Source: Lachnoanaerobaculum sp. ICM7 (GTDB lineage: Bacteria; Bacillota; Clostridia; Lachnospirales; Lachnospiraceae). From it: a DNA stretch of 64,000 nucleotides. Position 1 is the stretch's first letter; each line of letters starts with the position of its first letter. Below the pieces are notes generated by a model. It made no database searches, was not told the origin of the DNA, and worked only from the letters and a program-made list of their open reading frames with translations. The position numbers and the translations under genes are program-made. The DNA lies in assembly GCF_000287675.1 (NCBI RefSeq), contig NZ_ALJL01000016.1, forward strand, positions 124,001 through 188,000, written 5' to 3'. Below are positions 1 through 64,000 of the stretch, piece by piece.

Positions 1-366
1 TAAAAGTATATTCACATCATATCTTTCAAGCTCCATTAAAAGTGAGTTTCTGATAGAAGCCGCCTGTTCCGAGTTTGGATAAGTATACCCGTCTCTTATA
101 TACTCTATTACCCCTATACTGTTAAAAAACTTTATAGTATCAAATTGATTAAATCTCTCTATAAACTTTATTGCCCTTTCATTATTGTGATAATTTGAAG
201 GCTCTAATTTTGTATTTGTAAAATTACATTTTCCGTTTCCGGTAGAAAGTATCTTCTTTAGAAGCTTGTCATTGTGCTCAATAACAGTAACTTCATCCTT
301 TCCCTTACACGCAAATAGAGCAGACATAATACCTGCTGCTCCACCGCCTACAATCCCAACTTTCAT
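1..366 (-). CDS. FAD-dependent oxidoreductase, BaiN/HI0933 family (partial, 3' end off window)
   Basis: The N-terminal ~122 residues are visible on the minus strand, starting at 366 and running off the left edge. They open with a Rossmann dinucleotide-binding motif (VGIVGGGAAGIMSA), a D/E-rich second strand (VTVIEHND) and the STGNGKCNFTN signature typical of the HI0933/BaiN/YtfP flavoproteins (aminoacetone-oxidase-like, FAD-binding). The start ATG overlaps the TGA stop of the upstream flippase gene (ATGA), so the two are probably translationally coupled. The substrate cannot be told from sequence. The family call is firm; the cellular role is not known. Confidence 0.85.
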   Translation of the reverse strand, partial: MKVGIVGGGAAGIMSALFACKGKDEVTVIEHNDKLLKKILSTGNGKCNFTNTKLEPSNYHNNERAIKFIERFNQFDTIKFFNSIGVIEYIRDGYTYPNSEQAASIRNSLLMELERYDVNILL

Positions 367-2018
367 TTCAAAAGCCTGACTTTCTGTAAAATATTTACTA
401 TTTTTCTGCCCTTTGGCATCTGCAATATCTCATTCTTTGATATGGTTCTTGTACCGATCAAAAGTATTGCATAAACAGGTGCTCCAACCATAATAGGTAT
501 CAATGTAAGTATTACTCTACTGCTGCTGAATTTTAAAATAAATGTGTATACAATATATACAACTATTCCCATTAATCCCGCACAAATAAAAGGCATAAGA
601 TAAGTCTTTATAAGCTCCTGTTTATAGGATAGATTTCTTCTTATACTTCTCGCATTTAGAACACACATCGAAAGAGCAAAGACCATATTTCCGAATACCA
701 AACCTATTACATTTGATTTAAATGTAAATAACAGTATATACAGTATAATAAAATGTATTATAAGTGATATAAAAGCATTCTTAACCGGCTTATTTATGAG
801 ACTGGTTCCCTGAAGTACAGCATTTGTAACTGTTGAAACGGAATACAATACAACAACTCCAGATCCCAATATCATCAAATATGCAGCCAACATGGCATCT
901 TCCATCGAATTAAACAATATCCCCATTACAGGCATTGAAATAACTGCAAGTCCTATTGCACATGGAAAACTTACAATGGTGGCAAATCTTATAACCATTG
1001 ATATCTTTGAGTTTACATCACCTCTTTCACCCTTACTGAAACTCCTTGAAATCGTTGGAATAAGAGATGAAGACATTGCATTTGCTATAGCTACAGGAAC
1101 ATTTACAAGTACAAGATAACCTCCTGTATATATTCCGTAAAGTCTTGAGGTCTCTTCTTCAAGTCCTAAGGCTTTCATACTCTGTCCGAATACCATACCG
1201 TCAAGAACAGAATTTATATTATAAATAGCTGTAGACGCTATTACAGGTATTACCGTAAGTATCAATACTCTTGTAATTGTAGAAAAACTTTCTTTTCTTA
1301 GAGTTTTATCATTTACAATATTCTTTCTTCTCACATTTGCAGTCACAAAAAAGAATGCAAGCATTACAAGCAAGGCTATAACTGTACCTGCGCCTGTACC
1401 TATTGTACCTCCTGCCGCACCGTAAGCCGCCTTTACATTTTCTCCCTTTGCCTGCTTTAATGCCATCTCACACAAATAATAAGCAGCACCTACCGATACG
1501 GCCGCATTTATTATCTGTTCAAAAATTTGAGAAAGTGCAGTAGGCACCATGGTGGAGTGACCTTGGAAATATCCTCGAAGCACTCCCAGATATGCCATGA
1601 TCCATATAGTAGGCGCCAGACTTTGAAGCGCATACTTTGCTAAAGGCATTTGATAAAGATTACTTGCAAAAAAGTTTGCTCCGAAAAAAACGATAACAAA
1701 ACCAAGGCCTCCCACTATTGTTGCATATATAAGGGCAGCCCTCAGTATTTTATTTGCATTCCTATATTCATTCTTTGCAATTCTTGAAGAAACCATCTTA
1801 CTTACCGCAAGTGGCAATGAATATGAAGAAAGCAAAAGAATAATCGCATACAGATTATATGCAGTGGAATAATATCCCATACCCTTACTTCCTATTATTC
1901 TAAGAAGAGGTACTCTGTAGGCAAGTCCAATAAGTCTGACCAAAATTCCTGCAACAGCCAATATGGCTCCCTGCACCAAAAAATTATTAGATTCTTTCTT
2001 TGTTGTTTTTTCCGGCAT
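363..2018 (-). CDS. Lipid/polysaccharide flippase, SpoVB/YtgP (MurJ-like, MOP superfamily)
   Basis: A 551-residue polytopic membrane protein with about 14 hydrophobic segments and the N-terminal family signature (GAILAVAGILVRLIGLAYRV, then GYYSTAYNLY). Length and sequence fit the SpoVB/YtgP branch of the MOP (MATE-like) exporters. In Bacillus, YtgP/MurJ moves lipid II across the membrane for peptidoglycan synthesis, so this is a likely lipid II or undecaprenyl-linked sugar flippase. Its ATG shares a base with the stop of ybeY upstream, and its stop overlaps the next flavoprotein start, which points to one transcript. SpoVB itself is a sporulation paralogue; the neighbours give no sporulation context, so a housekeeping role is favoured. 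Confidence 0.85.
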   Translation of the reverse strand: MPEKTTKKESNNFLVQGAILAVAGILVRLIGLAYRVPLLRIIGSKGMGYYSTAYNLYAIILLLSSYSLPLAVSKMVSSRIAKNEYRNANKILRAALIYATIVGGLGFVIVFFGANFFASNLYQMPLAKYALQSLAPTIWIMAYLGVLRGYFQGHSTMVPTALSQIFEQIINAAVSVGAAYYLCEMALKQAKGENVKAAYGAAGGTIGTGAGTVIALLVMLAFFFVTANVRRKNIVNDKTLRKESFSTITRVLILTVIPVIASTAIYNINSVLDGMVFGQSMKALGLEEETSRLYGIYTGGYLVLVNVPVAIANAMSSSLIPTISRSFSKGERGDVNSKISMVIRFATIVSFPCAIGLAVISMPVMGILFNSMEDAMLAAYLMILGSGVVVLYSVSTVTNAVLQGTSLINKPVKNAFISLIIHFIILYILLFTFKSNVIGLVFGNMVFALSMCVLNARSIRRNLSYKQELIKTYLMPFICAGLMGIVVYIVYTFILKFSSSRVILTLIPIMVGAPVYAILLIGTRTISKNEILQMPKGRKIVNILQKVRLLK

Positions 2019-2512
2019 TATCTGCTAATCCCCTCAAGCTCTAAAATTTTTCTTTGTCTATCTTCCATAACCATTCTTTCGTCATCTTCCATATGATCGT
2101 AACCCATTAGATGAAGCATAGAATGTACCACCAAAAAAGCCAGCTCTCTGGTCTTACTATGTCCGTACTCCTTGGCCTGTTCCAGTATATGCTCTGTAGA
2201 AAGTATAATATCTCCAAGAAGTAATTCTCCGGTTTCCGGATTGAATGCATCTATATTTTCTTCAATATCATCAAAATTTCCGGGGGCGGAAAACTCATTA
2301 AAAGGAAATGAAAGCACATCTGTAGACTTATCAATGCCTCTGTACTCATTATTTATCCTTCTTATTTCCTCATCATCCACAATTGTCACCGAAACTTCCG
2401 CCTCATAAGGACAATCTTCAAAATCAAGCGATGCTACTACCATCTTTTCTATTATCTCTTCATATGGTATATCCAGATTTGTTTTAGACTCATAGCTTAT
2501 CTCTATAGTCAT
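2018..2512 (-). CDS. ybeY: rRNA maturation endoribonuclease YbeY
   Basis: 164 residues with the UPF0054 zinc-binding signature HSMLHLMGYDH near residues 130-140 (three histidines coordinating Zn) and the upstream conserved block STDVLSFPF. YbeY is a single-strand endoribonuclease acting in 16S rRNA 3'-end maturation and 70S quality control. It lies directly downstream of phoH (39-nt gap), the usual order phoH-ybeY in Bacillota. Its stop codon overlaps the flippase start. Full length, no anomaly. Confidence 0.96.
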   Translation of the reverse strand: MTIEISYESKTNLDIPYEEIIEKMVVASLDFEDCPYEAEVSVTIVDDEEIRRINNEYRGIDKSTDVLSFPFNEFSAPGNFDDIEENIDAFNPETGELLLGDIILSTEHILEQAKEYGHSKTRELAFLVVHSMLHLMGYDHMEDDERMVMEDRQRKILELEGISR

Positions 2513-2551
2513 ACTCCCTCACCATTATAACATCCGCCAAAAAGGCTGTAT

Positions 2552-3544
2552 TTATTTCCTAAATCTCTTTTTATCATCCTTTGATATATTTTTCTTTTCA
2601 TATATATCATAGGCTTCCACAATCTTTTGAACCAAAGGATGTCGTACCACATCCTTATTGGTCAACATACATATACCTATATCATCTATATTTTTTAAAA
2701 TCTTAAGTGCACTGTCAAGTCCTGAAGTCTGCCCCTGAGGAAGGTCCTTTTGACTTTGGTCTCCGGTCACTATCACCTTTGAACCGAATCCGATTCTTGT
2801 TAAAAACATCTTCATCTGTGCAGGCGTGGTATTTTGTGCCTCATCAAGAATTATAAATGCATTATCAAGAGTTCTACCTCTCATATACGCAAGAGGTGCA
2901 ACTTCAATTAATCCTTTTTCCTGATTGTGTAAGAAGCTGTCGGCACCCATTATCTGATACAGCGCATCGTATAAAGGTCTTAAATACGGATCAATCTTAC
3001 TTTGCAAGTCTCCCGGTAAAAATCCGAGTTTTTCTCCGGCTTCTATTGCAGGTCTGGTAAGGATAATTCTGTTTACACTTCCTTCTTTAAAAGCCTGTAT
3101 CGCCATTGCCATAGCAAGATACGTTTTTCCTGTTCCTGCAGGGCCTACACCAAAAACTATCATCTTTTCTCTGATAAGATCTACATACTGTTTTTGACCC
3201 AGAGTCTTCGGCTTTATCGGCTTACCCAGGATAGTTCTTGCTATCACATCCTGATCGATTTCAAGAATCTTGTCATCTTCAAGTGTAAATGACAATGAAA
3301 GGGCATAATCTATATTTTGCTCGGTGATTTGATTCCCTCTTTTAGAAAGTTCTATAAGATTGTTGAAAACAGATTTCGCCTTATCTACATAAGGTTTCGG
3401 GCCTATTATCTTTATACTGCCGTCTCTGGCAATCATACTTACCTTCAGCGTTCTCTCTATTTTCTTCAAATATACATCAAACTCACCACAGACATTCCTT
3501 TCATGCTCCATAGGTATATCTATAATATTTTCAATTATACTCAA
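2552..3544 (-). CDS. phoH: PhoH family ATPase (PhoH/YlaK-like), TTG start
   Basis: A cytosolic P-loop ATPase with Walker A GPAGTGKTYLA, Walker B-like FIILDEAQN and an N-terminal KH-like nucleic-acid binding segment; family members pair with YbeY in RNA metabolism. The longest open frame begins at 3589, inside the terminator hairpin of rpsU, so that start is unlikely. I chose TTG at 3544: it is preceded by AAGGAG (3551-3556) with 6-nt spacing and gives 330 residues starting LSIIENIIDIP, matching usual PhoH N-termini. It is followed by ybeY after a short gap. Function in vivo is poorly defined in the family. Confidence 0.93.
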   Translation of the reverse strand: MSIIENIIDIPMEHERNVCGEFDVYLKKIERTLKVSMIARDGSIKIIGPKPYVDKAKSVFNNLIELSKRGNQITEQNIDYALSLSFTLEDDKILEIDQDVIARTILGKPIKPKTLGQKQYVDLIREKMIVFGVGPAGTGKTYLAMAMAIQAFKEGSVNRIILTRPAIEAGEKLGFLPGDLQSKIDPYLRPLYDALYQIMGADSFLHNQEKGLIEVAPLAYMRGRTLDNAFIILDEAQNTTPAQMKMFLTRIGFGSKVIVTGDQSQKDLPQGQTSGLDSALKILKNIDDIGICMLTNKDVVRHPLVQKIVEAYDIYEKKNISKDDKKRFRK

Positions 3545-3569
3545 ATTGTTCTCCTTAAAAGTTTTCTTT

Positions 3570-3601
3570 AAAAAGAAAACCCCGGTCAAATGACCGAGGT
3601 T
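3570..3601 (-). terminator. Intrinsic terminator of rpsU
   Basis: On the minus strand, AACCTCGGTCA pairs with TGACCGGGGTT (one G-U) around a two-base centre, followed by a T-rich tail (TTCTTTTT). It sits 15 nt after the rpsU stop and just before the phoH RBS, so phoH-ybeY expression would need read-through of this hairpin or an unrecognised promoter. Confidence 0.85.
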
Positions 3602-3615
3602 GTGAAAACACGCAA

Positions 3616-3792
3616 TTAATTAAACTTACGCTTTCTAGCTGCTTCAGACTTTTTCTTACGTCTTACGCTTGGCTTCTCGTAATGCTCTCTCTTACGAATT
3701 TCTTGTTGAATGCCTGCCTTAGCACAATTTCTTTTGAATCTTCTAAGTGCACTGTCAAGACTCTCGTTTTCTTTCACAATCACGTTTGACAT
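3616..3792 (-). CDS. rpsU: 30S ribosomal protein S21
   Basis: A 58-residue basic protein beginning [19 protein letters not shown] and ending in an Arg/Lys-rich tail ([16 protein letters not shown]), the standard S21 sequence and length. S21 is a small-subunit protein near the 16S 3' end involved in initiation. A strong GGAGGGAGG RBS lies upstream, a consensus promoter at 3838-3865 drives it and an intrinsic terminator follows. Confidence 0.98.
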
Positions 3793-3837
3793 CTAAGATC
3801 TAACCTCCCTCCGGTTGTGAAATTCAAAATCTATATC

Positions 3838-3865
3838 ATTATACCATAAAGTACAGATTCGTCAA
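3838..3865 (-). promoter_or_regulatory. SigA-type promoter of rpsU
   Basis: Minus-strand TTGACG (3860-3865), 16-nt spacer, TATAAT (3838-3843), about 45 nt upstream of the rpsU ATG. The rest of the 3793-4113 gap holds nothing else I can identify. Confidence 0.85.
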
Positions 3866-4113
3866 TATGTATTTCAAATAAATATACGGCAGCAGCGTGT
3901 AAAATTTCAGTGTATTTATAAAACAGAAGCGCAAGAGCATTTACATCCATTACTTACAGCTATACAAATTTCTACTTTGAAACCGCCTGCATCATAGTCC
4001 ATAGTTTCTTATTATCTTAGTCGTTTATCGTATATCTTGCTCTTCTTGGTCTATCATGGTCTAATTATAGGCAACATAGTCTTCACTCTTTTATCTTATT
4101 CTATATCTTGCGA

Positions 4114-5271
4114 CTATGATATCTTTCTGTACTTCTGATACCTGCTTCTTGGTTTGCCCGGTACGGTCATCTCTACCAATCCCATCTCTATTGCAGGATT
4201 TAGATAATTTTTTCTAAAGGTAGGCTTATGTGTCATGCCAAGCCTAAGCATTATCTCATTTGTTGTAAGAACTTCATTCCCAAGTACATTTACAAGTCTT
4301 TTTGCAAATGTATTCTCACTTGTCTTGTTATTTGTACTCACAGCGGTATTTTTACTGTCACCTGATACGTCTATACCACCTGATACTTCTTTTCCAACCG
4401 TCATTTTGGCATTACCTGTCATACCGCTACCTAAAGAATTTTCCCGCTTTATACTGTCTCCATTTGTAAATGAAGCATCGGATTCCATCCCCCAAACCGG
4501 TATTTTCTCTTCTATCTGTGCTTTCTTTAATGTAAAAAGAATAGTCTCAAGAATAAATTCTATAAACTTATTACTTTCTCCGGGTCTTCCTATACTGTAT
4601 GTAAGCTCCTTATATTCCTGTATCCTATTATAAAGCTCGCTCTCAACAGACATACAGAAGAAAATATCCTTCCACTTACAAAGCAAAAGATCCAACCATA
4701 ATCTTGAAAGAGGGCCGTTACCTGCCGCAAAAGGCTGTAAAAGTTCAAATTCATGATATACTATTGCACATTTTATTACAGGATGCAGATTGTCTCTTTT
4801 ATACCATTCAAATATATCTCTTACAGCTCCCGGAATAAATCTTGAAGGAATTATATTACTGTCAAATATTCCGTTGCCGTTATTTTCTATCTTATCTTCT
4901 CTAAACTCAGTAGACTCTATAGTAAATCCGCTAAGTATCATTTTTTGTGCAAAGAACAAGTCATTTATTGAATACGGATTTAATTTAAATGACATATCAT
5001 AGGCCTCATATAGATTTTTTACAACTCTCATATCCTTGTGATTATCAATAACATTTTCTCCGTATATAAAACCTCTTATCTGTTCAAATGAAATATCACT
5101 TTCTTCCATTGCCAAAGAGGCATATACTTTTTTTATTATGTTTTCCTTTCGGAGTAAAGGATTCATCTTACCTGAAAGGACAACACTGACCCTTCCGACT
5201 TCTTCACTTATCTCCGTCAATAAATTTATCATTCTATCGCTCATGTTAAAAAGCGGACTATACTCTCTCAT
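4114..5271 (-). CDS. Fic-domain protein with degenerate active-site motif, C-terminal winged helix
   Basis: 385 residues. The start is taken at 5271: GGAG lies 6 nt upstream and the product MREYSPLFNMSDRM aligns with the second Fic protein of this window (MGEYKPPFHMTDRI). The inhibitory-helix-like SLAME and the Fic core are present, but the catalytic loop reads LQPFAAGNGPLSR where active AMPylating Fic enzymes have HPFxxGNGR: the catalytic His is Gln and the first Arg is Pro. The C-terminal ~60 residues look like a winged helix (NEIMLRLGMTHKPTFRKNY), as in many Fic regulators. Conventional AMP transfer is therefore doubtful; it may be inactive, changed in chemistry, or purely regulatory. It follows the P-type ATPase by 35 nt. 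Confidence 0.85.
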   Translation of the reverse strand: MREYSPLFNMSDRMINLLTEISEEVGRVSVVLSGKMNPLLRKENIIKKVYASLAMEESDISFEQIRGFIYGENVIDNHKDMRVVKNLYEAYDMSFKLNPYSINDLFFAQKMILSGFTIESTEFREDKIENNGNGIFDSNIIPSRFIPGAVRDIFEWYKRDNLHPVIKCAIVYHEFELLQPFAAGNGPLSRLWLDLLLCKWKDIFFCMSVESELYNRIQEYKELTYSIGRPGESNKFIEFILETILFTLKKAQIEEKIPVWGMESDASFTNGDSIKRENSLGSGMTGNAKMTVGKEVSGGIDVSGDSKNTAVSTNNKTSENTFAKRLVNVLGNEVLTTNEIMLRLGMTHKPTFRKNYLNPAIEMGLVEMTVPGKPRSRYQKYRKIS

Positions 5272-5318
5272 AACCAACTCCATAAAACAAAGTTTTTACT
5301 TACTACTTATACTATATC

Positions 5319-7718
5319 TTATTTTTTCTTTTGTTCAAGTTTTATTCTTATTTTTTCAAGTAATATTTGATTTTTTTCTACCAAAACCGTCATATTTCTA
5401 AATAATGATTCCGCAGCAAAACCAAAAGTAAACATAAGAAGAATACTTATACCCGAAAGATCGGTAAGTGCAAACAATTTTCTAAGGAATATACCTGTAA
5501 ATATAAGACCTGCAATATTTAAAAATATTATTATATATTTTCTAAGATCAAGTGGATAGCTTATCTTGATCAAAATCATGAATCCGACTACCGACATAAC
5601 CATGGTCGCAACAGTTCCGATGCTGTCTGTGGATATCTCAAAAACTTCTCCACATACCACAAGTGCAAATACCGCTATAACGTCTGTTAGTCCGCCCGGC
5701 AATGCTTTTATCAGCACATTTTTAAGAAAACTTCCCTTTATCCTATTTTTATTCGGCTCAAGAGCCAATAAAAATCCCGGTACTCCAATCGTAAACATAC
5801 TTACAAAAGAAATCTGTGCAGGCTCAAGTGGATATGTAAACATAAAAACCGCCGATAATACGGCTAAAAGCAATGAGAAAATATTTTTTACCAAAAACAA
5901 ACTTGCAGAGCGCTCTATATTATTAACAACTCTCCTGCCCTCATATACAAGGTCAGGCATATGTGCAAAGTCGGAATCAAGTAGTACAACTTGTGCGGCA
6001 TGAGTGGCGGCTTCACTTCCTGATGCCATTGCCACACTGCAGTCTGCATCCTTCATTGCCAAAATATCATTTACACCGTCACCTGTCATGGCAACAGTAT
6101 GGCCGTCTGCCTGTAAAGCTTTTACAAGCTTTTGTTTTTGTTTAGGTGTAACACGACCGAAGACAGTATAAAAAGATATTGCCTCCTGTATCTTTTTATC
6201 GGTATCAAGCAGGCTTGCATCAATATAATTTTCGGCATTTTCAATTCCTGCCTGAGAGGCAATTTGTGAAACAGTTAAAGGATTATCCCCTGAGATAACC
6301 TTTATATCTACACCTTGAGATTTGAAATAGTTAAATGTATCTACAGCATTCTCACGAATAGGATTTTCAAAAGCTATAAAACCTATAGGAGTTACATTTC
6401 CGTTTATACCGTCTTCAATATCACTTCCGTCATACTTTGCAAAAAGTAAAACACGACTTCCTTTCTCAGTATAGTCTAAAATCTCATTTTCAAAAGAAAC
6501 AAAATTGTCTTTCAAAATAATTTCCGGCGCACCAAGAATGTAACATCCGTCTTCAAATGTAATACTACCGTATTTAAGAGATGAAGAAAAAGGCAGTACC
6601 TTTACAGTAGCATCTACAGCCCCTTTAATACCTTTCTTATTTGCATATTCTTTTAAAGCCTGCATAGTTGCATTATTATCTTTTGAAGCAAGAGCATATG
6701 AAAACAATAATTTTTCAAAATCCGAATAATCTATAGAACTGTTTGCACCTTTACATAAGAACACATCTTCCACTTTCATATCAGGTTCTGTAATCGTACC
6801 TGTTTTATCAACACAGAGCACATCAACTCTTGCCAAAGTTTCAATACTTTTCATATCATGAAGCAGTACCTTTTTTGTTGCAAGTTTCATAGTACTTATG
6901 GCAAGCGCAACTGTGGTCAGCAAATACAATCCCTCAGGAATCATTCCAAGTACGGCAGCAACTGTTGAAGTTACACTTTTTCTAAGAGTATCCCCATTTA
7001 CATAAAAGCTTTGTAAAAATAAAACCGCACCTATAGGTATGATCACAATACCTACAACCTTAACAATCAAATTGATATGTCTTATCATCTCCGATTGTTC
7101 TTTACTTTTCATAGTTTTTGCTTGTGTACTGAGTTTTGAGATATATGACTCTTCTCCCACTTTCTCAAGTTTTGCATAGCATTCTCCGGATACTACAAAA
7201 CTTCCGGACAAAAGCTTACTGCCTGTATTTTTTTCTATTTCATCAGACTCACCTGTAAGTAGTGATTCATTAACCTGAATGCTTCCGGATATGACAAAAG
7301 CATCGGCACAAATCTGTTTACCGGCTGTTAAAAGAATAATATCATCTTTTACCAGTTCCTCTGACAAAACATTTTGAAGTACTCCGTCTCTTATCACATC
7401 ACTATGAGGTGCACTTAAAAATTTCATCTTTTCAAGCGTCTTTTTTGCACGCAATTCTTGTACTATACCTATAACTGTATTTCCGACAATAACAGGCAGG
7501 AATGTAAGATTCCTAAACGAACTCACCACAATCAGTAATATCGAAATAATTAAAAATATCAGGTTAAAGTATGTACATACATTTGACAATACTATTTCCA
7601 AAGTTGTTTTATCAGTGTTTGTATTTATTTTATTTGTTAAACCCGGAGCAATTCTTTGTTCTACTTCACTACCTGTTAATCCGATAATGTTATTATCTAC
7701 CTCTCGTATCTCATCCAT
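5319..7718 (-). CDS. Cation-translocating P-type ATPase (HAD superfamily, CtpE-like)
   Basis: 799 residues with the full P-type signature set: TGES actuator loop (~155), PEGL in the transmembrane ion site (~261), phosphorylated Asp in CVDKTGT (D304), and GDGVND hinge (~545), followed by six C-terminal membrane spans. PEGL and the overall layout resemble CtpE/YfgQ-type pumps, for which Ca2+ transport has been reported in mycobacteria; the ion here is not determined. No N-terminal heavy-metal CxxC domain is present, which argues against Cu/Cd pumps. It starts 9 nt after the DUF1287 gene. The RBS is weak, so it may depend on coupled translation. Confidence 0.88.
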   Translation of the reverse strand: MDEIREVDNNIIGLTGSEVEQRIAPGLTNKINTNTDKTTLEIVLSNVCTYFNLIFLIISILLIVVSSFRNLTFLPVIVGNTVIGIVQELRAKKTLEKMKFLSAPHSDVIRDGVLQNVLSEELVKDDIILLTAGKQICADAFVISGSIQVNESLLTGESDEIEKNTGSKLLSGSFVVSGECYAKLEKVGEESYISKLSTQAKTMKSKEQSEMIRHINLIVKVVGIVIIPIGAVLFLQSFYVNGDTLRKSVTSTVAAVLGMIPEGLYLLTTVALAISTMKLATKKVLLHDMKSIETLARVDVLCVDKTGTITEPDMKVEDVFLCKGANSSIDYSDFEKLLFSYALASKDNNATMQALKEYANKKGIKGAVDATVKVLPFSSSLKYGSITFEDGCYILGAPEIILKDNFVSFENEILDYTEKGSRVLLFAKYDGSDIEDGINGNVTPIGFIAFENPIRENAVDTFNYFKSQGVDIKVISGDNPLTVSQIASQAGIENAENYIDASLLDTDKKIQEAISFYTVFGRVTPKQKQKLVKALQADGHTVAMTGDGVNDILAMKDADCSVAMASGSEAATHAAQVVLLDSDFAHMPDLVYEGRRVVNNIERSASLFLVKNIFSLLLAVLSAVFMFTYPLEPAQISFVSMFTIGVPGFLLALEPNKNRIKGSFLKNVLIKALPGGLTDVIAVFALVVCGEVFEISTDSIGTVATMVMSVVGFMILIKISYPLDLRKYIIIFLNIAGLIFTGIFLRKLFALTDLSGISILLMFTFGFAAESLFRNMTVLVEKNQILLEKIRIKLEQKKK

Positions 7719-7727
7719 AGTGTCAAC

Positions 7728-8408
7728 TTAATTTTTACTTTCCAATTCCCATCTGTAGTGTCCGACTATTTCATCAGACTTACTTTTCAGATATTTTTGC
7801 TCATATGCTCTTTGATATTTACTTCCATGATGAATAATATATGGAACTCCGTTTTTATCTCTTCTGTCGGATACTATTCCGATATGCTTTTTAAAAATAA
7901 CAATATCTCCACCCTGCCACTCTTCTATTTCAGAAAGATCTGTAGTAAGACTTTTTGTATTATTTTTAAAATACACCTGCAGATTTCTTACTCTACGGTA
8001 GTCAATATTTTTATCAGGGGATTGTATATCATAATTTTGCGGATGCTCATTTATATCCTCAGACACAAGTTTTTGTAAATCATATCCTGCGCCGAAAAGT
8101 GCCGCAGCTACAACATCCGTACAAACACCATAACCGTCATTTGGTGTTCCGCCAATATAGTATCTGCTCTCATACTTCGGTTTTGTCTGTATATAGTAAA
8201 GAGCACTGTTTAATATATCGCTTTGATCATCAATTCCGTCTTTATCCATATCAACACTGCTCTTAAACTGCTCTATATGTCTTTTATAAGCATTCTTAGG
8301 TCTCTTTACAGAAGTACCTCTATGATAAAGTCTTGTAAACATCAGTAAAATCATTACTGCAAGCAATATACATGCAGCAATGATTCTAAAAAGTTTCTTT
8401 GATTTCAT
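7728..8408 (-). CDS. DUF1287 family protein, membrane-anchored
   Basis: 226 residues: an N-terminal signal anchor (about residues 8-26, LFRIIAACILLAVMILLMF), then a DUF1287 domain with family marks YYIGGTPNDGYGVCTDVV, DLQKLVSEDINEHP and a C-terminal IGIVSDRRDKNGVPYIIHH. The conserved Cys (GVCTD) and His residues recall NlpC/P60-type amidohydrolase folds, so an extracellular hydrolase acting on the wall is possible, but the family has no assigned function. It is last but two in the minus-strand run. Its first ~13 codons are also found as a fossil at 9180-9215, left by the tandem duplication upstream. Confidence 0.85.
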   Translation of the reverse strand: MKSKKLFRIIAACILLAVMILLMFTRLYHRGTSVKRPKNAYKRHIEQFKSSVDMDKDGIDDQSDILNSALYYIQTKPKYESRYYIGGTPNDGYGVCTDVVAAALFGAGYDLQKLVSEDINEHPQNYDIQSPDKNIDYRRVRNLQVYFKNNTKSLTTDLSEIEEWQGGDIVIFKKHIGIVSDRRDKNGVPYIIHHGSKYQRAYEQKYLKSKSDEIVGHYRWELESKN

Positions 8409-9179
8409 TTATATACCTATACTATTCTAATTATTATTATGGCTGCAACAATTGTTATTAATGTGACAACTGCTGTACCTATAGCTAATATCTTTCCACG
8501 CTTACAATATTTATTAGTAATATACAATGTATCAATTATATTTATTCCCGGTATAAATTGAAGTAATATATGCATAGTAAATTTAGCCAGTTTTACTTTA
8601 TGTCTATCTTTAATATAACCGATAAGGTAACATGCCGCTAACATCCCCGGTGACAATAAAGCGAAATACAACAATATTAATATCACCAAAAATATAATAA
8701 ATATTATTCCAATGAACGGTGCCATAACAATTGTTGCCGGTACCACCATACATGCAATAAATAAAGCTAATTCACCTATAGCTATAACAAAAATACATAT
8801 TGTACACAACAGAGAAATCGGAAACATAGTGTATCTATAAAAAAGCGCTCCATTGATGCAATAATTTATATCCTCCCTTTTTATGGCTCTATTCACGCTT
8901 ATGATTTGCAATATAAGCAGTATTAAAAGTAAGATAAAATATACTATATGAGGTAAAATACCAAATTCCTTTTTTTCTGTGCTGTTCAACTGAGATATAA
9001 TAACATATGCCCATCTGTAAACCACTATATTATATATTATACCCAAAATCCAAGGAAAATGCTTTTGTGTAGATTCCTCATTTATAATACAGTTTTTTTC
9101 TAATATAAAATCATTTTCCATATCACTATATCTCCTTTTAAGAATTTTTATTTCTTAACCTATTATATATAAAATAATA
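8371..9179. repeat. Tandem duplication, copy A (809-bp unit)
   Basis: The block 8371-9179 is repeated at 9180-~9990 with offset 809. Copy A runs from the 5' end of the DUF1287 gene through the first membrane-protein paralogue. At 9128-9179 it ends in a non-coding stretch that matches the last codons and stop of the third paralogue (compare 9946-9999). So the original unit spanned from inside DUF1287 to the 3' end of gene three. Confidence 0.85.
8417..9121 (-). CDS. Membrane protein of unknown function, paralogue 1 of 3
   Basis: 234 residues with about six hydrophobic spans and a short cytoplasmic N-terminus. It is nearly identical over the first ~85 residues to the gene at 9226-9939 (KHFPWILGIIYNIVVYRWAY in both) and more distantly related to 9973-10704. 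Shared landmarks are a Pro-rich central hydrophobic run and a C-terminal FIPGIN(I/L)IDTLYI followed by a last span. No enzyme motif is visible and I do not recognise the family. It arose by tandem duplication, and the second half has diverged more than the first. Confidence 0.75.
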   Translation of the reverse strand: MENDFILEKNCIINEESTQKHFPWILGIIYNIVVYRWAYVIISQLNSTEKKEFGILPHIVYFILLLILLILQIISVNRAIKREDINYCINGALFYRYTMFPISLLCTICIFVIAIGELALFIACMVVPATIVMAPFIGIIFIIFLVILILLYFALLSPGMLAACYLIGYIKDRHKVKLAKFTMHILLQFIPGINIIDTLYITNKYCKRGKILAIGTAVVTLITIVAAIIIIRIV

Positions 9180-9990
9180 CATGCAGCAATGATTCTAAAA
9201 AGTTTCTTTGATTTCATTTATATACCTATAATATTCTACTGATTGCTATTGCCGCAACGATTGTTAGAATCATCAATATTAAGGAAACTGCTATAATTAC
9301 GGTTTGTGATTTTCCTCTATCCCTGTATTTATTTGAAATATACAAAATATCAATTAAATTTACTCCGGGTATAAATCGAAAAACCTTATGCCTGTTATAT
9401 TTGTTGTTACTTAGACCATATTCATCTTTATAACAGCGGACCAGATAACCGGCCATTAACATTCCCGGTGACAATAAAACATAGTACAACAATATCATTA
9501 TCATCAAAAATATAATACATGGTACTGCAATAAACGGTACGATAAAGATCGTTGCCGGTACTACCATACATGCAATCAATATAAATATTTCGCCCACAGC
9601 TACACCAAGAATACATAGTGCACATAACAGAGAAACCGGAAACATTGCGTATCCGTAAAAAAGCGCTCCGTCAATACAATAATTTATATCATTTCTTTTT
9701 ATAGCTCTGTTCACGCTTATGATTTGCAATATAAGCGGTATTAAAAGTAAGATAAGATATACTATATGAGGTAAAATATCAAATTCCTTTTTTTCTGTGC
9801 TGTTTAACTGAGATATAATAACATATGCCCATCTGTAAACTACTATATTATATATTATGCCTAAAATCCATGGGAAATGCTTTTGTGGAGATTCCTCATT
9901 TATAATACAGTCTTTTTCTAATATAAAATCATTTTCCATATCACTATATCTCCTTTTTAGACTTTTTATTTCTTAGCCTATTATATGTAA
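9180..9990. repeat. Tandem duplication, copy B, with 5' fossil of the DUF1287 gene
   Basis: Copy B of the 809-bp unit. Its left end (9180-9230) is almost identical to 8371-8421, including the DUF1287 ATG and first codons, but no DUF1287 frame follows, so this is a dead gene start marking the duplication junction. The rest carries the second membrane-protein paralogue and the true 3' end of the third. Confidence 0.85.
9226..9939 (-). CDS. Membrane protein of unknown function, paralogue 2 of 3
   Basis: 237 residues, about six hydrophobic spans, near-identical N-terminal half to the 8417-9121 product, divergent in the C-terminal third. It has the same closing pattern (FIPGVNLIDILYISNKY plus a final span). 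It is preceded by a good RBS (AAAGGAGATAT). Unknown function; position between prfH and DUF1287 suggests co-transcription but does not reveal a role. Confidence 0.75.
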   Translation of the reverse strand: MENDFILEKDCIINEESPQKHFPWILGIIYNIVVYRWAYVIISQLNSTEKKEFDILPHIVYLILLLIPLILQIISVNRAIKRNDINYCIDGALFYGYAMFPVSLLCALCILGVAVGEIFILIACMVVPATIFIVPFIAVPCIIFLMIMILLYYVLLSPGMLMAGYLVRCYKDEYGLSNNKYNRHKVFRFIPGVNLIDILYISNKYRDRGKSQTVIIAVSLILMILTIVAAIAISRIL

Positions 9991-10704
9991 AATTATACTT
10001 GCAACTATAAGTATACCGGCAGAAACAGCTGTAATTATAGCCAATTTCTTTGCCCTATTCCAATAATGTAGCGAAATATATAATGCATCTATCAAATCCA
10101 CTACCGGAACAAACTGTAGGAGTATATGTAAAACGCAGCTACCAAGTTTCATCTCTTTTTGTTTTCTACTTATAATTACAGTGCCTACTGCCAAAACAAA
10201 TCCCGGTAAAGCGGCTATAAAAGAGATTGCCAACAATATCGGCGGCAATATAAAAGCCACCATAAGTATAAACGGCGCAAGAAAAAGCATTTGAGGTAAA
10301 ACAAGGGCTAAAATTGAAATACTCAGTCCACCCACAAATATAACAAGTGCCAGAAAAATAAAATACAATGTAGAAGGTAAAATGGTATATTTAAAAAACA
10401 AAAATCTCTTTATACAATAGTCTATATTCCCACTTCTTATCTCAGGCAATACTCTACTGATCTGAACTGTCAGAAGTGTTATAAACGCCATAAGAAATGC
10501 TATATTAAAACCTAGAAATAACCACTTGTTCAAATTAAAGTACTTCATTCCGGAAATAACAAAACCGATCCACCCATACAATACCAAAATATAAAGTATT
10601 GATATTAGCCACGGATATTTTTTCATACTTTTATTTTCACTATCTACAGCCTCTTTGCTTATACTGATATCTTCTTCTAGATTGTAATTTTTTCCATCAC
10701 CCAT
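9973..10704 (-). CDS. Membrane protein of unknown function, paralogue 3 of 3
   Basis: 243 residues, with a slightly longer acidic N-terminus than its two neighbours, about six hydrophobic spans and the shared pattern KYPWLISILYILVLYGW... LLQFVPVVDLIDALYISLHY. It is the most divergent of the three and therefore probably the older sister of the pair created by the 809-bp duplication. It starts 15 nt after the prfH stop, so it is likely in the rtcB-prfH transcript. Confidence 0.75.
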   Translation of the reverse strand: MGDGKNYNLEEDISISKEAVDSENKSMKKYPWLISILYILVLYGWIGFVISGMKYFNLNKWLFLGFNIAFLMAFITLLTVQISRVLPEIRSGNIDYCIKRFLFFKYTILPSTLYFIFLALVIFVGGLSISILALVLPQMLFLAPFILMVAFILPPILLAISFIAALPGFVLAVGTVIISRKQKEMKLGSCVLHILLQFVPVVDLIDALYISLHYWNRAKKLAIITAVSAGILIVASIILHIIG

Positions 10705-10719
10705 AATATTACCTCAAGT

Positions 10720-11319
10720 TTATTTTTTTAGCCTAAATCTTTCACCCTCATATACTCTTATCGGGTTTCCTCTAACTATATCCGTATGCTTGCTCCATGC
10801 ATTATTCTTACTTTGTTCAATTTGTGAAGTATTTTTATTTTTTAAAACAATGGCGAGTTTTCTAAGGGCATCCTTCTTATTCATAAGCTGACTTCTTTCC
10901 CTTGTTGAACTTATCCTTATTCCTGTAGGTATATGTATAACTCTCACTCCGGTTTCCACCTTGTTTACATTTTGACCTCCCGGTCCACTTGCATGAAATT
11001 TCTCCACTATAATATCCGCTTCAGAGAAGTTATCATCTACATTTACCGTTTCCGGAATAATACTCACGTCTACAAACCAGTTCTTTCTTTTATGCTCTGT
11101 TCTGTACTGACTTTTACAGATCCAAAGCATAGTACCTTCAAGATATGATAAATTTTCATCAGATGAGAGCATCACTGAGTAAAAAGTTTCTTTTCTCTCC
11201 CCCTCTACATAACTTAAAATCTCTAAAGACTGAAATTCCCTCATTAAAGCTTTACATATACCAAATACAGCCCTCTGACATTCCACCGGACCCATACCTG
11301 CACTTATTTGTAAAATCAT
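10720..11319 (-). CDS. prfH: Peptide chain release factor homologue PrfH
   Basis: 199 residues containing the peptidyl-tRNA hydrolysing GGQ motif (SGPGGQNVNKVETGVRV) and the C-terminal basic tail, but lacking the codon-recognition domain of RF1/RF2; length and N-terminus fit the RF-H family. The start ATG overlaps the rtcB stop (ATGA). PrfH is known to act with its partner RtcB2: it recognises ribosomes whose 16S rRNA has been cut in the decoding centre, releases the stalled peptide, and lets the ligase reseal the RNA. The linkage here supports that function, probably as protection from ribotoxins. Confidence 0.93.
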   Translation of the reverse strand: MILQISAGMGPVECQRAVFGICKALMREFQSLEILSYVEGERKETFYSVMLSSDENLSYLEGTMLWICKSQYRTEHKRKNWFVDVSIIPETVNVDDNFSEADIIVEKFHASGPGGQNVNKVETGVRVIHIPTGIRISSTRERSQLMNKKDALRKLAIVLKNKNTSQIEQSKNNAWSKHTDIVRGNPIRVYEGERFRLKK

Positions 11320-12455
11320 TTTCTGTCCCCTCCCTTATAGTTAAATATAGGAGTAAGAACATTTTCCACCTCTACGGTATCTTTTATGACTTCTTTTATA
11401 TAGTCAATTCCTCTATATGCAAAAGGTGCTTCGTCCAAAGTATCCTTACATATGCAGCTTGTATAGATACCCTTCATCTCTTTTTTGAACTCGGAAACCG
11501 TATGCGAAGAATTTACTTCTCCTCTTGAAAGTACTCTTCCGCTCCCATGCGGTGCCGAATTATTCCATTCTTCGTTTCCAAGTCCCCTTCCAAGTAAAAC
11601 ACCTTCCTTCATATTTATAGGAATTATTACCCTCTCATCCAACTTCGCTGAAATGGCACCTTTTCTTAATATAGACTGATTTCCTGAAAAATCCACATAA
11701 TTGTGAGAACATGAAATTTCTTCTATTGCCTTCCACTTCATCTTTTTTATAATCTCAGCAGCAATTATTTTTCTGTTTAATATTGCATACTCTTCAACTA
11801 TTTTTAGATCATGCAGATAATCTTCCATCAAATTACCGCTAAGGTAGGTCATTTCAAAAGGAATATCATTTATACCTTTTCCTTTCAGCTCATCCTGTCC
11901 GGCTTTCATATAGTACTCAGCCACTTCTTTTCCAAGATGTCTGCTTCCCGTATGTACTATAAGGTAAACTTCTCCGTTCTTTGCTACATCCAGCTCAATA
12001 AAATGATTTCCACCACCTAAAGTACCAAGACTGAGCAACGCTTTTTCAGATCTTATATGTGAAAAGCATTTAAGATTATTTAACTCAATTCTGTCTGCAT
12101 ATGCATGTACATCTTTTCTTAAAGCAAATCCTACCGGAACATTATCTCTGATTACGGTATCCAGCTTCATAAAATCATTCCTTATTTTACCAAGTTTTAC
12201 CGCAAGCATACCGCAACCGATATCTATTCCCACTAAAGAGGGTAAAATCTTTTTACCCACAGTCATTGTAAGACCTATAGGACCTACCTTTCCCGGGTGA
12301 ACATCAGGCATTACCCTAATCTTTGCTCCCTGTGATACTTCATTATCACAAATCATTTTCACCTGAGACTTTGCCACTTCTTCCACCATGGACTTTTCCA
12401 TAGTTTCATCACACATAATATACGCCTGTGCGTATTTTCCATTTAATTGTATCAA
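11316..12455 (-). CDS. rtcB: RNA ligase RtcB (RtcB2 type, partner of PrfH), TTG start
   Basis: 379 residues from a TTG at 12455, preceded by AGAGGT with 8-nt spacing; the frame is open to another TTG at 12485, which lacks a good RBS. Metal-binding and nucleotidyl-transfer motifs are intact: MPDVHPGK, VGIDIGCGM (Cys/Asp), GGGNHFIEL, HTGSRHLG, SCSHNYV, and APHGSGRVLSR with the His that forms the covalent GMP adduct. It ligates RNA 3'-phosphate or 2',3'-cyclic phosphate to 5'-OH. Pairing with prfH marks it as the rRNA-repair version. Confidence 0.92.
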   Translation of the reverse strand: MIQLNGKYAQAYIMCDETMEKSMVEEVAKSQVKMICDNEVSQGAKIRVMPDVHPGKVGPIGLTMTVGKKILPSLVGIDIGCGMLAVKLGKIRNDFMKLDTVIRDNVPVGFALRKDVHAYADRIELNNLKCFSHIRSEKALLSLGTLGGGNHFIELDVAKNGEVYLIVHTGSRHLGKEVAEYYMKAGQDELKGKGINDIPFEMTYLSGNLMEDYLHDLKIVEEYAILNRKIIAAEIIKKMKWKAIEEISCSHNYVDFSGNQSILRKGAISAKLDERVIIPINMKEGVLLGRGLGNEEWNNSAPHGSGRVLSRGEVNSSHTVSEFKKEMKGIYTSCICKDTLDEAPFAYRGIDYIKEVIKDTVEVENVLTPIFNYKGGDRK

Positions 12456-12518
12456 AATAAAAACCTCTGTTTTCTTCTGTTTCAAAGGCTTTATCGTTCA
12501 TTCTCTAATAAAAAAGTT

Positions 12519-12602
12519 TTAGAATAATAGACAGCGAACAACTATGCCTCTGTAGTTTATAGTTCCACTTATTGTATTATTCATTGTATTCCTCATAGTC
12601 AT
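12519..12602 (-). CDS. Possible 27-residue leader peptide upstream of rtcB-prfH
   Basis: An ATG at 12602 (or 12596) follows AAAGGAG and opens a 27-codon frame (MTMRNTMNNTISGTINYRG...) ending at 12519, 63 nt before the rtcB start. An extended -10 element (TGATATAAT, around 12650) lies upstream. Within the frame, AACTAT and ATAGTT can form a hairpin. The good RBS and position suggest a regulatory leader or small protein. No homologue is known to me and it could be fortuitous. Confidence 0.35.
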   Translation of the reverse strand: MTMRNTMNNTISGTINYRGIVVRCLLF

Positions 12603-12669
12603 TCTCCTTTCGATCGCTATTATTTATTTTAACTTTATAATTATATCATAGCATTTTTAAAAACACATC

Positions 12670-13452
12670 TTAACTTTCTTCTACATATATCTTTCGTGAA
12701 AATAACGCAACTATTATTGAAACCACACCAAAGATAAGCTCTACAAATATCAAAGGTACATGAAATCCGTTTAATATAACTATCAAAGTATCTGCCAAAA
12801 AATGAATCAAAAGTGCAGCAATAAATAAATATCTTTTCCCCTTAACACTTGACCATACAAGAACCGAAAGTGATATCTGTAATATCACTGCAAATATTCT
12901 CTCAACTATACCAAGTAAAAATACATATGGAGGTGACATGGTCAATGTGTTTACAGTGTCTTTAAGCTGTGTAAGATCATTTCCTCCTACATTGTCCAAA
13001 ATAGTTGATATAAGTCCACTGTTTATTGAAACCGAAAGAGCCAGACTGCCTATCATAGTCAATCCCAAAACAGATGCGGCCTCAAAACCTCCATGCCCGG
13101 CTCCATACATACATGCATTTATATTTTTATCTTTATTCTTCCCGAGAATAAATTTGAATGCAATCAATCTTCCCGTTTCTTCAAATATTGCAGCCATCAG
13201 TCCACCGTACAGTGCGTAAAGTATTACATTATTTTTTATAGTCTCGCCAAACGGTAAAGCAAAAACAGCTCTGTGAACCGAGCTTTCAAGAAACATTACA
13301 AATACAACAAATACAATACCGCCTATAAAAAACGGAGATATATCCGCACGCTTCTTCTTTCTGAAATAAATAAAGAGTATAATTGGAATTGCAAATCCGG
13401 CTATACAGGATATAACCATAAATACCATACTTAAAAAAGGAACTCTATCCAT
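12670..13452 (-). CDS. YhfC-family intramembrane metalloprotease homologue
   Basis: 260 residues with seven or so hydrophobic spans. Polar motifs lie inside the membrane: AAIFEETGRLIAFK and YGAGHGGFEA, plus LLIHFLAD near the C-terminus, the Glu/His pattern of the YhfC (DUF2324) group related to CPBP/CAAX-type intramembrane proteases. No substrate is known. It is followed on the other strand by another CPBP-type gene (14195) and on its upstream side by a PF06541-type membrane protein, 17 nt away, so those two are probably co-transcribed. Confidence 0.8.
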   Translation of the reverse strand: MDRVPFLSMVFMVISCIAGFAIPIILFIYFRKKKRADISPFFIGGIVFVVFVMFLESSVHRAVFALPFGETIKNNVILYALYGGLMAAIFEETGRLIAFKFILGKNKDKNINACMYGAGHGGFEAASVLGLTMIGSLALSVSINSGLISTILDNVGGNDLTQLKDTVNTLTMSPPYVFLLGIVERIFAVILQISLSVLVWSSVKGKRYLFIAALLIHFLADTLIVILNGFHVPLIFVELIFGVVSIIVALFSRKIYVEES

Positions 13453-13469
13453 TGTCTACCTCCTAAAAA

Positions 13470-14027
13470 TTATTTCCCTATAAAGTTGCTTCCCAAAAAA
13501 GGTCTGAGTCCCAAATCTACAATAAACATAATACCAAGTATTACAGTAAATATATTTACATTTTTTTGATTTGATTTTTCAATACAAAATCTGATTGCCG
13601 GTTCTATCAGGTATATTATTATCAGTCCTCCAAGTCCGAATTTCACACTGCTCCATAGAGCAATCCTTCCTTCAAAATTACAGAAATAATTACTGTAGTC
13701 CCACAACCAGTCACCCATTATAAGCTCCATAAAATAGCTACCGATAAGTTCAAGTATTGTAGTTATAAGCATAGTTGACAAAAATACCAAAACAAAAGAT
13801 ATACTTATTCTTCCTAAATGTATTTTCTTATTTCTTATCGGCATCAAAAGTGTTATTAATATTATTCCCCCAAAACCATAAATCGGCAAATACGGACCGA
13901 ATAAAAATCCACGATTTACATATCCGACATGCGTTTCCAAAAGTCCAACCAGTACTTCATAAATCCATCCAAGGAATGCACATGCCATAAACATAAGAAA
14001 GATATCTCTAAGTCTTTTTAATTTCAT
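13470..14027 (-). CDS. Putative ABC-transporter permease-like membrane protein (CmpB type, PF06541-like)
   Basis: 185 residues, about five membrane spans, with the family hallmark FLGWIYEVL...GYVNRGFLFGPYLPIYGFGG. These small proteins are annotated as type IV ABC permease-like but are found without an ATPase here, so transport is not shown. Good RBS (AGGAGGATGATA). The gap upstream to 14195 is short and holds divergent promoters I cannot resolve. Confidence 0.75.
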   Translation of the reverse strand: MKLKRLRDIFLMFMACAFLGWIYEVLVGLLETHVGYVNRGFLFGPYLPIYGFGGIILITLLMPIRNKKIHLGRISISFVLVFLSTMLITTILELIGSYFMELIMGDWLWDYSNYFCNFEGRIALWSSVKFGLGGLIIIYLIEPAIRFCIEKSNQKNVNIFTVILGIMFIVDLGLRPFLGSNFIGK

Positions 14028-14194
14028 GTATTATCATCCTCCTTTTTTATATTGTATCCTAAAATTTCAAAAATTTCATTTATTTTATACATTGATTTTT
14101 CATATATATAGTTTATATTATTCTAGGTACCAAATGTTCAAGCAAATATTCTTGCTTTAGAAATATATTATATAGAAGAAAGAGAGATATAAAA

Positions 14195-14956
14195 ATGAAT
14201 TTTTTAGAAAAAATCAGACCGAAAGAAAAGCTTAAGTATTTGAGATGGTTTGATATCCTTATTGTTACCTGTATTATGTTCGGTATATTTATCATAACAT
14301 CGACACAAATATTTATAGGATTACTTCAGTCTGATCCACAGGCTATACAAGATTCAGCGGAATCTATGGATATTGCCTCAGACGGTGCGGCCTATACCGG
14401 AAATTTTACATTACAGTCTATTCTTTTAATTATTGCGTTACTGTACTTACTTATCAGAAATTTTGATTTTAAGCAATTGAAAATAAGATTACATTGGTCT
14501 GTAATTATTTGGGTTCCGGTACTATTTTCAATCATTGGTCTCTTCGGCGACCTTGTTACTACAGTGAGCGGCGACTACAACTATTTTGATCCTTCATTGC
14601 TTCAAGACATAAATCCGATGGAAGCATTAAATAAATTCCTGGCACTTTCACCGCTTGCAATCGGATATGCTTTCTTAAACGGATTTTATGAGGAATTTTT
14701 CTTTCTCGGTCTTTTGACCTCTGTAAAAGATGAACATAAATGGTATGTACTTGCATTTTCAACTTTGGTCAGAGTATCATTCCACACTTATCAAGGCCTT
14801 CTTTGGTCATTGGTAATAGGTGTGGTATACGGACTATTCTATTATTTCATGTACAAGAAAGTAATAAAGAATTTGTTGCCTTTCTTCCTTATGCATGCAC
14901 TTACTGATATGTTCGGTTCATCACTGATATATTTGCTTATAAACTGGAATTATTAA
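14195..14956 (+). CDS. CPBP-family intramembrane endopeptidase homologue
   Basis: 253 residues, about six hydrophobic spans, with the CPBP/CAAX-protease motif arrangement: NGFYEEFFFLGLL (Glu-Glu), RVSFHTYQG (Arg/His) and LMHALTDMFG (His/Asp). The usual EExxxRG arginine is replaced by Leu/Gly here, so motif 1 is slightly atypical. In Gram-positives such proteins process peptides or act in bacteriocin immunity; nothing nearby supports a specific role. A clear terminator follows. Confidence 0.8.
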   Translation: MNFLEKIRPKEKLKYLRWFDILIVTCIMFGIFIITSTQIFIGLLQSDPQAIQDSAESMDIASDGAAYTGNFTLQSILLIIALLYLLIRNFDFKQLKIRLHWSVIIWVPVLFSIIGLFGDLVTTVSGDYNYFDPSLLQDINPMEALNKFLALSPLAIGYAFLNGFYEEFFFLGLLTSVKDEHKWYVLAFSTLVRVSFHTYQGLLWSLVIGVVYGLFYYFMYKKVIKNLLPFFLMHALTDMFGSSLIYLLINWNY

Positions 14957-14962
14957 CAAACG

Positions 14963-15001
14963 AAAGCCTTTAGGTGTTTTTGTGTACCTAAAGGCTTTTT
15001 T
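14963..15001. terminator. Bidirectional intrinsic terminator
   Basis: AAAGCCTTTAGGT and ACCTAAAGGCTTT form a perfect 13-bp stem around a 10-nt loop, with T runs on both strands. It serves the CPBP gene (+) and the M14 peptidase gene (-), which converge here. Confidence 0.92.
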
Positions 15002-15003
15002 AT

Positions 15004-16098
15004 TTACTTTCCTATAATATAATTTACAATATCAGGTAAAACTCCTGCATTTTGCTGCCAAATTGTTTCTATCTGTGTTTCAGGTACCGGTGAAGTTCCG
15101 ATTCCAACCTCAACCGTAACACTTGGAATACCCTTCTCCCAATCAAGCCAGTCTTTAAAGCCTGTACCGTACTTTGATCCGTCTGCTTCAGGTGAGACAA
15201 GCCTATAGCCTGTATGAGCAGCCACTATATCAGCCATAGCCTTATCCATTGTCAAAACTTCTGCTGAAGCATGTTGATTTGACCAAAAAATTATCTGTCC
15301 CTGAGTATGATAGTTAAGAACAGCCGAAAAATTCTCATTATTTACAAGTTTTATAAGATCTTGTGTTTCACTTTCAGAACCTGCACTTGCTCCCTTATAA
15401 TATTCATTTGAAGGTTTTTTCCTACTGTCTGCTCTTTGATTCCATCCTTGAGTAGGGAAATTATGGTTGATATCAACACCGTTTAAATTATTCTTCCATT
15501 TATTTAAAAACCAGTTATACTTATCCTGATTTTCTTTAAGTCCCCATTCTGACCAGCTGTCAATTATCTCCTGTAATTTCTTCTTTGACTCTTCTTTATT
15601 AAGTCCTGCCATACCGCTTTGTGATATTGCTACTCCATCAGGATTTAATATAGGAATATATTGTATACATACTGAGTCCAGACTCTTATCTCCCTCCGCT
15701 CTCTTATCAAGCATTTCCTTTACCTGACGCATTACTACTGAAGCTGTAATATATTCTCTGGCATGAATTGCTCCTATTACAAGAATCTTTTTTGAAGCAT
15801 CTTTGTTTCCTATTACTATTCTGTATATATTTCTTCCGTCAGGTGTAGTTCCTATTGAATCTGATTTAACACCTTCGTACTTTTGCTTAAATAGATTTAT
15901 ATCACTTTCCATCTTTTGATATGTATACATATCTGTGCTTAAAAATGTAAAATCTGTAGTTTGTACTACACTTTCTGTCTGCGCGGCCTTATAACTTGCC
16001 GAACTGTGTCCTATTATTCCTGCAAAGGCAGGTATTACCTGTGTCAGTATAATACATGCTGACAGTGTCATTACTCCTAAAACATATTTCTTTTGCAT
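15004..16098 (-). CDS. Secreted M14 zinc carboxypeptidase
   Basis: 364 residues with a signal peptide (residues 1-27, cleavage after AFA). Then comes an M14 domain: zinc ligands in GAIHAREY (His, Glu) and the later NYHTQGQ His, substrate-binding Asn/Arg block NGVDINHNFPTQGW, and catalytic Glu in VTVEVGIG. Closest functional types are gamma-D-glutamyl-diamino acid peptidases and other bacterial wall or peptide carboxypeptidases. Upstream, 16099-16480 is a 382-bp gap with no gene on this strand other than promoter-like AT-rich sequence. Extracellular role in peptide or peptidoglycan turnover is inferred. Confidence 0.88.
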   Translation of the reverse strand: MQKKYVLGVMTLSACIILTQVIPAFAGIIGHSSASYKAAQTESVVQTTDFTFLSTDMYTYQKMESDINLFKQKYEGVKSDSIGTTPDGRNIYRIVIGNKDASKKILVIGAIHAREYITASVVMRQVKEMLDKRAEGDKSLDSVCIQYIPILNPDGVAISQSGMAGLNKEESKKKLQEIIDSWSEWGLKENQDKYNWFLNKWKNNLNGVDINHNFPTQGWNQRADSRKKPSNEYYKGASAGSESETQDLIKLVNNENFSAVLNYHTQGQIIFWSNQHASAEVLTMDKAMADIVAAHTGYRLVSPEADGSKYGTGFKDWLDWEKGIPSVTVEVGIGTSPVPETQIETIWQQNAGVLPDIVNYIIGK

Positions 16099-16429
16099 AT
16101 CTTCCTCCGTTGAAAAACTCTTTCACAACTATACGATACTTTGAAAAAAATTACTAGTTACAAAACATTAAACAGATATAGAAAATTTGTCGTACTTTTG
16201 AAGAATATCCATTCATAAGTACCATATTATAATTATTTTTTACAATGTCTTGTAAATAAAATTTATCAATCCACTATGTTTCTAAATAAAAACAAGACGA
16301 ATAAATCAGTATTATAATCGTTTTAGATGTAATAATTGTAACCATAGGCAGTTGAAATCTGTAATCTTATTGTTAAATTATCTACTTTTTAGAAAAATAT
16401 AGCAATTTATTTTCTTTTATGCTAGAATC

Positions 16430-16454
16430 AATCTATAGTATTTTACTATAGATT
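16430..16454. promoter_or_regulatory. Perfect inverted repeat at the aldehyde dehydrogenase promoter
   Basis: AATCTATAGTA-TTT-TACTATAGATT, 11-bp arms with 3-nt spacer, begins just after a candidate -10 (TAGAAT, 16423-16428; weak -35) and ends 8 nt before the AAAGGAG RBS. It could be a repressor operator overlapping the transcription start, or a 5' mRNA hairpin. The remainder of 16099-16430 shows nothing else identifiable. Confidence 0.55.
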
Positions 16455-16480
16455 AACAACTCGAAAGGAGTAATTTAATT

Positions 16481-17965
16481 ATGGCAAAGAAACCGGACGA
16501 AAAATATGGACTTTTTATAAATGGTGAGTTTAGAGATTCAAAAGACGGTAAGTTTTTTGATACATACTCTCCTGCTACCAAAGAAAAAATCGCAAGTGTA
16601 GCCGAGGCTACTAAAGAAGATGTAGATGATGCTGTAAACGCTGCTTGGGCAGCTTTTGATTCTTGGAAGAATCTTGATAAAATAAAAAGAGCTGAAATTC
16701 TTTTAAAAATCGCTGATGTTATAGATGCAAATAAAGAGGACCTCGCTTATATCGAGAGTCTTGACAACGGTAAGCCTCTTCGTGAGACATTAAATGTAGA
16801 TATACCATTTGCGGCAGATCATTTCAGATATTTTGCTTCCGCTATTCGTACAGAGGAAGATACTTCAAACTTCCTGGATTCAAAGACACTCTCTCTTGTA
16901 TTCAGAGAGCCTATCGGTGTAGTTGGACAGATAGTTCCATGGAACTTCCCGTTCCTTATGGCGGCATGGAAGCTTGCACCTGTACTTGCATCAGGATGCT
17001 GTACAGTATTAAAGAGCAGCTCTTCTACTCCTCTTTCAATACTTGAGCTTGCAAAACTTGTAAAGGATATTATTCCTAAGGGTGTATTTAATGTTATCTC
17101 AGGCGCAGGAAGCAAGTCCGGACAGTATATCCTCGATCACAACGGATTTAGAAAGCTTGCCTTCACAGGTTCTACCGAGATAGGCTATTCAGTAGCAAAG
17201 GCTGCAGCTGAAAAACTTATACCGGCAACACTTGAGCTTGGTGGAAAATCAGCAAATATATTCTTTGACGACTGTGATCTTGACCTTGCCATTGACGGTG
17301 TTCAGCTTGGTATCCTCTTTAATCAGGGCCAGGTTTGCTGTGCAGGTTCAAGAGTTTTTGTACAGGAAGGTATCTATGATGAGTTTGTAAAGAGAGCTGT
17401 AGATCAGTTTAACAAGATTGTTGTAGGAAATCCTCTTGATATTAATACTCAGATGGGTTCACAGATAAATGAAGGTCAGGTAGCAAAGATTCAGGCATGT
17501 GTAGACAGAGCCGTAGCCGACGGTGCTACTGTTGCATGTGGTGGTTCACGCTATACAGAAGGTGAGCTTGCAAACGGATCATTCTACAAGCCTACACTTA
17601 TAACAAATGTAACCAATGATTCTTATGCTGCACAGGAAGAAATCTTCGGACCTGTAGCAGTTATCATAAAGTTTAAGACTGAAGATGAAGTAATCAAATA
17701 TGCCAATGAAAGTGTATACGGTCTTGGCGGCGGTGTTTGGACCAAGGATCTTAACCGTGCATTCCGTGTTTCAAGAAGTATTGAAACAGGTAGAGTTTGG
17801 GTAAATACCTATAATGCAATCCCTGCAGGAGCTCCGTTTGGAGGGTATAAGACATCAGGTATCGGTAGAGAAACACATAAGGTAATCCTTGATCACTATA
17901 CACAGATGAAGAATATGCTTATCAAGCTTGACGAGAATCCAAGCGGATTCTATCCAAAGAAGTAA
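16481..17965 (+). CDS. NAD(P)-dependent aldehyde dehydrogenase
   Basis: 494 residues, the usual ALDH length. NAD-binding Rossmann part with VGQIVPWNFP and FTGSTEIG; active-site Glu in LELGGKSANI and catalytic Cys in NQGQVCCAGSR; C-terminal PFGGYKTSGIGRE. It oxidises an aldehyde to a carboxylate in the cytosol; the substrate is unresolved among the ALDH1/2-like class. RBS AAAGGAG is 10 nt upstream. It is monocistronic, with its own terminator and a promoter-proximal palindrome, which suggests dedicated control. Codon use looks optimised (high expression). Confidence 0.93.
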   Translation: MAKKPDEKYGLFINGEFRDSKDGKFFDTYSPATKEKIASVAEATKEDVDDAVNAAWAAFDSWKNLDKIKRAEILLKIADVIDANKEDLAYIESLDNGKPLRETLNVDIPFAADHFRYFASAIRTEEDTSNFLDSKTLSLVFREPIGVVGQIVPWNFPFLMAAWKLAPVLASGCCTVLKSSSSTPLSILELAKLVKDIIPKGVFNVISGAGSKSGQYILDHNGFRKLAFTGSTEIGYSVAKAAAEKLIPATLELGGKSANIFFDDCDLDLAIDGVQLGILFNQGQVCCAGSRVFVQEGIYDEFVKRAVDQFNKIVVGNPLDINTQMGSQINEGQVAKIQACVDRAVADGATVACGGSRYTEGELANGSFYKPTLITNVTNDSYAAQEEIFGPVAVIIKFKTEDEVIKYANESVYGLGGGVWTKDLNRAFRVSRSIETGRVWVNTYNAIPAGAPFGGYKTSGIGRETHKVILDHYTQMKNMLIKLDENPSGFYPKK

Positions 17966-17987
17966 TATAAAGAAAAGTATTGTAAAG

Positions 17988-18026
17988 AAAAACTCTCATT
18001 CCGGCAAAACCGGTTTGAGAGTTTTT
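17988..18026. terminator. Bidirectional intrinsic terminator
   Basis: AAAAACTCTCA pairs with TGAGAGTTTTT, with an inner CCGG/CCGG stem around CAAAA. T runs exist on both strands, so it serves both the aldehyde dehydrogenase (+) and the minus-strand gene ending at 18033. Confidence 0.9.
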
Positions 18027-18032
18027 GTATTT

Positions 18033-18731
18033 TTATATATGTATTACATTTGGGTTTCTACCCTTACTCAAGTTTTCATGCCTTAGGTAATTTCCATATT
18101 TCATGTTTGTTATTTTTAACATCACGATAGGAAATATAATAGACTTTATACAGTATAATGCTAAAAAAGTAAGAAACAACTCAGGTTTTACCCTGATAGT
18201 AAGTATTTTTGTAGTATATCCTATATACAATACACCTACATTCAAGACCACATTAAATAATGTAGTAAGTACCGGAAATACTATATCCACTTTGGTACGT
18301 GGTGAAAAGCACTTAACGGCAAATAAAGACAGTACTGAAATATTCGTAATACATATGGGCTTATAATCATATCTATAAATTACCATGGTTTTTACATTAT
18401 AAAATGAGCATTCATGTTGATATAAGCTAAATTCGTTTATCCATGTATATGTAATATTTGATATATCCTCCCATGGAACCGTCAAATCTATCTTTTTTAA
18501 ATAAATACCGTCCTTTGAGATAACACATTTTGTCACCACAAATGAAAAAACAACAAACATTACAAGCCATACAATGTTCAGTATTGTACAAAGTTTTTTT
18601 GAATTAAATAAATGCCCTTCAAAATACATATCTTTGCCTTCACCTATGAAATAAATCACCATAGTGGCAAAGATAAATATAAACAATATCCATCTATAAT
18701 ATATGCTGTGAAATCTTATACCGTTTTTCAT
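18033..18731 (-). CDS. Membrane protein of unknown function (PH-like central domain)
   Basis: 232 residues from ATG 18731 (GAGG 6 nt upstream; the in-frame ATG at 18743 has no RBS). Two N-terminal spans, a short soluble part beginning CVISKDGIYLKKIDLTVPWEDI that resembles bacterial PH/YcxB-type domains, then two C-terminal spans. No catalytic motif. It follows the 4Fe-4S membrane protein by 18 nt, so they are probably co-transcribed, but no functional link can be drawn. Confidence 0.7.
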   Translation of the reverse strand: MKNGIRFHSIYYRWILFIFIFATMVIYFIGEGKDMYFEGHLFNSKKLCTILNIVWLVMFVVFSFVVTKCVISKDGIYLKKIDLTVPWEDISNITYTWINEFSLYQHECSFYNVKTMVIYRYDYKPICITNISVLSLFAVKCFSPRTKVDIVFPVLTTLFNVVLNVGVLYIGYTTKILTIRVKPELFLTFLALYCIKSIIFPIVMLKITNMKYGNYLRHENLSKGRNPNVIHI

Positions 18732-18749
18732 ATCATACCTCATTTGTAC

Positions 18750-19568
18750 TTACAATGCATCCTTAGGACAACTCCTGACACATTCCATACATAGAATACA
18801 CTCCGTGCCATTTTTTCTTTTTCTTGAATTGTCCGTCATATCAACATCCATAGGACATACCTTTTTACATTTATTACAGGAAATGCATTTATCTGTATCA
18901 CATTTTATTCTGACCAAAGAGAAATAACTCATAGGCTTTAAAAAAACTGTTATCGGGCAGATATATTTGCAAAATGCTCTGTTATCTTCAAATATATAGG
19001 CAAGTGCTATACCTACTATATAATAGACTAAATTACCTATTATAAATGATACGAACATAATTCTATCAAGATGCTTTACCTTTGCAATAAAGAGTGTTGC
19101 AACAAAACCTAATGAAAGTAAAAACACTATATATCTTATCCATTCAATATTTTTTCTTTCATGCTTATGAATCTTATATGGTAAAAAATCCAGTATCATT
19201 GCCGTCCAACATGCATATCCACACCATCCTCTTCCAAATATGATCGGCCCAAATATCTTTGCCACCACATAGTGAATAGTTGCAGCCTCAAAAACTCCTG
19301 TAAAAAGATAGTACCAAAAACCTTCTATTTGCATATTTTCATTCTTTATGATTCCTAAATATATAAGTATATAAAGCCCTACAAGCAATTGTACCACTCT
19401 TCTTGCATACTTATATTCTTTTATAAACAAAAAAATACCAAATGATATTGATATTCCTATATAACTGAAATTAAAAAAATAAAATAAATTATCCAATGCC
19501 AACCAAAGCACGACAGCAATTGTTTCAAATATAGAAAACATCAGTATAGGCAGTAAGTACTTCTTCAA
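18750..19568 (-). CDS. Membrane-bound 4Fe-4S ferredoxin-type protein (NapH/YccM-like)
   Basis: 272 residues: five or so N-terminal spans, a cytoplasmic-facing CGYACWTAM and CKYICPITVF Cys pairs as in NapH/NosR/RdxA-type proteins, then two C-terminal 4Fe-4S clusters (CISCNKCKKVCP and CILCMECVRSCP). Likely shuttles electrons between a membrane quinol or flavin donor and a soluble partner; the partner is not encoded nearby. Divergent from the Nmad3 gene across a ~100-bp promoter region. Confidence 0.85.
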   Translation of the reverse strand: MKKYLLPILMFSIFETIAVVLWLALDNLFYFFNFSYIGISISFGIFLFIKEYKYARRVVQLLVGLYILIYLGIIKNENMQIEGFWYYLFTGVFEAATIHYVVAKIFGPIIFGRGWCGYACWTAMILDFLPYKIHKHERKNIEWIRYIVFLLSLGFVATLFIAKVKHLDRIMFVSFIIGNLVYYIVGIALAYIFEDNRAFCKYICPITVFLKPMSYFSLVRIKCDTDKCISCNKCKKVCPMDVDMTDNSRKRKNGTECILCMECVRSCPKDAL

Positions 19569-19616
19569 ATTATTGTCCTCGATTCATTATATATATTTCT
19601 AAAGTTTATAAATGCT

Positions 19617-19645
19617 TTGTTTTTATTTATAGTATATGTTAAAAT
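19617..19645 (+). promoter_or_regulatory. SigA-type promoter of the Nmad3 gene
   Basis: TTGTTT (19617-19622), 17-nt spacer, TAAAAT (19640-19645), followed by a strong AAGGAGG RBS before the ATG at 19667. Confidence 0.75.
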
Positions 19646-19666
19646 TATATCACAAGGAGGGACGAC

Positions 19667-20470
19667 ATGAAAGTAATATTGAGTAGAAAGGGAATGGATA
19701 GCGAATCCGGAAGAGTGGCAAGTCCAATACTTCCTGACGGTACTTTACTATCACTCCCTATACCCGATCGAAAAAGCAAGAAAAAATACGAAGACATACA
19801 GTATAAAGGACAAAACTATAGAGATATTATAACTCAGCTTCATCCGGATTTTGATTTTGAAAGTTATCCTACCTGTCATCTGGATCCTGATATATATGAA
19901 GATATTAATGATAGACCTGTTGACTGGGTTCCGGCATTTGGACAATGGGGAGTAGCGGCAACACATCTTGATAAATCATGCGTTGATGTCGGTGATATTT
20001 TTCTTTTTTATGGAATGTTTAGACAAACTGAGATTAAAAATGGAAAGTTATCCTACATAAAGGGTGCTCCTATCCGCCATATAATCTACGGGTATATGGA
20101 AATTGGTGAAGTTATAAAAGATGACAAAGAAATTGCAAGCAAGTACAATTGGCACCCACATAGTATAGCACCTTTCTATACCAACAATCGTATATATATT
20201 TCAAAGAAATGCTCTACCTTTCATTATGATGATGCACTGGTACTTACGCAAAAAGATCAGCCACGCAGGAGTGTGTGGCAATTGCCTTCATTCTTTGCAG
20301 AGAAAGGTATTGCTATTTCTTGGCAAGGTCATACTCATCCCGTTATCAAAGGTGATTCATCAATATTAAAAACCGCCTCCCGTGGACAGGAGTTTGTTAT
20401 AACAACCGATACAAAAGAGCAGGAAGAAAATCTTTCTGACTGGGTAAAAGAAATAATAAGCCATAAGTAA
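19667..20470 (+). CDS. Nmad3-type (nucleotide modification associated) protein
   Basis: 267 residues with no signal or membrane segment. The N-terminus MKVILSRKGMDSESG, the P(I/L)PDGTLLSLPIPD strand and the central DVGDIFLFYGMFR and RHIIYGYMEI blocks match my memory of the Nmad3 (nucleotide modification associated domain 3) family, proposed from genome context to act in modified-base biology. It stands alone here with its own promoter and terminator, without DNA modification genes beside it. The biochemical role is unknown. Confidence 0.7.
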   Translation: MKVILSRKGMDSESGRVASPILPDGTLLSLPIPDRKSKKKYEDIQYKGQNYRDIITQLHPDFDFESYPTCHLDPDIYEDINDRPVDWVPAFGQWGVAATHLDKSCVDVGDIFLFYGMFRQTEIKNGKLSYIKGAPIRHIIYGYMEIGEVIKDDKEIASKYNWHPHSIAPFYTNNRIYISKKCSTFHYDDALVLTQKDQPRRSVWQLPSFFAEKGIAISWQGHTHPVIKGDSSILKTASRGQEFVITTDTKEQEENLSDWVKEIISHK

Positions 20471-20485
20471 TAATAAACTTGATTT

Positions 20486-20509
20486 AAGCCGGATTTTGCC
20501 GGCTTTTTT
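20486..20509 (+). terminator. Intrinsic terminator after the Nmad3 gene
   Basis: AAGCCGG/CCGGCTT stem, 6-nt loop, followed by a T run, 15 nt after the stop codon. Confidence 0.9.
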
Positions 20510-20592
20510 ATATTTGCTCTAAATATATTCGTATTTATTCATTAAATCGAATAATGCCATTCACATATTGAAAAATCAAATCACTAGATATA

Positions 20593-20621
20593 TTGAGGAT
20601 TTAGCCTATTTTTTATATAAT
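20593..20621 (+). promoter_or_regulatory. SigA-type promoter of the dehydratase/activase pair
   Basis: TTGAGG (20593-20598), 17-nt spacer, TATAAT (20616-20621), 55 nt before the ATG; RBS TTAGGAGG just upstream of the start. Confidence 0.75.
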
Positions 20622-20676
20622 TTACCTATATATTTTATTGAAATAGTGATATTTTATAAATTAGGAGGATTTCATT

Positions 20677-21824
20677 ATGTTACGACTTCCGGATAACTTC
20701 GAGTCTTTTACAGATGCAAGAAAAGCCGGCTTTATAAAAATGAAGGAACACAAAGACAATGGTGGAAAAATTGTCGGAACTTATTGCTCATTTGTTCCCA
20801 CAGAGCTGATTATAGCTGCGGGAGCCATACCCGTATCGCTTTGCGCAACCAGTGAAGAACCTATAAGTGCTGCAGAAGCACATCTGCCCTCAAATCTTTG
20901 TCCATTGATAAAGGCAAGTTATGGTTTTGCTCTTACCGATACCTGCCCATATTTTTATTTTTCCGACTTTATAGTAGGTGAAACCACCTGTGACGGAAAA
21001 AAGAAAATGTTTGAGCTTATGAATGATTTGAAGGAAACCTATGTTATGCAACTTCCGTCTTCAAGAGATGAAATTGCCCTTAATATGTGGGAGGCGGAAA
21101 TACATAAATTTTGGAAAAAGCTTGAAGACTTTTATGGTGTAACAATTACCGAAGAAGATGTTAAAAAAGCAATATTATTAAAAAATTCCGAAAGAGATCT
21201 GGTACTTGAATATCTTGAACTTGGAAAGCTCAATCCATCTCCTATCTCAGGATATGAAATCGGCACAAAACTTGATACACTTAGTTTTATACCAAGTATG
21301 GAAGAGCGTTGTAAGCAGATAAGGAAAAGAATTGATGAAGTAAAGGCCGATTGGGAGACAAATTATAAGGGTAAAATCGCAAGAAAACCGAGAATATTGA
21401 TAACCGGATGTCCAAACGGCGGCGTACGAGATAAAACTATTAAAGTTTTGGAGGAGCTTGGTGCCGATGTAGTTGCATTTGATAACTGCAGTACAAACAG
21501 AGAAAAAATAGAAAAAGTAGATACTACTCTACCTGTAGCGAGAGCACTTGCAAAAAAATATCTCAATATCAATTGCTCCGTAATGAGCCCAAATGACAGC
21601 AGACTTGGCTTTATAACAGATATGATAGATGAATATCAGGTGGATGGAGTCGTTGAAATAATACTTCAGGCCTGCATACCTTCTCCATAGAATCATATAA
21701 TGTTAAAAAGGCTGTAGTTGCCAAGGGTGTACCTTATCTGAAGATAGAAACAGATTATTCAAAGGCTGATGTCGGACAGATTAACACAAGGCTTGAAGCC
21801 TTCCTTGAAACTGTAGCTGTATAA
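20677..21824 (+). pseudogene. 2-hydroxyacyl-CoA dehydratase-type double-cubane protein, frameshifted near the 3' end
   Basis: The first frame (20677-21690, 337 codons) carries the HgdB/FldC/DCCP-type fold with conserved cysteines (GTYCSF, SNLCPL, DTCPY, GETTCDGKKK). It ends abruptly at QACIPSP. One base inserted after QAC (TGC ATA read as TGC CAT A) restores QACHTFSIESYNVKK and an open frame to TAA at 21822-21824, giving about 382 residues, the normal family length. So there is a single-base deletion near 21679, from real mutation or a sequencing or assembly error. The intact enzyme would use two linked 4Fe-4S cubanes for difficult ATP-driven reductions, fed by the activase downstream. Confidence 0.82.
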
Positions 21825-21844
21825 CGAGAGGACAAACTTAACAA

Positions 21845-22630
21845 ATGGATAAACAATATTATGTAGGTATAGATATAGGATCCACCGCTTCAAAAGTGGT
21901 AGTACTTGATGATGAAAAACTTGTCAAATCTTTTTGTATACCTACAGGTTGGAACAGCAAGGAAACTGCAAAAAGCATATTACAAAGGCTACAAGATGAC
22001 GGACTTTCTGAAAATATGAGCTGTGCCGCAACAGGATATGGAAGAATCTGTGTGGATTATGCCGATAAAGTTATAACAGAAATAACCTGCCATGCAAAAG
22101 GTGCCTATGCACTGTTTGGAGTTGACGGAACCGTAATAGATATAGGTGGTCAAGATACAAAGATAATCAGCCTTGAAAACGGTATGGTAAGAGACTTTCT
22201 AATGAATGATAAATGTGCGGCAGGTACAGGTAAATTTATCGAAGTTATGGCAAACAGACTTGGCACCGACTTTGAAGAGCTTTATGCCCTCGCATCCATG
22301 GGTGATTCACTTTCTATAAGCTCCATGTGTACAGTCTTTGCAGAATCAGAGGTAATAAGCTATATAGGATCCGGTGAAAAAAGAGAAAATATAGCTGCCG
22401 GAGTAATAGATTCAGTAGCCAATAAGGTTATAAATCTCGCTCAAAAGCATGGTCTCCTGGGTGAAATCATGCTTACAGGCGGACTTAGCTACACTACGTA
22501 TTTTATAGAATTGATGTCACAAAAACTTGGCAAAAAAATCCATACACATCATCTCGGAAGATATGCCGGTGCCATAGGAGCCGCAATCTCTTTAAGACCT
22601 AAAAACAGTGCCCCTATAAATTTTAATTAA
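21845..22630 (+). CDS. Acyl-CoA dehydratase activase (HgdC/BadF-BcrA ATPase family)
   Basis: 261 residues of the ASKHA fold: phosphate-binding GIDIGSTASK, DIGGQDTK, and the cluster-binding cysteines in NDKCAAGTGKF and SSMCTVFAESE, where a dimer holds one 4Fe-4S. It hydrolyses ATP to inject a low-potential electron into its dehydratase or double-cubane partner, which lies 20 nt upstream. The activase is intact even though its partner is frameshifted, which favours a sequencing error or very recent mutation over an old pseudogene. Confidence 0.9.
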   Translation: MDKQYYVGIDIGSTASKVVVLDDEKLVKSFCIPTGWNSKETAKSILQRLQDDGLSENMSCAATGYGRICVDYADKVITEITCHAKGAYALFGVDGTVIDIGGQDTKIISLENGMVRDFLMNDKCAAGTGKFIEVMANRLGTDFEELYALASMGDSLSISSMCTVFAESEVISYIGSGEKRENIAAGVIDSVANKVINLAQKHGLLGEIMLTGGLSYTTYFIELMSQKLGKKIHTHHLGRYAGAIGAAISLRPKNSAPINFN

Positions 22631-22640
22631 AAATATAAAT

Positions 22641-22690
22641 GACTTTCACATTTCACAAGGCTAAACTTGTATATGTGAAAGTTATTTTAA
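22641..22690 (+). terminator. Intrinsic terminator after the activase gene
   Basis: ACTTTCACAT (22642-22651) pairs with ATGTGAAAGT (22673-22682), with further inner pairing CACAAG/CTTGTA, then TATTTTAATTT. Confidence 0.75.
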
Positions 22691-22691
22691 T

Positions 22692-22815
22692 TTACCATTC
22701 AAACAATAGCCACTGATGAGTGGATGCGTCACCAAAATCCCTAAAGTAAAACAAATCACCAAAGCCTATCATCATAAAGGGAATTCTTGAATAGTCTTCA
22801 TTTTCAAGGCATCTT
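22692..22815 (-). pseudogene. C-terminal fragment of a DUF1851/GAD-like immunity-type protein
   Basis: About 40 codons on the minus strand ending in TAA at 22692-22694: RCLENEDYSRIPFMMIGFGD, then LFYFRDFGDASTHQWLLFEW. This resembles the C-terminal core of DUF1851 (Tdi1-like immunity) proteins. There is no start; the 5' part is missing and the frame abuts the Fic gene stop. The family assignment is by eye and modest. Confidence 0.4.
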
Positions 22816-23587
22816 ATACTTCTCCAACCACAACTGTCTCTTCAAGAGTTGTAAGTATAATCTCAAGTATTAATTCTACAAAAGCATAACTGTCAGCTTC
22901 TTTGTCCGACTTTCCAAGTGAATCATAATAATCTTGTTGTCTGCTTCGTATCAACTCTTCAATTGGCAGCCAATAAAACAGTTCATTCCATTTACCAAGT
23001 AATAAACTGTGCCACATCCTTCCAATACGCCCATTTCCATCCGCAAAAGGATGAATAAACTCAAATTCATAATGAAAAACAGCACTTTTAATCAGTGGGT
23101 GCATTTCTGAATTTTTATACCAGTCAAACAGTTCTTGAATTTGCATAGGTACAAATTTAGCAGGTGGAGCCATATGTACAACAACATCACCATCAAAAAT
23201 TCCTACTCCACCACTTCTAAATGTTCCATTCTCAGGAATCAACCCTTCCATCATAACCCGATGTGCTTTGAGTAAATCTTTTACTGAATTAGGATCCAGT
23301 GAAAGCATTAACTCATATGTTTCATAAGCATTCTTAACTTCACGTATTTCATTAGGATTTCCCAGAATTCTCTTTCCGTCAAGTATAGCAGTAACCTGTT
23401 CTAAAGAAAGTGAATTTTGCTCTATAGCAAGTGAAGAATGAATTGTTCTTATTCTATTTTCTTTTCTTAAATGTGGATTCAGCTTTCCATGTGAAAGTAC
23501 TGTAATTCTTCCAACCTGCTCACTAATTGCAGCTACAAGATTTGTAATTCTGTCCGTCATATGAAACGGTGGTTTATATTCTCCCAT
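22814..23587 (-). CDS. Fic-family AMPylase-type protein, canonical active site, no C-terminal winged helix
   Basis: 257 residues: inhibitory helix motif SLAIEQN near residue 53, Fic core with catalytic FIHPFADGNGRIGRMW (HxFxDGNGRxxR complete), and flap region GIFDGDVVVHMAPPA. Class II Fic proteins of this type transfer AMP to target proteins or themselves and are kept off by the inhibitory Glu. It is about 40% shorter than its relative at 4114-5271 because the C-terminal DNA-binding-like part is missing, and what follows its stop is a fragment of an unrelated gene, so 3' truncation by rearrangement is likely. Confidence 0.88.
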   Translation of the reverse strand: MGEYKPPFHMTDRITNLVAAISEQVGRITVLSHGKLNPHLRKENRIRTIHSSLAIEQNSLSLEQVTAILDGKRILGNPNEIREVKNAYETYELMLSLDPNSVKDLLKAHRVMMEGLIPENGTFRSGGVGIFDGDVVVHMAPPAKFVPMQIQELFDWYKNSEMHPLIKSAVFHYEFEFIHPFADGNGRIGRMWHSLLLGKWNELFYWLPIEELIRSRQQDYYDSLGKSDKEADSYAFVELILEIILTTLEETVVVGEV

Positions 23588-23630
23588 TTTGTGTTTCCTT
23601 TTATTCTCAAAATATCAATAATATTTCTAA

Positions 23631-23665
23631 ATTTATCCTGCTAAAACAAAATGCTCCGCCTTCAA
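23631..23665. repeat. 35-bp exact copy of the 3' end of the DUF3841 gene
   Basis: Positions 23631-23665 are identical to 24921-24955, which is the last ~11 codons and stop of the DUF3841 gene. Here they are not attached to any frame. The pair are direct repeats flanking the thioredoxin and esterase genes, indicating that this segment was inserted or duplicated next to a pre-existing DUF3841 gene. Confidence 0.85.
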
Positions 23666-23676
23666 CTTCTGCATCC

Positions 23677-23994
23677 TTATTTCCTCAATTCGAGATAACG
23701 CTCAATATCTCCAAGCAGTGCATCCAGACTGAAATAACCGCTCTCTCGTGCAACAAGTTGACCGTCCATATATACCAGCACAGTCGGTGCGGAGAAAATG
23801 CCCATCTGTGAACTGATTTCCATGTTTTTTTCTATATCTACATATCGGGCTTCTACCTCTTTATGCTCACTCATCCACTGTTCCAGCTTATACCGAATGG
23901 CATGGCAGGGGCCACATGTATCCGAACCAAACTGGAGGATAAGCACCGGTATTTTCTTTATTAAATCATTAATATCTTCTCTAAGATCATTCAT
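23677..23994 (-). CDS. Thioredoxin-family protein
   Basis: 105 residues with the redox motif in FGSDTCGPCHAIR, the cis-Pro in SAPTVLVYMDG and the closing Gly (RESGYFSLDALL); standard single-domain thioredoxin length. It reduces disulfides in the cytosol; the specific partner is unknown. The CGPC active site is the usual one for thioredoxins. No signal peptide. Gap 23995-24203 upstream holds no gene I can see. Confidence 0.88.
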   Translation of the reverse strand: MNDLREDINDLIKKIPVLILQFGSDTCGPCHAIRYKLEQWMSEHKEVEARYVDIEKNMEISSQMGIFSAPTVLVYMDGQLVARESGYFSLDALLGDIERYLELRK

Positions 23995-24200
23995 AGCTCA
24001 AATTCCTTTCTTATTAATCATATCAGTCAGAGAACATACTGTATTATACCGGACTTTTCCCATGACCGATTAAACTTCCTATCGCCTACTCAAACATTAT
24101 CAGTTACATTCGTTTAGAAAATCCATATGTTTTGTTTAGACTTCCGAATCCCACTTTTTCTCTTTCATTTTTGAATAATTAAAATCCCTTTATTTTTTTT

Positions 24201-24724
24201 AAACTATAAAATTGCCTTTATTCCCCTTGCACTGCGAATAACTGTATCTGTGAAATGATTACCCGGATTTAATTCAAATATTACCTCACACCCAAGGTTC
24301 TTAAAATATTCTGAAAGCTCTCTTGTATTATACTCTACAGTTTTTAATACAGGATTGCGTGTATTTGCCTCTTTATCCCCCAGAGAAAAATAAATTTTAT
24401 CAGGCAACCTCTTATAATCATTACTTTTACAATATTCCATAAAGTCATAAAACCAAAGTGAGCCCGACACACTTGCCACTCTGTCAAATACATCAGTTTT
24501 ATACATAGCATAAACAGCAAAAAGACCTGCAAGTGAATATCCTGTTATTCCTGTAAATCCCGGTTCTCCATCTATCATCTCCTTTGCCTTTGGCAAAATC
24601 TCATCTATAAGCAATCTCAGATACTCATCTGCACCGCCGCTAAAAGATTTTTCTTTAGAATAGATTGAAGGCATATACCATGGTGACATATCATGATTCC
24701 AATCAATATTTCCAACAACAAGTA
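24201..24724. repeat. 524-bp direct repeat, copy 1 (intact esterase)
   Basis: Same-strand repeat of 33386-33909, offset 9185, no indels and about 30 mismatches by eye. Copy 1 lies inside a complete esterase gene; copy 2 is a 5'-truncated one. The pair bracket DUF3841, the DUF262 protein, the GHKL operon and the recombinase remnant. Confidence 0.9.
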
Positions 24725-24890
24725 AATTAAAAGAAGTACAGCCCATGTTATGCAATGCCTGATATACATCTTCGCCATCACCTTCAAAAGTATTAAAAAC
24801 AATCAAAGGAGCATTTGTATCAGGGGACTTGTATAGGGTGAATTCTTTATCTTTTATATTGAATTTTTCTTTATTATTATTTGTTATCAC
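24204..24890 (-). CDS. Alpha/beta-hydrolase-fold esterase (PF00756-like)
   Basis: 228 residues, no signal peptide. Nucleophile Ser in GYSLAGLFAVYA, catalytic His in NPGNHFTD near the C-terminus; the fold and spacing resemble Fes/IroE/esterase-D-type enzymes but the substrate is not evident. RBS AGGAGGTATAGGTG lies upstream. A near-identical second copy, lacking the first ~55 codons, is at 33389-33908. Confidence 0.8.
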   Translation of the reverse strand: MITNNNKEKFNIKDKEFTLYKSPDTNAPLIVFNTFEGDGEDVYQALHNMGCTSFNLLVVGNIDWNHDMSPWYMPSIYSKEKSFSGGADEYLRLLIDEILPKAKEMIDGEPGFTGITGYSLAGLFAVYAMYKTDVFDRVASVSGSLWFYDFMEYCKSNDYKRLPDKIYFSLGDKEANTRNPVLKTVEYNTRELSEYFKNLGCEVIFELNPGNHFTDTVIRSARGIKAIL

Positions 24891-24922
24891 CTATACCTCC
24901 TACCACAGGCCTTAAATTATAT

Positions 24923-25459
24923 TTATCCTGCTAAAACAAAATGCTCCGCCTTCAAAACCCATTCCTTTTTTAACTCCCAAAATGTTGCTTGAGTAGATTT
25001 CGGTACATACCAACAGTCGGTTACTTCATCTATACAAAAAACATTTTCCCAGCTTTTCAATATTTCATCTTCACTTGGATCTTCAATATCATCTTTTTCA
25101 TATAACGGTAAATATCCGTCATTTAATATAACATGCCACATATCAAAGTCTGACAGTAAAACCATATTGTCAGGTATATCTATAGTTAGCAAAACTACAG
25201 GTGTTCCCTTCTTACCTCCATATCTATGAATCCTCATATCAGGACGTTTTCTTACACCTTCCCATTGATACCAAGCCCATACAGGGTATATTACATCATT
25301 TGGCGGCATTCCGATACGTTTTTTCATCTGTTCGGCAATCCATTCATAATAATAACGTAATCCACCATCAAACGATAAATATTTTTCATTTGCTATAAGT
25401 CTACCTGTCTCAAGTAAAATATCATAAGCAGCCTTATGTTGAATAGCCCATAAAAGCAT
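24923..25459 (-). CDS. DUF3841 protein
   Basis: 178 residues, cytosolic, beginning MLLWAIQHKAAYDILLETG and containing the conserved YPVWAWYQW, VVLLTIDIPDNMVLLSDFDMWH and a Trp-rich C-terminus, consistent with DUF3841. These are small accessory proteins of unknown function often near mobile or toxin-related genes. The gene lies inside the segment bounded by the 524-bp direct repeat, and its 3' end is repeated at 23631-23665. Confidence 0.72.
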   Translation of the reverse strand: MLLWAIQHKAAYDILLETGRLIANEKYLSFDGGLRYYYEWIAEQMKKRIGMPPNDVIYPVWAWYQWEGVRKRPDMRIHRYGGKKGTPVVLLTIDIPDNMVLLSDFDMWHVILNDGYLPLYEKDDIEDPSEDEILKSWENVFCIDEVTDCWYVPKSTQATFWELKKEWVLKAEHFVLAG

Positions 25460-25633
25460 TTTAACTCCATAAAATCAATTAATAATATTACCAATTATAC
25501 ATTATCCGTCTTATAAATTTATACTTTAACTTCACTGTACATAATAATAGCATTTTCTCACATATAATTAAATCTCTATCTTAAAATTTCATGCTTCATC
25601 CAAATGAACAGTATTATAGTATGTTATTTAATA

Positions 25634-25662
25634 TTGACTTTTATATCATAAATACATAGAAT
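25634..25662 (+). promoter_or_regulatory. Candidate promoter of the DUF262/DUF1524 gene
   Basis: TTGACT (25634-25639), 17-nt spacer, TAGAAT (25657-25662), giving a ~150-nt leader. A second TATAAT at 25761-25766 lacks a good -35. Otherwise the 359-bp gap 25460-25818 is AT-rich with no coding signal. Confidence 0.5.
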
Positions 25663-25818
25663 CATATTTATACAGTTCATATAGGCACTTTATCTAATGC
25701 TGTTTTGTGATTTGAACCTTAATTTAGAAATTTTTACATGCAATTCAAAATATTAATGTTTATAATCTGAACTCAAATAATAAGTGCTTTATTGTATGAA
25801 ATATAAGGAGAAACGGTA

Positions 25819-27444
25819 ATGAAAACTATAACAGCAAAGCCTGAAGATATCAGAACAATATTTTCTAGGGAATATCAGATTCCAATGTTCCAAAGAGAAT
25901 ATTCATGGGAACAGGAACAATGCGAGACTCTTTGGGATGATCTAATTGATTTTCATAATGAAAACGATAAGAAAGATAAATATTTTTTAGGAAATATTGT
26001 AGTACATCCAATTGATGAAAATGAGAAGTTTTCAGTTATAGATGGGCAGCAAAGACTGACAACACTTCTTTTACTTATCAGAGCACTTTTTGATAATGCT
26101 GGTACAGTAAAGGCATTGGAGGAATGTTTAAAGACAAAAGACAAGCTAAGTTCAGAGCTCACAAATAATATAAGATTAAATTCAGATGTTATTGAAAATG
26201 ATAAGAAAAATCTTGAACAAATTATCTTACAAGGCCATTGCGATGATAAAAATTCAAGACTTTATATAAATTATGATATGTTCAAGAATAAAATTTCAGA
26301 TTGGAAACAAGGAAAAACTTCTGATGAATTAAATAAACTTATTTTGACATTTTTAGATAATGTAGTATTATTACCGATATTATGTGAAACTGAAGATGAT
26401 GCTTTAAATATTTTTGAGACTATAAATAACAGAGGTCTATCATTAAGCGATGCAGATATATTTAAGTCAAAGCTTTATGCCGGAATTGATAGTTCTAAAC
26501 GTGGGGAGTTTATTGACGAATGGAATGACTTAGATGATCAAGAAGACCTGTTTCGTATTTTAATGTACATCTGTAGGGCTCAAGAAAATGATATTTCTAG
26601 GGAAAAGGGACTAAGGTCTTATTTTTCGTCTAAAACAGGTAGACTACAGAATACAGGCAATGTAATGGCTTCTCTAAAAAAAATAAATGCAATAATAGAT
26701 ACAAAAACAGGTATCTATAATGATTCATTATGGAATATTTTGGAAAGTTACCCTAATCAATATTGGAGATATCCTTTATATGTATTCTTGCATAAATATC
26801 TAATATGGAAAAAAGACGGTGAGTTATTCTTACCTGAAGAACATTATGAAGAATATAAGAAGCTGGTAATGTTAACGACAGCATATTATTTTATAAAGGG
26901 TGTTGTATATAATTCTGTTAATACTGTAAAAGATACAACATTTAAGGTATGTGCAAAAATAGAACATTGTGATAATTACCTATCTGAGTATATGGAAAAT
27001 ATGTGTAATGATTTAAAAATATTCTATAATAAACTTGAAAGTGCAGATTTGGGTAGATGTAAAAGAGGAATTATCTTACTAAGTGGATTTTTAAATGAAT
27101 CACAGAGTGTTGAAGATTTTTATGACTTAATTTTAAATTCTAATATAGAAATAGAGCATATCTTACCAAGAAAGTGGTCTGATAATAATGACTGGGATGA
27201 ACAGAAAGCAAAAGAAGTAATGGAAACTTTAGGCAACCTTGCACCGTTTGAGAAAAAACTAAATATAAGTGCAAGTAATGAATTTTTTAAAAAGAAAAAG
27301 AAAGCCTACAAAGAGTCAAAGTTTGCGGATATCAAAGATTTATCAAAGCTTGATAAATGGGACTACAATGAAGTAAAGCTGAGAGAAAAAAATATTATTA
27401 GTAGAATAAAATCTTTTATAAAAGAAGTGTCTGATTTTATATAA
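25819..27444 (+). CDS. DUF262/DUF1524 protein (GmrSD-like nuclease candidate)
   Basis: 541 residues. N-terminal DUF262 (ParB/sulfiredoxin-like) with YQIPMFQREYSW and the NTP-binding FSVIDGQQRLTTLLLL. C-terminal DUF1524 HNH-type nuclease with IEHILPRKWS followed by an Asn-rich GNLAPFEKKLN. The same two domains make up GmrS and GmrD, a type IV restriction enzyme that cuts glucosylated-hydroxymethylcytosine phage DNA; single-chain fusions are common in defence islands. ATG with AAGGAG 9 nt upstream, own terminator. AT-rich relative to its flanks, consistent with transfer. Confidence 0.87.
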   Translation: MKTITAKPEDIRTIFSREYQIPMFQREYSWEQEQCETLWDDLIDFHNENDKKDKYFLGNIVVHPIDENEKFSVIDGQQRLTTLLLLIRALFDNAGTVKALEECLKTKDKLSSELTNNIRLNSDVIENDKKNLEQIILQGHCDDKNSRLYINYDMFKNKISDWKQGKTSDELNKLILTFLDNVVLLPILCETEDDALNIFETINNRGLSLSDADIFKSKLYAGIDSSKRGEFIDEWNDLDDQEDLFRILMYICRAQENDISREKGLRSYFSSKTGRLQNTGNVMASLKKINAIIDTKTGIYNDSLWNILESYPNQYWRYPLYVFLHKYLIWKKDGELFLPEEHYEEYKKLVMLTTAYYFIKGVVYNSVNTVKDTTFKVCAKIEHCDNYLSEYMENMCNDLKIFYNKLESADLGRCKRGIILLSGFLNESQSVEDFYDLILNSNIEIEHILPRKWSDNNDWDEQKAKEVMETLGNLAPFEKKLNISASNEFFKKKKKAYKESKFADIKDLSKLDKWDYNEVKLREKNIISRIKSFIKEVSDFI

Positions 27445-27450
27445 ATTTTT

Positions 27451-27486
27451 CCTATACCCTAACTATTATTAGGGTATAGGTTTTTC
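27451..27486 (+). terminator. Intrinsic terminator of the DUF262 gene
   Basis: CCTATACCCTAA pairs with TTAGGGTATAGG (12-bp perfect stem, 6-nt loop), then TTTTT. Confidence 0.93.
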
Positions 27487-27966
27487 ATTGATTTCTAATA
27501 TGCTATAAAGATCTATTTCAAGTTGATCGTCTTCAAATTGCTCTTTCGATATCACTCTCTTATAGGCTCCTTATTAAAATACTTTTTTAATTGTTGACAA
27601 AATTCTATTGCCACATATCCTAAGAATGCCCCCAAAATAATAGTACTATTATTTTGTCAAGTAAAAAAGTAGTTCTACCTCCACAACCACCGATTTCCAG
27701 TAGTCAATACCATTATCAATCGCTCTAAAATAATAGAGTAAACCAATTTTACAAACTTCTGTATTTTTTATCTAAGCCATTTACTCTCAAGACTTTTCTA
27801 CACTTTTTCTTATTACTTTCTTGTCATCAATCCCCCTCCAAATGAAAATACAACTCCCTATAAATTTCAGATTTTGCCTTAGTATTTAAGGACATATTCA
27901 TGAACCCTTTTAAGATTGGTCTAAGCTATCATTAAAAAGTTTAAACATTAGGTAGTTTTTATTTTC
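27487..27966 (-). other. Non-coding stretch with short decayed minus-strand frames
   Basis: No full gene is present. On the minus strand a frame reads NNSTIILGAFLGYVAIEFCQ followed by QLKKYFNKEPIRE and a TGA, whose GTGA overlap opens a 28-codon frame (VISKEQFEDDQLEIDLYSIL...) ending near the DUF262 terminator. Both lack proper starts, so they are probably remnants of a lost gene pair. The 27660-27966 part shows nothing I can interpret. Confidence 0.3.
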
Positions 27967-28470
27967 TTATTTTTTAAGTTTAGGCAGATTAATACCCTTT
28001 ACATTTACTCCTAGTATTACTGCTCCCAATAAAAGTGCACCTGCAGTTAACTGAGTTCCGTATTTGACAAGATTATATATAAACTGTTTATTTTCAGTAT
28101 CTTTTGCAGATATTCTATCTGCTACCTCAAGCATTTGCTCAATTATACGACTTCTTTCCAAAGGCGTAACTTCCTCTTTCTTTAAAACTTCGCCCAAGTC
28201 ATCAAGGATTTTTTTGTATGCCATGATTGCATCCTTCTGACTATCTTTATTATTTTCCAGAGCCTTATCACACACATTCTTAAACTGTTCCAACAATTTT
28301 CTGCTAGACTCGGCATATGCCGGAAACTGATTGATGATACTTATTGCAACATCTTTATCCATATTAGGTATTAAAGAAGCAAACTCAATGATTTTTTCTT
28401 TTGATAAATTTCTAAATGAATCAATTTGCAGAGCATCTTTTACTTGTTGCTCAGTTAGTATTTTAGACAT
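27967..28470 (-). CDS. Helical protein with C-terminal membrane anchor, fifth gene of GHKL operon
   Basis: 167 residues, mostly charged helical sequence (coiled-coil-like between ~60 and 130: LEQFKNVCDKALENNKD, ILDDLGEVLKKEEV), then one hydrophobic segment (GTQLTAGALLLGAVILGV, ~142-160) and a basic tail, the layout of a tail-anchored protein. No enzyme motif; I do not recognise it. It starts 18 nt after the preceding gene with a GGGGG-type RBS. In defence operons, a membrane-anchored last gene is often the effector, but that is inference only. Confidence 0.7.
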   Translation of the reverse strand: MSKILTEQQVKDALQIDSFRNLSKEKIIEFASLIPNMDKDVAISIINQFPAYAESSRKLLEQFKNVCDKALENNKDSQKDAIMAYKKILDDLGEVLKKEEVTPLERSRIIEQMLEVADRISAKDTENKQFIYNLVKYGTQLTAGALLLGAVILGVNVKGINLPKLKK

Positions 28471-28488
28471 TTTGTATTCTTACCCCCT

Positions 28489-29556
28489 TTACTTTTGAAT
28501 CGCTTCGATAACATAAGTCTTTCCCTGGAAGGAAACCTCATCGCCAATTCGGCAACCTAAAAGACTTTTTGCCAATTGAGGAATCTTTGTGGAGTTCTGA
28601 AGATAATTTACCAGTATCTTTTTTGGTTCATCAGTTTCCTTAATACGAACATTCACTTTTTGACCAATAACTATATACTCATCTTCAGCGCTGTCTTCCG
28701 TACTTTCATCTTCTGGCACTTCATTGCCATCAAGATCCATATCTTCGTACTCTTCTGGTTCATCCTCGATCTCTACACCTTGCTCATCACCTTGTAAGAT
28801 GCCATAAATATTATCAATGAGCATGTCTGCAATCTCGTCCTCATCGAGACAATCGAGAACTACTCCGCCACCTACTGCGTTCAAAAATTGCAATGATGGT
28901 CTTATATGCTCCTTGAGTGAAAGCTGTGTATTTTCCTCTTTAAAGTTCTTGAACGCCTTAACAATGCCATTCAAAATAATCGGATTCGCAGAAAAATTAT
29001 TACTGTAAAAAATGTCTGAAATCTTACTACTAATATCGTTGCTGCCTATAATATCCAGTTTTTCAAATGGATTTGTTACATTACTTGGATCATAAGTATT
29101 TCTTCCAACCCACCAACACTTGGCTACTGAATTTCTAAATAATCCGGCTCTTGTACCACCTGAAAAGAAGAATCTCGATTTTATATTTGATACAGCCTCT
29201 TTCTGCGTTTTAGGTGATTTTGCATTATAATCCCATCTTTTTCTAAGGTAACCATAATAAACCGAATGACATAGTCCCGCCCACAACCTTTCGTCACAAG
29301 CCTGCGACTCTGTCAAAAATGACAAGTGCTGATAAATAATCTTGCAGTTTGCAAACTCAACTTCACCTTTTGACAAGTCAGAATCAATTGGAGCCAACTG
29401 GAAATCTTGTATCTCCTTAAATTCGATAAACGGATCTCCTCCACAGACTTTCCAAAGCCATTTATTATCCTTTTCCGTGAAATACATGTTGTAAACAATA
29501 TCAAGATTGGATTTAAGGATGTCCAATGCTTCTTTTTTCATAAAATATAATTTCAT
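28489..29556 (-). CDS. DUF6339-like protein, fourth gene of GHKL operon
   Basis: 355 residues. The N-terminal ~200 residues carry FIEFKEIQDF, FLTESQACDERLWAGLCHSV, YYGYLRKRW, RFFFSGGTRAGLFRNSVAK and WWVGRNTYDP, a pattern I associate with DUF6339 (from memory). The next part is helical, followed by a very acidic linker (~255-295) and a small C-terminal beta domain (QKVNVRIKE...CRIGDEVSFQGKTYVIEAI) reminiscent of GreA/TOPRIM-tail SH3-like modules. The ATG directly follows the previous stop (TAAATG), implying coupling. Enzymatic role unknown. Confidence 0.72.
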   Translation of the reverse strand: MKLYFMKKEALDILKSNLDIVYNMYFTEKDNKWLWKVCGGDPFIEFKEIQDFQLAPIDSDLSKGEVEFANCKIIYQHLSFLTESQACDERLWAGLCHSVYYGYLRKRWDYNAKSPKTQKEAVSNIKSRFFFSGGTRAGLFRNSVAKCWWVGRNTYDPSNVTNPFEKLDIIGSNDISSKISDIFYSNNFSANPIILNGIVKAFKNFKEENTQLSLKEHIRPSLQFLNAVGGGVVLDCLDEDEIADMLIDNIYGILQGDEQGVEIEDEPEEYEDMDLDGNEVPEDESTEDSAEDEYIVIGQKVNVRIKETDEPKKILVNYLQNSTKIPQLAKSLLGCRIGDEVSFQGKTYVIEAIQK

Positions 29557-30441
29557 TTAAGCATCCTCCTCTTCCTCACCAGCTTCGAACAGATCTGCGA
29601 ATTTTCTCAATGCAGCATTCAACGGTAATTCCATTGCTTCTTGTGCTAACTGCACAGAAGTCTTATCAGAATATAACAGTTCATTTTCCAAGTCTACTCC
29701 ACGTTTCTCATAAGCCTTTGATAAAGAAATATACCAATTTCTACCTGCGTAGTTGTCAATTCCATTCTCTTGTTTTAACTCTTCAAAAACGTATACCAAT
29801 GCAGGGAATACCATCATAGAGTTCAATATCGGTTGGAATTCTTCTTTAGCACAGAAACGAGAATAAATCTCATATTCTTCCAATCCTAAGCCGATACCAA
29901 TTTGCGGAGTCGAAAGTTCCACTTCCATTGGCTTTGGTTCAGTTGTTAATCTCTTATACACCTTAAAAATAGAACTTGTGCTGTTAAATTCCTCGTAATT
30001 CTTTACAATCTCAATTGCTGGTATATTTTTATACGCAAGAATACTTCCTTTCGACAGTTCAAATGACAGCCCCTGGTAATCATCGTTCCAATTAGAATTC
30101 ACAAAATGATTAACATATTTTTTTATCACTATTAAAACTATAATTTCTATTCTTCCGTTGATTCTTCCAATCGGAATTTCTTTGCTTACATGATTGGAAA
30201 TATCATGAATCGTAGTTCTATATGATGTGTTTGCACATTCAATATGAATCACATATTCAGCATTACCTTCCAGAATCATTTTATGAAGTTCTTTGTTATC
30301 CATTTCTATATCGAAATCAAACAACAGATTATTAACACCATTCATTTTATACTGCACATCTGCATCAAAGACAGAATCCATGTAATCATCTCTTTCTTCA
30401 CTTAGAACCGGATATGTATATAATCTTTTAGTTATGTTCAT
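29557..30441 (-). CDS. Protein of unknown function, third gene of GHKL operon
   Basis: 294 residues from ATG 30441 (GGAGGT 8 nt upstream; the ATG at 30447 is too close to it). It overlaps the end of the GHKL ATPase gene. The N-terminal half is predicted beta-rich (HKMILEGNAEYVIHIECA, SNHVSKEIPIGRINGRIEII) and the C-terminal half helical with FPALVYVFEELKQEN and an acidic C-terminus. The opening RLYTYPVLSEERDDYM and this two-part layout do not match any family I know. Tight coupling with the ATPase suggests a subunit of the same complex. Confidence 0.7.
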   Translation of the reverse strand: MNITKRLYTYPVLSEERDDYMDSVFDADVQYKMNGVNNLLFDFDIEMDNKELHKMILEGNAEYVIHIECANTSYRTTIHDISNHVSKEIPIGRINGRIEIIVLIVIKKYVNHFVNSNWNDDYQGLSFELSKGSILAYKNIPAIEIVKNYEEFNSTSSIFKVYKRLTTEPKPMEVELSTPQIGIGLGLEEYEIYSRFCAKEEFQPILNSMMVFPALVYVFEELKQENGIDNYAGRNWYISLSKAYEKRGVDLENELLYSDKTSVQLAQEAMELPLNAALRKFADLFEAGEEEEDA

Positions 30442-32341
30442 ATACATTTACCTCCATCGCATAATCCCGGTTATCCAACAAAGCAATTTCAAACTGGACT
30501 TTTTCATTTCCCTTCATACTGGAAAAACTTACACCTTCAGAACTCTTTATTATTCCTGTGCATCCCATCAACTCAGATGCAGAATCGATTGCAAGTCGAT
30601 TCGATTTACCATTTTCACCGACTGTAACAATCTCAACATGTCCTGTACGAATATCGCGTGGCAAAATAAAGGAAACTCTATAGGTGTTTCTCGATGTCTT
30701 AATAACTCTGACATTTTTAAGTTCCTGATTTATATCTCCACCATACCTTTTATGTACGGTATCATGTCCACCTGCAGTAACTCTGCCTTTATGAGTATCC
30801 TTTTCGCTTCGATGCCTAGTACCGCCTAAATTACGTGTTGTTGGATCACCACCATCAATTCCAATGGTTCCTTCTGTATCCATCTTCTTCGACTTTCCAT
30901 TCCCTTCACTTCCGTAAAACAACCCTTTTAGCTTCGTTTTTGATGTTCGAGATTGAATTGTAATGGATCCAATTGTATCCTGGAGACTTTCCTTATTGCT
31001 GTCATCTCCTTGCTGATCAGTCTTATCTGATTCCTTCTGAAGAACACCTGCCAAACCTGCGACTTCAATTTCATCATCACTAGAATGCTCACCCAACGTT
31101 TGAACACATTCTCTTATCCAATCTTTTAACTCATTGTTATATTCTTTTGCTAGGGGCACGTTAGTTGAGTGTCTGCTTGGCAACCATTTATCATGTGCCG
31201 GAGTTTCCATTTCTCTAAAGAACTCATTAAGCTCTTTACCTTCCATTTCAAGCACACCGGAAAATGAAATAATTCTCGACACATTACCTAATGCAAATAA
31301 TTTCATTCCCGAAGATCTCGTAATCAGAATTTTTCTATTCAACTTCTCCGAAGGATCGACTAAAACGCTAAGTTTTAGAGTCCCCATCCCATAAAAGTCT
31401 CTTTTGAATACTTTTGTTTCAGGTCGAACAAGCACTTGGTAGTACCAATATGCGTTTTTTATTTTTGCATTATATGTGCTGAGATAACTTGCAAGCGTAG
31501 AACTATTGATTGCTTTATTGGCAACCGTTACACTTAATAAATTTTTGTGAATAGACATTAAGAAGTTTTCCAGAACCTCGTTAATTACATCGATATTCCA
31601 TTCATATCCCGCATTAAATCCATACACAAAAACATCTGTACCAATCTCAGATCTCTGATATAGTTTTTCCAACTCACTGATAGAATCAACAGGTAAGTTA
31701 CCTTCCGGATTTCCATAGTAACCAATTCCGGTTGTCATTGTATTCATACTATTGCTTAAATTCTCCGGAAAAGATATAAATCGTGACATTCCCTGTGCAG
31801 CAGTCTCTTGATCTTCATTCAGAGTTCTATAAAAGACCAGTCTATAATCCGAATTTGTAAATGGTGCATTCTTTCCTATCCCAAAGGCTCCAGCTTTATC
31901 ACCAGTTTTTGTCGCACCACCATCAAGTTTTGTCAATGCATTCCAGCCTTCGTCACTATCCTCATATGGATGACTAAGTCCAGTTGTGTTAAAATCGCTA
32001 ATTCGCAAAACAACTGTAGTAGGCATCTTAATTGCATTTAATGCCTTTTTCAGTACCTTAATAGTCTTTTCGCTATTCTTTTTCGACCAATAATTATAAG
32101 CTTTCTGAATTTTAGAAACATACTGCTCATATCCAGGAATATCAGAAGAAGGAATTCTATACTGTTCAAAATCAACTTTAATGGTTGCATTACTGCCTTC
32201 CACCGTTGCATCTAATGAGTTCTGACAAATTTCTCTTGCCAATGACTGAATCTCTGTTCCTGTAAATGTTTCAATACCTGCATCTGACACTCCACGCACT
32301 TGTCCAAACCCATTATGCGGAAATTTCCACTCTATAGTCAT
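30428..32341 (-). CDS. GHKL (MORC/MutL-like) ATPase, core of a five-gene operon
   Basis: 637 residues, cytosolic. The Bergerat ATP-binding fold is clear: N-box EICQNSLDA (E37, N41, D44), G1 box ISDFNTTGL (D116, G121) and lid/G2 box GAFGIGKNAPF (G151-K157), followed by an S5-like transducer region with a conserved Lys/Arg (KILITRSSGMKL). A low-complexity, charged linker (~430-560) precedes a final beta domain (YRVSFILPRDIRTGHVEIV). This arrangement resembles bacterial MORC/MutL-type ATPases found in restriction-like and Mza operons, clamp-like DNA-binding machines. No nuclease or helicase is fused. It starts 5 nt after the 74-residue gene. Confidence 0.85.
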   Translation of the reverse strand: MTIEWKFPHNGFGQVRGVSDAGIETFTGTEIQSLAREICQNSLDATVEGSNATIKVDFEQYRIPSSDIPGYEQYVSKIQKAYNYWSKKNSEKTIKVLKKALNAIKMPTTVVLRISDFNTTGLSHPYEDSDEGWNALTKLDGGATKTGDKAGAFGIGKNAPFTNSDYRLVFYRTLNEDQETAAQGMSRFISFPENLSNSMNTMTTGIGYYGNPEGNLPVDSISELEKLYQRSEIGTDVFVYGFNAGYEWNIDVINEVLENFLMSIHKNLLSVTVANKAINSSTLASYLSTYNAKIKNAYWYYQVLVRPETKVFKRDFYGMGTLKLSVLVDPSEKLNRKILITRSSGMKLFALGNVSRIISFSGVLEMEGKELNEFFREMETPAHDKWLPSRHSTNVPLAKEYNNELKDWIRECVQTLGEHSSDDEIEVAGLAGVLQKESDKTDQQGDDSNKESLQDTIGSITIQSRTSKTKLKGLFYGSEGNGKSKKMDTEGTIGIDGGDPTTRNLGGTRHRSEKDTHKGRVTAGGHDTVHKRYGGDINQELKNVRVIKTSRNTYRVSFILPRDIRTGHVEIVTVGENGKSNRLAIDSASELMGCTGIIKSSEGVSFSSMKGNEKVQFEIALLDNRDYAMEVNVYEHN

Positions 32342-32346
32342 CTAAA

Positions 32347-32571
32347 TCACCTCAAAGTAAATTTATTTTCCTTATTGCTAATATCTTGATACTTACTTTT
32401 GCAAGCTTTTAATTCTGATTCTAATGCAGAGAAAATCTTTTTTACGTCTTCATCTGTGTATTCGTATGTTGCTGTATTAGAGCAGTTACTTAAAAGTCGA
32501 ATCATATCGATGATTTTATTTGTTCTAGACTCAGCAACTCTAATAAATTTATCATGTTTTGATTCAGCCAT
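32347..32571 (-). CDS. Small helical protein, first gene of GHKL operon
   Basis: 74 residues, ATG with AGGAG and 6-nt spacing, promoter at 32602-32630. Sequence MAESKHDKFIRVAESRTNKI, then IDMIRLLSNCSN...YEYTDEDVKKIFSALESEL, all helical and charged. I have a general memory of similar 70-residue proteins in Bacillota beside defence or mobile genes, with no function assigned. May be a regulator or DNA-binding cofactor of the ATPase that follows 5 nt downstream. Confidence 0.72.
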   Translation of the reverse strand: MAESKHDKFIRVAESRTNKIIDMIRLLSNCSNTATYEYTDEDVKKIFSALESELKACKSKYQDISNKENKFTLR

Positions 32572-32601
32572 ATTTTTCTCCTGATCTTATATTTTTATTT
32601 T

Positions 32602-32630
32602 ATTTTACATATTTTTACTCTATATGTCAA
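32602..32630 (-). promoter_or_regulatory. Strong SigA-type promoter of the GHKL operon
   Basis: Minus-strand TTGACA (32625-32630), 17-nt spacer, TAAAAT (32602-32607), 31 nt before the first ATG. No other promoter is evident inside the operon. Confidence 0.85.
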
Positions 32631-32688
32631 TATATCGTATTTATTTCAATATTATTTTTTATATATTATAATTATTTGCAAATTAAAA

Positions 32689-32710
32689 CGCCCGGACTTT
32701 CCTCTGGACG
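32689..32710 (-). other. RNase P RNA core fragment, probable attachment-site relic
   Basis: The minus strand reads CGTCCAGAGGAAAGTCCGGG then CG. The 15-mer GAGGAAAGTCCGGGC is the highly conserved 5' block of bacterial type-A RNase P RNA (P4 region). No other part of rnpB is present. It lies 18 bp past the stop codon of a serine recombinase remnant, exactly where an attachment site is expected, so it is read as an att core from integration into rnpB. Confidence 0.55.
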
Positions 32711-32728
32711 CTACTGATTCTTTAAATT

Positions 32729-33316
32729 TTACCTTAAAACATTGGTTTCAATCTTTGCTTTAAAATAGACCATAAGCTTATCATAATAGATCTGTATCTG
32801 CTCGATATATTTTCTAACTAGCTTATCATCATACTCTATTATCTGAGTATCATTCATTTTAACATAGGCTGCAAGTTCATTGATTCGTTGTCTAGTGCCT
32901 TCTCTGAGCATGCTCTACCAAAAGTAACTGCTTGTGCTGTCTAAGATCTCCCCTTTCATCAGAGCATTTAGAATAGTCTTTTTTCCATATGCCAAATCCA
33001 AGAGTTTCTTCTGTTTTTCTGCAATAGTATTATTAATTTTCTCTATTTCAACAGAATTATCTTGTCTGATAACTTCCAGAATATTCTCTTCCAGGATATC
33101 TATCATATCTTGGAAGTTTTCCAAAACAGCATTCATGGCATCGATAACTGCATGTTTAAGTTCTTCCTCCTGCACTGTCGGTGCAGAACAATATGATGCT
33201 CCCCTTTTCTCCCTTGTGTGGCATCTCCATACAATTGATTTCTTTCCTTGGTTATTCCAAGCTATTCGTATGTAAATATTCCCACATTTCATGCAGGTAC
33301 AAATACTTGAGCGTAC
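32729..33316 (-). pseudogene. C-terminal remnant of a large serine recombinase
   Basis: About 195 codons remain: a zinc beta-ribbon (CTCMKCGNIYIR...VWRCHTREKRG...YCSAP) followed by the long coiled coil typical of large serine integrases (VEIEKINNTIAEKQKKLLDL...LREGTRQRINEL...KLMVYFKAK). A TAG at 32915-32917 interrupts the frame in place, without a shift. The N-terminal catalytic domain with the nucleophilic serine is absent; upstream sequence is blocked by a stop at about 33315 and then replaced by unrelated DNA. It cannot be active. It indicates that the adjacent cluster arrived by site-specific integration. Confidence 0.85.
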
Positions 33317-33317
33317 A

Positions 33318-33341
33318 TACTAATATGCAATAATATTAGTA
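33318..33341. repeat. Inverted repeat at the 5' break of the recombinase remnant
   Basis: TACTAATAT-GCAATA-ATATTAGTA, perfect 9-bp arms. It sits between the recombinase break and the truncated esterase copy, at a rearrangement junction. It may be a stem or protein site; no T run follows. Confidence 0.5.
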
Positions 33342-33385
33342 TAATTTAATACAACTCTTGAATAATTTCTTTGTTCTTTTAATAA

Positions 33386-33909
33386 AAACTATAAAATTGC
33401 CTTTATTCCCTTTGCACTGCGAGGAACTGTATCTGTGAAATGATTACCATTGTTTAATTCAAATATTACCTCACTCCCAAGTTTCTTAAAATATTCTGAA
33501 AGCTCTCTAGTATTATCATCTACAGTTTTTAATATAGGATTGCGTGTATTTGCCTCTTTATCCCCCAGAGAAAAATAGATTTTATCCGGTAACTTTCTAC
33601 AATTATTCCTTTTACAATATTCCATAAAGTCATAAAACCAAAGTGAGCCCGACATACTTGCCACTCTGTCAAATGCATCAGTTTTATACATAGCATAAAC
33701 GGCAAAAAGACCTGCAAGTGAATATCCTGCTATTCCTGTAAATCCCGGTTCTCCCTCTATCATCTCCTTTGCCTTTGGCAAAATCTCATCTATAAGCAAT
33801 CTCAGATACTCATCTGCACCGCCGCTAAAAGATTTTTCTTTAGAATAGATTGAAGGCATATACCATGGTGACATATCATGGTTCCAATCAATATTTCCAA
33901 CAACAAGTA
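33386..33909. repeat. 524-bp direct repeat, copy 2
   Basis: Second copy of 24201-24724, same strand, no indels. The homology stops sharply at 33909, which is where the esterase gene is broken. Confidence 0.9.
33389..33908 (-). pseudogene. 5'-truncated copy of the esterase gene
   Basis: Encodes the C-terminal ~173 residues of the esterase at 24204-24890, including the catalytic GYSLAGLFAVYA and NNGNHFTD His, but the first ~55 codons, the start and RBS are missing. An internal ATG at 33874 opens 161 codons without a convincing RBS. Most substitutions keep the frame, so divergence happened partly under selection or recently. Probably non-functional. Confidence 0.8.
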
Positions 33910-33930
33910 TTTCTTTTATCCAAATTTAAT

Positions 33931-33959
33931 TTGACAATTCATTTTCATTGTGCTAGAAC
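33931..33959 (+). promoter_or_regulatory. Promoter of the hydrolase-mprF pair
   Basis: TTGACA (33931-33936), 17-nt spacer, TAGAAC (33954-33959), starting 22 bp after the repeat ends and 34 nt upstream of the ATG. Confidence 0.75.
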
Positions 33960-33992
33960 TTGATACAAATAAAATATTGAAAGTGTGATGAT

Positions 33993-34709
33993 ATGGAATT
34001 TTATCGTAATAACGGAGAAAGAATCCATTATGAAATCATAGGAAAAGGCTTTCCGGTTGTCTTCTTACACGGAAACAATCTGGAAAGCGGTTATTTTAAA
34101 AAGCAAAGGGTTTTGAGCAAGTACTATAAGCTTATTTTTGTAGACAGCTTAGGACATGGTAAATCAGGAGATATTTTGGGGAAAATAAGCTTTTCTTATC
34201 TGGCAGACAGTCTTGATGAGCTACTTTCATATCTTAATATAGAAAAATGTCTGCTGGTAGGACATAGTGACGGTGCAAACCTTGCCATAAAGTATGCGGC
34301 GCTTCACCAAGAAAGAGTTGCCGGTATCTTGGCAAACAGCGGTAATATTGCTTTTAAAGGTCTGAAATTTCTCCCGGGATACGCTTGTTATTTTGAAGAA
34401 GTCTTATATAAAACTCTGGGTATAATCTTCCCCTTTTTTAAAAGGAGAGCAAAAGTTTCTCCACTCTTGCGTGAAGATTTGAATATTCCTAAGGAAGTTT
34501 TTTCTAAATCAAACTATCCTGTAATAGTTCTGGTTGGAGACCATGATATGATCAAAAGGGCGCACAGCAAGGCTATTGCCGATCTTTTCCCTAAGGGAAA
34601 GTTTATAGAGAGAAAAAACCAAGGACACAATATTCCAAAAAAGGACAGTAACTACTTTAACAAGACTATTTCAAAAATGGTAAGCTATATACAAAGTTGC
34701 ACTATGTGA
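33993..34709 (+). CDS. Alpha/beta hydrolase, upstream partner of mprF
   Basis: 238 residues, no signal peptide. Oxyanion HGNNLESG, nucleophile in LVGHSDGANLA, acid in VLVGDHDMI and His in NQGHNIP: a complete triad. The gene is 24 nt before mprF and shares its promoter. In some Proteobacteria a hydrolase next to mprF removes amino acids from aminoacyl-phosphatidylglycerol, but those enzymes are exported and this one is cytosolic, so the analogy is only suggestive. General esterase/lipase otherwise. Confidence 0.82.
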   Translation: MEFYRNNGERIHYEIIGKGFPVVFLHGNNLESGYFKKQRVLSKYYKLIFVDSLGHGKSGDILGKISFSYLADSLDELLSYLNIEKCLLVGHSDGANLAIKYAALHQERVAGILANSGNIAFKGLKFLPGYACYFEEVLYKTLGIIFPFFKRRAKVSPLLREDLNIPKEVFSKSNYPVIVLVGDHDMIKRAHSKAIADLFPKGKFIERKNQGHNIPKKDSNYFNKTISKMVSYIQSCTM

Positions 34710-34733
34710 TTTGCATTCTTCAAGGAGGTAAAA

Positions 34734-37319
34734 ATGCAAAAGATAATCTCTTTTTTTAAAAAATACAAAAATGTTATTAAAGGCATTTTGTTTGTCAGTA
34801 TACTTATCTTGGTTCTGATAGAATTTTCACATATGAGAAAGACTGTTTCTTTCAGTGCCGTAAAGGATATACTTCGACATTTGTCTGTTTTACAGATTTT
34901 TAGCCTTTTTATTTTCGGTATTCTTGCAGTCTCTCCTATGATGCTGTATGACTATATACTGACAAAAGAACTTGGAAAGAAAATTTCTGTATTTAAGCTT
35001 ATTGAAAACAGTTGGACTATAAACAGTTTAAATAATCTTATAGGCTTTGCGGGACTTGTGGATGTCGGACTTAGATACAGCTATTTTTCGGAAGAAGAAC
35101 AGGAAGGTAAAACAATGCAAAGTATATCAAAGGTAATGCCGTACTTTATGTCGGGCCTTTCTTTATTGTCGTTTGTATCATTGTTATTGCTGTTTTCTCA
35201 TGATAAGAATAATACTTTAAAGACATACAGTTTTGTACTTGCACTTGCCTCTCTTATACTTCCGGTACTGCTTTTCCTTTCTACCAGAAAGAATCTGGAC
35301 TACTTTGGCAATTTAAGCATGAAGAAAATACTTGCTCTAATAGGTACCTCTCTTTTGGATTGGCTGTTTGTATCCGGTTTTTTCTTCTATGTAGGCAAAG
35401 TGCTCGGTTACAATGTTTCTTTTGTAAATATAATTCCTTTATATTGCATCTCCATTTGTATAGGTATCGTATCAATGATACCCGGCAGTCTCGGAAGTTT
35501 TGATCTGATAATGATTGGAGGTCTGCTACATCTTTCATTAAACCATAATGAAGCTGCAAGCTGGCTTTTGCTTTTTCGTATTTTTTATTATTTTATTCCT
35601 TTCTTTATAGGATTGATTTTATTTATAAAAAGTATGGGAGGACAAATAAATGACAAGTTTCTTGGCTTACCCGGGAAGCTCTCAAATATAATGAGCCGTG
35701 GAATGCTTCACTTTATGGCAAACTTCTTCGGTTTTTTCCTTATGGCAAGTGCAATACTTCCCGATGAGATTCATAATATACCTATTATAGGAAAAATGGA
35801 TCCCATACACGGACAACTGCTCTTTCAATTTCCAAGTTTCCTGCTTGGAAGCCTTTTCTTCCTGCTTGGAAGATTGATAAAAAGACATTCTGCATTTACA
35901 AAACCATTTTCAATTGTACTTTGCCTTATAAGCCTGATTTATATTAATCTTGGCGACTACTCCGTTTTTGGCAGTCTTTATATACTTGTATTTTTAATGC
36001 TTTTATATATTGAGAGAAACAGCTTAAACAGAAAGGCATTTTTCTATCCTTTGGAAGACAGAATAAAAGATATAGGATATATAGTTTCCAGCTTTATAGT
36101 CACTGTATTTCTTTTGTATGTATCAAGGGGAAATACAGCTGGCAACAGTTTGGGTTTTCAGCTCTTTCATCATAACGGTTTCCTCTCAAGAGCTTCTATG
36201 GGAATCCATTTTTTTAACGGCTTTTTCATTCATTTTTTACACCTTTTTGTCTACTTACTGATTATTGCATTCTTTTATATTGCAGTAGAATCTATGGCAA
36301 AGGACAGACATTTTACATTTGGAGAAAAATTTGAAAAATCTCGTTATAAAGCGTTTTTGGAAAGTTTTGATAATACCAATTTAAATGCTTCTCTTGCATT
36401 TTTAGGTGATAAACTTATCTATTATTACACTGAAGATGAAAAAGATCTCGTAGCTTTTCAGTTTGCCTTAGAAGACGGTAAGGCTGTTGTTATGGGGGAT
36501 CCTATAGGTAGAAGTGAATATTTTAATAAAGCTGTATCTGCATTTATAAAAGATGCCGAAGACAAAAATCTTATACCGCTCTTTTACGAAATAAGTCAGG
36601 ATATCACTTTACTCCTGCATAATTTCGGCTATGATTTTATGAAATTTGGTGAAACAGCAAAAGTTAATCTTGATGAATTCGATTTGACAGGAAAAGCCGG
36701 AAGAAAGTTTCGTGCCATTACAAATCGTGGAGAAAACAGCGGATATTCCTTTAAAGTAGAGTTTCCACCTTTTTCAAATAATTTTTTAGATGAATTAAAA
36801 AAAATTTCTGACAACTGGCTTTTGGGAAGACAGGAAAAGGGCTTTTCTTTAGGGTATTTTGACAGAGATTATCTTTCACTTGCCCCCATTGCCTGTGTAC
36901 TTGATGATTCCGGAAATATTCAGGCATTTGCAAACTTTTTGGTATGTAATAATGATAATGAGTCAAGTATAGACCTTATGCGCTACGATCCTAAAACGGA
37001 AAGAAACGGTATTATGGACTATCTTTTTGTCCGGATTTTTCTTTATATGAAGGAAAATAATGTCAGATACTTTGACCTTGGAATGGCTCCACTTTCAAAT
37101 GTCGGTCAGTATGACCACAGCTTTTTAAATGAGAAACTTACATTTTTAGTTTACAGCTTCACAAATCGTTTCTATTCCTTCGGCGGTCTTAGAAAATATA
37201 AGGAAAAGTTCGCTCCTGCTTGGGATGCAAGATATTTATCCTACCCTAAAGACAGCAATCTACTCTTTGATTTACTTACTATATATAAGATTGATAACAG
37301 ACAGGTAAAAAAGGTATAA
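34734..37319 (+). CDS. mprF: Bifunctional phosphatidylglycerol lysyltransferase/flippase MprF
   Basis: 861 residues, the full bifunctional length. The N-terminal ~520 residues form some 14 spans with the flippase signature (IVSMIPGSLGSFDLIMIGGL). The C-terminal ~330 residues are the cytosolic DUF2156 aminoacyl-transferase domain (FQFALEDGKAVVMGDPIG, YFDLGMAPLSNVGQ, FGGLRKYKEKFAPAW). It moves Lys (or Ala) from aminoacyl-tRNA onto phosphatidylglycerol and flips the product, lowering surface charge and giving resistance to cationic peptides. The aminoacyl specificity cannot be read from sequence. Confidence 0.94.
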   Translation: MQKIISFFKKYKNVIKGILFVSILILVLIEFSHMRKTVSFSAVKDILRHLSVLQIFSLFIFGILAVSPMMLYDYILTKELGKKISVFKLIENSWTINSLNNLIGFAGLVDVGLRYSYFSEEEQEGKTMQSISKVMPYFMSGLSLLSFVSLLLLFSHDKNNTLKTYSFVLALASLILPVLLFLSTRKNLDYFGNLSMKKILALIGTSLLDWLFVSGFFFYVGKVLGYNVSFVNIIPLYCISICIGIVSMIPGSLGSFDLIMIGGLLHLSLNHNEAASWLLLFRIFYYFIPFFIGLILFIKSMGGQINDKFLGLPGKLSNIMSRGMLHFMANFFGFFLMASAILPDEIHNIPIIGKMDPIHGQLLFQFPSFLLGSLFFLLGRLIKRHSAFTKPFSIVLCLISLIYINLGDYSVFGSLYILVFLMLLYIERNSLNRKAFFYPLEDRIKDIGYIVSSFIVTVFLLYVSRGNTAGNSLGFQLFHHNGFLSRASMGIHFFNGFFIHFLHLFVYLLIIAFFYIAVESMAKDRHFTFGEKFEKSRYKAFLESFDNTNLNASLAFLGDKLIYYYTEDEKDLVAFQFALEDGKAVVMGDPIGRSEYFNKAVSAFIKDAEDKNLIPLFYEISQDITLLLHNFGYDFMKFGETAKVNLDEFDLTGKAGRKFRAITNRGENSGYSFKVEFPPFSNNFLDELKKISDNWLLGRQEKGFSLGYFDRDYLSLAPIACVLDDSGNIQAFANFLVCNNDNESSIDLMRYDPKTERNGIMDYLFVRIFLYMKENNVRYFDLGMAPLSNVGQYDHSFLNEKLTFLVYSFTNRFYSFGGLRKYKEKFAPAWDARYLSYPKDSNLLFDLLTIYKIDNRQVKKV

Positions 37320-37324
37320 AAATA

Positions 37325-37354
37325 TAAAAAGTGGGTTGAAAAACTCAACCCACT
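37325..37354. terminator. Intrinsic terminator between convergent genes
   Basis: AGTGGGTTGA pairs with TCAACCCACT around AAAAC. The minus strand has the T run (TTTTTATATT), so it chiefly ends the minus-strand gene at 37388; it may also stop mprF. Confidence 0.8.
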
Positions 37355-37387
37355 AAAACACTTGACATAGTTATATCAGCTATAGCA

Positions 37388-38071
37388 TCAAACAGAATTG
37401 GGAAAATTTATAATCGACTCCAGACACTCAAAATCCTCTTCAAACTCCTCATCTTTACACAAAAGCCTTGCTTCATGTAAACGTTTCCTTGCCTCTGTGG
37501 CGTCTTTATTAAAAACTACATACATGAACACATCAAGTAGTATAAAATACTCATAGTAATCATCCGTCTCTCTGTACTTGTCAAAAAAAGGCTTGCTGTC
37601 TGTATACAATTCCTGTGCTTTCTCATATTTTTTAAGATGAAAATAGCAAAGACACAAATTCAACCTTCTTGTCATCTCCACTTCAGGCATCTTTTCAAGC
37701 GAACTTCCAAAACACTCAAATATATATTTTGCCTCAACATAATCCTTCTTTTTCATAAATGCACAAGCCATGTTCAGCTTTGCCATATTTTTGATATGTT
37801 TTGATTTTGTAGTCTTCTCCATAGCATTCAATTTATCAATGCACTCATCAAACTTACCTTCATCAAACAGCGACACGAGCTTATTTATTTTCTTTATATG
37901 TACTACATTGTAGATTAGATTAAACAATATAGCTCCCACAAAAATGATTACAGCCGACACTATATAAATTACAAAAATTTGTCTGCCGTTGAGCCCAAGT
38001 CCTATCTCACAAACTAAGAGTATGCTTGCGTATACGATTCCCATAACCAAGATGCTTAGAAATCTCTTCAT
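37388..38071 (-). CDS. Membrane-anchored TPR-like protein of unknown function
   Basis: 227 residues: two N-terminal spans (ILVMGIVYASILLVCEIGL and IFVIYIVSAVIIFVGAILF), then a cytosolic helical-repeat region with paired helices (VSLFDEGKFDECIDKLNAME, MACAFMKKKDYVEAKYIFE, CYFHLKKYEKAQELYTDS), the look of three to four TPR units. Such proteins often scaffold membrane complexes. It starts 20 nt after the M32 carboxypeptidase gene and probably shares its transcript and leader. Confidence 0.72.
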   Translation of the reverse strand: MKRFLSILVMGIVYASILLVCEIGLGLNGRQIFVIYIVSAVIIFVGAILFNLIYNVVHIKKINKLVSLFDEGKFDECIDKLNAMEKTTKSKHIKNMAKLNMACAFMKKKDYVEAKYIFECFGSSLEKMPEVEMTRRLNLCLCYFHLKKYEKAQELYTDSKPFFDKYRETDDYYEYFILLDVFMYVVFNKDATEARKRLHEARLLCKDEEFEEDFECLESIINFPNSV

Positions 38072-38091
38072 GTTCTCACACCCCGCAAAAA

Positions 38092-39588
38092 TTAAAGCTG
38101 ATATAATTTTGTATATTTGTCTTCTATATAATCAAGGAAATAATTTACATTAAATGCTTCTCCTGTTACCATCTTCATAAGCTCAGGCGCCTCATAACGG
38201 AAACCGTAGGTATGAATATTTTCCTTTAACCAGTTCATTACTATATCAAACTTGTTATTTTCAAGTAAATTATCTACATCCAAATCCTTTTTCATTGCAT
38301 GTACATACTGTGCCGCAAATGCTGTTCCAAGTGCATAGGTCGGGAAATAACCAAAGCTTCCGTCTGACCAATGCACATCCTGTAAGATACCAAGCTTATC
38401 ATTTGGTACATCTACACCAAGATATTCCTTATACTTTGCATTCCATGTTTTATCAAGGCCTTCTGTAGAAATAGTACCGTTGAATAATCCCTTTTCTATC
38501 TCATAGCGAATCAAAACATGCAAAGGATAGGTAAGCTCATCAGCTTCCGTACGAACAAATGAAGGCTTTGATACATTGATTGCTTTATAAAAATCTTCAA
38601 GGCTTATATTACCAAGTTGCTTAGGGAAATATGACTGTAACTTAGGATAATTGTATTTCCAAAAAGCCATAGTACGTCCAAGGTAGTTCTCACATAGACG
38701 TGACTGTGACTCATGCATTCCCGAAGAAACACCCTCTGATAAAATCATTCCGTCATACTTCGGATCTATATTGTGCTCGTAGTATGCATGTCCAACTTCA
38801 TGTACTGTTGAAAGGATGGCTGAAGCTACATTATTTTCTATATATTTTGTAGTTGTACGACAATCATTCTCACAAGTCCAAGAGGTAAATGGGTGCTCAG
38901 ACTCATTTTGATAACCCCATGAAGAATCAAAATGTACATACTTCAATAAATCATCCATAAACTTTTTCTGTTCTTCAATAGGAAAGCTTTGATGTAGGAA
39001 ATCCTCATTGATCTGCTTTGCCCTTGTTACCTTTCCGATAAGCGGAACCAATCTCTCTTTTAAAGCATTAAAGAACGCATCATATTTTTCTTCGTCCATG
39101 CCCGGCTCATAATCATCAAGCATCTGATTATAAATACTCTTATCACTGCTTCTATAACCGTATAACTTTTTTTGGCTCTCTATTACTTTCTTCAAGTATG
39201 GCTCAAATATAGAATAGTCAGCCTTAGATTTTGCAAGTATCCATGCATCAAATGACTCATCGCAAAGCTTTTTAAATGCCACAAATTCTTCCTTAGGTAT
39301 GCAAACGGTATCAAGTGCTTTCTTATAATAGAGCTCTATAGCACGTCTATCTTCATCATTTACCTCAGGATCATCTTTTAAATCTTTCAACAGCTCAACT
39401 ATTTCTTTATCTGTTTCCAAGCTGAAAAGTTCTCCTGCCAAATAGGCAGATCTCTCATCTCTATAAGCAGCTCCTGCACTTGGTGCAACTGTCTGCTTAT
39501 CAATTCCGATAATATTTAATGCCATTTGGTATGCAGAACACTTAAATAACCAGTCCTGATACTTTTTTAGTTTTTCTTTTGTATTCAT
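38092..39588 (-). CDS. M32 family metallocarboxypeptidase (Taq-type)
   Basis: 498 residues, normal M32 length. Zinc site TVHEVGHAYYEH (HExxH), downstream Glu in SEGVSSGMHESQSR, and C-terminal DVHWSDGSFGYFPTYALG, all M32 hallmarks. A cytosolic zinc enzyme that trims C-terminal residues of peptides. It lies behind a 175-nt leader with a strong promoter and an intrinsic terminator (39642-39672), which implies attenuation control. Confidence 0.94.
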   Translation of the reverse strand: MNTKEKLKKYQDWLFKCSAYQMALNIIGIDKQTVAPSAGAAYRDERSAYLAGELFSLETDKEIVELLKDLKDDPEVNDEDRRAIELYYKKALDTVCIPKEEFVAFKKLCDESFDAWILAKSKADYSIFEPYLKKVIESQKKLYGYRSSDKSIYNQMLDDYEPGMDEEKYDAFFNALKERLVPLIGKVTRAKQINEDFLHQSFPIEEQKKFMDDLLKYVHFDSSWGYQNESEHPFTSWTCENDCRTTTKYIENNVASAILSTVHEVGHAYYEHNIDPKYDGMILSEGVSSGMHESQSRLCENYLGRTMAFWKYNYPKLQSYFPKQLGNISLEDFYKAINVSKPSFVRTEADELTYPLHVLIRYEIEKGLFNGTISTEGLDKTWNAKYKEYLGVDVPNDKLGILQDVHWSDGSFGYFPTYALGTAFAAQYVHAMKKDLDVDNLLENNKFDIVMNWLKENIHTYGFRYEAPELMKMVTGEAFNVNYFLDYIEDKYTKLYQL

Positions 39589-39641
39589 AGTTTCCTTTCT
39601 TTAAAAACATTCACAAATTTTACAATTGCTACACTATTTAT

Positions 39642-39672
39642 AAAATAAAAAGACCAGCCTCTTTAGCTGATC
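39642..39672 (-). terminator. Leader terminator upstream of the M32 carboxypeptidase gene
   Basis: Minus-strand GATCAGC/GGCTGGTC hairpin with the TAAAGA loop, followed by TTTTTATTTT. It lies between the promoter at 39770-39798 and the gene start at 39588, so it can attenuate that gene. Confidence 0.8.
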
Positions 39673-39763
39673 TTAAGTCTTAAAAATAATCAATAGCCTA
39701 ATAGTGACGCCAACACATGACGCTTACCTAGAAAACGGCACTTAAAGAGGACTTACTGTTGAT
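39673..39763 (-). ncRNA. Candidate structured leader RNA (riboswitch/attenuator) of the M32 gene
   Basis: About 90 nt between predicted transcript start (~39763) and the leader terminator. The RNA segment CCUCUUUA (39743-39750) is perfectly complementary to UAAAGAGG in the terminator loop and 3' arm (39658-39665), a ready-made antiterminator. A hairpin of AGCGUCA and UGGCGU flanks sit between. I cannot match it to a riboswitch class I know; ligand unknown. With the terminator and promoter it accounts for the 322-bp gap 39589-39910. Confidence 0.55.
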
Positions 39764-39769
39764 GTTACT

Positions 39770-39798
39770 ATGTTAGCATAAGCAATCAACCATGTCAA
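39770..39798 (-). promoter_or_regulatory. Consensus promoter of the leader/M32 transcript
   Basis: Minus-strand TTGACA (39793-39798), 17-nt spacer, TAACAT (39770-39775). Confidence 0.88.
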
Positions 39799-39910
39799 TA
39801 TAATACCTTTATTTATACCGGAAATTTAAATAAACACTTTTCCTAGTATTCATATATGAAGTATTATTCTAAAATTTTTATACATTATTTGGAAGATTAC
39901 TCCCTTGAAT

Positions 39911-41188
39911 TTACTTTTCCAATGCCTGCTCTATATCTGCTATTAAGTCACGGACATCTTCTATTCCGACAGACATTCTGATAAGATCAGGTGATACTCC
40001 TGCCGCTTTCAGTTCATCATCATTCATCTGTCTATGTGTTGTAGATGCAGGATGAAGTACACAGGTTCTTGCATCCGCCACATGAGTAACGATTGCAATA
40101 AGCTCCAAAGAGTCCATAAACTTAACTGCCGCTTCTCTGCCTCCTGCGATTCCGAATGATATAACACCACATGAGCCGTTTGGAAGATATTTTTTAGCCA
40201 ACTCATGCTGACTGTCATTCTCAAGTCCTGAGAATGATACCCATGATATCTTAGGATGTTTTTCAAGATGCTTTGCAATAGCAAGTGCATTCTCAAAATG
40301 TCTCGGCATTCTTAAATGCAATGTTTCAAGTCCAACTCCAAGATAGAATGAATTTTGAGGTGAAGGAATCGCTCCGAGGTCACGCATAAGATTTGTTGTC
40401 ATCTTTGTAATGTATGCCCCCTTGCCGAAACTTTCTGTATACACTATTCCGTGATAAGTTTCATCAGGAGTTGTAAGCCCTTTATATTTATCTTTATACT
40501 TAGTCCAATCAAAGTTTCCTGAGTCTACCACAACACCGCCAAGTGCATTGGCAGTACCGTTCATATATTTTGATGTTGAATGTGTTACGATATCAACTCC
40601 CCATTCAAAAGGTCTGCAAAAAATCGGTGTAGGGAATGTATTATCAACTATAAGCGGTACACCATGCTCATGTGCAGCTTTTGCAAACTTTTCAATATCC
40701 AAAATTCTAAGTGCCGGATTTGCTATGGTCTCGCCAAATACAAGCTTTGTATTCGGTTTAAATTTAGTAGCAAGTTCCTCCGCTGAAATATCAGGATCCA
40801 CGAATGTAGACTCAATACCCATATTTTTCATTGTGTTGGCTATAAGATTATATGTTCCTCCATAGATAGCTGAAGAAGCAATGACATGATCCCCTGCACC
40901 TGCTATATTAAGTATCGCATAAAAGTTTGCCGCTTGTCCTGATGATGTAAGTATAGCCGCTACACCACCCTCAAGTTGACAAATCTTTCTTGCTACGGCA
41001 TCATTTGTAGGGTTTTCAAGTCTTGAATAAAAATATCCGCTTTCCTTTAAGTCAAACAAATCTCCCATCTGCTGTGAAGACTCATATTTAAAGGTTGTAG
41101 ATTGCACTATCGGAAGCACTCTGGGCTCACCGTTTTTAGGCTCATAACCGCCCTGTACACAGATTGTATTTATATTGTATTTTGACAT
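39911..41188 (-). CDS. O-acetylhomoserine sulfhydrylase/aminocarboxypropyltransferase (Cys/Met metabolism PLP enzyme)
   Basis: 425 residues from ATG 41188, which follows AAAAGGAG; an upstream in-frame ATG at 41242 lies in the 5' leader and lacks an RBS. PLP Lys in THSTSKYMNG, PLP contacts SSGQAANFYA and VDNTFPTP, and the family C-terminus PDLIRMSVGIEDVRDLI. It condenses O-acetylhomoserine with sulfide or methanethiol in methionine synthesis. No SAM riboswitch or T-box was recognised in the short leader. Confidence 0.92.
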   Translation of the reverse strand: MSKYNINTICVQGGYEPKNGEPRVLPIVQSTTFKYESSQQMGDLFDLKESGYFYSRLENPTNDAVARKICQLEGGVAAILTSSGQAANFYAILNIAGAGDHVIASSAIYGGTYNLIANTMKNMGIESTFVDPDISAEELATKFKPNTKLVFGETIANPALRILDIEKFAKAAHEHGVPLIVDNTFPTPIFCRPFEWGVDIVTHSTSKYMNGTANALGGVVVDSGNFDWTKYKDKYKGLTTPDETYHGIVYTESFGKGAYITKMTTNLMRDLGAIPSPQNSFYLGVGLETLHLRMPRHFENALAIAKHLEKHPKISWVSFSGLENDSQHELAKKYLPNGSCGVISFGIAGGREAAVKFMDSLELIAIVTHVADARTCVLHPASTTHRQMNDDELKAAGVSPDLIRMSVGIEDVRDLIADIEQALEK

Positions 41189-41263
41189 AGTATTTCTCCT
41201 TTTTATACATATATTTCGCAATGATTTTATGCAGGTATGCATCCCTTACTCTATACGAAAATG

Positions 41264-41292
41264 AGTATACTTTATTATCGGAATAATATCAA
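41264..41292 (-). promoter_or_regulatory. Promoter of the O-acetylhomoserine sulfhydrylase gene
   Basis: Minus-strand TTGATA (41287-41292), 17-nt spacer, TATACT (41264-41269), about 75 nt before the chosen ATG. Confidence 0.75.
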
Positions 41293-41367
41293 ATATAATG
41301 TTTCTATCTATGTACAATATTTAATATTTTAATATAAGTAAGAGAACTTAAAATTATAATACTTGTT

Positions 41368-42477
41368 TTATCCTTTGTTTTTACTTATGGATATATTATC
41401 AATAACCGCTTCCCCACCTGCCTGCAATACACCGCTAAATGCACTTATCAATTCATCTCTCTTTTCCTTTGGAAGTTTAGCCAGGCTCTTTATAATTATC
41501 CCGACATTTTTTAATAAGTTCCCTCCAAATTCTTTAAATGTTTTTGCTTCTGTCTCTTCAATCAGAGCAAACACTGTAGAGACCAAAGACTCCCTCGTTT
41601 CATCATCAGTTTTTTCAAGCCATGTTCCCAATGAAACATTTATAAAATTGCTCATATCATCCAGTTTAGACTCAACAAATTCATCTCTCATTACTTCCCA
41701 GGTCATAGCATCATGCTGAAAAATACCTTTTGCACTGCTCTTTACTACCTTTTGCTCACCCTCATTTGAAAGTAATTGACCTATTATTGATGTCTGAGGT
41801 ACTATACTGTATATTTTATTAACAATCTGTTTATATTCTTCTGTATTAATAATCTCCTCCCTAAATCCCGGGCCGTCATTATTATATATTTTAGTAATAC
41901 GCTTCTTTATTTCATCATTACAAAAAGCTGCTGCATACATTGCAAAATTTCCACCTTTTGAATGTCCGCCAAGCATAAAATCACCTTTAATCAGCTTTGA
42001 TACATCATTTAAATAATCAAGCGCTTCCTTTGTTCCCTCCGTTTCCGACATACAACTCATCATAAAATCTTCTTTCCAGCCTGTTATAGTGCTGTCAGTG
42101 CCACGAAAAGCTATATAATTAGTTTTATCAGGAAGAAAAAATGTTACTGCAGAAAATTGTTTTATTTTTTCTTTATCAAAAATTTCTCTATAATATCCAA
42201 TCCTTGTCTCCCTAAATCGCTCCCCCGCTACCATCTGTTCAAGTAAAAGAGGCGACCGCTCTGTAAATTGTCCTTTATCTTTTATTTCATCCAAAGAATA
42301 TTTCTCACAAAATGTCTTCAGTACTTCTTCAATACTGTATATTCCTTCAGTATCAGAAAACAACTCATCAAAATCCATATAAGATATATATGACAGTATT
42401 ACATTATCTATATCATTAAAAGGTGATATCGATAAGCTTATATCATTTCTCCATTTTAAATAATCCAATAATTCCAT
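41368..42477 (-). CDS. DUF2974 (Mbeg1-like) lipase-fold protein
   Basis: 369 residues with a lipase-type core: YIAFRGTDSTITGWKEDF (oxyanion region), nucleophile in LGGHSKGGNFAMYAA and a later Asp (YNNDGPGF), as in DUF2974. The C-terminal ~130 residues are helical. No signal peptide, so cytosolic. Family function is not established; phospholipid or acyl hydrolysis is plausible. Stand-alone. Confidence 0.82.
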   Translation of the reverse strand: MELLDYLKWRNDISLSISPFNDIDNVILSYISYMDFDELFSDTEGIYSIEEVLKTFCEKYSLDEIKDKGQFTERSPLLLEQMVAGERFRETRIGYYREIFDKEKIKQFSAVTFFLPDKTNYIAFRGTDSTITGWKEDFMMSCMSETEGTKEALDYLNDVSKLIKGDFMLGGHSKGGNFAMYAAAFCNDEIKKRITKIYNNDGPGFREEIINTEEYKQIVNKIYSIVPQTSIIGQLLSNEGEQKVVKSSAKGIFQHDAMTWEVMRDEFVESKLDDMSNFINVSLGTWLEKTDDETRESLVSTVFALIEETEAKTFKEFGGNLLKNVGIIIKSLAKLPKEKRDELISAFSGVLQAGGEAVIDNISISKNKG

Positions 42478-42560
42478 ATTTATATTTTCCTCTTTGATTA
42501 TATAATTAAACTTTTATTTTATATAATACCATAATACAACTTATTGTTATTATTTACAAA

Positions 42561-42590
42561 TAAGAGTGGATTAAAATCAACCCACTCTTA
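42561..42590 (-). terminator. Terminator of the glycosaminoglycan operon
   Basis: TAAGAGTGG pairs with CCACTCTTA around a 12-nt loop, with TTATTTGTAAAT on the minus strand, 30 nt after the last gene. Confidence 0.7.
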
Positions 42591-42620
42591 CATTTAAAAC
42601 CAATATTAAATTTCTTCAAT

Positions 42621-43409
42621 CTAAGCCTCAACTCCCCGGACTTCAATTTGTGTAAGTGCCGGGAACGGAGATTCTCCCTCCGCCTTTATAAGATTCTCAA
42701 GCACAAGGCTTTTTATTTTTCTTTCCTTTATCAAAAAACACTGCGGCTTTTCGGATTTCTCAAGTTTTAGAGTTTCACTGCTGCCGTCATCAAAATTAAT
42801 ATCTGCACTTACCCAATAATTATCATGCGGATAATCCGCTCTAAGAGTAAGCCTTATTTCATTTACAAGTACTTCTCTTCCAAAATCTAAGGTAAGAGCT
42901 GCTTTTGGATCTCTGTTAATACCCCAACTCTGATAAGGATATTTACCATGAGATGAGTTTGCATACATTCCGTCTACAGCATTTCTTGCCGCAAATACCG
43001 CCTCACCTCTGGTTTCCACATTGGCTGAGGCATGAGGATAAAATGTATTATTCTCATGCTGGTCATAAACATTTAATGCAAGGTTTTTTACTTTACTTAT
43101 CTCCTCATCGGTAGCATATCTTGCTTCAATATAGTGAGTCGCTCCTGTAAAGCTCTTCGGTGAATAATTCGGTCTGTTATTTGCAGGAGGAATGAAAAAT
43201 TCAATACTTCTACCGGGAATATAGATAAATGCCTCTCTCATACTGTCCTCAAAACGTACTACACAGTATCTTCCGGCTTTATCCGTATCAAGTACTATTC
43301 TGTCTCCATCCATATATTCACTGCAATATACAAGTTCAGCCTTATTATCTCCCTCAAAGCCGCAGGCTCTTTCTATCTCTCCCTTACCTACTATTTTAAG
43401 TTTAATCAT
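42621..43409 (-). CDS. Discoidin-like (F5/8 type C) carbohydrate-binding protein of the GAG locus
   Basis: 262 residues, no signal peptide. The C-terminal half is a jelly-roll resembling F5/8 type C domains (AARNAVDGMYANSSHGKYPY, ALTLDFGREVLVNEIRLTLR); the N-terminal half is beta-rich (YVRF-type strands CVVRFEDSMREAFIYIPG). It is the last gene of the locus, 34 nt after GH88. Cytosolic location is unusual for a binding module and may mean an intracellular enzyme or a sugar-processing accessory not yet recognised. Confidence 0.72.
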   Translation of the reverse strand: MIKLKIVGKGEIERACGFEGDNKAELVYCSEYMDGDRIVLDTDKAGRYCVVRFEDSMREAFIYIPGRSIEFFIPPANNRPNYSPKSFTGATHYIEARYATDEEISKVKNLALNVYDQHENNTFYPHASANVETRGEAVFAARNAVDGMYANSSHGKYPYQSWGINRDPKAALTLDFGREVLVNEIRLTLRADYPHDNYWVSADINFDDGSSETLKLEKSEKPQCFLIKERKIKSLVLENLIKAEGESPFPALTQIEVRGVEA

Positions 43410-43443
43410 ATCTACTCCTATTAAAGTACAAAAGTCACTGTTT

Positions 43444-44649
43444 TTACCAATACATTTTCCAATCAGGTCTTGAAAGTCTTGTAAGAGCCTCCATAAAGAA
43501 ATAATCTCCCCAAATCACACACTCGTCTACTCCGCTGTTTTTACAGGTATTATAAGGTGTTTTCTTTGCATATGTTCCATGTAAAAGCTGACCGTTTGAT
43601 ATACTCTTATCTTTAACCTGATAATTATTTATAAGAGAATACATGATTTTCTTTGCAACAGAAGTATAGTAGGCTCTGCTTTCTTCATCCAGATATTTAC
43701 TCATTTCCAAAAATCCGCATACAGCTATTGCAGCTGATGATGAGTCTCTTGGCTGTTCATTTTCATCTCCGTCACCGAAACTTAGATCCCAATATGGACA
43801 AAGATCTTTAGGCAGATGCTTTAGGAAATACTTTGATACTCTCTCAAAATATTTTATATATTCCTTATCTCCTGTATTCTTATAGGCAATGGCAGTTCCA
43901 TAAATTCCCCATGCCTGTCCTCTGGCCCATGCGCTGGCATCCTTATATCCTTGGCAGGTTGCGCCGTGAGAAAATTCTCCGGTATCCGGATCAAAGAATA
44001 TCGTATGCCAGGTAGAATCATCATCTCTTATTATATACTTCATTGTAGTAATTATATGGTTTTTGGCAATCTCGGCATAATGCTCATCCTTTGTCAATTC
44101 ACTTGCCCGGTAGAGTAGCGGCACATTCAACATACAGTCTATGATAAGTCTGGCATTATCTCTTGCCCACATTTCTCCCCACGCCTGTATATACTTACCT
44201 TCAGGACGATATCTGCTGCAAAGCTGATCTGCCGCCTTTATTGCCGCCTCCTTTGCATTTTCATAAGAAATCAGGCTGTAAGCTGCCACACAGGAAGGTA
44301 TATAAAGAAATCCCATATCATGGTGATCTATATAATGTCTTATATTTATTCTCTCTAAAAAAGAATCCACCTGTTTTTTTCCCGCCGTTTCAAATAATTC
44401 TTTGTCCTTCTCATTCTTTGCATTTTCATAGGAAAGCCACACTTCTCCTGTCCAAAAACCGCTTGTCCAGTCGGTATTAATACCCGGTGTATAAAAATTC
44501 CCCTCACTGTTTGCAGCCGGAAAATGCTCTTCAAATGCAGGTAAATTATTCTTTACCTGTTCCATGCACATATCAAGAGCCTCACTAATCATACTGTCTG
44601 TGGCTTCCGGGTATTTTTCCAATAAATTAATATCAATCCATTTATCCAC
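43444..44649 (-). CDS. Glycoside hydrolase family 88 unsaturated glucuronyl hydrolase
   Basis: 401 residues of the (alpha/alpha)6 barrel type: TSGFWTGEVWLSYE, HDMGFLYIPSC, ARDNARLIIDCML (catalytic Asp region), and SAWARGQAWGIYGTAIAY, all GH88 marks. It hydrates and removes the 4,5-unsaturated uronic acid left at the non-reducing end by polysaccharide lyases. No signal peptide, so it works on imported oligosaccharides. It lies between the lyase and the discoidin-like gene. Confidence 0.93.
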   Translation of the reverse strand: MDKWIDINLLEKYPEATDSMISEALDMCMEQVKNNLPAFEEHFPAANSEGNFYTPGINTDWTSGFWTGEVWLSYENAKNEKDKELFETAGKKQVDSFLERINIRHYIDHHDMGFLYIPSCVAAYSLISYENAKEAAIKAADQLCSRYRPEGKYIQAWGEMWARDNARLIIDCMLNVPLLYRASELTKDEHYAEIAKNHIITTMKYIIRDDDSTWHTIFFDPDTGEFSHGATCQGYKDASAWARGQAWGIYGTAIAYKNTGDKEYIKYFERVSKYFLKHLPKDLCPYWDLSFGDGDENEQPRDSSSAAIAVCGFLEMSKYLDEESRAYYTSVAKKIMYSLINNYQVKDKSISNGQLLHGTYAKKTPYNTCKNSGVDECVIWGDYFFMEALTRLSRPDWKMYW

Positions 44650-44670
44650 TTAACTAATCTCCTTTTAATA

Positions 44671-46677
44671 CTACCATTTAAGTACTGTCATATATTCGGG
44701 ATTTTTATGTAATTCGGCAACCATAGTTTGTCCGAGTCCATATACTCCTCTTATACCGTTTAAGTCACTATGATTTCCAACATCATTTTTAATGAGAACC
44801 ACACTGTATTTCTCCTTGTTTCTTGTAATTACATATCCTTGGGCTGTATCCTTTGAAAGCATAACATCATAAGCAAAATTGTATACATCTTCTTTTACGA
44901 TCTCTATCTTTTTATTTTCTCTATTTTTTACAATCACTGTAGTTAAAAAGTATGAACCTGTTGTATTTACTTTAAGAGCAAACGTTTCTTCTATTTGATT
45001 ATAATGTCTTGAAAGCAAAGAATTTGTAATTTCAGGTAATAATTCACCTTTTTCATCAAAGCACATTACACTAAACTCACATCTTTCCCCTTGCCCTGTT
45101 ATCACATTATTTTCCTTTTTTAGACTTATATTCTTTCCGAAGGCAAAATGCTGCGATAAGTTATTTTCCTTATTTCCTATAATTTCATCACTTATAATAA
45201 TGATATCGGATGTCGGTGCTACAACACGCCTTCTAAGAATTACATTCAAATCTATATACCCACAGTGAAAACCTTCAAATAACAGCCGGTTTTTCTTAAA
45301 AACAAAAGTATTTCCCATGGAAGGAGGTAAACTTTTATAAATCCATGAGTCCTTGCATTCCGCATATTCACTGTTATTTATAATTGGCACATTGTGGGCC
45401 TGACTACCTTTAAGTCTGTATCTTTCCTCTACATCTTTATATGTAAAACGTCCACTGTCCCTAAGTATTTCCTCACCTTCAAACCAAAGTTCCATATGAA
45501 GTTTGTCCTGATGTCCATGTCCTCCTCCAAGGCTTGTGTTTCTAAAATAAATAAAGTCTGAACTCTCATTATAGGAGTCTCTCCATATCGCTTCACCGCT
45601 TTCATGGCATGCTACAAGGCCTCCGGAGAGTCTTTTACTTTCTAATTTTTCATAGAATACTATTCCCTCAGTTCCAAAAAGCCATGCACTTTCAAAGTCA
45701 AGCTCCTTATAGCCTGCAAATTTAAGCGAACTGTCTTTAAATAATAATGCCGCCCTGCTTAACAGATCTCTTACATCGGTATCGTCAGAATCTCCTGTCA
45801 AGATTTGATGATGATTTGGATAAGTATGATATAAAGTAGCAAATGCCATATTTTTTATAATATTTTTTTCATCTTCCGAAAAAACTTTATCATTATAAAG
45901 CTTTGCCACTCTTAAAACTTCAAAATATGCATCCAATACTTCATTGTGATACATTGTAGATGCTTCCCATTGCATTCCGTCATCATGTATCTGTGTATGA
46001 AGTGCCATTTTTAGAAAATAAATTGCTTTTTTTCTATATTCATCATTTTTTAGCACCTGTGAAATTACATATAAACCTGCATACTCCATAACACCCCAGT
46101 TACTTTTTATGGAAAAGCCCTCTTTAGGATTTGTTGCCAAATGATTTGCATGTACGGATAATGCCAGGAAAAACTTTTCTTTTATTTCATCCGTAACAAG
46201 AGGATGAGATGTGAAAAAAGACATTGCCCTTACCCAGTAGTCTGCACGAAGACCTGTCTCAAGTGTTCTCCAAACTTTTGAGTCGGCATTTTTAATATCT
46301 ATATTTTCATTTATCCAATCAAGTAACTGATTTAGAAAAGTCTTTACATATATATCATCTTGTTTAATCCAAAATGCCTGTCCCAAACATATAAAGTACC
46401 TGTGTCTGTTTAATTGAAAAATAAATTCTTCGTCTTCATTAAAGGAGTAATTCCACTTTATTTTCTCAGCAAAATTTACCGGTTCATTTGTGGCTTCCAT
46501 ATCCCAGGGTAATCTGAAAAGAAATGTATTCTCTGTCAGCTCATCTGCGGTTTGAAGAATAATATCCCTCATCTCTTTGCAGTTTTTATTACAAAAGTCC
46601 GCAATTTTTATATATTCGTCTTTTTTGAATGAAAAACGTTCTTTAAAATCATCCCACAACAAATCTAAATTATTCAT
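44671..46677 (-). CDS. Heparinase II/III-like polysaccharide lyase
   Basis: 668 residues: an N-terminal alpha/alpha toroid (residues ~1-340, with MQWEASTMYHNEVLDAYFEV and YHTYPNHHQILTGDSDDTD), then a heparinase II/III-type beta-sandwich (SLGGGHGHQDKLHMELWFEG, ILRDSGRFTY). Catalytic Tyr/His candidates lie in MYHNE and GHGHQDKL. It cleaves uronate-containing polysaccharides by beta-elimination, giving unsaturated ends for the GH88 enzyme next door. No signal peptide, so oligosaccharides are likely the substrate. The start overlaps the sulfatase stop by 4 nt. Confidence 0.9.
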   Translation of the reverse strand: MNNLDLLWDDFKERFSFKKDEYIKIADFCNKNCKEMRDIILQTADELTENTFLFRLPWDMEATNEPVNFAEKIKWNYSFNEDEEFIFQLNRHRYFICLGQAFWIKQDDIYVKTFLNQLLDWINENIDIKNADSKVWRTLETGLRADYWVRAMSFFTSHPLVTDEIKEKFFLALSVHANHLATNPKEGFSIKSNWGVMEYAGLYVISQVLKNDEYRKKAIYFLKMALHTQIHDDGMQWEASTMYHNEVLDAYFEVLRVAKLYNDKVFSEDEKNIIKNMAFATLYHTYPNHHQILTGDSDDTDVRDLLSRAALLFKDSSLKFAGYKELDFESAWLFGTEGIVFYEKLESKRLSGGLVACHESGEAIWRDSYNESSDFIYFRNTSLGGGHGHQDKLHMELWFEGEEILRDSGRFTYKDVEERYRLKGSQAHNVPIINNSEYAECKDSWIYKSLPPSMGNTFVFKKNRLLFEGFHCGYIDLNVILRRRVVAPTSDIIIISDEIIGNKENNLSQHFAFGKNISLKKENNVITGQGERCEFSVMCFDEKGELLPEITNSLLSRHYNQIEETFALKVNTTGSYFLTTVIVKNRENKKIEIVKEDVYNFAYDVMLSKDTAQGYVITRNKEKYSVVLIKNDVGNHSDLNGIRGVYGLGQTMVAELHKNPEYMTVLKW

Positions 46678-48077
46678 AGTTTACTGTTCCAGTTCTTATA
46701 AAAACCGTCATTTTGATGCTTCATCCATTTAATAACTTCTTCTTCCATCGTTTTAGCAAGCTGTTTATTCTCTTCATTATCTAAATCAAGCGTATTTTTT
46801 TGCTGCGGATCATTTTGTATATCATAAAGATATCTTTTAGGATTACATATAACATCGTAACCCAGCTCCATAACATAGGTATATTTTCTTGTTCTAACCC
46901 CACGCCACCCATAATCGGCAGGATTCTTACCCGCTTTTTTAAATTTTTCCACAAAATCGGCTCTGCCCGGGCATGCCATAATAAAGCTTACTCTATCCTC
47001 ATTCTCATCACCTTTAATAAATTTGGAGCAGTCATCTCCTTCAACTGTTTCCGGTATATCGCAACCCAAAAGTCCTAAAACTGTAGGCATCATATCCTGA
47101 CTTCCCATACAGGTAGAACATCTTTTATTCTTGTTTCCCGGTAAATGTACTACAAAAGGAATTTTTATTGACTCCTCATACCAGACATGCTTGCCCATCA
47201 GCCCATGCGAGCCCATCATATCTCCATGATCCGCCGACAAGATAACAAGAGTATCTTCGTACAGATTATTTTCTTTCAGATAGTCAATCAACCTTCCAAA
47301 CTGCTTGTCAAGACCGCTTATAGCCGCATAATACTGCTTTGTGGTAAGCCTTAGTTCTTCCTCACTCATTGCGGCATTTTCCCCGGTATGATGATGAATA
47401 TTTTCAAAGATAACATTTTCCTTTAACTCCACATTATCATACAGTTTTAAATATTCATCCGGCACTTCACTGTATACGCTATGTGGCGGATTCCAAGATA
47501 TATACATGCCAAAAGGCTTTGATTTGTCCCGTATTTTAGACAGATATTCTATTGCCTTATCAGTTTCATGCTCAGGTGACCATTTGTTTACTTTAATCAT
47601 CTCATCACTGTCATGCCAATAATGTGGTGATAAATGCATATCGTAAGTACCATATGAATACCAATAGTCAAACCCATGCCTTCTTACTCCCGGCGGAGTA
47701 TATGCATCCCAATCTCTTGCACCTGATTTTGGAAACTCATTGTGATTTTGTTCAGGTTCATCTAAATGCCATTTGCCTATATATGCGGTTTCATAACCGT
47801 TTTCTTTCAGCACCTGACCTACACAAATCTCTTCATCTTTTAATCTTAAAGATAATCCCTTCTTACAGTTTGTAAAAAATCCGGATGACAGTGGGTATTT
47901 TCCGGTCATAAGACTGGCTCTGTGAGGAGAGCAAACCGGAAAAGTACTGAAAGTATGATCGCAATAGGTTGATTCTTTGCAAAACTTATCCATATTCGGG
48001 GTTTTAACCGGATCTTCCTTTGCATATCCTATAGCTCCGGCTCTCCATTGATCTGCAAAAACAAACAATAAATTCAT
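46674..48077 (-). CDS. Sulfatase (Cys-type, formylglycine-dependent)
   Basis: 467 residues with the sulfatase signature PVCSPHRASLMTGKYP: C49 is the residue oxidised to formylglycine, so this is the Cys-type needing an anaerobic sulfatase maturase, encoded at 52742-53854. Metal ligands include FADQWR (N-terminal Asp) and LSADHGDMMGSHGL. No signal peptide, so it desulfates imported oligosaccharides. It is fourth in the ABC-importer operon. Substrate is likely a sulfated glycosaminoglycan disaccharide. Confidence 0.94.
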   Translation of the reverse strand: MNLLFVFADQWRAGAIGYAKEDPVKTPNMDKFCKESTYCDHTFSTFPVCSPHRASLMTGKYPLSSGFFTNCKKGLSLRLKDEEICVGQVLKENGYETAYIGKWHLDEPEQNHNEFPKSGARDWDAYTPPGVRRHGFDYWYSYGTYDMHLSPHYWHDSDEMIKVNKWSPEHETDKAIEYLSKIRDKSKPFGMYISWNPPHSVYSEVPDEYLKLYDNVELKENVIFENIHHHTGENAAMSEEELRLTTKQYYAAISGLDKQFGRLIDYLKENNLYEDTLVILSADHGDMMGSHGLMGKHVWYEESIKIPFVVHLPGNKNKRCSTCMGSQDMMPTVLGLLGCDIPETVEGDDCSKFIKGDENEDRVSFIMACPGRADFVEKFKKAGKNPADYGWRGVRTRKYTYVMELGYDVICNPKRYLYDIQNDPQQKNTLDLDNEENKQLAKTMEEEVIKWMKHQNDGFYKNWNSKL

Positions 48078-48091
48078 ATTGTGCTTCCTTC

Positions 48092-48976
48092 CTATCCCTT
48101 TACACCTCCGGTTATTCCACCGATTATCTTCTTTGAAAGTCCAATATAAAGTATAAATGTCGGAATAAATACAATTATTACAGAAGCAAATAGACCTGAC
48201 CAGTCACCACTGTATTTCATTCCGTTTATCATTGAGAATAACCCAAGCGCTACAGGTCTTAGTTTCTCTGAATTTACAAATAAAAGTGAAAGGAAATATT
48301 CATTCCATATTGCTATGAAATTAAAAATTGTTACCGTTACAACTCCGCCTTGAGCCAGTGGAAATACAATCATCCAAAAAGCCTTTATCGGATGACATCC
48401 GTCTATAGCCGCCGCCTCTTCATAGGCACTTGAAATATTGGCAAAGTATGCCATAAGGAAGGTAGTTGTATAAGGTACTTTTATAGCTACAAACAAAACT
48501 ATAAGTACAATTCTGTTTGAAAAAGCATTACCAAGTAATCCGGCTCCCGCCACCAATGTATACAAAGGTATTATTACCATTATAAGAGGAACACCCATAG
48601 TTCCTGCCAGTGCGGAGGTAAGAAATTTTCTTCCCTTGAATTCAAATCTTTGTAAAACATAAGCATATGGGGCACATACCAGAATAATAAATACACAGGA
48701 TAAAACCGCATAAATAAGTGAGTTTACAAAAAACACGGAAACATTTGATGATACCCATGCTTTAGCATAATTCTCAAAATGAAGTCCTGTTTTAAATCCT
48801 AAAATATCCCCTGAAAATATATCTGCGGTAGTAGACAAACTTGCAGCCACTACCCAGCCTAAAAGCACCGCAGTAAAAGCAACCCAAAGTATCAGTATTA
48901 TATATCCCGGTAACAGTTTAATCTCTTTTGATAAATTAAAAGGTGCGGATTTTTCTTTGTTTTTCAGCATTTTCAT
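48092..48976 (-). CDS. ABC sugar transporter permease (MalG-type)
   Basis: 294 residues, six spans, and the cytoplasmic EAA loop (SSAYEEAAAIDGCHPIKAFW) that docks the ATPase. It belongs to the CUT1 family and pairs with the permease 13 nt upstream and the binding protein at 50035. No ATPase gene is in the locus, so a shared MsmK-type ATPase elsewhere is presumed. Confidence 0.93.
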   Translation of the reverse strand: MKMLKNKEKSAPFNLSKEIKLLPGYIILILWVAFTAVLLGWVVAASLSTTADIFSGDILGFKTGLHFENYAKAWVSSNVSVFFVNSLIYAVLSCVFIILVCAPYAYVLQRFEFKGRKFLTSALAGTMGVPLIMVIIPLYTLVAGAGLLGNAFSNRIVLIVLFVAIKVPYTTTFLMAYFANISSAYEEAAAIDGCHPIKAFWMIVFPLAQGGVVTVTIFNFIAIWNEYFLSLLFVNSEKLRPVALGLFSMINGMKYSGDWSGLFASVIIVFIPTFILYIGLSKKIIGGITGGVKG

Positions 48977-48989
48977 AATCTAACCTTTC

Positions 48990-49898
48990 TTAAAATTCCA
49001 AATCATCATCTTTAAGAACCCTATTGGCAACTCTAAATATAATTATTACCAAAGCGCAAAGAATTATACCTATTGCCGCACCTGCACCCGCATCACGAGA
49101 AATCATATCGGCAGTTTCAGCTCCGAATACTTTGGTATACATATATACCATAGGAACTACTGTTGAGGTATCTGCAGTTAAAGGTGAGAAAAGCTGTGAC
49201 CATATAAAGAATCCTGCAATACTTATTGACCACATAATAATATTTGTTCTTAAAATTCCTCTTAAAAGAGGCAGTGTTATATGAAAAAACTGTTGGACCT
49301 TATTTGCACCGTCTATTCCTGATGCTTCATAGTATTCCTTACTTATTCTTTCAATGCCGCTGATCCATATAAGCATATGATGTCCTATCATTCCGAAGCA
49401 GTAAGAAAATAAAAGTGCATAGAATTTGTGCTCCGCATCAAGCCACTGTATTTTTGCCAAACTCTCCAAACCGATCATTCTAAAGAAAGTTGTAAAAAAT
49501 CCATAGGAGGAATTAAAGGCATATTGAATCCACATTGTAGCCATAGCTACCGCACTGATTACATTCGGCAAATATATTGCCGCCTGAAAAAATCCCTTTC
49601 CTCTTATTCCGCTTGTCAAAATGATAGCTATAAGTAAAGAGATTGAAAGTGTAACTATGCCTCCGATTGTCCATATCTTTGCTATATTAATAAGCGACTG
49701 TATAAACAACGGGGCATTAAACAGATCTACGTAATTTCCAAGGCCTCTAAATTCCCATTTGTTTATCGGATCCGTAATTTCCACTATCTTAAAAAAGCTC
49801 ATAATTACGGTTCTTATTATAGGGTAAATAAATACTCCAAGAAACAATATTGTTCCGGGAATAGTAAATGCCCAAATCATACTTTTATTGCGTTTCAT
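48990..49898 (-). CDS. ABC sugar transporter permease (MalF/UgpA-type)
   Basis: 302 residues from ATG 49898 with GAAGGG upstream; the longer frame to 49925 begins with a TTG and lacks an RBS. Six spans and an EAA loop (SKEYYEASGIDGANKVQQFF). First permease of the importer, followed by its partner after 13 nt. A hairpin at 49974-50014 separates it from the binding-protein gene and probably sets lower expression. Confidence 0.92.
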   Translation of the reverse strand: MKRNKSMIWAFTIPGTILFLGVFIYPIIRTVIMSFFKIVEITDPINKWEFRGLGNYVDLFNAPLFIQSLINIAKIWTIGGIVTLSISLLIAIILTSGIRGKGFFQAAIYLPNVISAVAMATMWIQYAFNSSYGFFTTFFRMIGLESLAKIQWLDAEHKFYALLFSYCFGMIGHHMLIWISGIERISKEYYEASGIDGANKVQQFFHITLPLLRGILRTNIIMWSISIAGFFIWSQLFSPLTADTSTVVPMVYMYTKVFGAETADMISRDAGAGAAIGIILCALVIIIFRVANRVLKDDDLEF

Positions 49899-49973
49899 AA
49901 ATATTTTCCCTTCTGAAACAGGCAAGAGCCTGACTTTTAGATTAGTATCTTAAAGGCAGCAATTTCACCGGTT

Positions 49974-50014
49974 AAAAAAGGCAGGTCAAATAACGACCTC
50001 GTTACCCGCCTGCC
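49974..50014 (-). terminator. Intercistronic terminator between binding protein and permeases
   Basis: Minus-strand GGCAGG pairs with CCTGCC, enclosing a second TAACGA/TCGTTA hairpin, followed by TTTTTT. Such partial terminators commonly give excess binding protein over permeases. Confidence 0.8.
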
Positions 50015-50034
50015 CTCTTTTGTTCATTTAGACT

Positions 50035-51363
50035 TTATTTTCCTGCTGCCTTTTTCATATTTTCAACAAATTCAGCACCTGTAATCTTACCTGAGTAAAG
50101 TTTAATTAAATTCTCCTTTAATGCCGGTGTGATCTCCGGATTGCTTTCCGCACCACCCATGATCTCTGTGCAGTTATCAAAGTATGGCTTTACATCAGCC
50201 AACTGCTCAGGCCATGAAGGATTCTGTGAATCTGCAGGAAGACTTATACTCTCCTTGGCAAGCTTCTCGTCATATTCACCTCTTGTCATCTTCTCAATAA
50301 ATCCGAATGCAGCTTCTTTATTCTTACATACTGAAGTAATAGCAAAGCTCTGTCCACCAATCATCATAGCTTCTGTGCCGTTAATTCCGTTATTAACTTC
50401 AGGATATCCGAAAAATCCCCATTCAAAATCAGGTCCTGTAATATTTTTAACTTCGTTAACAACATATGTTCCTACAGCATACATTGCAACCTTACCTGTA
50501 GCAAATTCTGTATTCTGTCCTGTAGGGAATACATTTGAAGCCACAAGCTCTGAGAAATATCCCTTTGATGCAAGCTCTGCCAAATCATTAGCTGTTTGTA
50601 AAACTTCAGGTCTGTCCCATTCATTATTGTTAATAGTTTCCTTTAAGCCTTGACTTCCTACAAGTCTTCCAAGATGCATACCAAAAGCCTGTGGTACATA
50701 TGCATCATCAGTAGTAATCGGTGTTATTCCGGCATCTTTAAGCTTTTGACATGTAGCAAGGAATTCATCCCAGTTTGCAGGTACCTTATCAATACCTGCT
50801 TCTTTGAAAAGCTTTTTATTGTAAAGATAAGCATTTGCCTTAAACTGATATGGAATCTCCTTAAGTACACCTTCATTATAGCTTCTGAAAAGATTCATCA
50901 TTGTAGGGTTGGAACGAGACTCATAATCACTTTCTTTAACCAAATCCTCAAGACTTATAATACGATCACCGTAATTGCTCTTGTTTCCCTGTCCGTCAAA
51001 GAAGTCAACCTGCTGTTTTGCATCAAGTGCCGGAATCAAACCTTCTTTAATTCCTTTACGTCCCTTAAACTCTACTTCAATTTCTACACCGGTTTCTTTT
51101 TCATAAGCTTTTATGGCCTCGGCAATAACAATTCCCTGTGGCTCTGTAGCTTCCCAGTTTGACCAGTATACCAGCTTTACTCCACTGTAATCAGGACCTT
51201 TAGCCGTATCATCCTTTGATTCCCCGCTTGTACCCTCGCTTGATGCTTGAGCGGCTGTAGTACTTTCCTTGGCTGTATTGTTACCACAACCTGCCAGTAC
51301 CGACATAATCATTGCACCGGAAATTACTGCAACTCCAACTTTTTGTAAAAACTTTCTCTTCAT
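50035..51363 (-). CDS. ABC sugar-binding lipoprotein (family 1 extracellular solute-binding)
   Basis: 442 residues with a lipoprotein signal (MSVLAGCGNN: lipobox LAGC, lipidated Cys at ~26), a Ser/Thr/Glu-rich tether and a SBP_bac_1 domain (LVYWSNWEATEPQ...). It captures oligosaccharides for the two permeases. First gene after its own short promoter region containing the palindrome TGAATATTCA. RBS AAGGAGG. The ligand is inferred from downstream enzymes to be a GAG-derived oligosaccharide. Confidence 0.93.
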   Translation of the reverse strand: MKRKFLQKVGVAVISGAMIMSVLAGCGNNTAKESTTAAQASSEGTSGESKDDTAKGPDYSGVKLVYWSNWEATEPQGIVIAEAIKAYEKETGVEIEVEFKGRKGIKEGLIPALDAKQQVDFFDGQGNKSNYGDRIISLEDLVKESDYESRSNPTMMNLFRSYNEGVLKEIPYQFKANAYLYNKKLFKEAGIDKVPANWDEFLATCQKLKDAGITPITTDDAYVPQAFGMHLGRLVGSQGLKETINNNEWDRPEVLQTANDLAELASKGYFSELVASNVFPTGQNTEFATGKVAMYAVGTYVVNEVKNITGPDFEWGFFGYPEVNNGINGTEAMMIGGQSFAITSVCKNKEAAFGFIEKMTRGEYDEKLAKESISLPADSQNPSWPEQLADVKPYFDNCTEIMGGAESNPEITPALKENLIKLYSGKITGAEFVENMKKAAGK

Positions 51364-51460
51364 ATAATCCTCCTTGAATATGAATATTCACATATAAATT
51401 TTACATATTTTATTAAACTGCATTCCGCTTCGGAAAACAGCAAATATAGTTCTAAAACAA

Positions 51461-52534
51461 TTAATCCGCATAGAGATCCGCATTATTTTCAAGAGCGATA
51501 TCAATTCTGCATGGTATAACATCAGGTACAGATATGTTTTTTATTAAGCAGTCCACCATGATCTTAAAAGCCATATATCCTTTATCATAAGGATTTTGGT
51601 CTATAACCGCCGACATTCTCTTCTTTTTTAAAAATTCCAAGGTTTCTTCATTTAAATCTGTTCCTATTATGGCAACTTTTTTATTATTACCATGTTTTTC
51701 AAGAGCTTCAACAAACGCCCTGTTATCATGAGAGGTAAGAGCATATATAAGACATATATCACTATACTTACCAAGTGCCTCACATGCATTTTTATAGAGT
51801 TCTCCTCTATGATCCATATTCCTTGTATATCCTGTCACAAGTTCTATTATCAACTCCGGTTTGTTTTCTTTTATATAATTACAAAAGCTTTCCAAACGCC
51901 CCTCATGTATCTTTGAATCTTTGCGCCCACAAGAAACAAGTATTCTTCCTTTACCTTGAGTAATAAGTGCTGCAAGCTCAGCCGCCACTTTACCCACCTG
52001 TATTTCCCTAGGTGGAATGCTTATGAGGCCTTCAGGAATTTCGATGTGATCATCTATAACCAGCACCCTCATATCCTTTGCCAACATTCTCTGAAACTGC
52101 ATAAGCACCTCTGATGCTCTTGTAAAAGAAATTGTTATAACACCGCCATATTCACCGGGCCCCTTATCGGCAATCTCTTTTAACTGCGCAAGTTGCTCTT
52201 CTTCGTTATCGCATACAAAAGGACTTATTTCTATATTTAGCCCTTTAAGCTCCTGCGCACCTTTATTAATACCGAGCCATAAGTAATCAAAGTAAATTTT
52301 TTTCTCCCATTTGTCCTTTGGCAGTACTACCGCAACTTTACTGGTTTTTCTCTTAATGGAGGCGGCGGCATAATTTTCCACATACCCCATTTCTTTTGCC
52401 GTTTCCAAAATCTTAGAGCGAAGTTCACTACTTATCCCTTCTTTTCCTCTAAGTGCTCTGTGAACCGAAACAGCCGATATACCAAGTTCATTTGATATAT
52501 CCTTTATGGTTACCTTGCCTAAAGCTTTTTTCAT
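51461..52534 (-). CDS. LacI-family transcriptional regulator of the GAG locus
   Basis: 357 residues: N-terminal helix-turn-helix (VTIKDISNELGISAVSVHRA), hinge helix near residue 55, and a periplasmic-binding-protein-like effector domain (EYGGVITISF, IIGTDLNEETL). It most likely represses the importer/sulfatase/lyase genes until an oligosaccharide binds. A LacI-type operator lies just upstream of its own gene (52596-52607), suggesting autoregulation. Confidence 0.92.
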   Translation of the reverse strand: MKKALGKVTIKDISNELGISAVSVHRALRGKEGISSELRSKILETAKEMGYVENYAAASIKRKTSKVAVVLPKDKWEKKIYFDYLWLGINKGAQELKGLNIEISPFVCDNEEEQLAQLKEIADKGPGEYGGVITISFTRASEVLMQFQRMLAKDMRVLVIDDHIEIPEGLISIPPREIQVGKVAAELAALITQGKGRILVSCGRKDSKIHEGRLESFCNYIKENKPELIIELVTGYTRNMDHRGELYKNACEALGKYSDICLIYALTSHDNRAFVEALEKHGNNKKVAIIGTDLNEETLEFLKKKRMSAVIDQNPYDKGYMAFKIMVDCLIKNISVPDVIPCRIDIALENNADLYAD

Positions 52535-52595
52535 AAATAATCTATCTCCAATCTTTTAAAATCAAAGCCGGATATTAAGTCGAATTATCGTTTGC

Positions 52596-52607
52596 GTAAC
52601 CGTTTAC
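52596..52607. promoter_or_regulatory. LacI/CcpA-type operator
   Basis: GTAACCGTTTAC fits the palindrome GTAAnCGnTTAC with central CG, the classic LacI-family or cre-like form, 62 nt upstream of the regulator start. It may be bound by the regulator itself or by CcpA. Confidence 0.6.
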
Positions 52608-52681
52608 TTATGTGGTAAGTATATACCTAAATTGCTTTTATGTCAATATTTTTATTTAAGTTGTATAAAATGAATTTGAGC

Positions 52682-52727
52682 AAAAAAGCTGTCGCTTCAC
52701 GATTTTTCAATCAATAAAACGACAGCC
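52682..52727 (-). terminator. Intrinsic terminator of the sulfatase maturase gene
   Basis: Minus-strand GCTGTCG and CGACAGC pair around a 25-nt loop, then TTTTTT; 15 nt after the stop. Confidence 0.8.
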
Positions 52728-52741
52728 ATTTTCAATCATTT

Positions 52742-53854
52742 TTATCTTAAACTTTCCACTATATCAATAATTTTGTCATAGCAGGCATCAAAAAATATCT
52801 TATATGCTTCACAAAAATAATTACTGTATAGTCCTGTATCAGGATTTAAATCTCTATTGCGCTGACATCCTCCTCTACATACTCTGTAATATTTGCATTC
52901 CATGCATCCGCTATCCAGCTTAAATGACTTTTCTATAAAGCATATTTCAGATCTTTTTTCGTCTATCTCACTTAAGTTGTTTTCATTAAAATTCCCAAGG
53001 CGATATTCGTCCATTGCATAGAAATCACATGGATAGACACTTCCGTCAGCTTCCACTACTGTTTGAATTCCACATACTCCATTCTGCTCACAGGATTCCG
53101 CCATATACCCTCCGGCAAGATTTATATAATTTATAAACTGCCTGTTATAGGGATCTTTTCCATTTTTATAATCTTTATACCACAGATCAAATAATTCAAT
53201 TAAAAACTTTCCATAAACTTTTGGTGTTAAGGAATAAGGCTCAGCCCCACGCACTTCATTTATCGGGTCAAGACAGGCTATGTATTGTTGGTATTTCCAT
53301 CCCTGTTTATTATAAAACCTGTAGATATCTGAAATATTCTTTGCAACCTTAGATGTAACTACAGTGAGAATATTATAATCCACCTTATGCTTATCAAGTA
53401 GTTTCGCCGAATTTATTATTCTGTCAAAAGTATCGTCTCCTGTTTTTGTATGTCTACAAGAATCGTGTATTTCTCTTGTACCGTCTACCGATAATCCTAT
53501 TAAAAAATTGTTTTCTTTAAAAAAAGAACACCATTCATCTGTAAGTGCAAAACCGTTTGTCTGAAGGGCATTAGTTACTTCTATATTATTTTTATTGTAC
53601 TGTTTTTGGTATGCCAATGCTTTTTTGAAAAAATCAATGCCACATAAGGTCGGCTCACCTCCCTGGAAAGCATAATGTATACTGCCCTCCGCCCTAAGCA
53701 TTGTTTTTCTGATTGTATTTTTCAAAGTCTTTTCAGACATAAATCCATAGGAATGTTGCAAACGCTTACTTGCCTCATCACAGTAAAAACAATACTCACA
53801 GTACATATTGCATAGACCTGATGCAGGCTTAATCAAAACAGTTATTGGGGGCAT
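52742..53854 (-). CDS. Anaerobic sulfatase-maturating enzyme (radical SAM/SPASM)
   Basis: 370 residues. Radical SAM cluster CNMYCEYC (C15, C19, C22), GGEPTL SAM-binding motif, and C-terminal SPASM cysteines (CGIQTVVEADGSVYPCDFY, CMECKYYRVCRGGC). The N-terminus MPPITVLIKPASGLC and YRLGNFNENN are typical of anSME. It oxidises the active-site Cys of the sulfatase at 46674-48077 to formylglycine without oxygen. It lies upstream of the LacI regulator with its own terminator, so it is a separate unit of the same pathway. Confidence 0.94.
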   Translation of the reverse strand: MPPITVLIKPASGLCNMYCEYCFYCDEASKRLQHSYGFMSEKTLKNTIRKTMLRAEGSIHYAFQGGEPTLCGIDFFKKALAYQKQYNKNNIEVTNALQTNGFALTDEWCSFFKENNFLIGLSVDGTREIHDSCRHTKTGDDTFDRIINSAKLLDKHKVDYNILTVVTSKVAKNISDIYRFYNKQGWKYQQYIACLDPINEVRGAEPYSLTPKVYGKFLIELFDLWYKDYKNGKDPYNRQFINYINLAGGYMAESCEQNGVCGIQTVVEADGSVYPCDFYAMDEYRLGNFNENNLSEIDEKRSEICFIEKSFKLDSGCMECKYYRVCRGGCQRNRDLNPDTGLYSNYFCEAYKIFFDACYDKIIDIVESLR

Positions 53855-53892
53855 GTAGTCTCCTTTTTTGTTGGTGTAAATTATAGGTCAAA

Positions 53893-54033
53893 TTATTTTG
53901 CAAGTAAGATATCGACTTCATCTACAGAATACACTCTTTCTGCTTTTATAGAAGCATATCCTTTATTCAGTTGAGTATCGAGTTGCTCTCCAGTCATTGT
54001 AGCAACAGATAACAGTATAGATTTATCTGTCAT
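53893..54033 (-). CDS. 46-residue protein, antitoxin C-terminus-like
   Basis: ATG at 54033 with GGAGGT at 6-nt spacing; MTDKSILLSVATMTGEQLDT then QLNKGYASIKAERVYSVDEV. The KGYASIKAERV...DEVD pattern resembles the C-terminal toxin-wrapping part of RelB/DinJ-type antitoxins, but the DNA-binding N-terminus is missing. It sits between the histidine phosphatase and the maturase genes on the same strand. A short peptide before a radical SAM enzyme could suggest a RiPP, but the enzyme is a clear sulfatase maturase. Confidence 0.55.
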   Translation of the reverse strand: MTDKSILLSVATMTGEQLDTQLNKGYASIKAERVYSVDEVDILLAK

Positions 54034-54071
54034 AGTAGCACCTCCATTTTCTCATAAAACTATTGTATTAA

Positions 54072-54608
54072 TTATTTCTCTACCACAACATAACTTCCGC
54101 CTTTATAATGTACCTTTGACTTATCATACCTAAAACCCTCATCCTTAAAGGCATTCAATAGAGTATGCATAAAAAATCCATGTGTTATGACTATAGCATC
54201 TTCCCCATCCCTACAAAGTATATTTACAAAACTTTTTGCACGTTTTTTAGTATTAAATCTGCCTTCAATCTGTCTTTCAATATTAAAAAACCACTGAAGC
54301 CGTCCTGCAAAATTACAAAACCACAATGGCAATCTAATCTTTGAATCAAAAGCAGACCTTAAAGGTACCTCATCTATCAATCCTGTTTGTCTAAGGTGGG
54401 TTTGTCCGAATATACTTATAGCAGTCTCTCTACTTCTTGATAATGTACTTATATAAATATTTTGATGATTAAAATGCGGGAAATTTTGCTCAGTGTGTTC
54501 GACAAAAGCCCTATCGTATTCTTTACAAGCATTATCAAATTCGTCTGAGGTATACCATTTTTTCCATATATATTCTACTTTTGAATGTCGCATAATAATT
54601 ACTTTCAT
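54072..54608 (-). CDS. Histidine phosphatase (phosphoglycerate mutase-like) protein
   Basis: 178 residues: MKVIIMRHSKVEY (catalytic His in RHS, where RHG is usual), STLSRSRET with the conserved Arg, and ITHGFFMHTL with the second His. Fold and length fit the branch-1 histidine phosphatase family. Substrate unknown. It is followed after 38 nt by the 46-residue gene. Confidence 0.8.
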   Translation of the reverse strand: MKVIIMRHSKVEYIWKKWYTSDEFDNACKEYDRAFVEHTEQNFPHFNHQNIYISTLSRSRETAISIFGQTHLRQTGLIDEVPLRSAFDSKIRLPLWFCNFAGRLQWFFNIERQIEGRFNTKKRAKSFVNILCRDGEDAIVITHGFFMHTLLNAFKDEGFRYDKSKVHYKGGSYVVVEK

Positions 54609-54650
54609 GATACCTCCCGAATAAGTTATAGCAATTTCGACCGCTCTACA

Positions 54651-54679
54651 TTGTTTTTATGATAAAATTATGATAAAAC
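54651..54679 (+). promoter_or_regulatory. Candidate promoter of the 61-residue antitoxin-like gene
   Basis: TTGTTT (54651-54656), 17-nt spacer, TAAAAC (54674-54679), then AAAGGAGGT before the ATG. Confidence 0.5.
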
Positions 54680-54703
54680 AACGATATAAAAGGAGGTGGC
54701 ATT

Positions 54704-54889
54704 ATGATTAATATTCGCCCAGTGTCCGATCTCAAAAATAATATCAAACAATACTCTGCAATCATAAACTACATCGAGCATAAACTTGATGAAGCAGATG
54801 AGGTCGCAGAGAATTCCGACGTCCGTTATTCTGCTTCGAAGGTCTTTGGAAAAGTAAGGAGCAGGATAAATGCGCGTAAAAAAGAATAA
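54704..54889 (+). CDS. 61-residue Phd/YefM-like antitoxin, internally deleted form
   Basis: The N-terminus MINIRPVSDLKNNIKQY matches the DNA-binding start of Phd/YefM antitoxins, and the C-terminus LDEADEVAENSDVRYSASKVFGKVRSRI matches their toxin-binding tail, but the ~25-residue middle is missing. The very strong RBS (AAAGGAGGT) suggests that it is expressed. No toxin gene is next to it. It converges with another Phd-like gene at 54911. Confidence 0.6.
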   Translation: MINIRPVSDLKNNIKQYSAIINYIEHKLDEADEVAENSDVRYSASKVFGKVRSRINARKKE

Positions 54890-54910
54890 CCTGTTTTTTG
54901 GAGAGAGTAA

Positions 54911-55153
54911 TCATTTGGCAAGCACCTCATACGCCTCGCGGTTCTTTTCAATGAGGCGCTTTGACAGCGCAAGAATATCTTCATCTGATACAAACTGTTC
55001 TCTCAGTACCTGATTATACTCAATCAAAAGGTATCGCGGAGAATTGTTTTTAAGAATCACTACTGAACCTTTCTCATCGACCATACGAGCTATACAGGAA
55101 AAGTTCCGGTTTGCTTCCATGATGGAAACCGAATTCTCAGTATTCACGTTCAT
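54911..55153 (-). CDS. Phd/YefM-type antitoxin, no toxin partner visible
   Basis: 80 residues with the Phd N-terminal fold (SVSIMEANRNFSCIARMVDE, VVILKNNSPRYLLIEYNQ) and a helical C-terminus. RBS AGGAGGTTCTATTA. The toxin is usually encoded directly downstream; here 54889-54910 is followed by the opposing 61-residue gene, so this antitoxin is an orphan or has lost its partner. It may act on a toxin encoded elsewhere. Confidence 0.72.
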   Translation of the reverse strand: MNVNTENSVSIMEANRNFSCIARMVDEKGSVVILKNNSPRYLLIEYNQVLREQFVSDEDILALSKRLIEKNREAYEVLAK

Positions 55154-55289
55154 TAATAGAACCTCCTGTCTATTTTATAATTTTATTAGGCGTTTGCGAA
55201 ACGCCAAAAGCCTTATAAATACGACACTTTTTTGTTACTGAATATAAAAATCTCCTCTAGACTTGTGATATAATGGAGTTGCAACAAAC

Positions 55290-56432
55290 ATAAATCACAT
55301 CCCTAAAGAAGACATTACTATAATATCACAAAAACAACTCTCTTTGGCAGATATTTTTGAAGATTGTAAAGATATTTTTGAATCTGACAAACCTCATTTT
55401 CTTACCCTGCTCGAAAATCACATTGACCTTGATGAAATTATTCCGTTTTCTTTTTACAATCATTATTATGCAGCCACAGGTAGAAATCGAAAATATCCTT
55501 TGACTGCTATGCTTTGAGCTTTAATCATTCAACGCCTGTTTTCTATTCCTACTGATTCTCTTTTACCGGTCTTCCGTCATTATTCCAGACATCTTAGAGA
55601 ATTCTGCAGCTTTACCAAAGTTCCTGATGCCTCTAAAATAACTCGTTTTAAGCAGGATTTTTTATTGTACTTACAATCTGTTTTTGATAAGCTTGTTGAT
55701 ATAACTGAACCGATATGTCAAGCTATTGATAGCAACCTTGCTTCTATTCTTTTGTTTGACACTTCTGGTGTTGAAGCTTATGTAACCGAAAATAATCCTA
55801 AATATGCCAATCGCATTATCAAGCAGCTTAAATCCTATGCAAAATCTATGAATTTTGATAGTTCTTATGACCCTTATAAGGTAGCATACGCTTCTATGCC
55901 CACATCAGCTTCATCAAACCATGAGGTTAAACAGCAGTACATTAACAGACATTTCTGCTACGCTTACAAGTTCGGTATTATTACCAATGGACTTGGAATT
56001 GTTCGTTCCATTTATTTCTATGATAAGGATTATCTTGCTTACCATCCTGACATTGTAGTTGAAAAGAAAGCAAAGTCTCCGGATAAAGACAAATCGCTTG
56101 CTGATTCCAAAGCTTTACTTCCTACCTTAAAGGATTTTAAAACAAGGCATCCAGGTATTAAACCATATATATTCCTTGGTGATGCAGCCTTTGATACCAT
56201 TGAGATTTACAAATCACTTTTTTAAGATTTAAATTTCCAAAAAGTATTTATTTCTTTAAAAGTTAAGCTCTCAATGGATAATATTAAATATACATTCAAT
56301 GAAAATGGTATTCATTGTCGCCCTCCTGATTCTTCACTTCCGATGAAACGTGAAGGAAGTAAATCCCATTTAAGGAGCAAGCTGTCTACAATAAAGTTTG
56401 TTTCTCCAAAAATGAAATGGGAATACAACTGA
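55290..56432 (+). pseudogene. Decayed DDE transposase (DUF772-type, IS1182-like)
   Basis: One reading frame of 380 codons with an N-terminal DUF772 domain (FYNHYYAATGRNRKYPLTAM, SRHLREFCSFTKVPDASKIT), then a DDE domain (LLFDTSGVEAYVTENNPKY, YIFLGDAAFDTIEIY). It has three in-frame stops and no frameshift: TGA 55515-55517 (expected Trp), TAA 56223-56225 and TGA 56430-56432. The start is ATA where an ATG is expected, and the 3' third after DSSLPMKREGSKSHLR is cut off. An extended -10 (TGATATAAT) lies upstream. No terminal inverted repeats found. Inactive. Confidence 0.85.
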
Positions 56433-56656
56433 CAAGACAAGTCCAAATTGATATTTATTTCCGATATTTTTTGACAAAATATTGCAAATATAAAAGGGGT
56501 TTTCCTTATCATGATCCGTTCTACTTTTCACTGTTGTTTTTTCTTACTAATTATTCCTTCACTCTGTTCTTTCCATACAGATATTATTTATATTCAAAAA
56601 GGCCAAAATATATTGATAGATAAATGGCCTTTTCTTTGTTATTTATATTTTCTCAT

Positions 56657-56821
56657 TCATCCAAGAAAAACGTTACATACTGACAAAACAGCAGAAATTA
56701 TAGCTAGTATTTTGATTATTTGTCGTTCATTATCTTTCATAAGCTGATTTTTGTACACATTAGGTAACCACATAAATACTACCGTTATAAGCCATGATAC
56801 ACTTACTATTATTCTCAACAT
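56657..56821 (-). CDS. 54-residue two-span membrane protein next to the secreted protein
   Basis: MLRIIVSVSWLITVVFMWLP, a short polar loop (NVYKNQLMKDNERQ), then a second span (IIKILAIISAVLSVCNVFLG). AGGG with 5-nt spacing precedes the ATG, 13 nt after the stop of the secreted-protein gene. Small two-span proteins in this position often give immunity to a secreted peptide; that is inference. The remaining 56433-56656 holds only transposase debris. Confidence 0.6.
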   Translation of the reverse strand: MLRIIVSVSWLITVVFMWLPNVYKNQLMKDNERQIIKILAIISAVLSVCNVFLG

Positions 56822-56834
56822 AATATCCCTAACC

Positions 56835-57452
56835 TTACTGTGGTTTTATCCAATAAAAAGTCGCTAATGGTTGTGGTACTAATGTGTATATTCCCCTTAT
56901 AATTACACCTCTCCCCTCATTTTTTAAAGCAATCAACTCTGCAGATACACCTAAAGCTGTTGCTACAATTTTAGAAACAAGCGGTTCAGGTATCCAAGTA
57001 GACAATGCAACTCCAATACCTGTTCCTGCCACTACTTTATTACTTAAATTATTATCTAAATATATCTCAAAAAGGTTAAATGAAAGCCACTTTACTTTGG
57101 TTACACCACTATTTGAACTTCTCATAAACATTGCCGGAGTATTTTCAACAATTGTTATAGTGTCACCATCAGCTAAAACGCTAGCATAAACGCCTCTCTC
57201 TTCCATCTTTTTTTGTACATAATCTACATACTTATCAGTAATCCTAACGCTTCCATCTGAATTTAATTCCAAGTACCCGGAAGTCACCATCTCATAATTT
57301 TCCGGGACAAGATTGTAATTATCGTCACTCGCCACCATTAATTGGTCATTATTATCAGATTTATTCTCCATCGCAAAAGCTGAAAAGCTAAAACTAAATA
57401 GCATAACTAGAACCATCAAAACACTTGTAAAAAATTTAGTCAACTTCTTCAT
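56835..57452 (-). CDS. Secreted protein with hydrophobic Gly-rich C-terminal region, bacteriocin-like
   Basis: 205 residues: signal peptide (residues 1-27, cleavage after AFA), a polar middle, and a C-terminal ~70 residues with amphipathic hydrophobic helices (NKVVAGTGIGVALSTWIPEP, KIVATALGVSAELIALKNEG) and RGVIIRG. That end resembles pore-forming bacteriocin-like or two-helix hairpin peptides of Gram-positives, but no processing motif or family match is certain. Followed by a small two-span membrane protein that may be its immunity partner. RBS GAGGAGG. Confidence 0.65.
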   Translation of the reverse strand: MKKLTKFFTSVLMVLVMLFSFSFSAFAMENKSDNNDQLMVASDDNYNLVPENYEMVTSGYLELNSDGSVRITDKYVDYVQKKMEERGVYASVLADGDTITIVENTPAMFMRSSNSGVTKVKWLSFNLFEIYLDNNLSNKVVAGTGIGVALSTWIPEPLVSKIVATALGVSAELIALKNEGRGVIIRGIYTLVPQPLATFYWIKPQ

Positions 57453-57586
57453 ATTACTCCTCCTCTAATATACTTTTTATAATTCAAATTTAAAAACATT
57501 TCATGTCCTAATAACTCTGAAAATTTTCTCAGTTTTTATACCTCTGAGGATTGTTATAGTTCATAAATTCCACCTCCTTACTTTCT

Positions 57587-57772
57587 TTATAATGGTCTTC
57601 CACTATTGCAAGCGGAACACCTATAACTTTCTTTTCCATCCAAATCAAAAACTTGATACATACAAACTCCTAAAGCATTTGCTATATCGTTTGCAATTTT
57701 TAATGTAGGAATTGTTTTTTCAGTTTCTATTTTACTGACTCGTGATATTCCTATTTTCTTACCTATATCAAA
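57587..57772 (-). pseudogene. Truncated XRE-type helix-turn-helix fragment
   Basis: About 61 codons ending at TAA 57587-57589: DIGKKIGISRVSKIETEKTI, PTLKIANDIANALGVCMYQV, then FDLDGKESYRCSACNSG. This is the C-terminal half of a Cro/C1-type HTH domain with a Cys pair; the first helices and the start are missing, and a run of nine T lies at the break. The 57453-57586 stretch has the RBS/promoter region of the secreted protein. Confidence 0.65.
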
Positions 57773-57788
57773 AAAAAATTTATTCCCC

Positions 57789-59063
57789 TTACTGTAAACT
57801 TTCTACTATTACAGAAATTAATGCCAAACATCTCTTATAGAAATATTTATAATGCAATTCCTTGATGATATCTATTTTATTAATTTCATGATGCCTTATT
57901 CGATACGAGTTCCCTGTATCCGTCAATAATTTAAATTCATTATCAAACATTTTTTTGATATGTTCATTCCCGTAACTTATATCATTAATGATTTTTTCTG
58001 CTGATTTTTTCTTATCCAAAGTAGAATAATAAGTCTTAATTCTCTCAAACGCATCCCAGATTTTTTCAACAGCATAGGAGTACTCGCCTTTATTGTATAA
58101 ATCTTCGGCTATCCTTATTAACTCTTCAATACCAGCTTCATTAATATTTGTTGAATCATCGAGTCCGATTGCTTTATTGCTTGTAGAATGTACTTCTCCA
58201 TTTCTGAGCTCTACATTGATATTATTTAATTTAAAAATGGCATTTATCTCATTTCCAAATTGTGAAGATTTTGTAGTGTGCCTATTAAAACTTTCAATAA
58301 CATCAAACACAGTGAATGGTGAAGTACCTTCTTTAAAATCACTAAATTCATTTATTTCTACAAGTTCACTTCCCACATAATGTTTTGGAATATAAAACTT
58401 AGTAATATCCTCTAAAACTAAGTCATTTATTGATTTGTAATAATTAAAATTGGTTTCAGATGTAAACATGAATATTTCGCTATATTCATTCATTACCTTA
58501 AAAAGTTGATATCTCGCTGCATTAGGAAGCTTAATACTGTTTTTTTTGCCAGTTATTAATGCCTTGTTCCTTTCTGAAAAAGGAATATACATACTTGGTT
58601 TCTTAATATATGTTCTCCAGCTAAACACATCTCTTCCTGATAATTTGCTTGTGGCAGCTATCTCATATCCATCTTCTTTGAGTAAAGCATTTATTCTTTC
58701 TAAATATCTTTCCCAAATCCCATTTTCATCTCTTACTTCCGGATGAAATACTTCGCAAATAAAATTAAGTAAAATATAATCTTCACCATCAAACAGTTGA
58801 AATCTTTCGTCTTCAAATATCCAGTTATCTGGATAATCGCCATTATGTATATGCATTGTAATTTCTTTTTCTGCATTATCAACTCTAGAATCTTGGCTTT
58901 CCCAATCTGCTAGGTTATACAGTCTTTTTAAAAAATCTACAATTTCAAAACGACCATAATAAGGATAATATATAGTCTCTGTTGTTAACCAATTATCTTC
59001 TGTTATTCCTTTTTTGAATAAATCAAAAATATCTCGTCTTGTAATACCTGTAATTTTATTCAA
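57789..59063 (-). CDS. AbiJ-like abortive infection protein (HEPN C-terminus)
   Basis: 424 residues. The N-terminal ~160 residues match the AbiJ N-terminal domain pattern: ITGITRRDIFDLF, YYPYYGRFEIVDFLKRLYNL, DYPDNWIFEDERFQLFDGED, FHPEVRDENGIW and SGRDVFSWR. The C-terminal ~110 residues are helical with GNSYRIRHHEINK, an R-x-x-x-H element like that of HEPN ribonucleases. AbiJ-type genes kill or stall phage-infected cells. It starts 17 nt after an XRE regulator and is probably controlled by it. Confidence 0.78.
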   Translation of the reverse strand: MNKITGITRRDIFDLFKKGITEDNWLTTETIYYPYYGRFEIVDFLKRLYNLADWESQDSRVDNAEKEITMHIHNGDYPDNWIFEDERFQLFDGEDYILLNFICEVFHPEVRDENGIWERYLERINALLKEDGYEIAATSKLSGRDVFSWRTYIKKPSMYIPFSERNKALITGKKNSIKLPNAARYQLFKVMNEYSEIFMFTSETNFNYYKSINDLVLEDITKFYIPKHYVGSELVEINEFSDFKEGTSPFTVFDVIESFNRHTTKSSQFGNEINAIFKLNNINVELRNGEVHSTSNKAIGLDDSTNINEAGIEELIRIAEDLYNKGEYSYAVEKIWDAFERIKTYYSTLDKKKSAEKIINDISYGNEHIKKMFDNEFKLLTDTGNSYRIRHHEINKIDIIKELHYKYFYKRCLALISVIVESLQ

Positions 59064-59080
59064 AATATAATCTCCTCATA

Positions 59081-59287
59081 TTAAATTTTTATACATTCCA
59101 CTATTTCTTCAATATCACAATCCAAAGCATTGCAAATTCTAAGCAAAACATCCGTAGTTACATTTTGCCCGTTCTTCATTTTGTAAAATGTACTTTTACT
59201 CACTTTTGCCTTTTCCATCAATTCATTATTTGTCATATCTAAATCAATGAGTTTTTTGAACAATCTTTTATAACTAAAAATCCTCAT
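59081..59287 (-). CDS. XRE-family (YozG-type) transcriptional regulator
   Basis: 68 residues, a single Cro/C1 HTH (YKRLFKKLIDLDMTNNELME, SKSTFYKMKNGQNVTTDVLL, RICNALDCDIEEIVE). It lies immediately upstream of the AbiJ-like gene on the same strand, the usual position of a small repressor for an abortive-infection or toxin gene. Confidence 0.85.
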   Translation of the reverse strand: MRIFSYKRLFKKLIDLDMTNNELMEKAKVSKSTFYKMKNGQNVTTDVLLRICNALDCDIEEIVECIKI

Positions 59288-59323
59288 TCTTATCCTCTGT
59301 TTAAGAAAACTTTATTTATTGTA

Positions 59324-59533
59324 TTATACCATAAAATATACTTTTTTCATAAATATATTCTTCTTAATCGAACTCAAACATGCAGAAAGGAAATATGCAG
59401 AAAAATAGCCGGTGTAGTCAATCATATAATCAAATTCCTCATGCAGTAAATTAAGGCTGTCATTGTACATATAAGCATCATAGAGTTTATCCAATGCACT
59501 AAGGATTACGCACGAAATCAGCGAGTTTCGCAA
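59324..59533 (-). CDS. Uncertain small frame, possibly a remnant
   Basis: A 69-codon open frame beginning with TTG (weak AGGTAA upstream): RNSLISCVILSALDKLYDAY, DSLNLLHEEFDYMIDYTG. Composition is protein-like but I know no family. It may be a decayed gene joined with the fragment at 59553-59663. Confidence 0.25.
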   Translation of the reverse strand: MRNSLISCVILSALDKLYDAYMYNDSLNLLHEEFDYMIDYTGYFSAYFLSACLSSIKKNIFMKKVYFMV

Positions 59534-59552
59534 TTACCTATTGTAGTATTTT

Positions 59553-59663
59553 TTAGCATAACACTTCAAGGATATATAATTGTCTGTATGTCTGCAATGG
59601 ATCTTTTTCATATTCGACTAAGTGGTTCCATATTTCTCGGTAACTACCTTTCCCATAATACAA
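59553..59663 (-). pseudogene. Decayed coding fragment
   Basis: About 36 codons without a start: YYGKGSYREIWNHLVEYEKD, PLQTYRQLYILEVLC, then TAA 59553-59555. It reads like the end of a real protein and is cut by a stop upstream. The rest of 59534-59963 is AT-rich and shows only the terminator near its end. Confidence 0.3.
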
Positions 59664-59906
59664 TTACAAACTGCAATAACCTGCAAAATGTGGTTGTAAT
59701 CACCTACATTTTAGGTCTGCAACTTTCTACATTTTTATTTTACAATAAACATTAATTGACTTCTAAAGTCATATCTCTGATTGTTTTCGACAAACTTTAA
59801 GAGCTTTAGATATTCTGCTTCACTACGCAAACTATCTTGTTTTACAAGCTACAAAATGTTATGAAAATCATTTATTTGCATTTTTACCTTCTTCTTTTCT
59901 CCAAAC

Positions 59907-59938
59907 AAAAAAGGCGGTTAGATTTTACTCTAATCACC
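59907..59938 (-). terminator. Intrinsic terminator of the AlbA_2/ATPase gene
   Basis: Minus-strand GGTGATTAGA pairs with TCTAACCGCC (with G-U), loop GTAAAA, then TTTTTTGTTT; 25 nt after the stop. Confidence 0.85.
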
Positions 59939-59963
59939 TTTTGATTCTATAACCTTGTTTATT

Positions 59964-61505
59964 CTATTTCATTACAACCCATTTACCTGATTTGGTAGAG
60001 CCTTCTCTTTTAATCTTACCGTCTGCTCTTAATTTTTTTATGTGATAACGAGCTCCGTCAAAAGAAACATTTAAATGTTCCGCAATTTGTTTTGCTGTAA
60101 TATTTGGCTCCATCATCATCAATTCAATAATTCTATTCGATACGGATTTCTCAATTTTTATTTCTTGGGTAGTTTCTTGGGTAGTTTCTTGGGTAGTACT
60201 ACCATTAAACACCTTTAAAAACTCTGAATTTATACCCATAACTGCGTTAGTATAGTTATCTTCTTCATTGTCCGGATAAAACTTAAGTTCAGGAGAACCA
60301 TTTTCTAATAGTGCATCTTTTGCTCGCCTTATGCCCGATCCGTAAGACTCTATCAAATTTAATGAAAAGAACATATCTTTAAGTTCTTTATTAAGATACT
60401 GCCGTCTATCAAAACTTCTATCCCTATTAAGAGCTTCGATAGTTACAGGAGGAAGTGGTCTGTTATGGTTTACAAAAGAAATTCTATCCTTGTAAATATA
60501 TATTCCTACATATTCAGGCGTATCATATTCTTTATGCAAAATAGCATTAGTAGCAAGTTCCTCAAATGCTGTGAGCGGATAGTTGTAGATAATCTTATGC
60601 TCAATTTTATCAGCTTCCCTTATGGTGTATGAAGCCATAATATTATCTTCAAAATACTTGCTGACTTGTTTTGCCTGTATCCAAACCGGCCCATCAAATC
60701 TTTTTGATTCCATTTTATCCGTTCCGTCAATTTCTCTTATGATTTCAACATGGGCGTTTGGAATAAATTTATTTGGTGTTTCCGCAAACATCAGCACAGC
60801 AAAATTTTTAGCTCTATAACCACCATACTCACTTTCACTGACAAGTCCCATACTCTTTGCCATATCCAGCTTAGACATTTCTCTAATATCTTTCTTCGCT
60901 CCCGTCTGAAGCAGATATTCTTTCATATATTCATAGCTTAAATCATCTATGGTAGCTGTACCGTTCAAATTGGAGCTAAAAGAAAAGTTTGCAAATTTCT
61001 TCAAAAGTTCAAATTCTTCGGTTGGGTTTGGTAGTCTTGAATCTCTGCCGACTCTGATATATCTTCCTGCCTTTAGCCTAATTTCTTTATCCTTTTCCGC
61101 CCTTTCACTCGTTTGAAACGGTCCGTTACTACCACTCTCTACTGCAATGACAATATAATATTCATCATCAATTTTGTCCGTAATAATGTGATAGTTTATT
61201 TTAGGGTGGATATTGGAAAGCAGAGATTTTAATTCATTTTCAATACCTTCAATTTTAGATTCTTTTATACCTTCTATCGGTCTTTTAGGAATTGCCTTTT
61301 CTCCCGTTTCTTTATTATAAACTTCTTCAATTCCAACAAACAACAAGCCTATCTCATTGTTCATATAGTTATTGGCAAAGGCACAAGCAGTTTTTAGAAT
61401 TTTATCTTTAAAATTTGCCGACTTTTTATATTCGATAAAACTGCTTTCTATGTTTTGGTTTTCAAGAATGTTATGAGCTATTCTCTTTATATCTAAAAGC
61501 TGCAT
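59964..61505 (-). CDS. AlbA_2 (Schlafen-type) plus GHKL-like ATPase transcriptional regulator
   Basis: 513 residues: N-terminal AlbA_2 domain (ESSFIEYKKSANFKDKILKT, ACAFANN, GLLFVGIEE), a middle region, an HATPase_c_4-type module (LATNAILHKEYDTPEYVGIY, GSGIRRAKDALLENG), and a C-terminal winged helix (ITAKQIAEHLNVSFDGARYH). Between the last two sits a threefold Thr-Gln-Glu repeat (ETTQETTQETTQE) from a 12-bp tandem repeat. Such proteins are common in mobile islands and some act in phage defence; most are unassigned. Strong RBS AAAAGGAGG. Confidence 0.85.
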   Translation of the reverse strand: MQLLDIKRIAHNILENQNIESSFIEYKKSANFKDKILKTACAFANNYMNNEIGLLFVGIEEVYNKETGEKAIPKRPIEGIKESKIEGIENELKSLLSNIHPKINYHIITDKIDDEYYIVIAVESGSNGPFQTSERAEKDKEIRLKAGRYIRVGRDSRLPNPTEEFELLKKFANFSFSSNLNGTATIDDLSYEYMKEYLLQTGAKKDIREMSKLDMAKSMGLVSESEYGGYRAKNFAVLMFAETPNKFIPNAHVEIIREIDGTDKMESKRFDGPVWIQAKQVSKYFEDNIMASYTIREADKIEHKIIYNYPLTAFEELATNAILHKEYDTPEYVGIYIYKDRISFVNHNRPLPPVTIEALNRDRSFDRRQYLNKELKDMFFSLNLIESYGSGIRRAKDALLENGSPELKFYPDNEEDNYTNAVMGINSEFLKVFNGSTTQETTQETTQEIKIEKSVSNRIIELMMMEPNITAKQIAEHLNVSFDGARYHIKKLRADGKIKREGSTKSGKWVVMK

Positions 61506-61779
61506 AATACCTCCTTTTCAAAAAACATTCCAATATATTATAGCACTTTTAGAGTGTTTTTACTATGAAATTAATTGTCTCTTACTTTATCATATATGGC
61601 TCCCTTGTATGATTTTATTGAGTTTTGTCACCTTGATTTTACCACAAATGGACGCTCTTTATCATTCACTTAATAAGCAAATTGTAATATTGGGTAAAAA
61701 CACAGTAATAATGAACACTTTCATAGTGTTACTACGAACAATTTAGGTTAAATTTATATCAATTATAGCAGCTCTTATA

Positions 61780-62223
61780 TCAAGAATAACTTTCCACCTG
61801 TTCTACCAAATCTAATATAAGCTCAGAAAAGCTCTCTGCAATTTCCTCAAAGTCAGCATAGTCATTATTATATCCACGTACCTTACCGCTTTCCAAGTCT
61901 ATGAATACTATGCTTCCATCACCTAAACCTCCGATAGGAAATGCTTGCCCATGTTCACATTCGCTCATATACTCCTCGTATGCTTCTTCAAAGAATGTAT
62001 AGTTTTCTTCAAGCTCCTTCAAGTCAAAAATCCACGGTTCCGCCAAATAGCAGCCTCCCAGATTAAGAAGTAGCCAACGATACTCTGACGGTATGAAAAC
62101 ATAATTTGATTCAAACTTCTTTATATTATCTTCAGGCTCCGGTCGGATACCATTGGTGAACACACATGCTTCGTAAGCCGCCTTGATCCTGTCAAAGTGT
62201 TTTTCTAAAACAAAATTACACAT
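61780..62223 (-). CDS. SMI1/KNR4 (SUKH) family protein
   Basis: 147 residues with the SUKH core: VFIPSEYRWLLLNLGGCYLA, the Glu-rich helix, and IGGLGDGSIVFIDLESGKV. SUKH proteins are frequent immunity proteins against nuclease and other polymorphic toxins, and intracellular adaptors. No toxin gene is beside it, so it is an orphan immunity-type gene. It ends 17 nt before rlmD begins in the same direction. The 61506-61779 gap shows no gene. Confidence 0.82.
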   Translation of the reverse strand: MCNFVLEKHFDRIKAAYEACVFTNGIRPEPEDNIKKFESNYVFIPSEYRWLLLNLGGCYLAEPWIFDLKELEENYTFFEEAYEEYMSECEHGQAFPIGGLGDGSIVFIDLESGKVRGYNNDYADFEEIAESFSELILDLVEQVESYS

Positions 62224-62239
62224 TTTTACATACCTCTAC

Positions 62240-63418
62240 TCAATTTCTTGTCAGCAAGCACACCCCTTCCGCATGCCTCGTATGACAAAAGCAATCAAAC
62301 ACCATCCCCTTCTCAAATCCATACCTCTGCCTTTTAAAGCTTTCCAAATCCCTCGCCAGTGTCTCAGGGTTACATGAAACATATACAACCTTCTTTGGCT
62401 TTAACCTACCTATCGCAGCTATAAACTCCTCTGTAGAGCCTGTTCTTGGGGGATCTAAGATCACCACATCTATCTTCTCCCCTGCTGCTGCCAAATCGTT
62501 TATAAAGTGTGTTGCATCTGCATTATAAAACTTCACATTCTTTATATTATTTATCTTGGCATTGGTGATTGCATCTTTGTGGGCATCTTTGTTAAGCTCA
62601 ACAGATATAACTTCCTTTGCAGATTTTGAAGCTATAAGCCCGATAGTTCCTATTCCCGAATAAGCATCAAGAAGTATCTCATTGCCCTGCAAACCGGCAT
62701 ACTCTATCGCTTGAGAGTACAGCTTTTCGGTTTGCTCTCTGTTTACCTGATAGAATGACTTCGGTGAGATTTTGAATGTAAGTCCACAGAGTTCATCTGT
62801 GATATAGCCCTTGCCATACATCACTATTTCCCTGTCACCAAGTACCATACTGGTGTTTTTATTGTTTATATTTTGAACTATTGTGGTTATCTCGGGATGT
62901 TCTCCTCTAAGTACCTTTATAAAGGCATTCTTATTTGGGAATATTACATTTGAGGTCACCAAAACCACCATGATCTGACCGCTTTTCTTTCCTACACGTA
63001 TCAGTACATGGCGCAAGAAGCCGAAGCCGCTGTCCTCGTCATATGCCTTTATTTTAAATGAAACACACATCTTTTTGATGGTCTGTATGATACTTCCCGC
63101 CTTCTCATCTTCAATCAGACAGTTTTTTGTATCCACCACTCTATGCGAGTTTTTTTCATAAGTTCCTGCAATGATTTTCTTGTTTTCAAAGCCGAAAACC
63201 GCACTTACTTTGTTCCTATAATGATAGGGATTGCTCATGGAGACAATCCCGTCAAATTTGCCATATTTTTTTATCAATGAATTTGCTGTGTCAAGTTTCT
63301 CCTTGACATGCTTATTATATGAACTGTTTATATAATCGCAGCCGCCACATTTTTTGGCGACTGCGCATTTTAGCTCCTTAGAAGCTTTTATATTTCTTTT
63401 GTTAATTCCTTCAGCCAT
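62240..63418 (-). CDS. 23S rRNA (uracil-C5)-methyltransferase, RlmD/RumA family
   Basis: 392 residues of the TrmA/RumA type: CGGCDY Fe-S cysteine region at the N-terminus, SAM-binding LDAYSGIGTIGLIAS, catalytic-site DPPRTGS and VSCNPETLARDL with the nucleophilic Cys. Methylates a uridine of 23S rRNA or tRNA; the Bacillota forms can be RlmCD. The start overlaps the 3' end of the M24 peptidase gene by 31 nt, implying coupling. Confidence 0.9.
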   Translation of the reverse strand: MAEGINKRNIKASKELKCAVAKKCGGCDYINSSYNKHVKEKLDTANSLIKKYGKFDGIVSMSNPYHYRNKVSAVFGFENKKIIAGTYEKNSHRVVDTKNCLIEDEKAGSIIQTIKKMCVSFKIKAYDEDSGFGFLRHVLIRVGKKSGQIMVVLVTSNVIFPNKNAFIKVLRGEHPEITTIVQNINNKNTSMVLGDREIVMYGKGYITDELCGLTFKISPKSFYQVNREQTEKLYSQAIEYAGLQGNEILLDAYSGIGTIGLIASKSAKEVISVELNKDAHKDAITNAKINNIKNVKFYNADATHFINDLAAAGEKIDVVILDPPRTGSTEEFIAAIGRLKPKKVVYVSCNPETLARDLESFKRQRYGFEKGMVFDCFCHTRHAEGVCLLTRN

Positions 63419-64000
63419 GCTTTCTCTTCTTCATTAAGTCCATAGGATATAGCCTCGTAGACTTCTCTCTGATATTTGTTATAAAATTCAATATCCTTCT
63501 TTGTCATCACTTCCACTAAGAGCGGCTCGCTGTCAATAGGTGCCATGGTAAGACTCTCAAATCCGAGGAAACCTTCCTGCTTTTCCACCACATTCATCAA
63601 AATTTCCATTCTGATACCATGCTTACCGCTTATATATACTCCCGGCTCATCACTCATTATCATACCCGGCTCAAACTCAAGATTTCTAAATAAATCTTTG
63701 TTTATCTTGTTTCTTATAGATGTTGGTGCCTCATGTACAGTATTTACAAAGCCAACACCATGTCCGGTGCCGTGATTATAATCAAGTCCATGCTCCCAAA
63801 GTGCTTCTCTTGCCTTTATATCAAGGCATAAACCTATAGCACCTCTCTTAAATGTAGTATTTAAAAGTCTAAGCATACCGATGGTTACCAAAGTATAATG
63901 AAGCTTCTCTTCATAGGTATTTTCTCCAAGAGAAATTGTTCTGGTTACATCTGTGGTACCGTCCTTATATGTAGCACCCGAGTCAAACAGATAAAGTCCC
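63388..64000 (-). CDS. Aminopeptidase P family M24 peptidase (partial, 5' end off window)
   Basis: The C-terminal ~204 residues are visible; the frame stays open to the right edge. Metal ligands: FDSGATYKDGTTDVTRT (two Asp), HGTGHGVG (His), DEPGVYISGKHGIRMEI (two Glu), and VHEAPTSI, the creatinase/aminopeptidase P arrangement. It removes an N-terminal residue before proline. Stop at 63388, overlapping the rlmD start. Confidence 0.92.
   Translation of the reverse strand, partial: GLYLFDSGATYKDGTTDVTRTISLGENTYEEKLHYTLVTIGMLRLLNTTFKRGAIGLCLDIKAREALWEHGLDYNHGTGHGVGFVNTVHEAPTSIRNKINKDLFRNLEFEPGMIMSDEPGVYISGKHGIRMEILMNVVEKQEGFLGFESLTMAPIDSEPLLVEVMTKKDIEFYNKYQREVYEAISYGLNEEEKAWLKELTKEI

Follow-up and report, generated by a model that had tools for sequence, protein, structure and literature searches.

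The minus strand of the analysed window, a 64,000-nucleotide stretch of the Lachnoanaerobaculum sp. ICM7 genome, carries five genes centred on a clamp-like ATPase, which we regard as a candidate mobile gene module serving as an immune system against invading DNA without a recognised DNA-cutting enzyme, a reading to which we assign a probability of about one half. Three of the gene products, A, B and C, match all three PADLOC models of PDC-M33 near full length, and their genes are adjacent, in the same order and on the same strand. In the proposed module, the MORC-like ATPase A would act with B and C as two constant adaptors in a putative complex. We base the defence reading on these matches and the ATPase motifs and fold of A, on the co-occurrence of A and C, the constancy of B and C and a patchy spread that includes plasmids and IMG/VR contigs, on a site in the source genus that holds the module, BREX or nothing, on C5-methyltransferase proximity above chance and on the homology of A to the ATPase of an Mza-like operon. 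Against it speak failures of PDCs elsewhere, the clade-bound methyltransferase link, housekeeping sites, the viral contig L160 and the low TM-scores of the structural matches.

Gene arrangement and genomic island

The five ORFs (74, 637, 296 or 294, 355 and 167 amino acids) are read from 32571 to 27967, and their coordinates give junctions of a 5 nt gap, a 14 nt overlap, 0 nt and 18 nt, in agreement with the compact five-gene arrangement with gaps or overlaps of at most 18 nt described in the initial annotation. The same annotation proposed a strong promoter. A promoter-like site (TTGACA-17-TAAAAT, 32602..32630, minus strand) is indeed present about 30 nt before the first gene; its match to 11 of 12 consensus positions is not evidence of function, and it scores highest among 31 such sites between 27 and 34 kb, against 30.5 expected from shuffles of this region. 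The putative promoter is favoured only by this score and its position before gene 1. A search for a terminator around the end of gene 5 (100 nt) found no stable hairpin.

A comparison of flanking genes within the genus places the operon in a variable island of about 11.4 kb (22631..33992), within which a 300 nt direct repeat (24201-24500 and 33386-33685) is 92% identical. The flanking genes are directly adjacent in two genomes of the genus (G398 and G401), leaving the site empty, while G402 carries a BREX set (BrxA, BrxB, BrxC, PglX and PglZ) instead and G400 similar content with extra genes; A itself occurs in one of the five other genomes of the source genus. Pfam confirmed both neighbours that had been named alongside the operon. 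A GmrSD-type (DUF262/DUF1524, HEC-06-like) modification-dependent nuclease (25819..27444, plus strand; Pfam E=1.9e-37 and 1.5e-17; PADLOC HEC-06 E=6e-57) is part of the same island but, lying on the other strand, does not belong to the five-gene operon. Two minus-strand ORFs (32729..33292) represent a serine recombinase relic, with Zn_ribbon_recom (PF13408, E=4e-10) in 32915-33292 and 32729-32911 assigned by eye.

The ATPase and its partner proteins

A (30428..32341, minus strand; PDC-M33A, PADLOC E=3e-202) comprises a GHKL domain (residues ~1-200), an S5-like region (~230-420), a disordered linker (423-484) and a C-terminal beta domain (485-637), all limits including that of S5 being our reading of pLDDT and DSSP on an AlphaFold2 model (pLDDT 84.2). 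Across 76 aligned A proteins, a set from which the Mza-type ATPase of G142 and a duplicate of the window protein were removed, residues E37, D44, D116, G121, G151, G154, G156 and R342 are invariant, N41 is conserved in 75, and an ExxxHxxW motif within the S5-like region (379-386) is kept in all. No Pfam GHKL model matched the window protein, HATPase_c_3 matched one of 62 aligned members (E=0.022) and a PDB search by sequence returned no match. The model, by comparison using Foldseek, matches 19 PDB chains at E<=0.001, among them Hsp90-family proteins, MORC3 (5ix2, E=3.6e-8), MORC2 (9cdj, E=1.2e-6), topoisomerases VI and IV and MLH1, with low TM-scores of 0.18-0.36 over the query for these best 19 chains. 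The invariant motif residues and the structural matches bear out the Bergerat-fold boxes noted earlier. By its N, G1 and G2 motifs and predicted fold, A qualifies as a member of the GHKL ATPase superfamily, and ATP hydrolysis and dimerisation are predicted, the residues being intact.

B (29557..30447, or to 30441 from the second Met, minus strand; PDC-M33B, PADLOC E=7e-97) has 296 residues as an ORF and 294 from the second Met, Met3 being conserved in 93% of 75 aligned sequences. Its model (pLDDT 91.8) consists of a beta-rich N-terminal part followed by C-terminal helices; it matches no PDB structure at E<=0.001, no enzyme fold was recognised, and a single viral match was obtained (5.8e-4, TM 0.21), while the PDB search by sequence gave five chance-level matches. 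C (28489..29556, minus strand; PDC-M33C, PADLOC E=2e-189) contains an acidic linker and a C-terminal extension, and its earlier description as a DUF6339-like protein of 355 residues was corroborated by Pfam (E=2.8e-50), the domain being present in 60/60 C proteins scanned. The extension (about residues 250-355) is possibly GreA/GreB-C-like: GreA_GreB was found in 3/60 scanned proteins (best 4.2e-4; the window protein, at 0.073, falls below the cut-off), and extensions of more than 40 residues occur in 23/68, 13 of these 23 with a loose GreA-like pattern. Residues H68, E70, C71, T74 and R77 are conserved in B, which also lacks a PDB match, and D88, E89, R90, W92, W148 and W149 in C; neither set forms a recognised nuclease motif. 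We rejected B, on its residues and model, and C, on its residues, as putative hidden nucleases; in line with the initial annotation, no DNA-cutting enzyme was recognised in the gene set.

The two small helical proteins are less constant. The 74-residue orf0 (32347..32571, minus strand) belongs to a conserved family with R16, N29, Y36 and Y38 invariant in 30 aligned sequences and matched no PADLOC model at E<=1. It is present in just 29/78 non-redundant loci, which rules it out as an invariant component, and also immediately precedes three further kinds of GHKL-type ATPase; it is thus apparently a portable partner common to several GHKL ATPases. E167 (167 residues; 27967..28470, minus strand) ends in a hydrophobic stretch, a putative membrane anchor judging from its sequence. 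In L158 a homologue precedes A by 58 nt, in L027 one follows C at a distance of 3.3 kb, and on actinobacterial plasmids it occurs as a separate gene without the A-B-C system. With two of 99 loci positive in a profile search (the 99 include duplicates), E167 is an optional accessory.

Distribution and relation to described systems

A and C occur in an identical set of 8/398 genomes of a phylum sample. A scan of species genomes found 389 relatives (80 kept), and further relatives are located on plasmids (23 records from seven genera, two of them short matches) and on six IMG/VR contigs, one of which (L160) carries A without B or C; A of Ruminococcus sp. FMBCY1 is 87% identical to that of the window. 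Co-occurrence, which had been suggested as a check, was found for B in 76 and for C in 73 of 78 non-redundant loci, derived from 99 that hold duplicates (the window's own place and that of G142 twice each, and others). B or C is missing in L026, L059, L077, L080, L089 and L097; contig ends truncate many loci, A of L026 runs into a fused ORF and gene calls were mechanical. On the seven plasmids viewed, restriction, Abi and Shedu genes recur as neighbours. Several relatives lie amid housekeeping genes (including a recurring queA/tgt position in Selenomonadales-type loci), and L148, L150 and L152 are by eye solitary copies between such genes; the names of some neighbours (in L148, L150, L152 and L159, and YdbC-like ORFs) are presumptive assignments by eye. 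The suggested role against mobile DNA is favoured by the exchange with BREX, the patchy spread and the defence neighbours; the housekeeping copies and the viral contig holding A only speak against it.

The initial annotation, whose interpretation is supported in part, could name no matching defence system. Its candidate "undescribed" system is already listed by PADLOC as far as A-B-C is concerned; PDC-M33 is, however, only a putative defence candidate, and a literature search for the names PDC-M33 and DUF6339 found no paper. The window has orf0, E167 and the C extension in addition. Two other PDCs are reported to have given no defence when tested (PMC12409345).

We matched A to the paraMORC2 family of Iyer, Abhiman and Aravind (2008, PMC2292703) by described features: GHKL and S5, the latter with a conserved ExxxH in its C-terminal part, and a sporadic spread with many Gram-positive hosts. 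Of the neighbours described for the family (C5-methyltransferase, Vsr or SF2 helicase), C5-methyltransferase and Vsr genes occur in some clades. In contrast, B and C are absent from the accessible portion of that description, and many relatives, including that of the window, lack an adjoining restriction methyltransferase. A would hence be a paraMORC2-like GHKL ATPase. Eukaryotic MORC ATPases share the GHKL-S5 fold, but the MORC-specific motif GhXhhpXXRhl, located in the S5 domain (PMC2292703), is missing in all 76 aligned A proteins, which rules out a true MORC. Mza (mzaA-E) and Mza-like operons (PMC9523054) are a further point of comparison. The ATPase of one Mza-like operon is homologous to A (hhalign E=4.8e-11; hmmsearch 1.7e-14 among 618 ORFs), although none of the PADLOC Mza models matched A at E<=1. 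No B homologue was found in that operon, and a C homologue was not upheld by hmmsearch, a chance-level C match lying elsewhere (E=0.0086). VcSduA, a Shedu protein with a GHKL domain (PMC12137116), likewise places such an ATPase in a phage-tested defence protein, but that protein carries its own nuclease domain, and none was recognised in A. Alignment of A by hhalign with the solitary GHKL proteins in L101 and L100 was of no use.

Competing functional explanations

A C5-methyltransferase lies within 6 kb of 22/51 non-redundant loci (17/44 without plasmid loci), compared to about 0.2 loci expected by chance, a value that uses match counts of 124/125 positive genomes, some of them gene pieces, assumes 2.7 Mb per genome and takes its background from one phylum, while 7/51 loci are plasmids, some from other phyla. 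Such proximity, together with Vsr, NgoFVII-like, AlwI, MutH/Sau3AI and EcoRII neighbours and an adjoining GmrSD gene in the window, L021 (same genus), L041 and L099, would also be expected of an auxiliary part of restriction-modification that depends on a resident methyltransferase/endonuclease or GmrSD, e.g. by licensing cleavage as MutL does for MutH, a role Iyer et al. (PMC2292703) predicted for paraMORCs. We consider this possible, yet clearly not the favoured explanation: the source genome lacks a C5-methyltransferase at E<=0.001, such a gene is missing from the surrounding 6 kb in 28/50 scored loci, and only 2/8 phylum-sample systems show one in the 14-16 kb examined. Since four changes on the tree suffice, the link is a trait of some clades, which rules out a required partner; none of the sign tests on the tree was significant.

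Solitary copies amid housekeeping genes and the MORC/topoisomerase-like nature of A would suit a module that travels on mobile elements and maintains chromosomes or plasmids through DNA condensation or repair, a reading that is unlikely given its patchy occurrence, its exchange with BREX at one site and the recurrent defence genes on plasmids. Abortive infection, in which A-B-C would sense phage and the putatively anchored E167 or another product would kill or halt the cell, gains from the hydrophobic stretch of E167 and its recurrence beside or near the system; the rarity of E167, its existence elsewhere and the lack of a toxin family match in A, B or C make it rather improbable.

Immunity by the module might also, as a quite speculative variant, take the form of nuclease-free, transcription-coupled DNA silencing, with the MORC-like clamp reaching transcribed foreign DNA via RNA-polymerase-type domains and trapping it, a bacterial parallel to HUSH-MORC2. 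Recruitment would fall to the possibly GreA-C-like extension of C; in other lineages a sigma-r4/alpha-CTD-like protein, encoded separately and directly after a short C, would take its place. This separate protein and a long C never share a locus among the 64 scored (0/10 versus 22/54; Fisher p=0.012), a count omitting L098 with a long C and a weak partial match (E=3e-16, cut-off 1e-20). As only two to three independent pairs exist, shared ancestry explains this exclusion equally well.

Taken together, these results characterise the database candidate PDC-M33 as a GHKL ATPase of the paraMORC2 type with B and C as constant putative adaptors, link it to Mza and add a small partner, orf0, seemingly common to several GHKL ATPases. 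Should the module prove active in the absence of a nuclease, it would reveal what bacterial MORC relatives do alone, and the function of the ancestral MORC, a long-standing question, could be tested in a simple host.

Composition of the operon

Re-reading of the window coordinates bore out the order and tight spacing of the five ORFs described in the initial annotation (orf0, A, B, C and E167, minus strand), and the promoter proposed for them is the best-scoring of 31 promoter-like sites in the region, a site total that equals that of shuffled sequence. PADLOC identified the central three genes, with near full-length matches, as PDC-M33A, PDC-M33B and PDC-M33C. The operon had been thought to match no nameable defence system; it is already catalogued, as a candidate system that is listed but, by the searches made, uncharacterised. 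PDCs are putative candidates from a guilt-by-embedding approach, for most of which experimental validation is absent (PMC12988326). Neither DUF6339 nor PDC-M33 was found as a name in a full-text literature search, with preprints and most subscription papers outside its scope. The closest named record to the window, whose genome is a 2.78 Mb draft, is Lachnoanaerobaculum sp. OBRC5-5 (locus L021, genome G400) with an A protein 99% identical.

Pfam detected DUF6339 in C and no significant family in A or B, and no protein of the window's operon matched a nuclease, helicase or methyltransferase, in line with the nuclease and helicase part of the initial annotation. The variant present in the window includes orf0, E167 and a long C but no recognised nuclease. 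The conserved co-occurrence that was to be looked for among the five genes holds for A, B and C (B in 76/78 and C in 73/78 non-redundant loci, with losses largely at contig ends), but not for orf0 (29/78, or 28/74 where upstream room suffices) or the optional E167. The model of A matched 9 of 398 phylum genomes, one of them (G142) weakly and as part of a Mza-like operon; the other eight are exactly the eight with C.

The AlphaFold2 model of B (pLDDT 91.8) has a beta-rich N-terminal part followed by helices and gave no PDB match at E<=0.001; its sole viral match below this threshold (5.8e-4) had a TM-score of 0.21. DUF6339 was found in all 60 C proteins scanned, three of which also matched GreA_GreB C-term (best E 4.2e-4) and two HTH_6. 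In 23 of 68 aligned C proteins the sequence continues for over 40 residues beyond the DUF6339 part, and 13 of these 23 show a loose GreA-like pattern; the other 45 of the 68 lack such an extension. In G400 (L133 7515-8582), C is split into two ORFs of 238 and 111 aa, which parts DUF6339 from the extension.

The GHKL ATPase and orf0

Since Pfam misses the GHKL domain of A, we examined it by residue conservation and predicted fold. Twelve residues (E37, Q40, D44, D116, G121, G151, G154, G156, R342, E379, H383 and W386) are the same in all 76 aligned A proteins, and a thirteenth, N41, in 75 of them. The model of A (pLDDT 84.2, input alignment of 62 sequences) matched 19 PDB chains at E<=0.001, from TRAP1, MORC3, GRP94, Hsp90, topoisomerase VI, MORC2, topoisomerase IV and MLH1. 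The TM-scores are low, which probably reflects a linker and a C-terminal beta domain that these chains lack. Both approaches uphold the Bergerat motifs noted initially and mark A as a GHKL-S5 ATPase with intact motifs. Iyer et al. 2008 characterise paraMORC2 by the combination of GHKL and S5, by an ExxxH motif conserved in the C-terminal portion of S5 and by a sporadic distribution, mainly in Gram-positives and cyanobacteria, with restriction neighbourhoods common to paraMORCs as a group (PMC2292703). Compared with this description, A resembles paraMORC2 in carrying ExxxHxxW in 76/76 proteins, whereas the MORC-specific motif occurs in 0/76.

The small orf0 is a real family (30 sequences aligned), found in 5/398 genomes, three with PDC-M33 and two where A was not found. 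Outside PDC-M33 it directly precedes three other kinds of GHKL-type ATPase without BLAST similarity among them. The first, of 615-621 aa, matches HATPase_c_3 weakly (E=0.0012, Dinoroseobacter). The second, an Ensifer protein of 800 aa, and the third, of 840 aa from genome G282, have GHKL motifs read by eye; the former has support from neither Pfam nor PADLOC, the latter none from PADLOC. The first kind is followed by a Gabija-type GajA (PADLOC) and a UvrD-like helicase gene in Dinoroseobacter, by ATP-binding and UvrD-like genes (annotation only) in Agrobacterium and by neither in Rhizobium. We infer that orf0 is a portable partner of GHKL ATPases. Against this reading stand L103 (Vescimonas), where no GHKL-type ATPase was seen with orf0, and orf0-like proteins in Synechococcus phages.

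The latter are small proteins in eight of nine matched phage records (e.g. L155 4980-5258), conceivably decoys or regulators of a bacterial partner. On two alphaproteobacterial plasmids (L101 9983-16724, L102 10016-15288), orf0 and a different GHKL-type ATPase precede GajA-like and UvrD-like genes, possibly an extended Gabija-type system. In L042, L043, L060 and L070, the place of orf0 just upstream of A is occupied by an ORF of 73-77 aa from a different family, which we take to be YdbC/PC4-like.

Neighbourhood of the module

The setting of the module is mobile and defence-associated. A C5-methyltransferase lies no more than 6 kb away in 22 of the 51 non-redundant loci that extend 3 kb or more to each side of the module (17/44 without plasmid loci), against an estimated expectation of 0.004 per 16 kb or 0.19 in 51 loci (gene in 125/398 phylum genomes); in the phylum sample it lies in the stretch looked at for 2/8 systems. 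As the trait needs only four changes on the tree of 77 A proteins (scored in 50), the link marks certain clades. With the methyltransferase, orf0 is frequent (18/22 vs 5/28 without) and long C rare (2/22 vs 16/28), associations for which independent-pair tests cannot reach significance. The window resembles the non-methyltransferase type by its long C, yet carries orf0; no C5-methyltransferase was detected in its genome at E<=0.001.

Of the six IMG/VR contigs with an A gene, B and C were found in four and a C5-methyltransferase in three; the L158 locus ends after A, and L160 has A without B and C. In L159, by eye, the module is accompanied by two recombinase-like genes and several phage-like ones. 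The 102 first neighbours include 11 C5-methyltransferases and five N6-methylases, and queA (6) and tgt (5) are also frequent among them. In nine loci of Selenomonadales type (L028-L031, L033-L035, L038 and L039) the system has a tgt-like gene just downstream (TGT match E=2e-158 in L030), so that its position there would appear to be between queA and tgt.

Probable defence role and rival readings

The defence interpretation of the initial annotation is supported in part, its underlying observation fully, and we put the probability of a defence role at roughly 0.75. One rival is that the module is an auxiliary of restriction systems; it adjoins restriction genes of type I or II in all seven plasmid records viewed (one from each of seven genera, 7/23 records), some of which also have Vsr, Shedu or AbiG nearby. 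Another is abortive infection with E167. Across 163 loci, E167 homologues were found in the same-genus copy (L021/L133, one genome, 98%), 58 nt upstream of A in L158 (52%) and 3.3 kb downstream of C in L027 (26%). Further homologues lie on Streptomyces and Arthrobacter plasmids, where the regions inspected contain no gene annotated as PDC-M33; E167 is an optional accessory. A third rival, maintenance unrelated to defence, has to be weighed against the site of the window's copy.

Comparison of this site in six genomes of the genus (window, G398-G402) revealed PDC-M33 with GmrSD in the window and in G400, which has some extra genes, and a BREX set (BrxA, BrxB, BrxC, PglX, PglZ by PADLOC; L134 2529-17840) in G402. 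G398 and G401 have no island, their flanking genes lying side by side, and in G399 the contig ends at the site; A is absent from G398, G399, G401 and G402. As its contents vary between PDC-M33 with GmrSD, BREX and nothing, the site behaves like a hotspot for defence genes, and no other single finding argues as strongly that the window's copy serves in defence. The edges of the island are marked by an esterase-like gene present in two copies (24204-24890 and 33389-33874), of which one is truncated; the two share a 300 nt direct repeat (92%).

Two further genes in the BREX stretch of G402 encode proteins of 724 aa, with weak matches to restriction enzymes, and of 348 aa, without a match. Two Fic-type proteins of the window, related by eye, are encoded at 4114-5283 (389 aa) and, at the island's edge, 22814-23587 (257 aa; Fic/DOC E=3e-22), and three tandem membrane-protein genes, also related by eye (234-243 aa), lie at 8417-10704.

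Given a defence role, we see about an even chance that the module works as a clamp. A would dimerise into an ATP-gated clamp on DNA, B and C would serve as its adaptors and orf0 as ATPase partner, and invading DNA would be trapped or passed to a nuclease encoded elsewhere.
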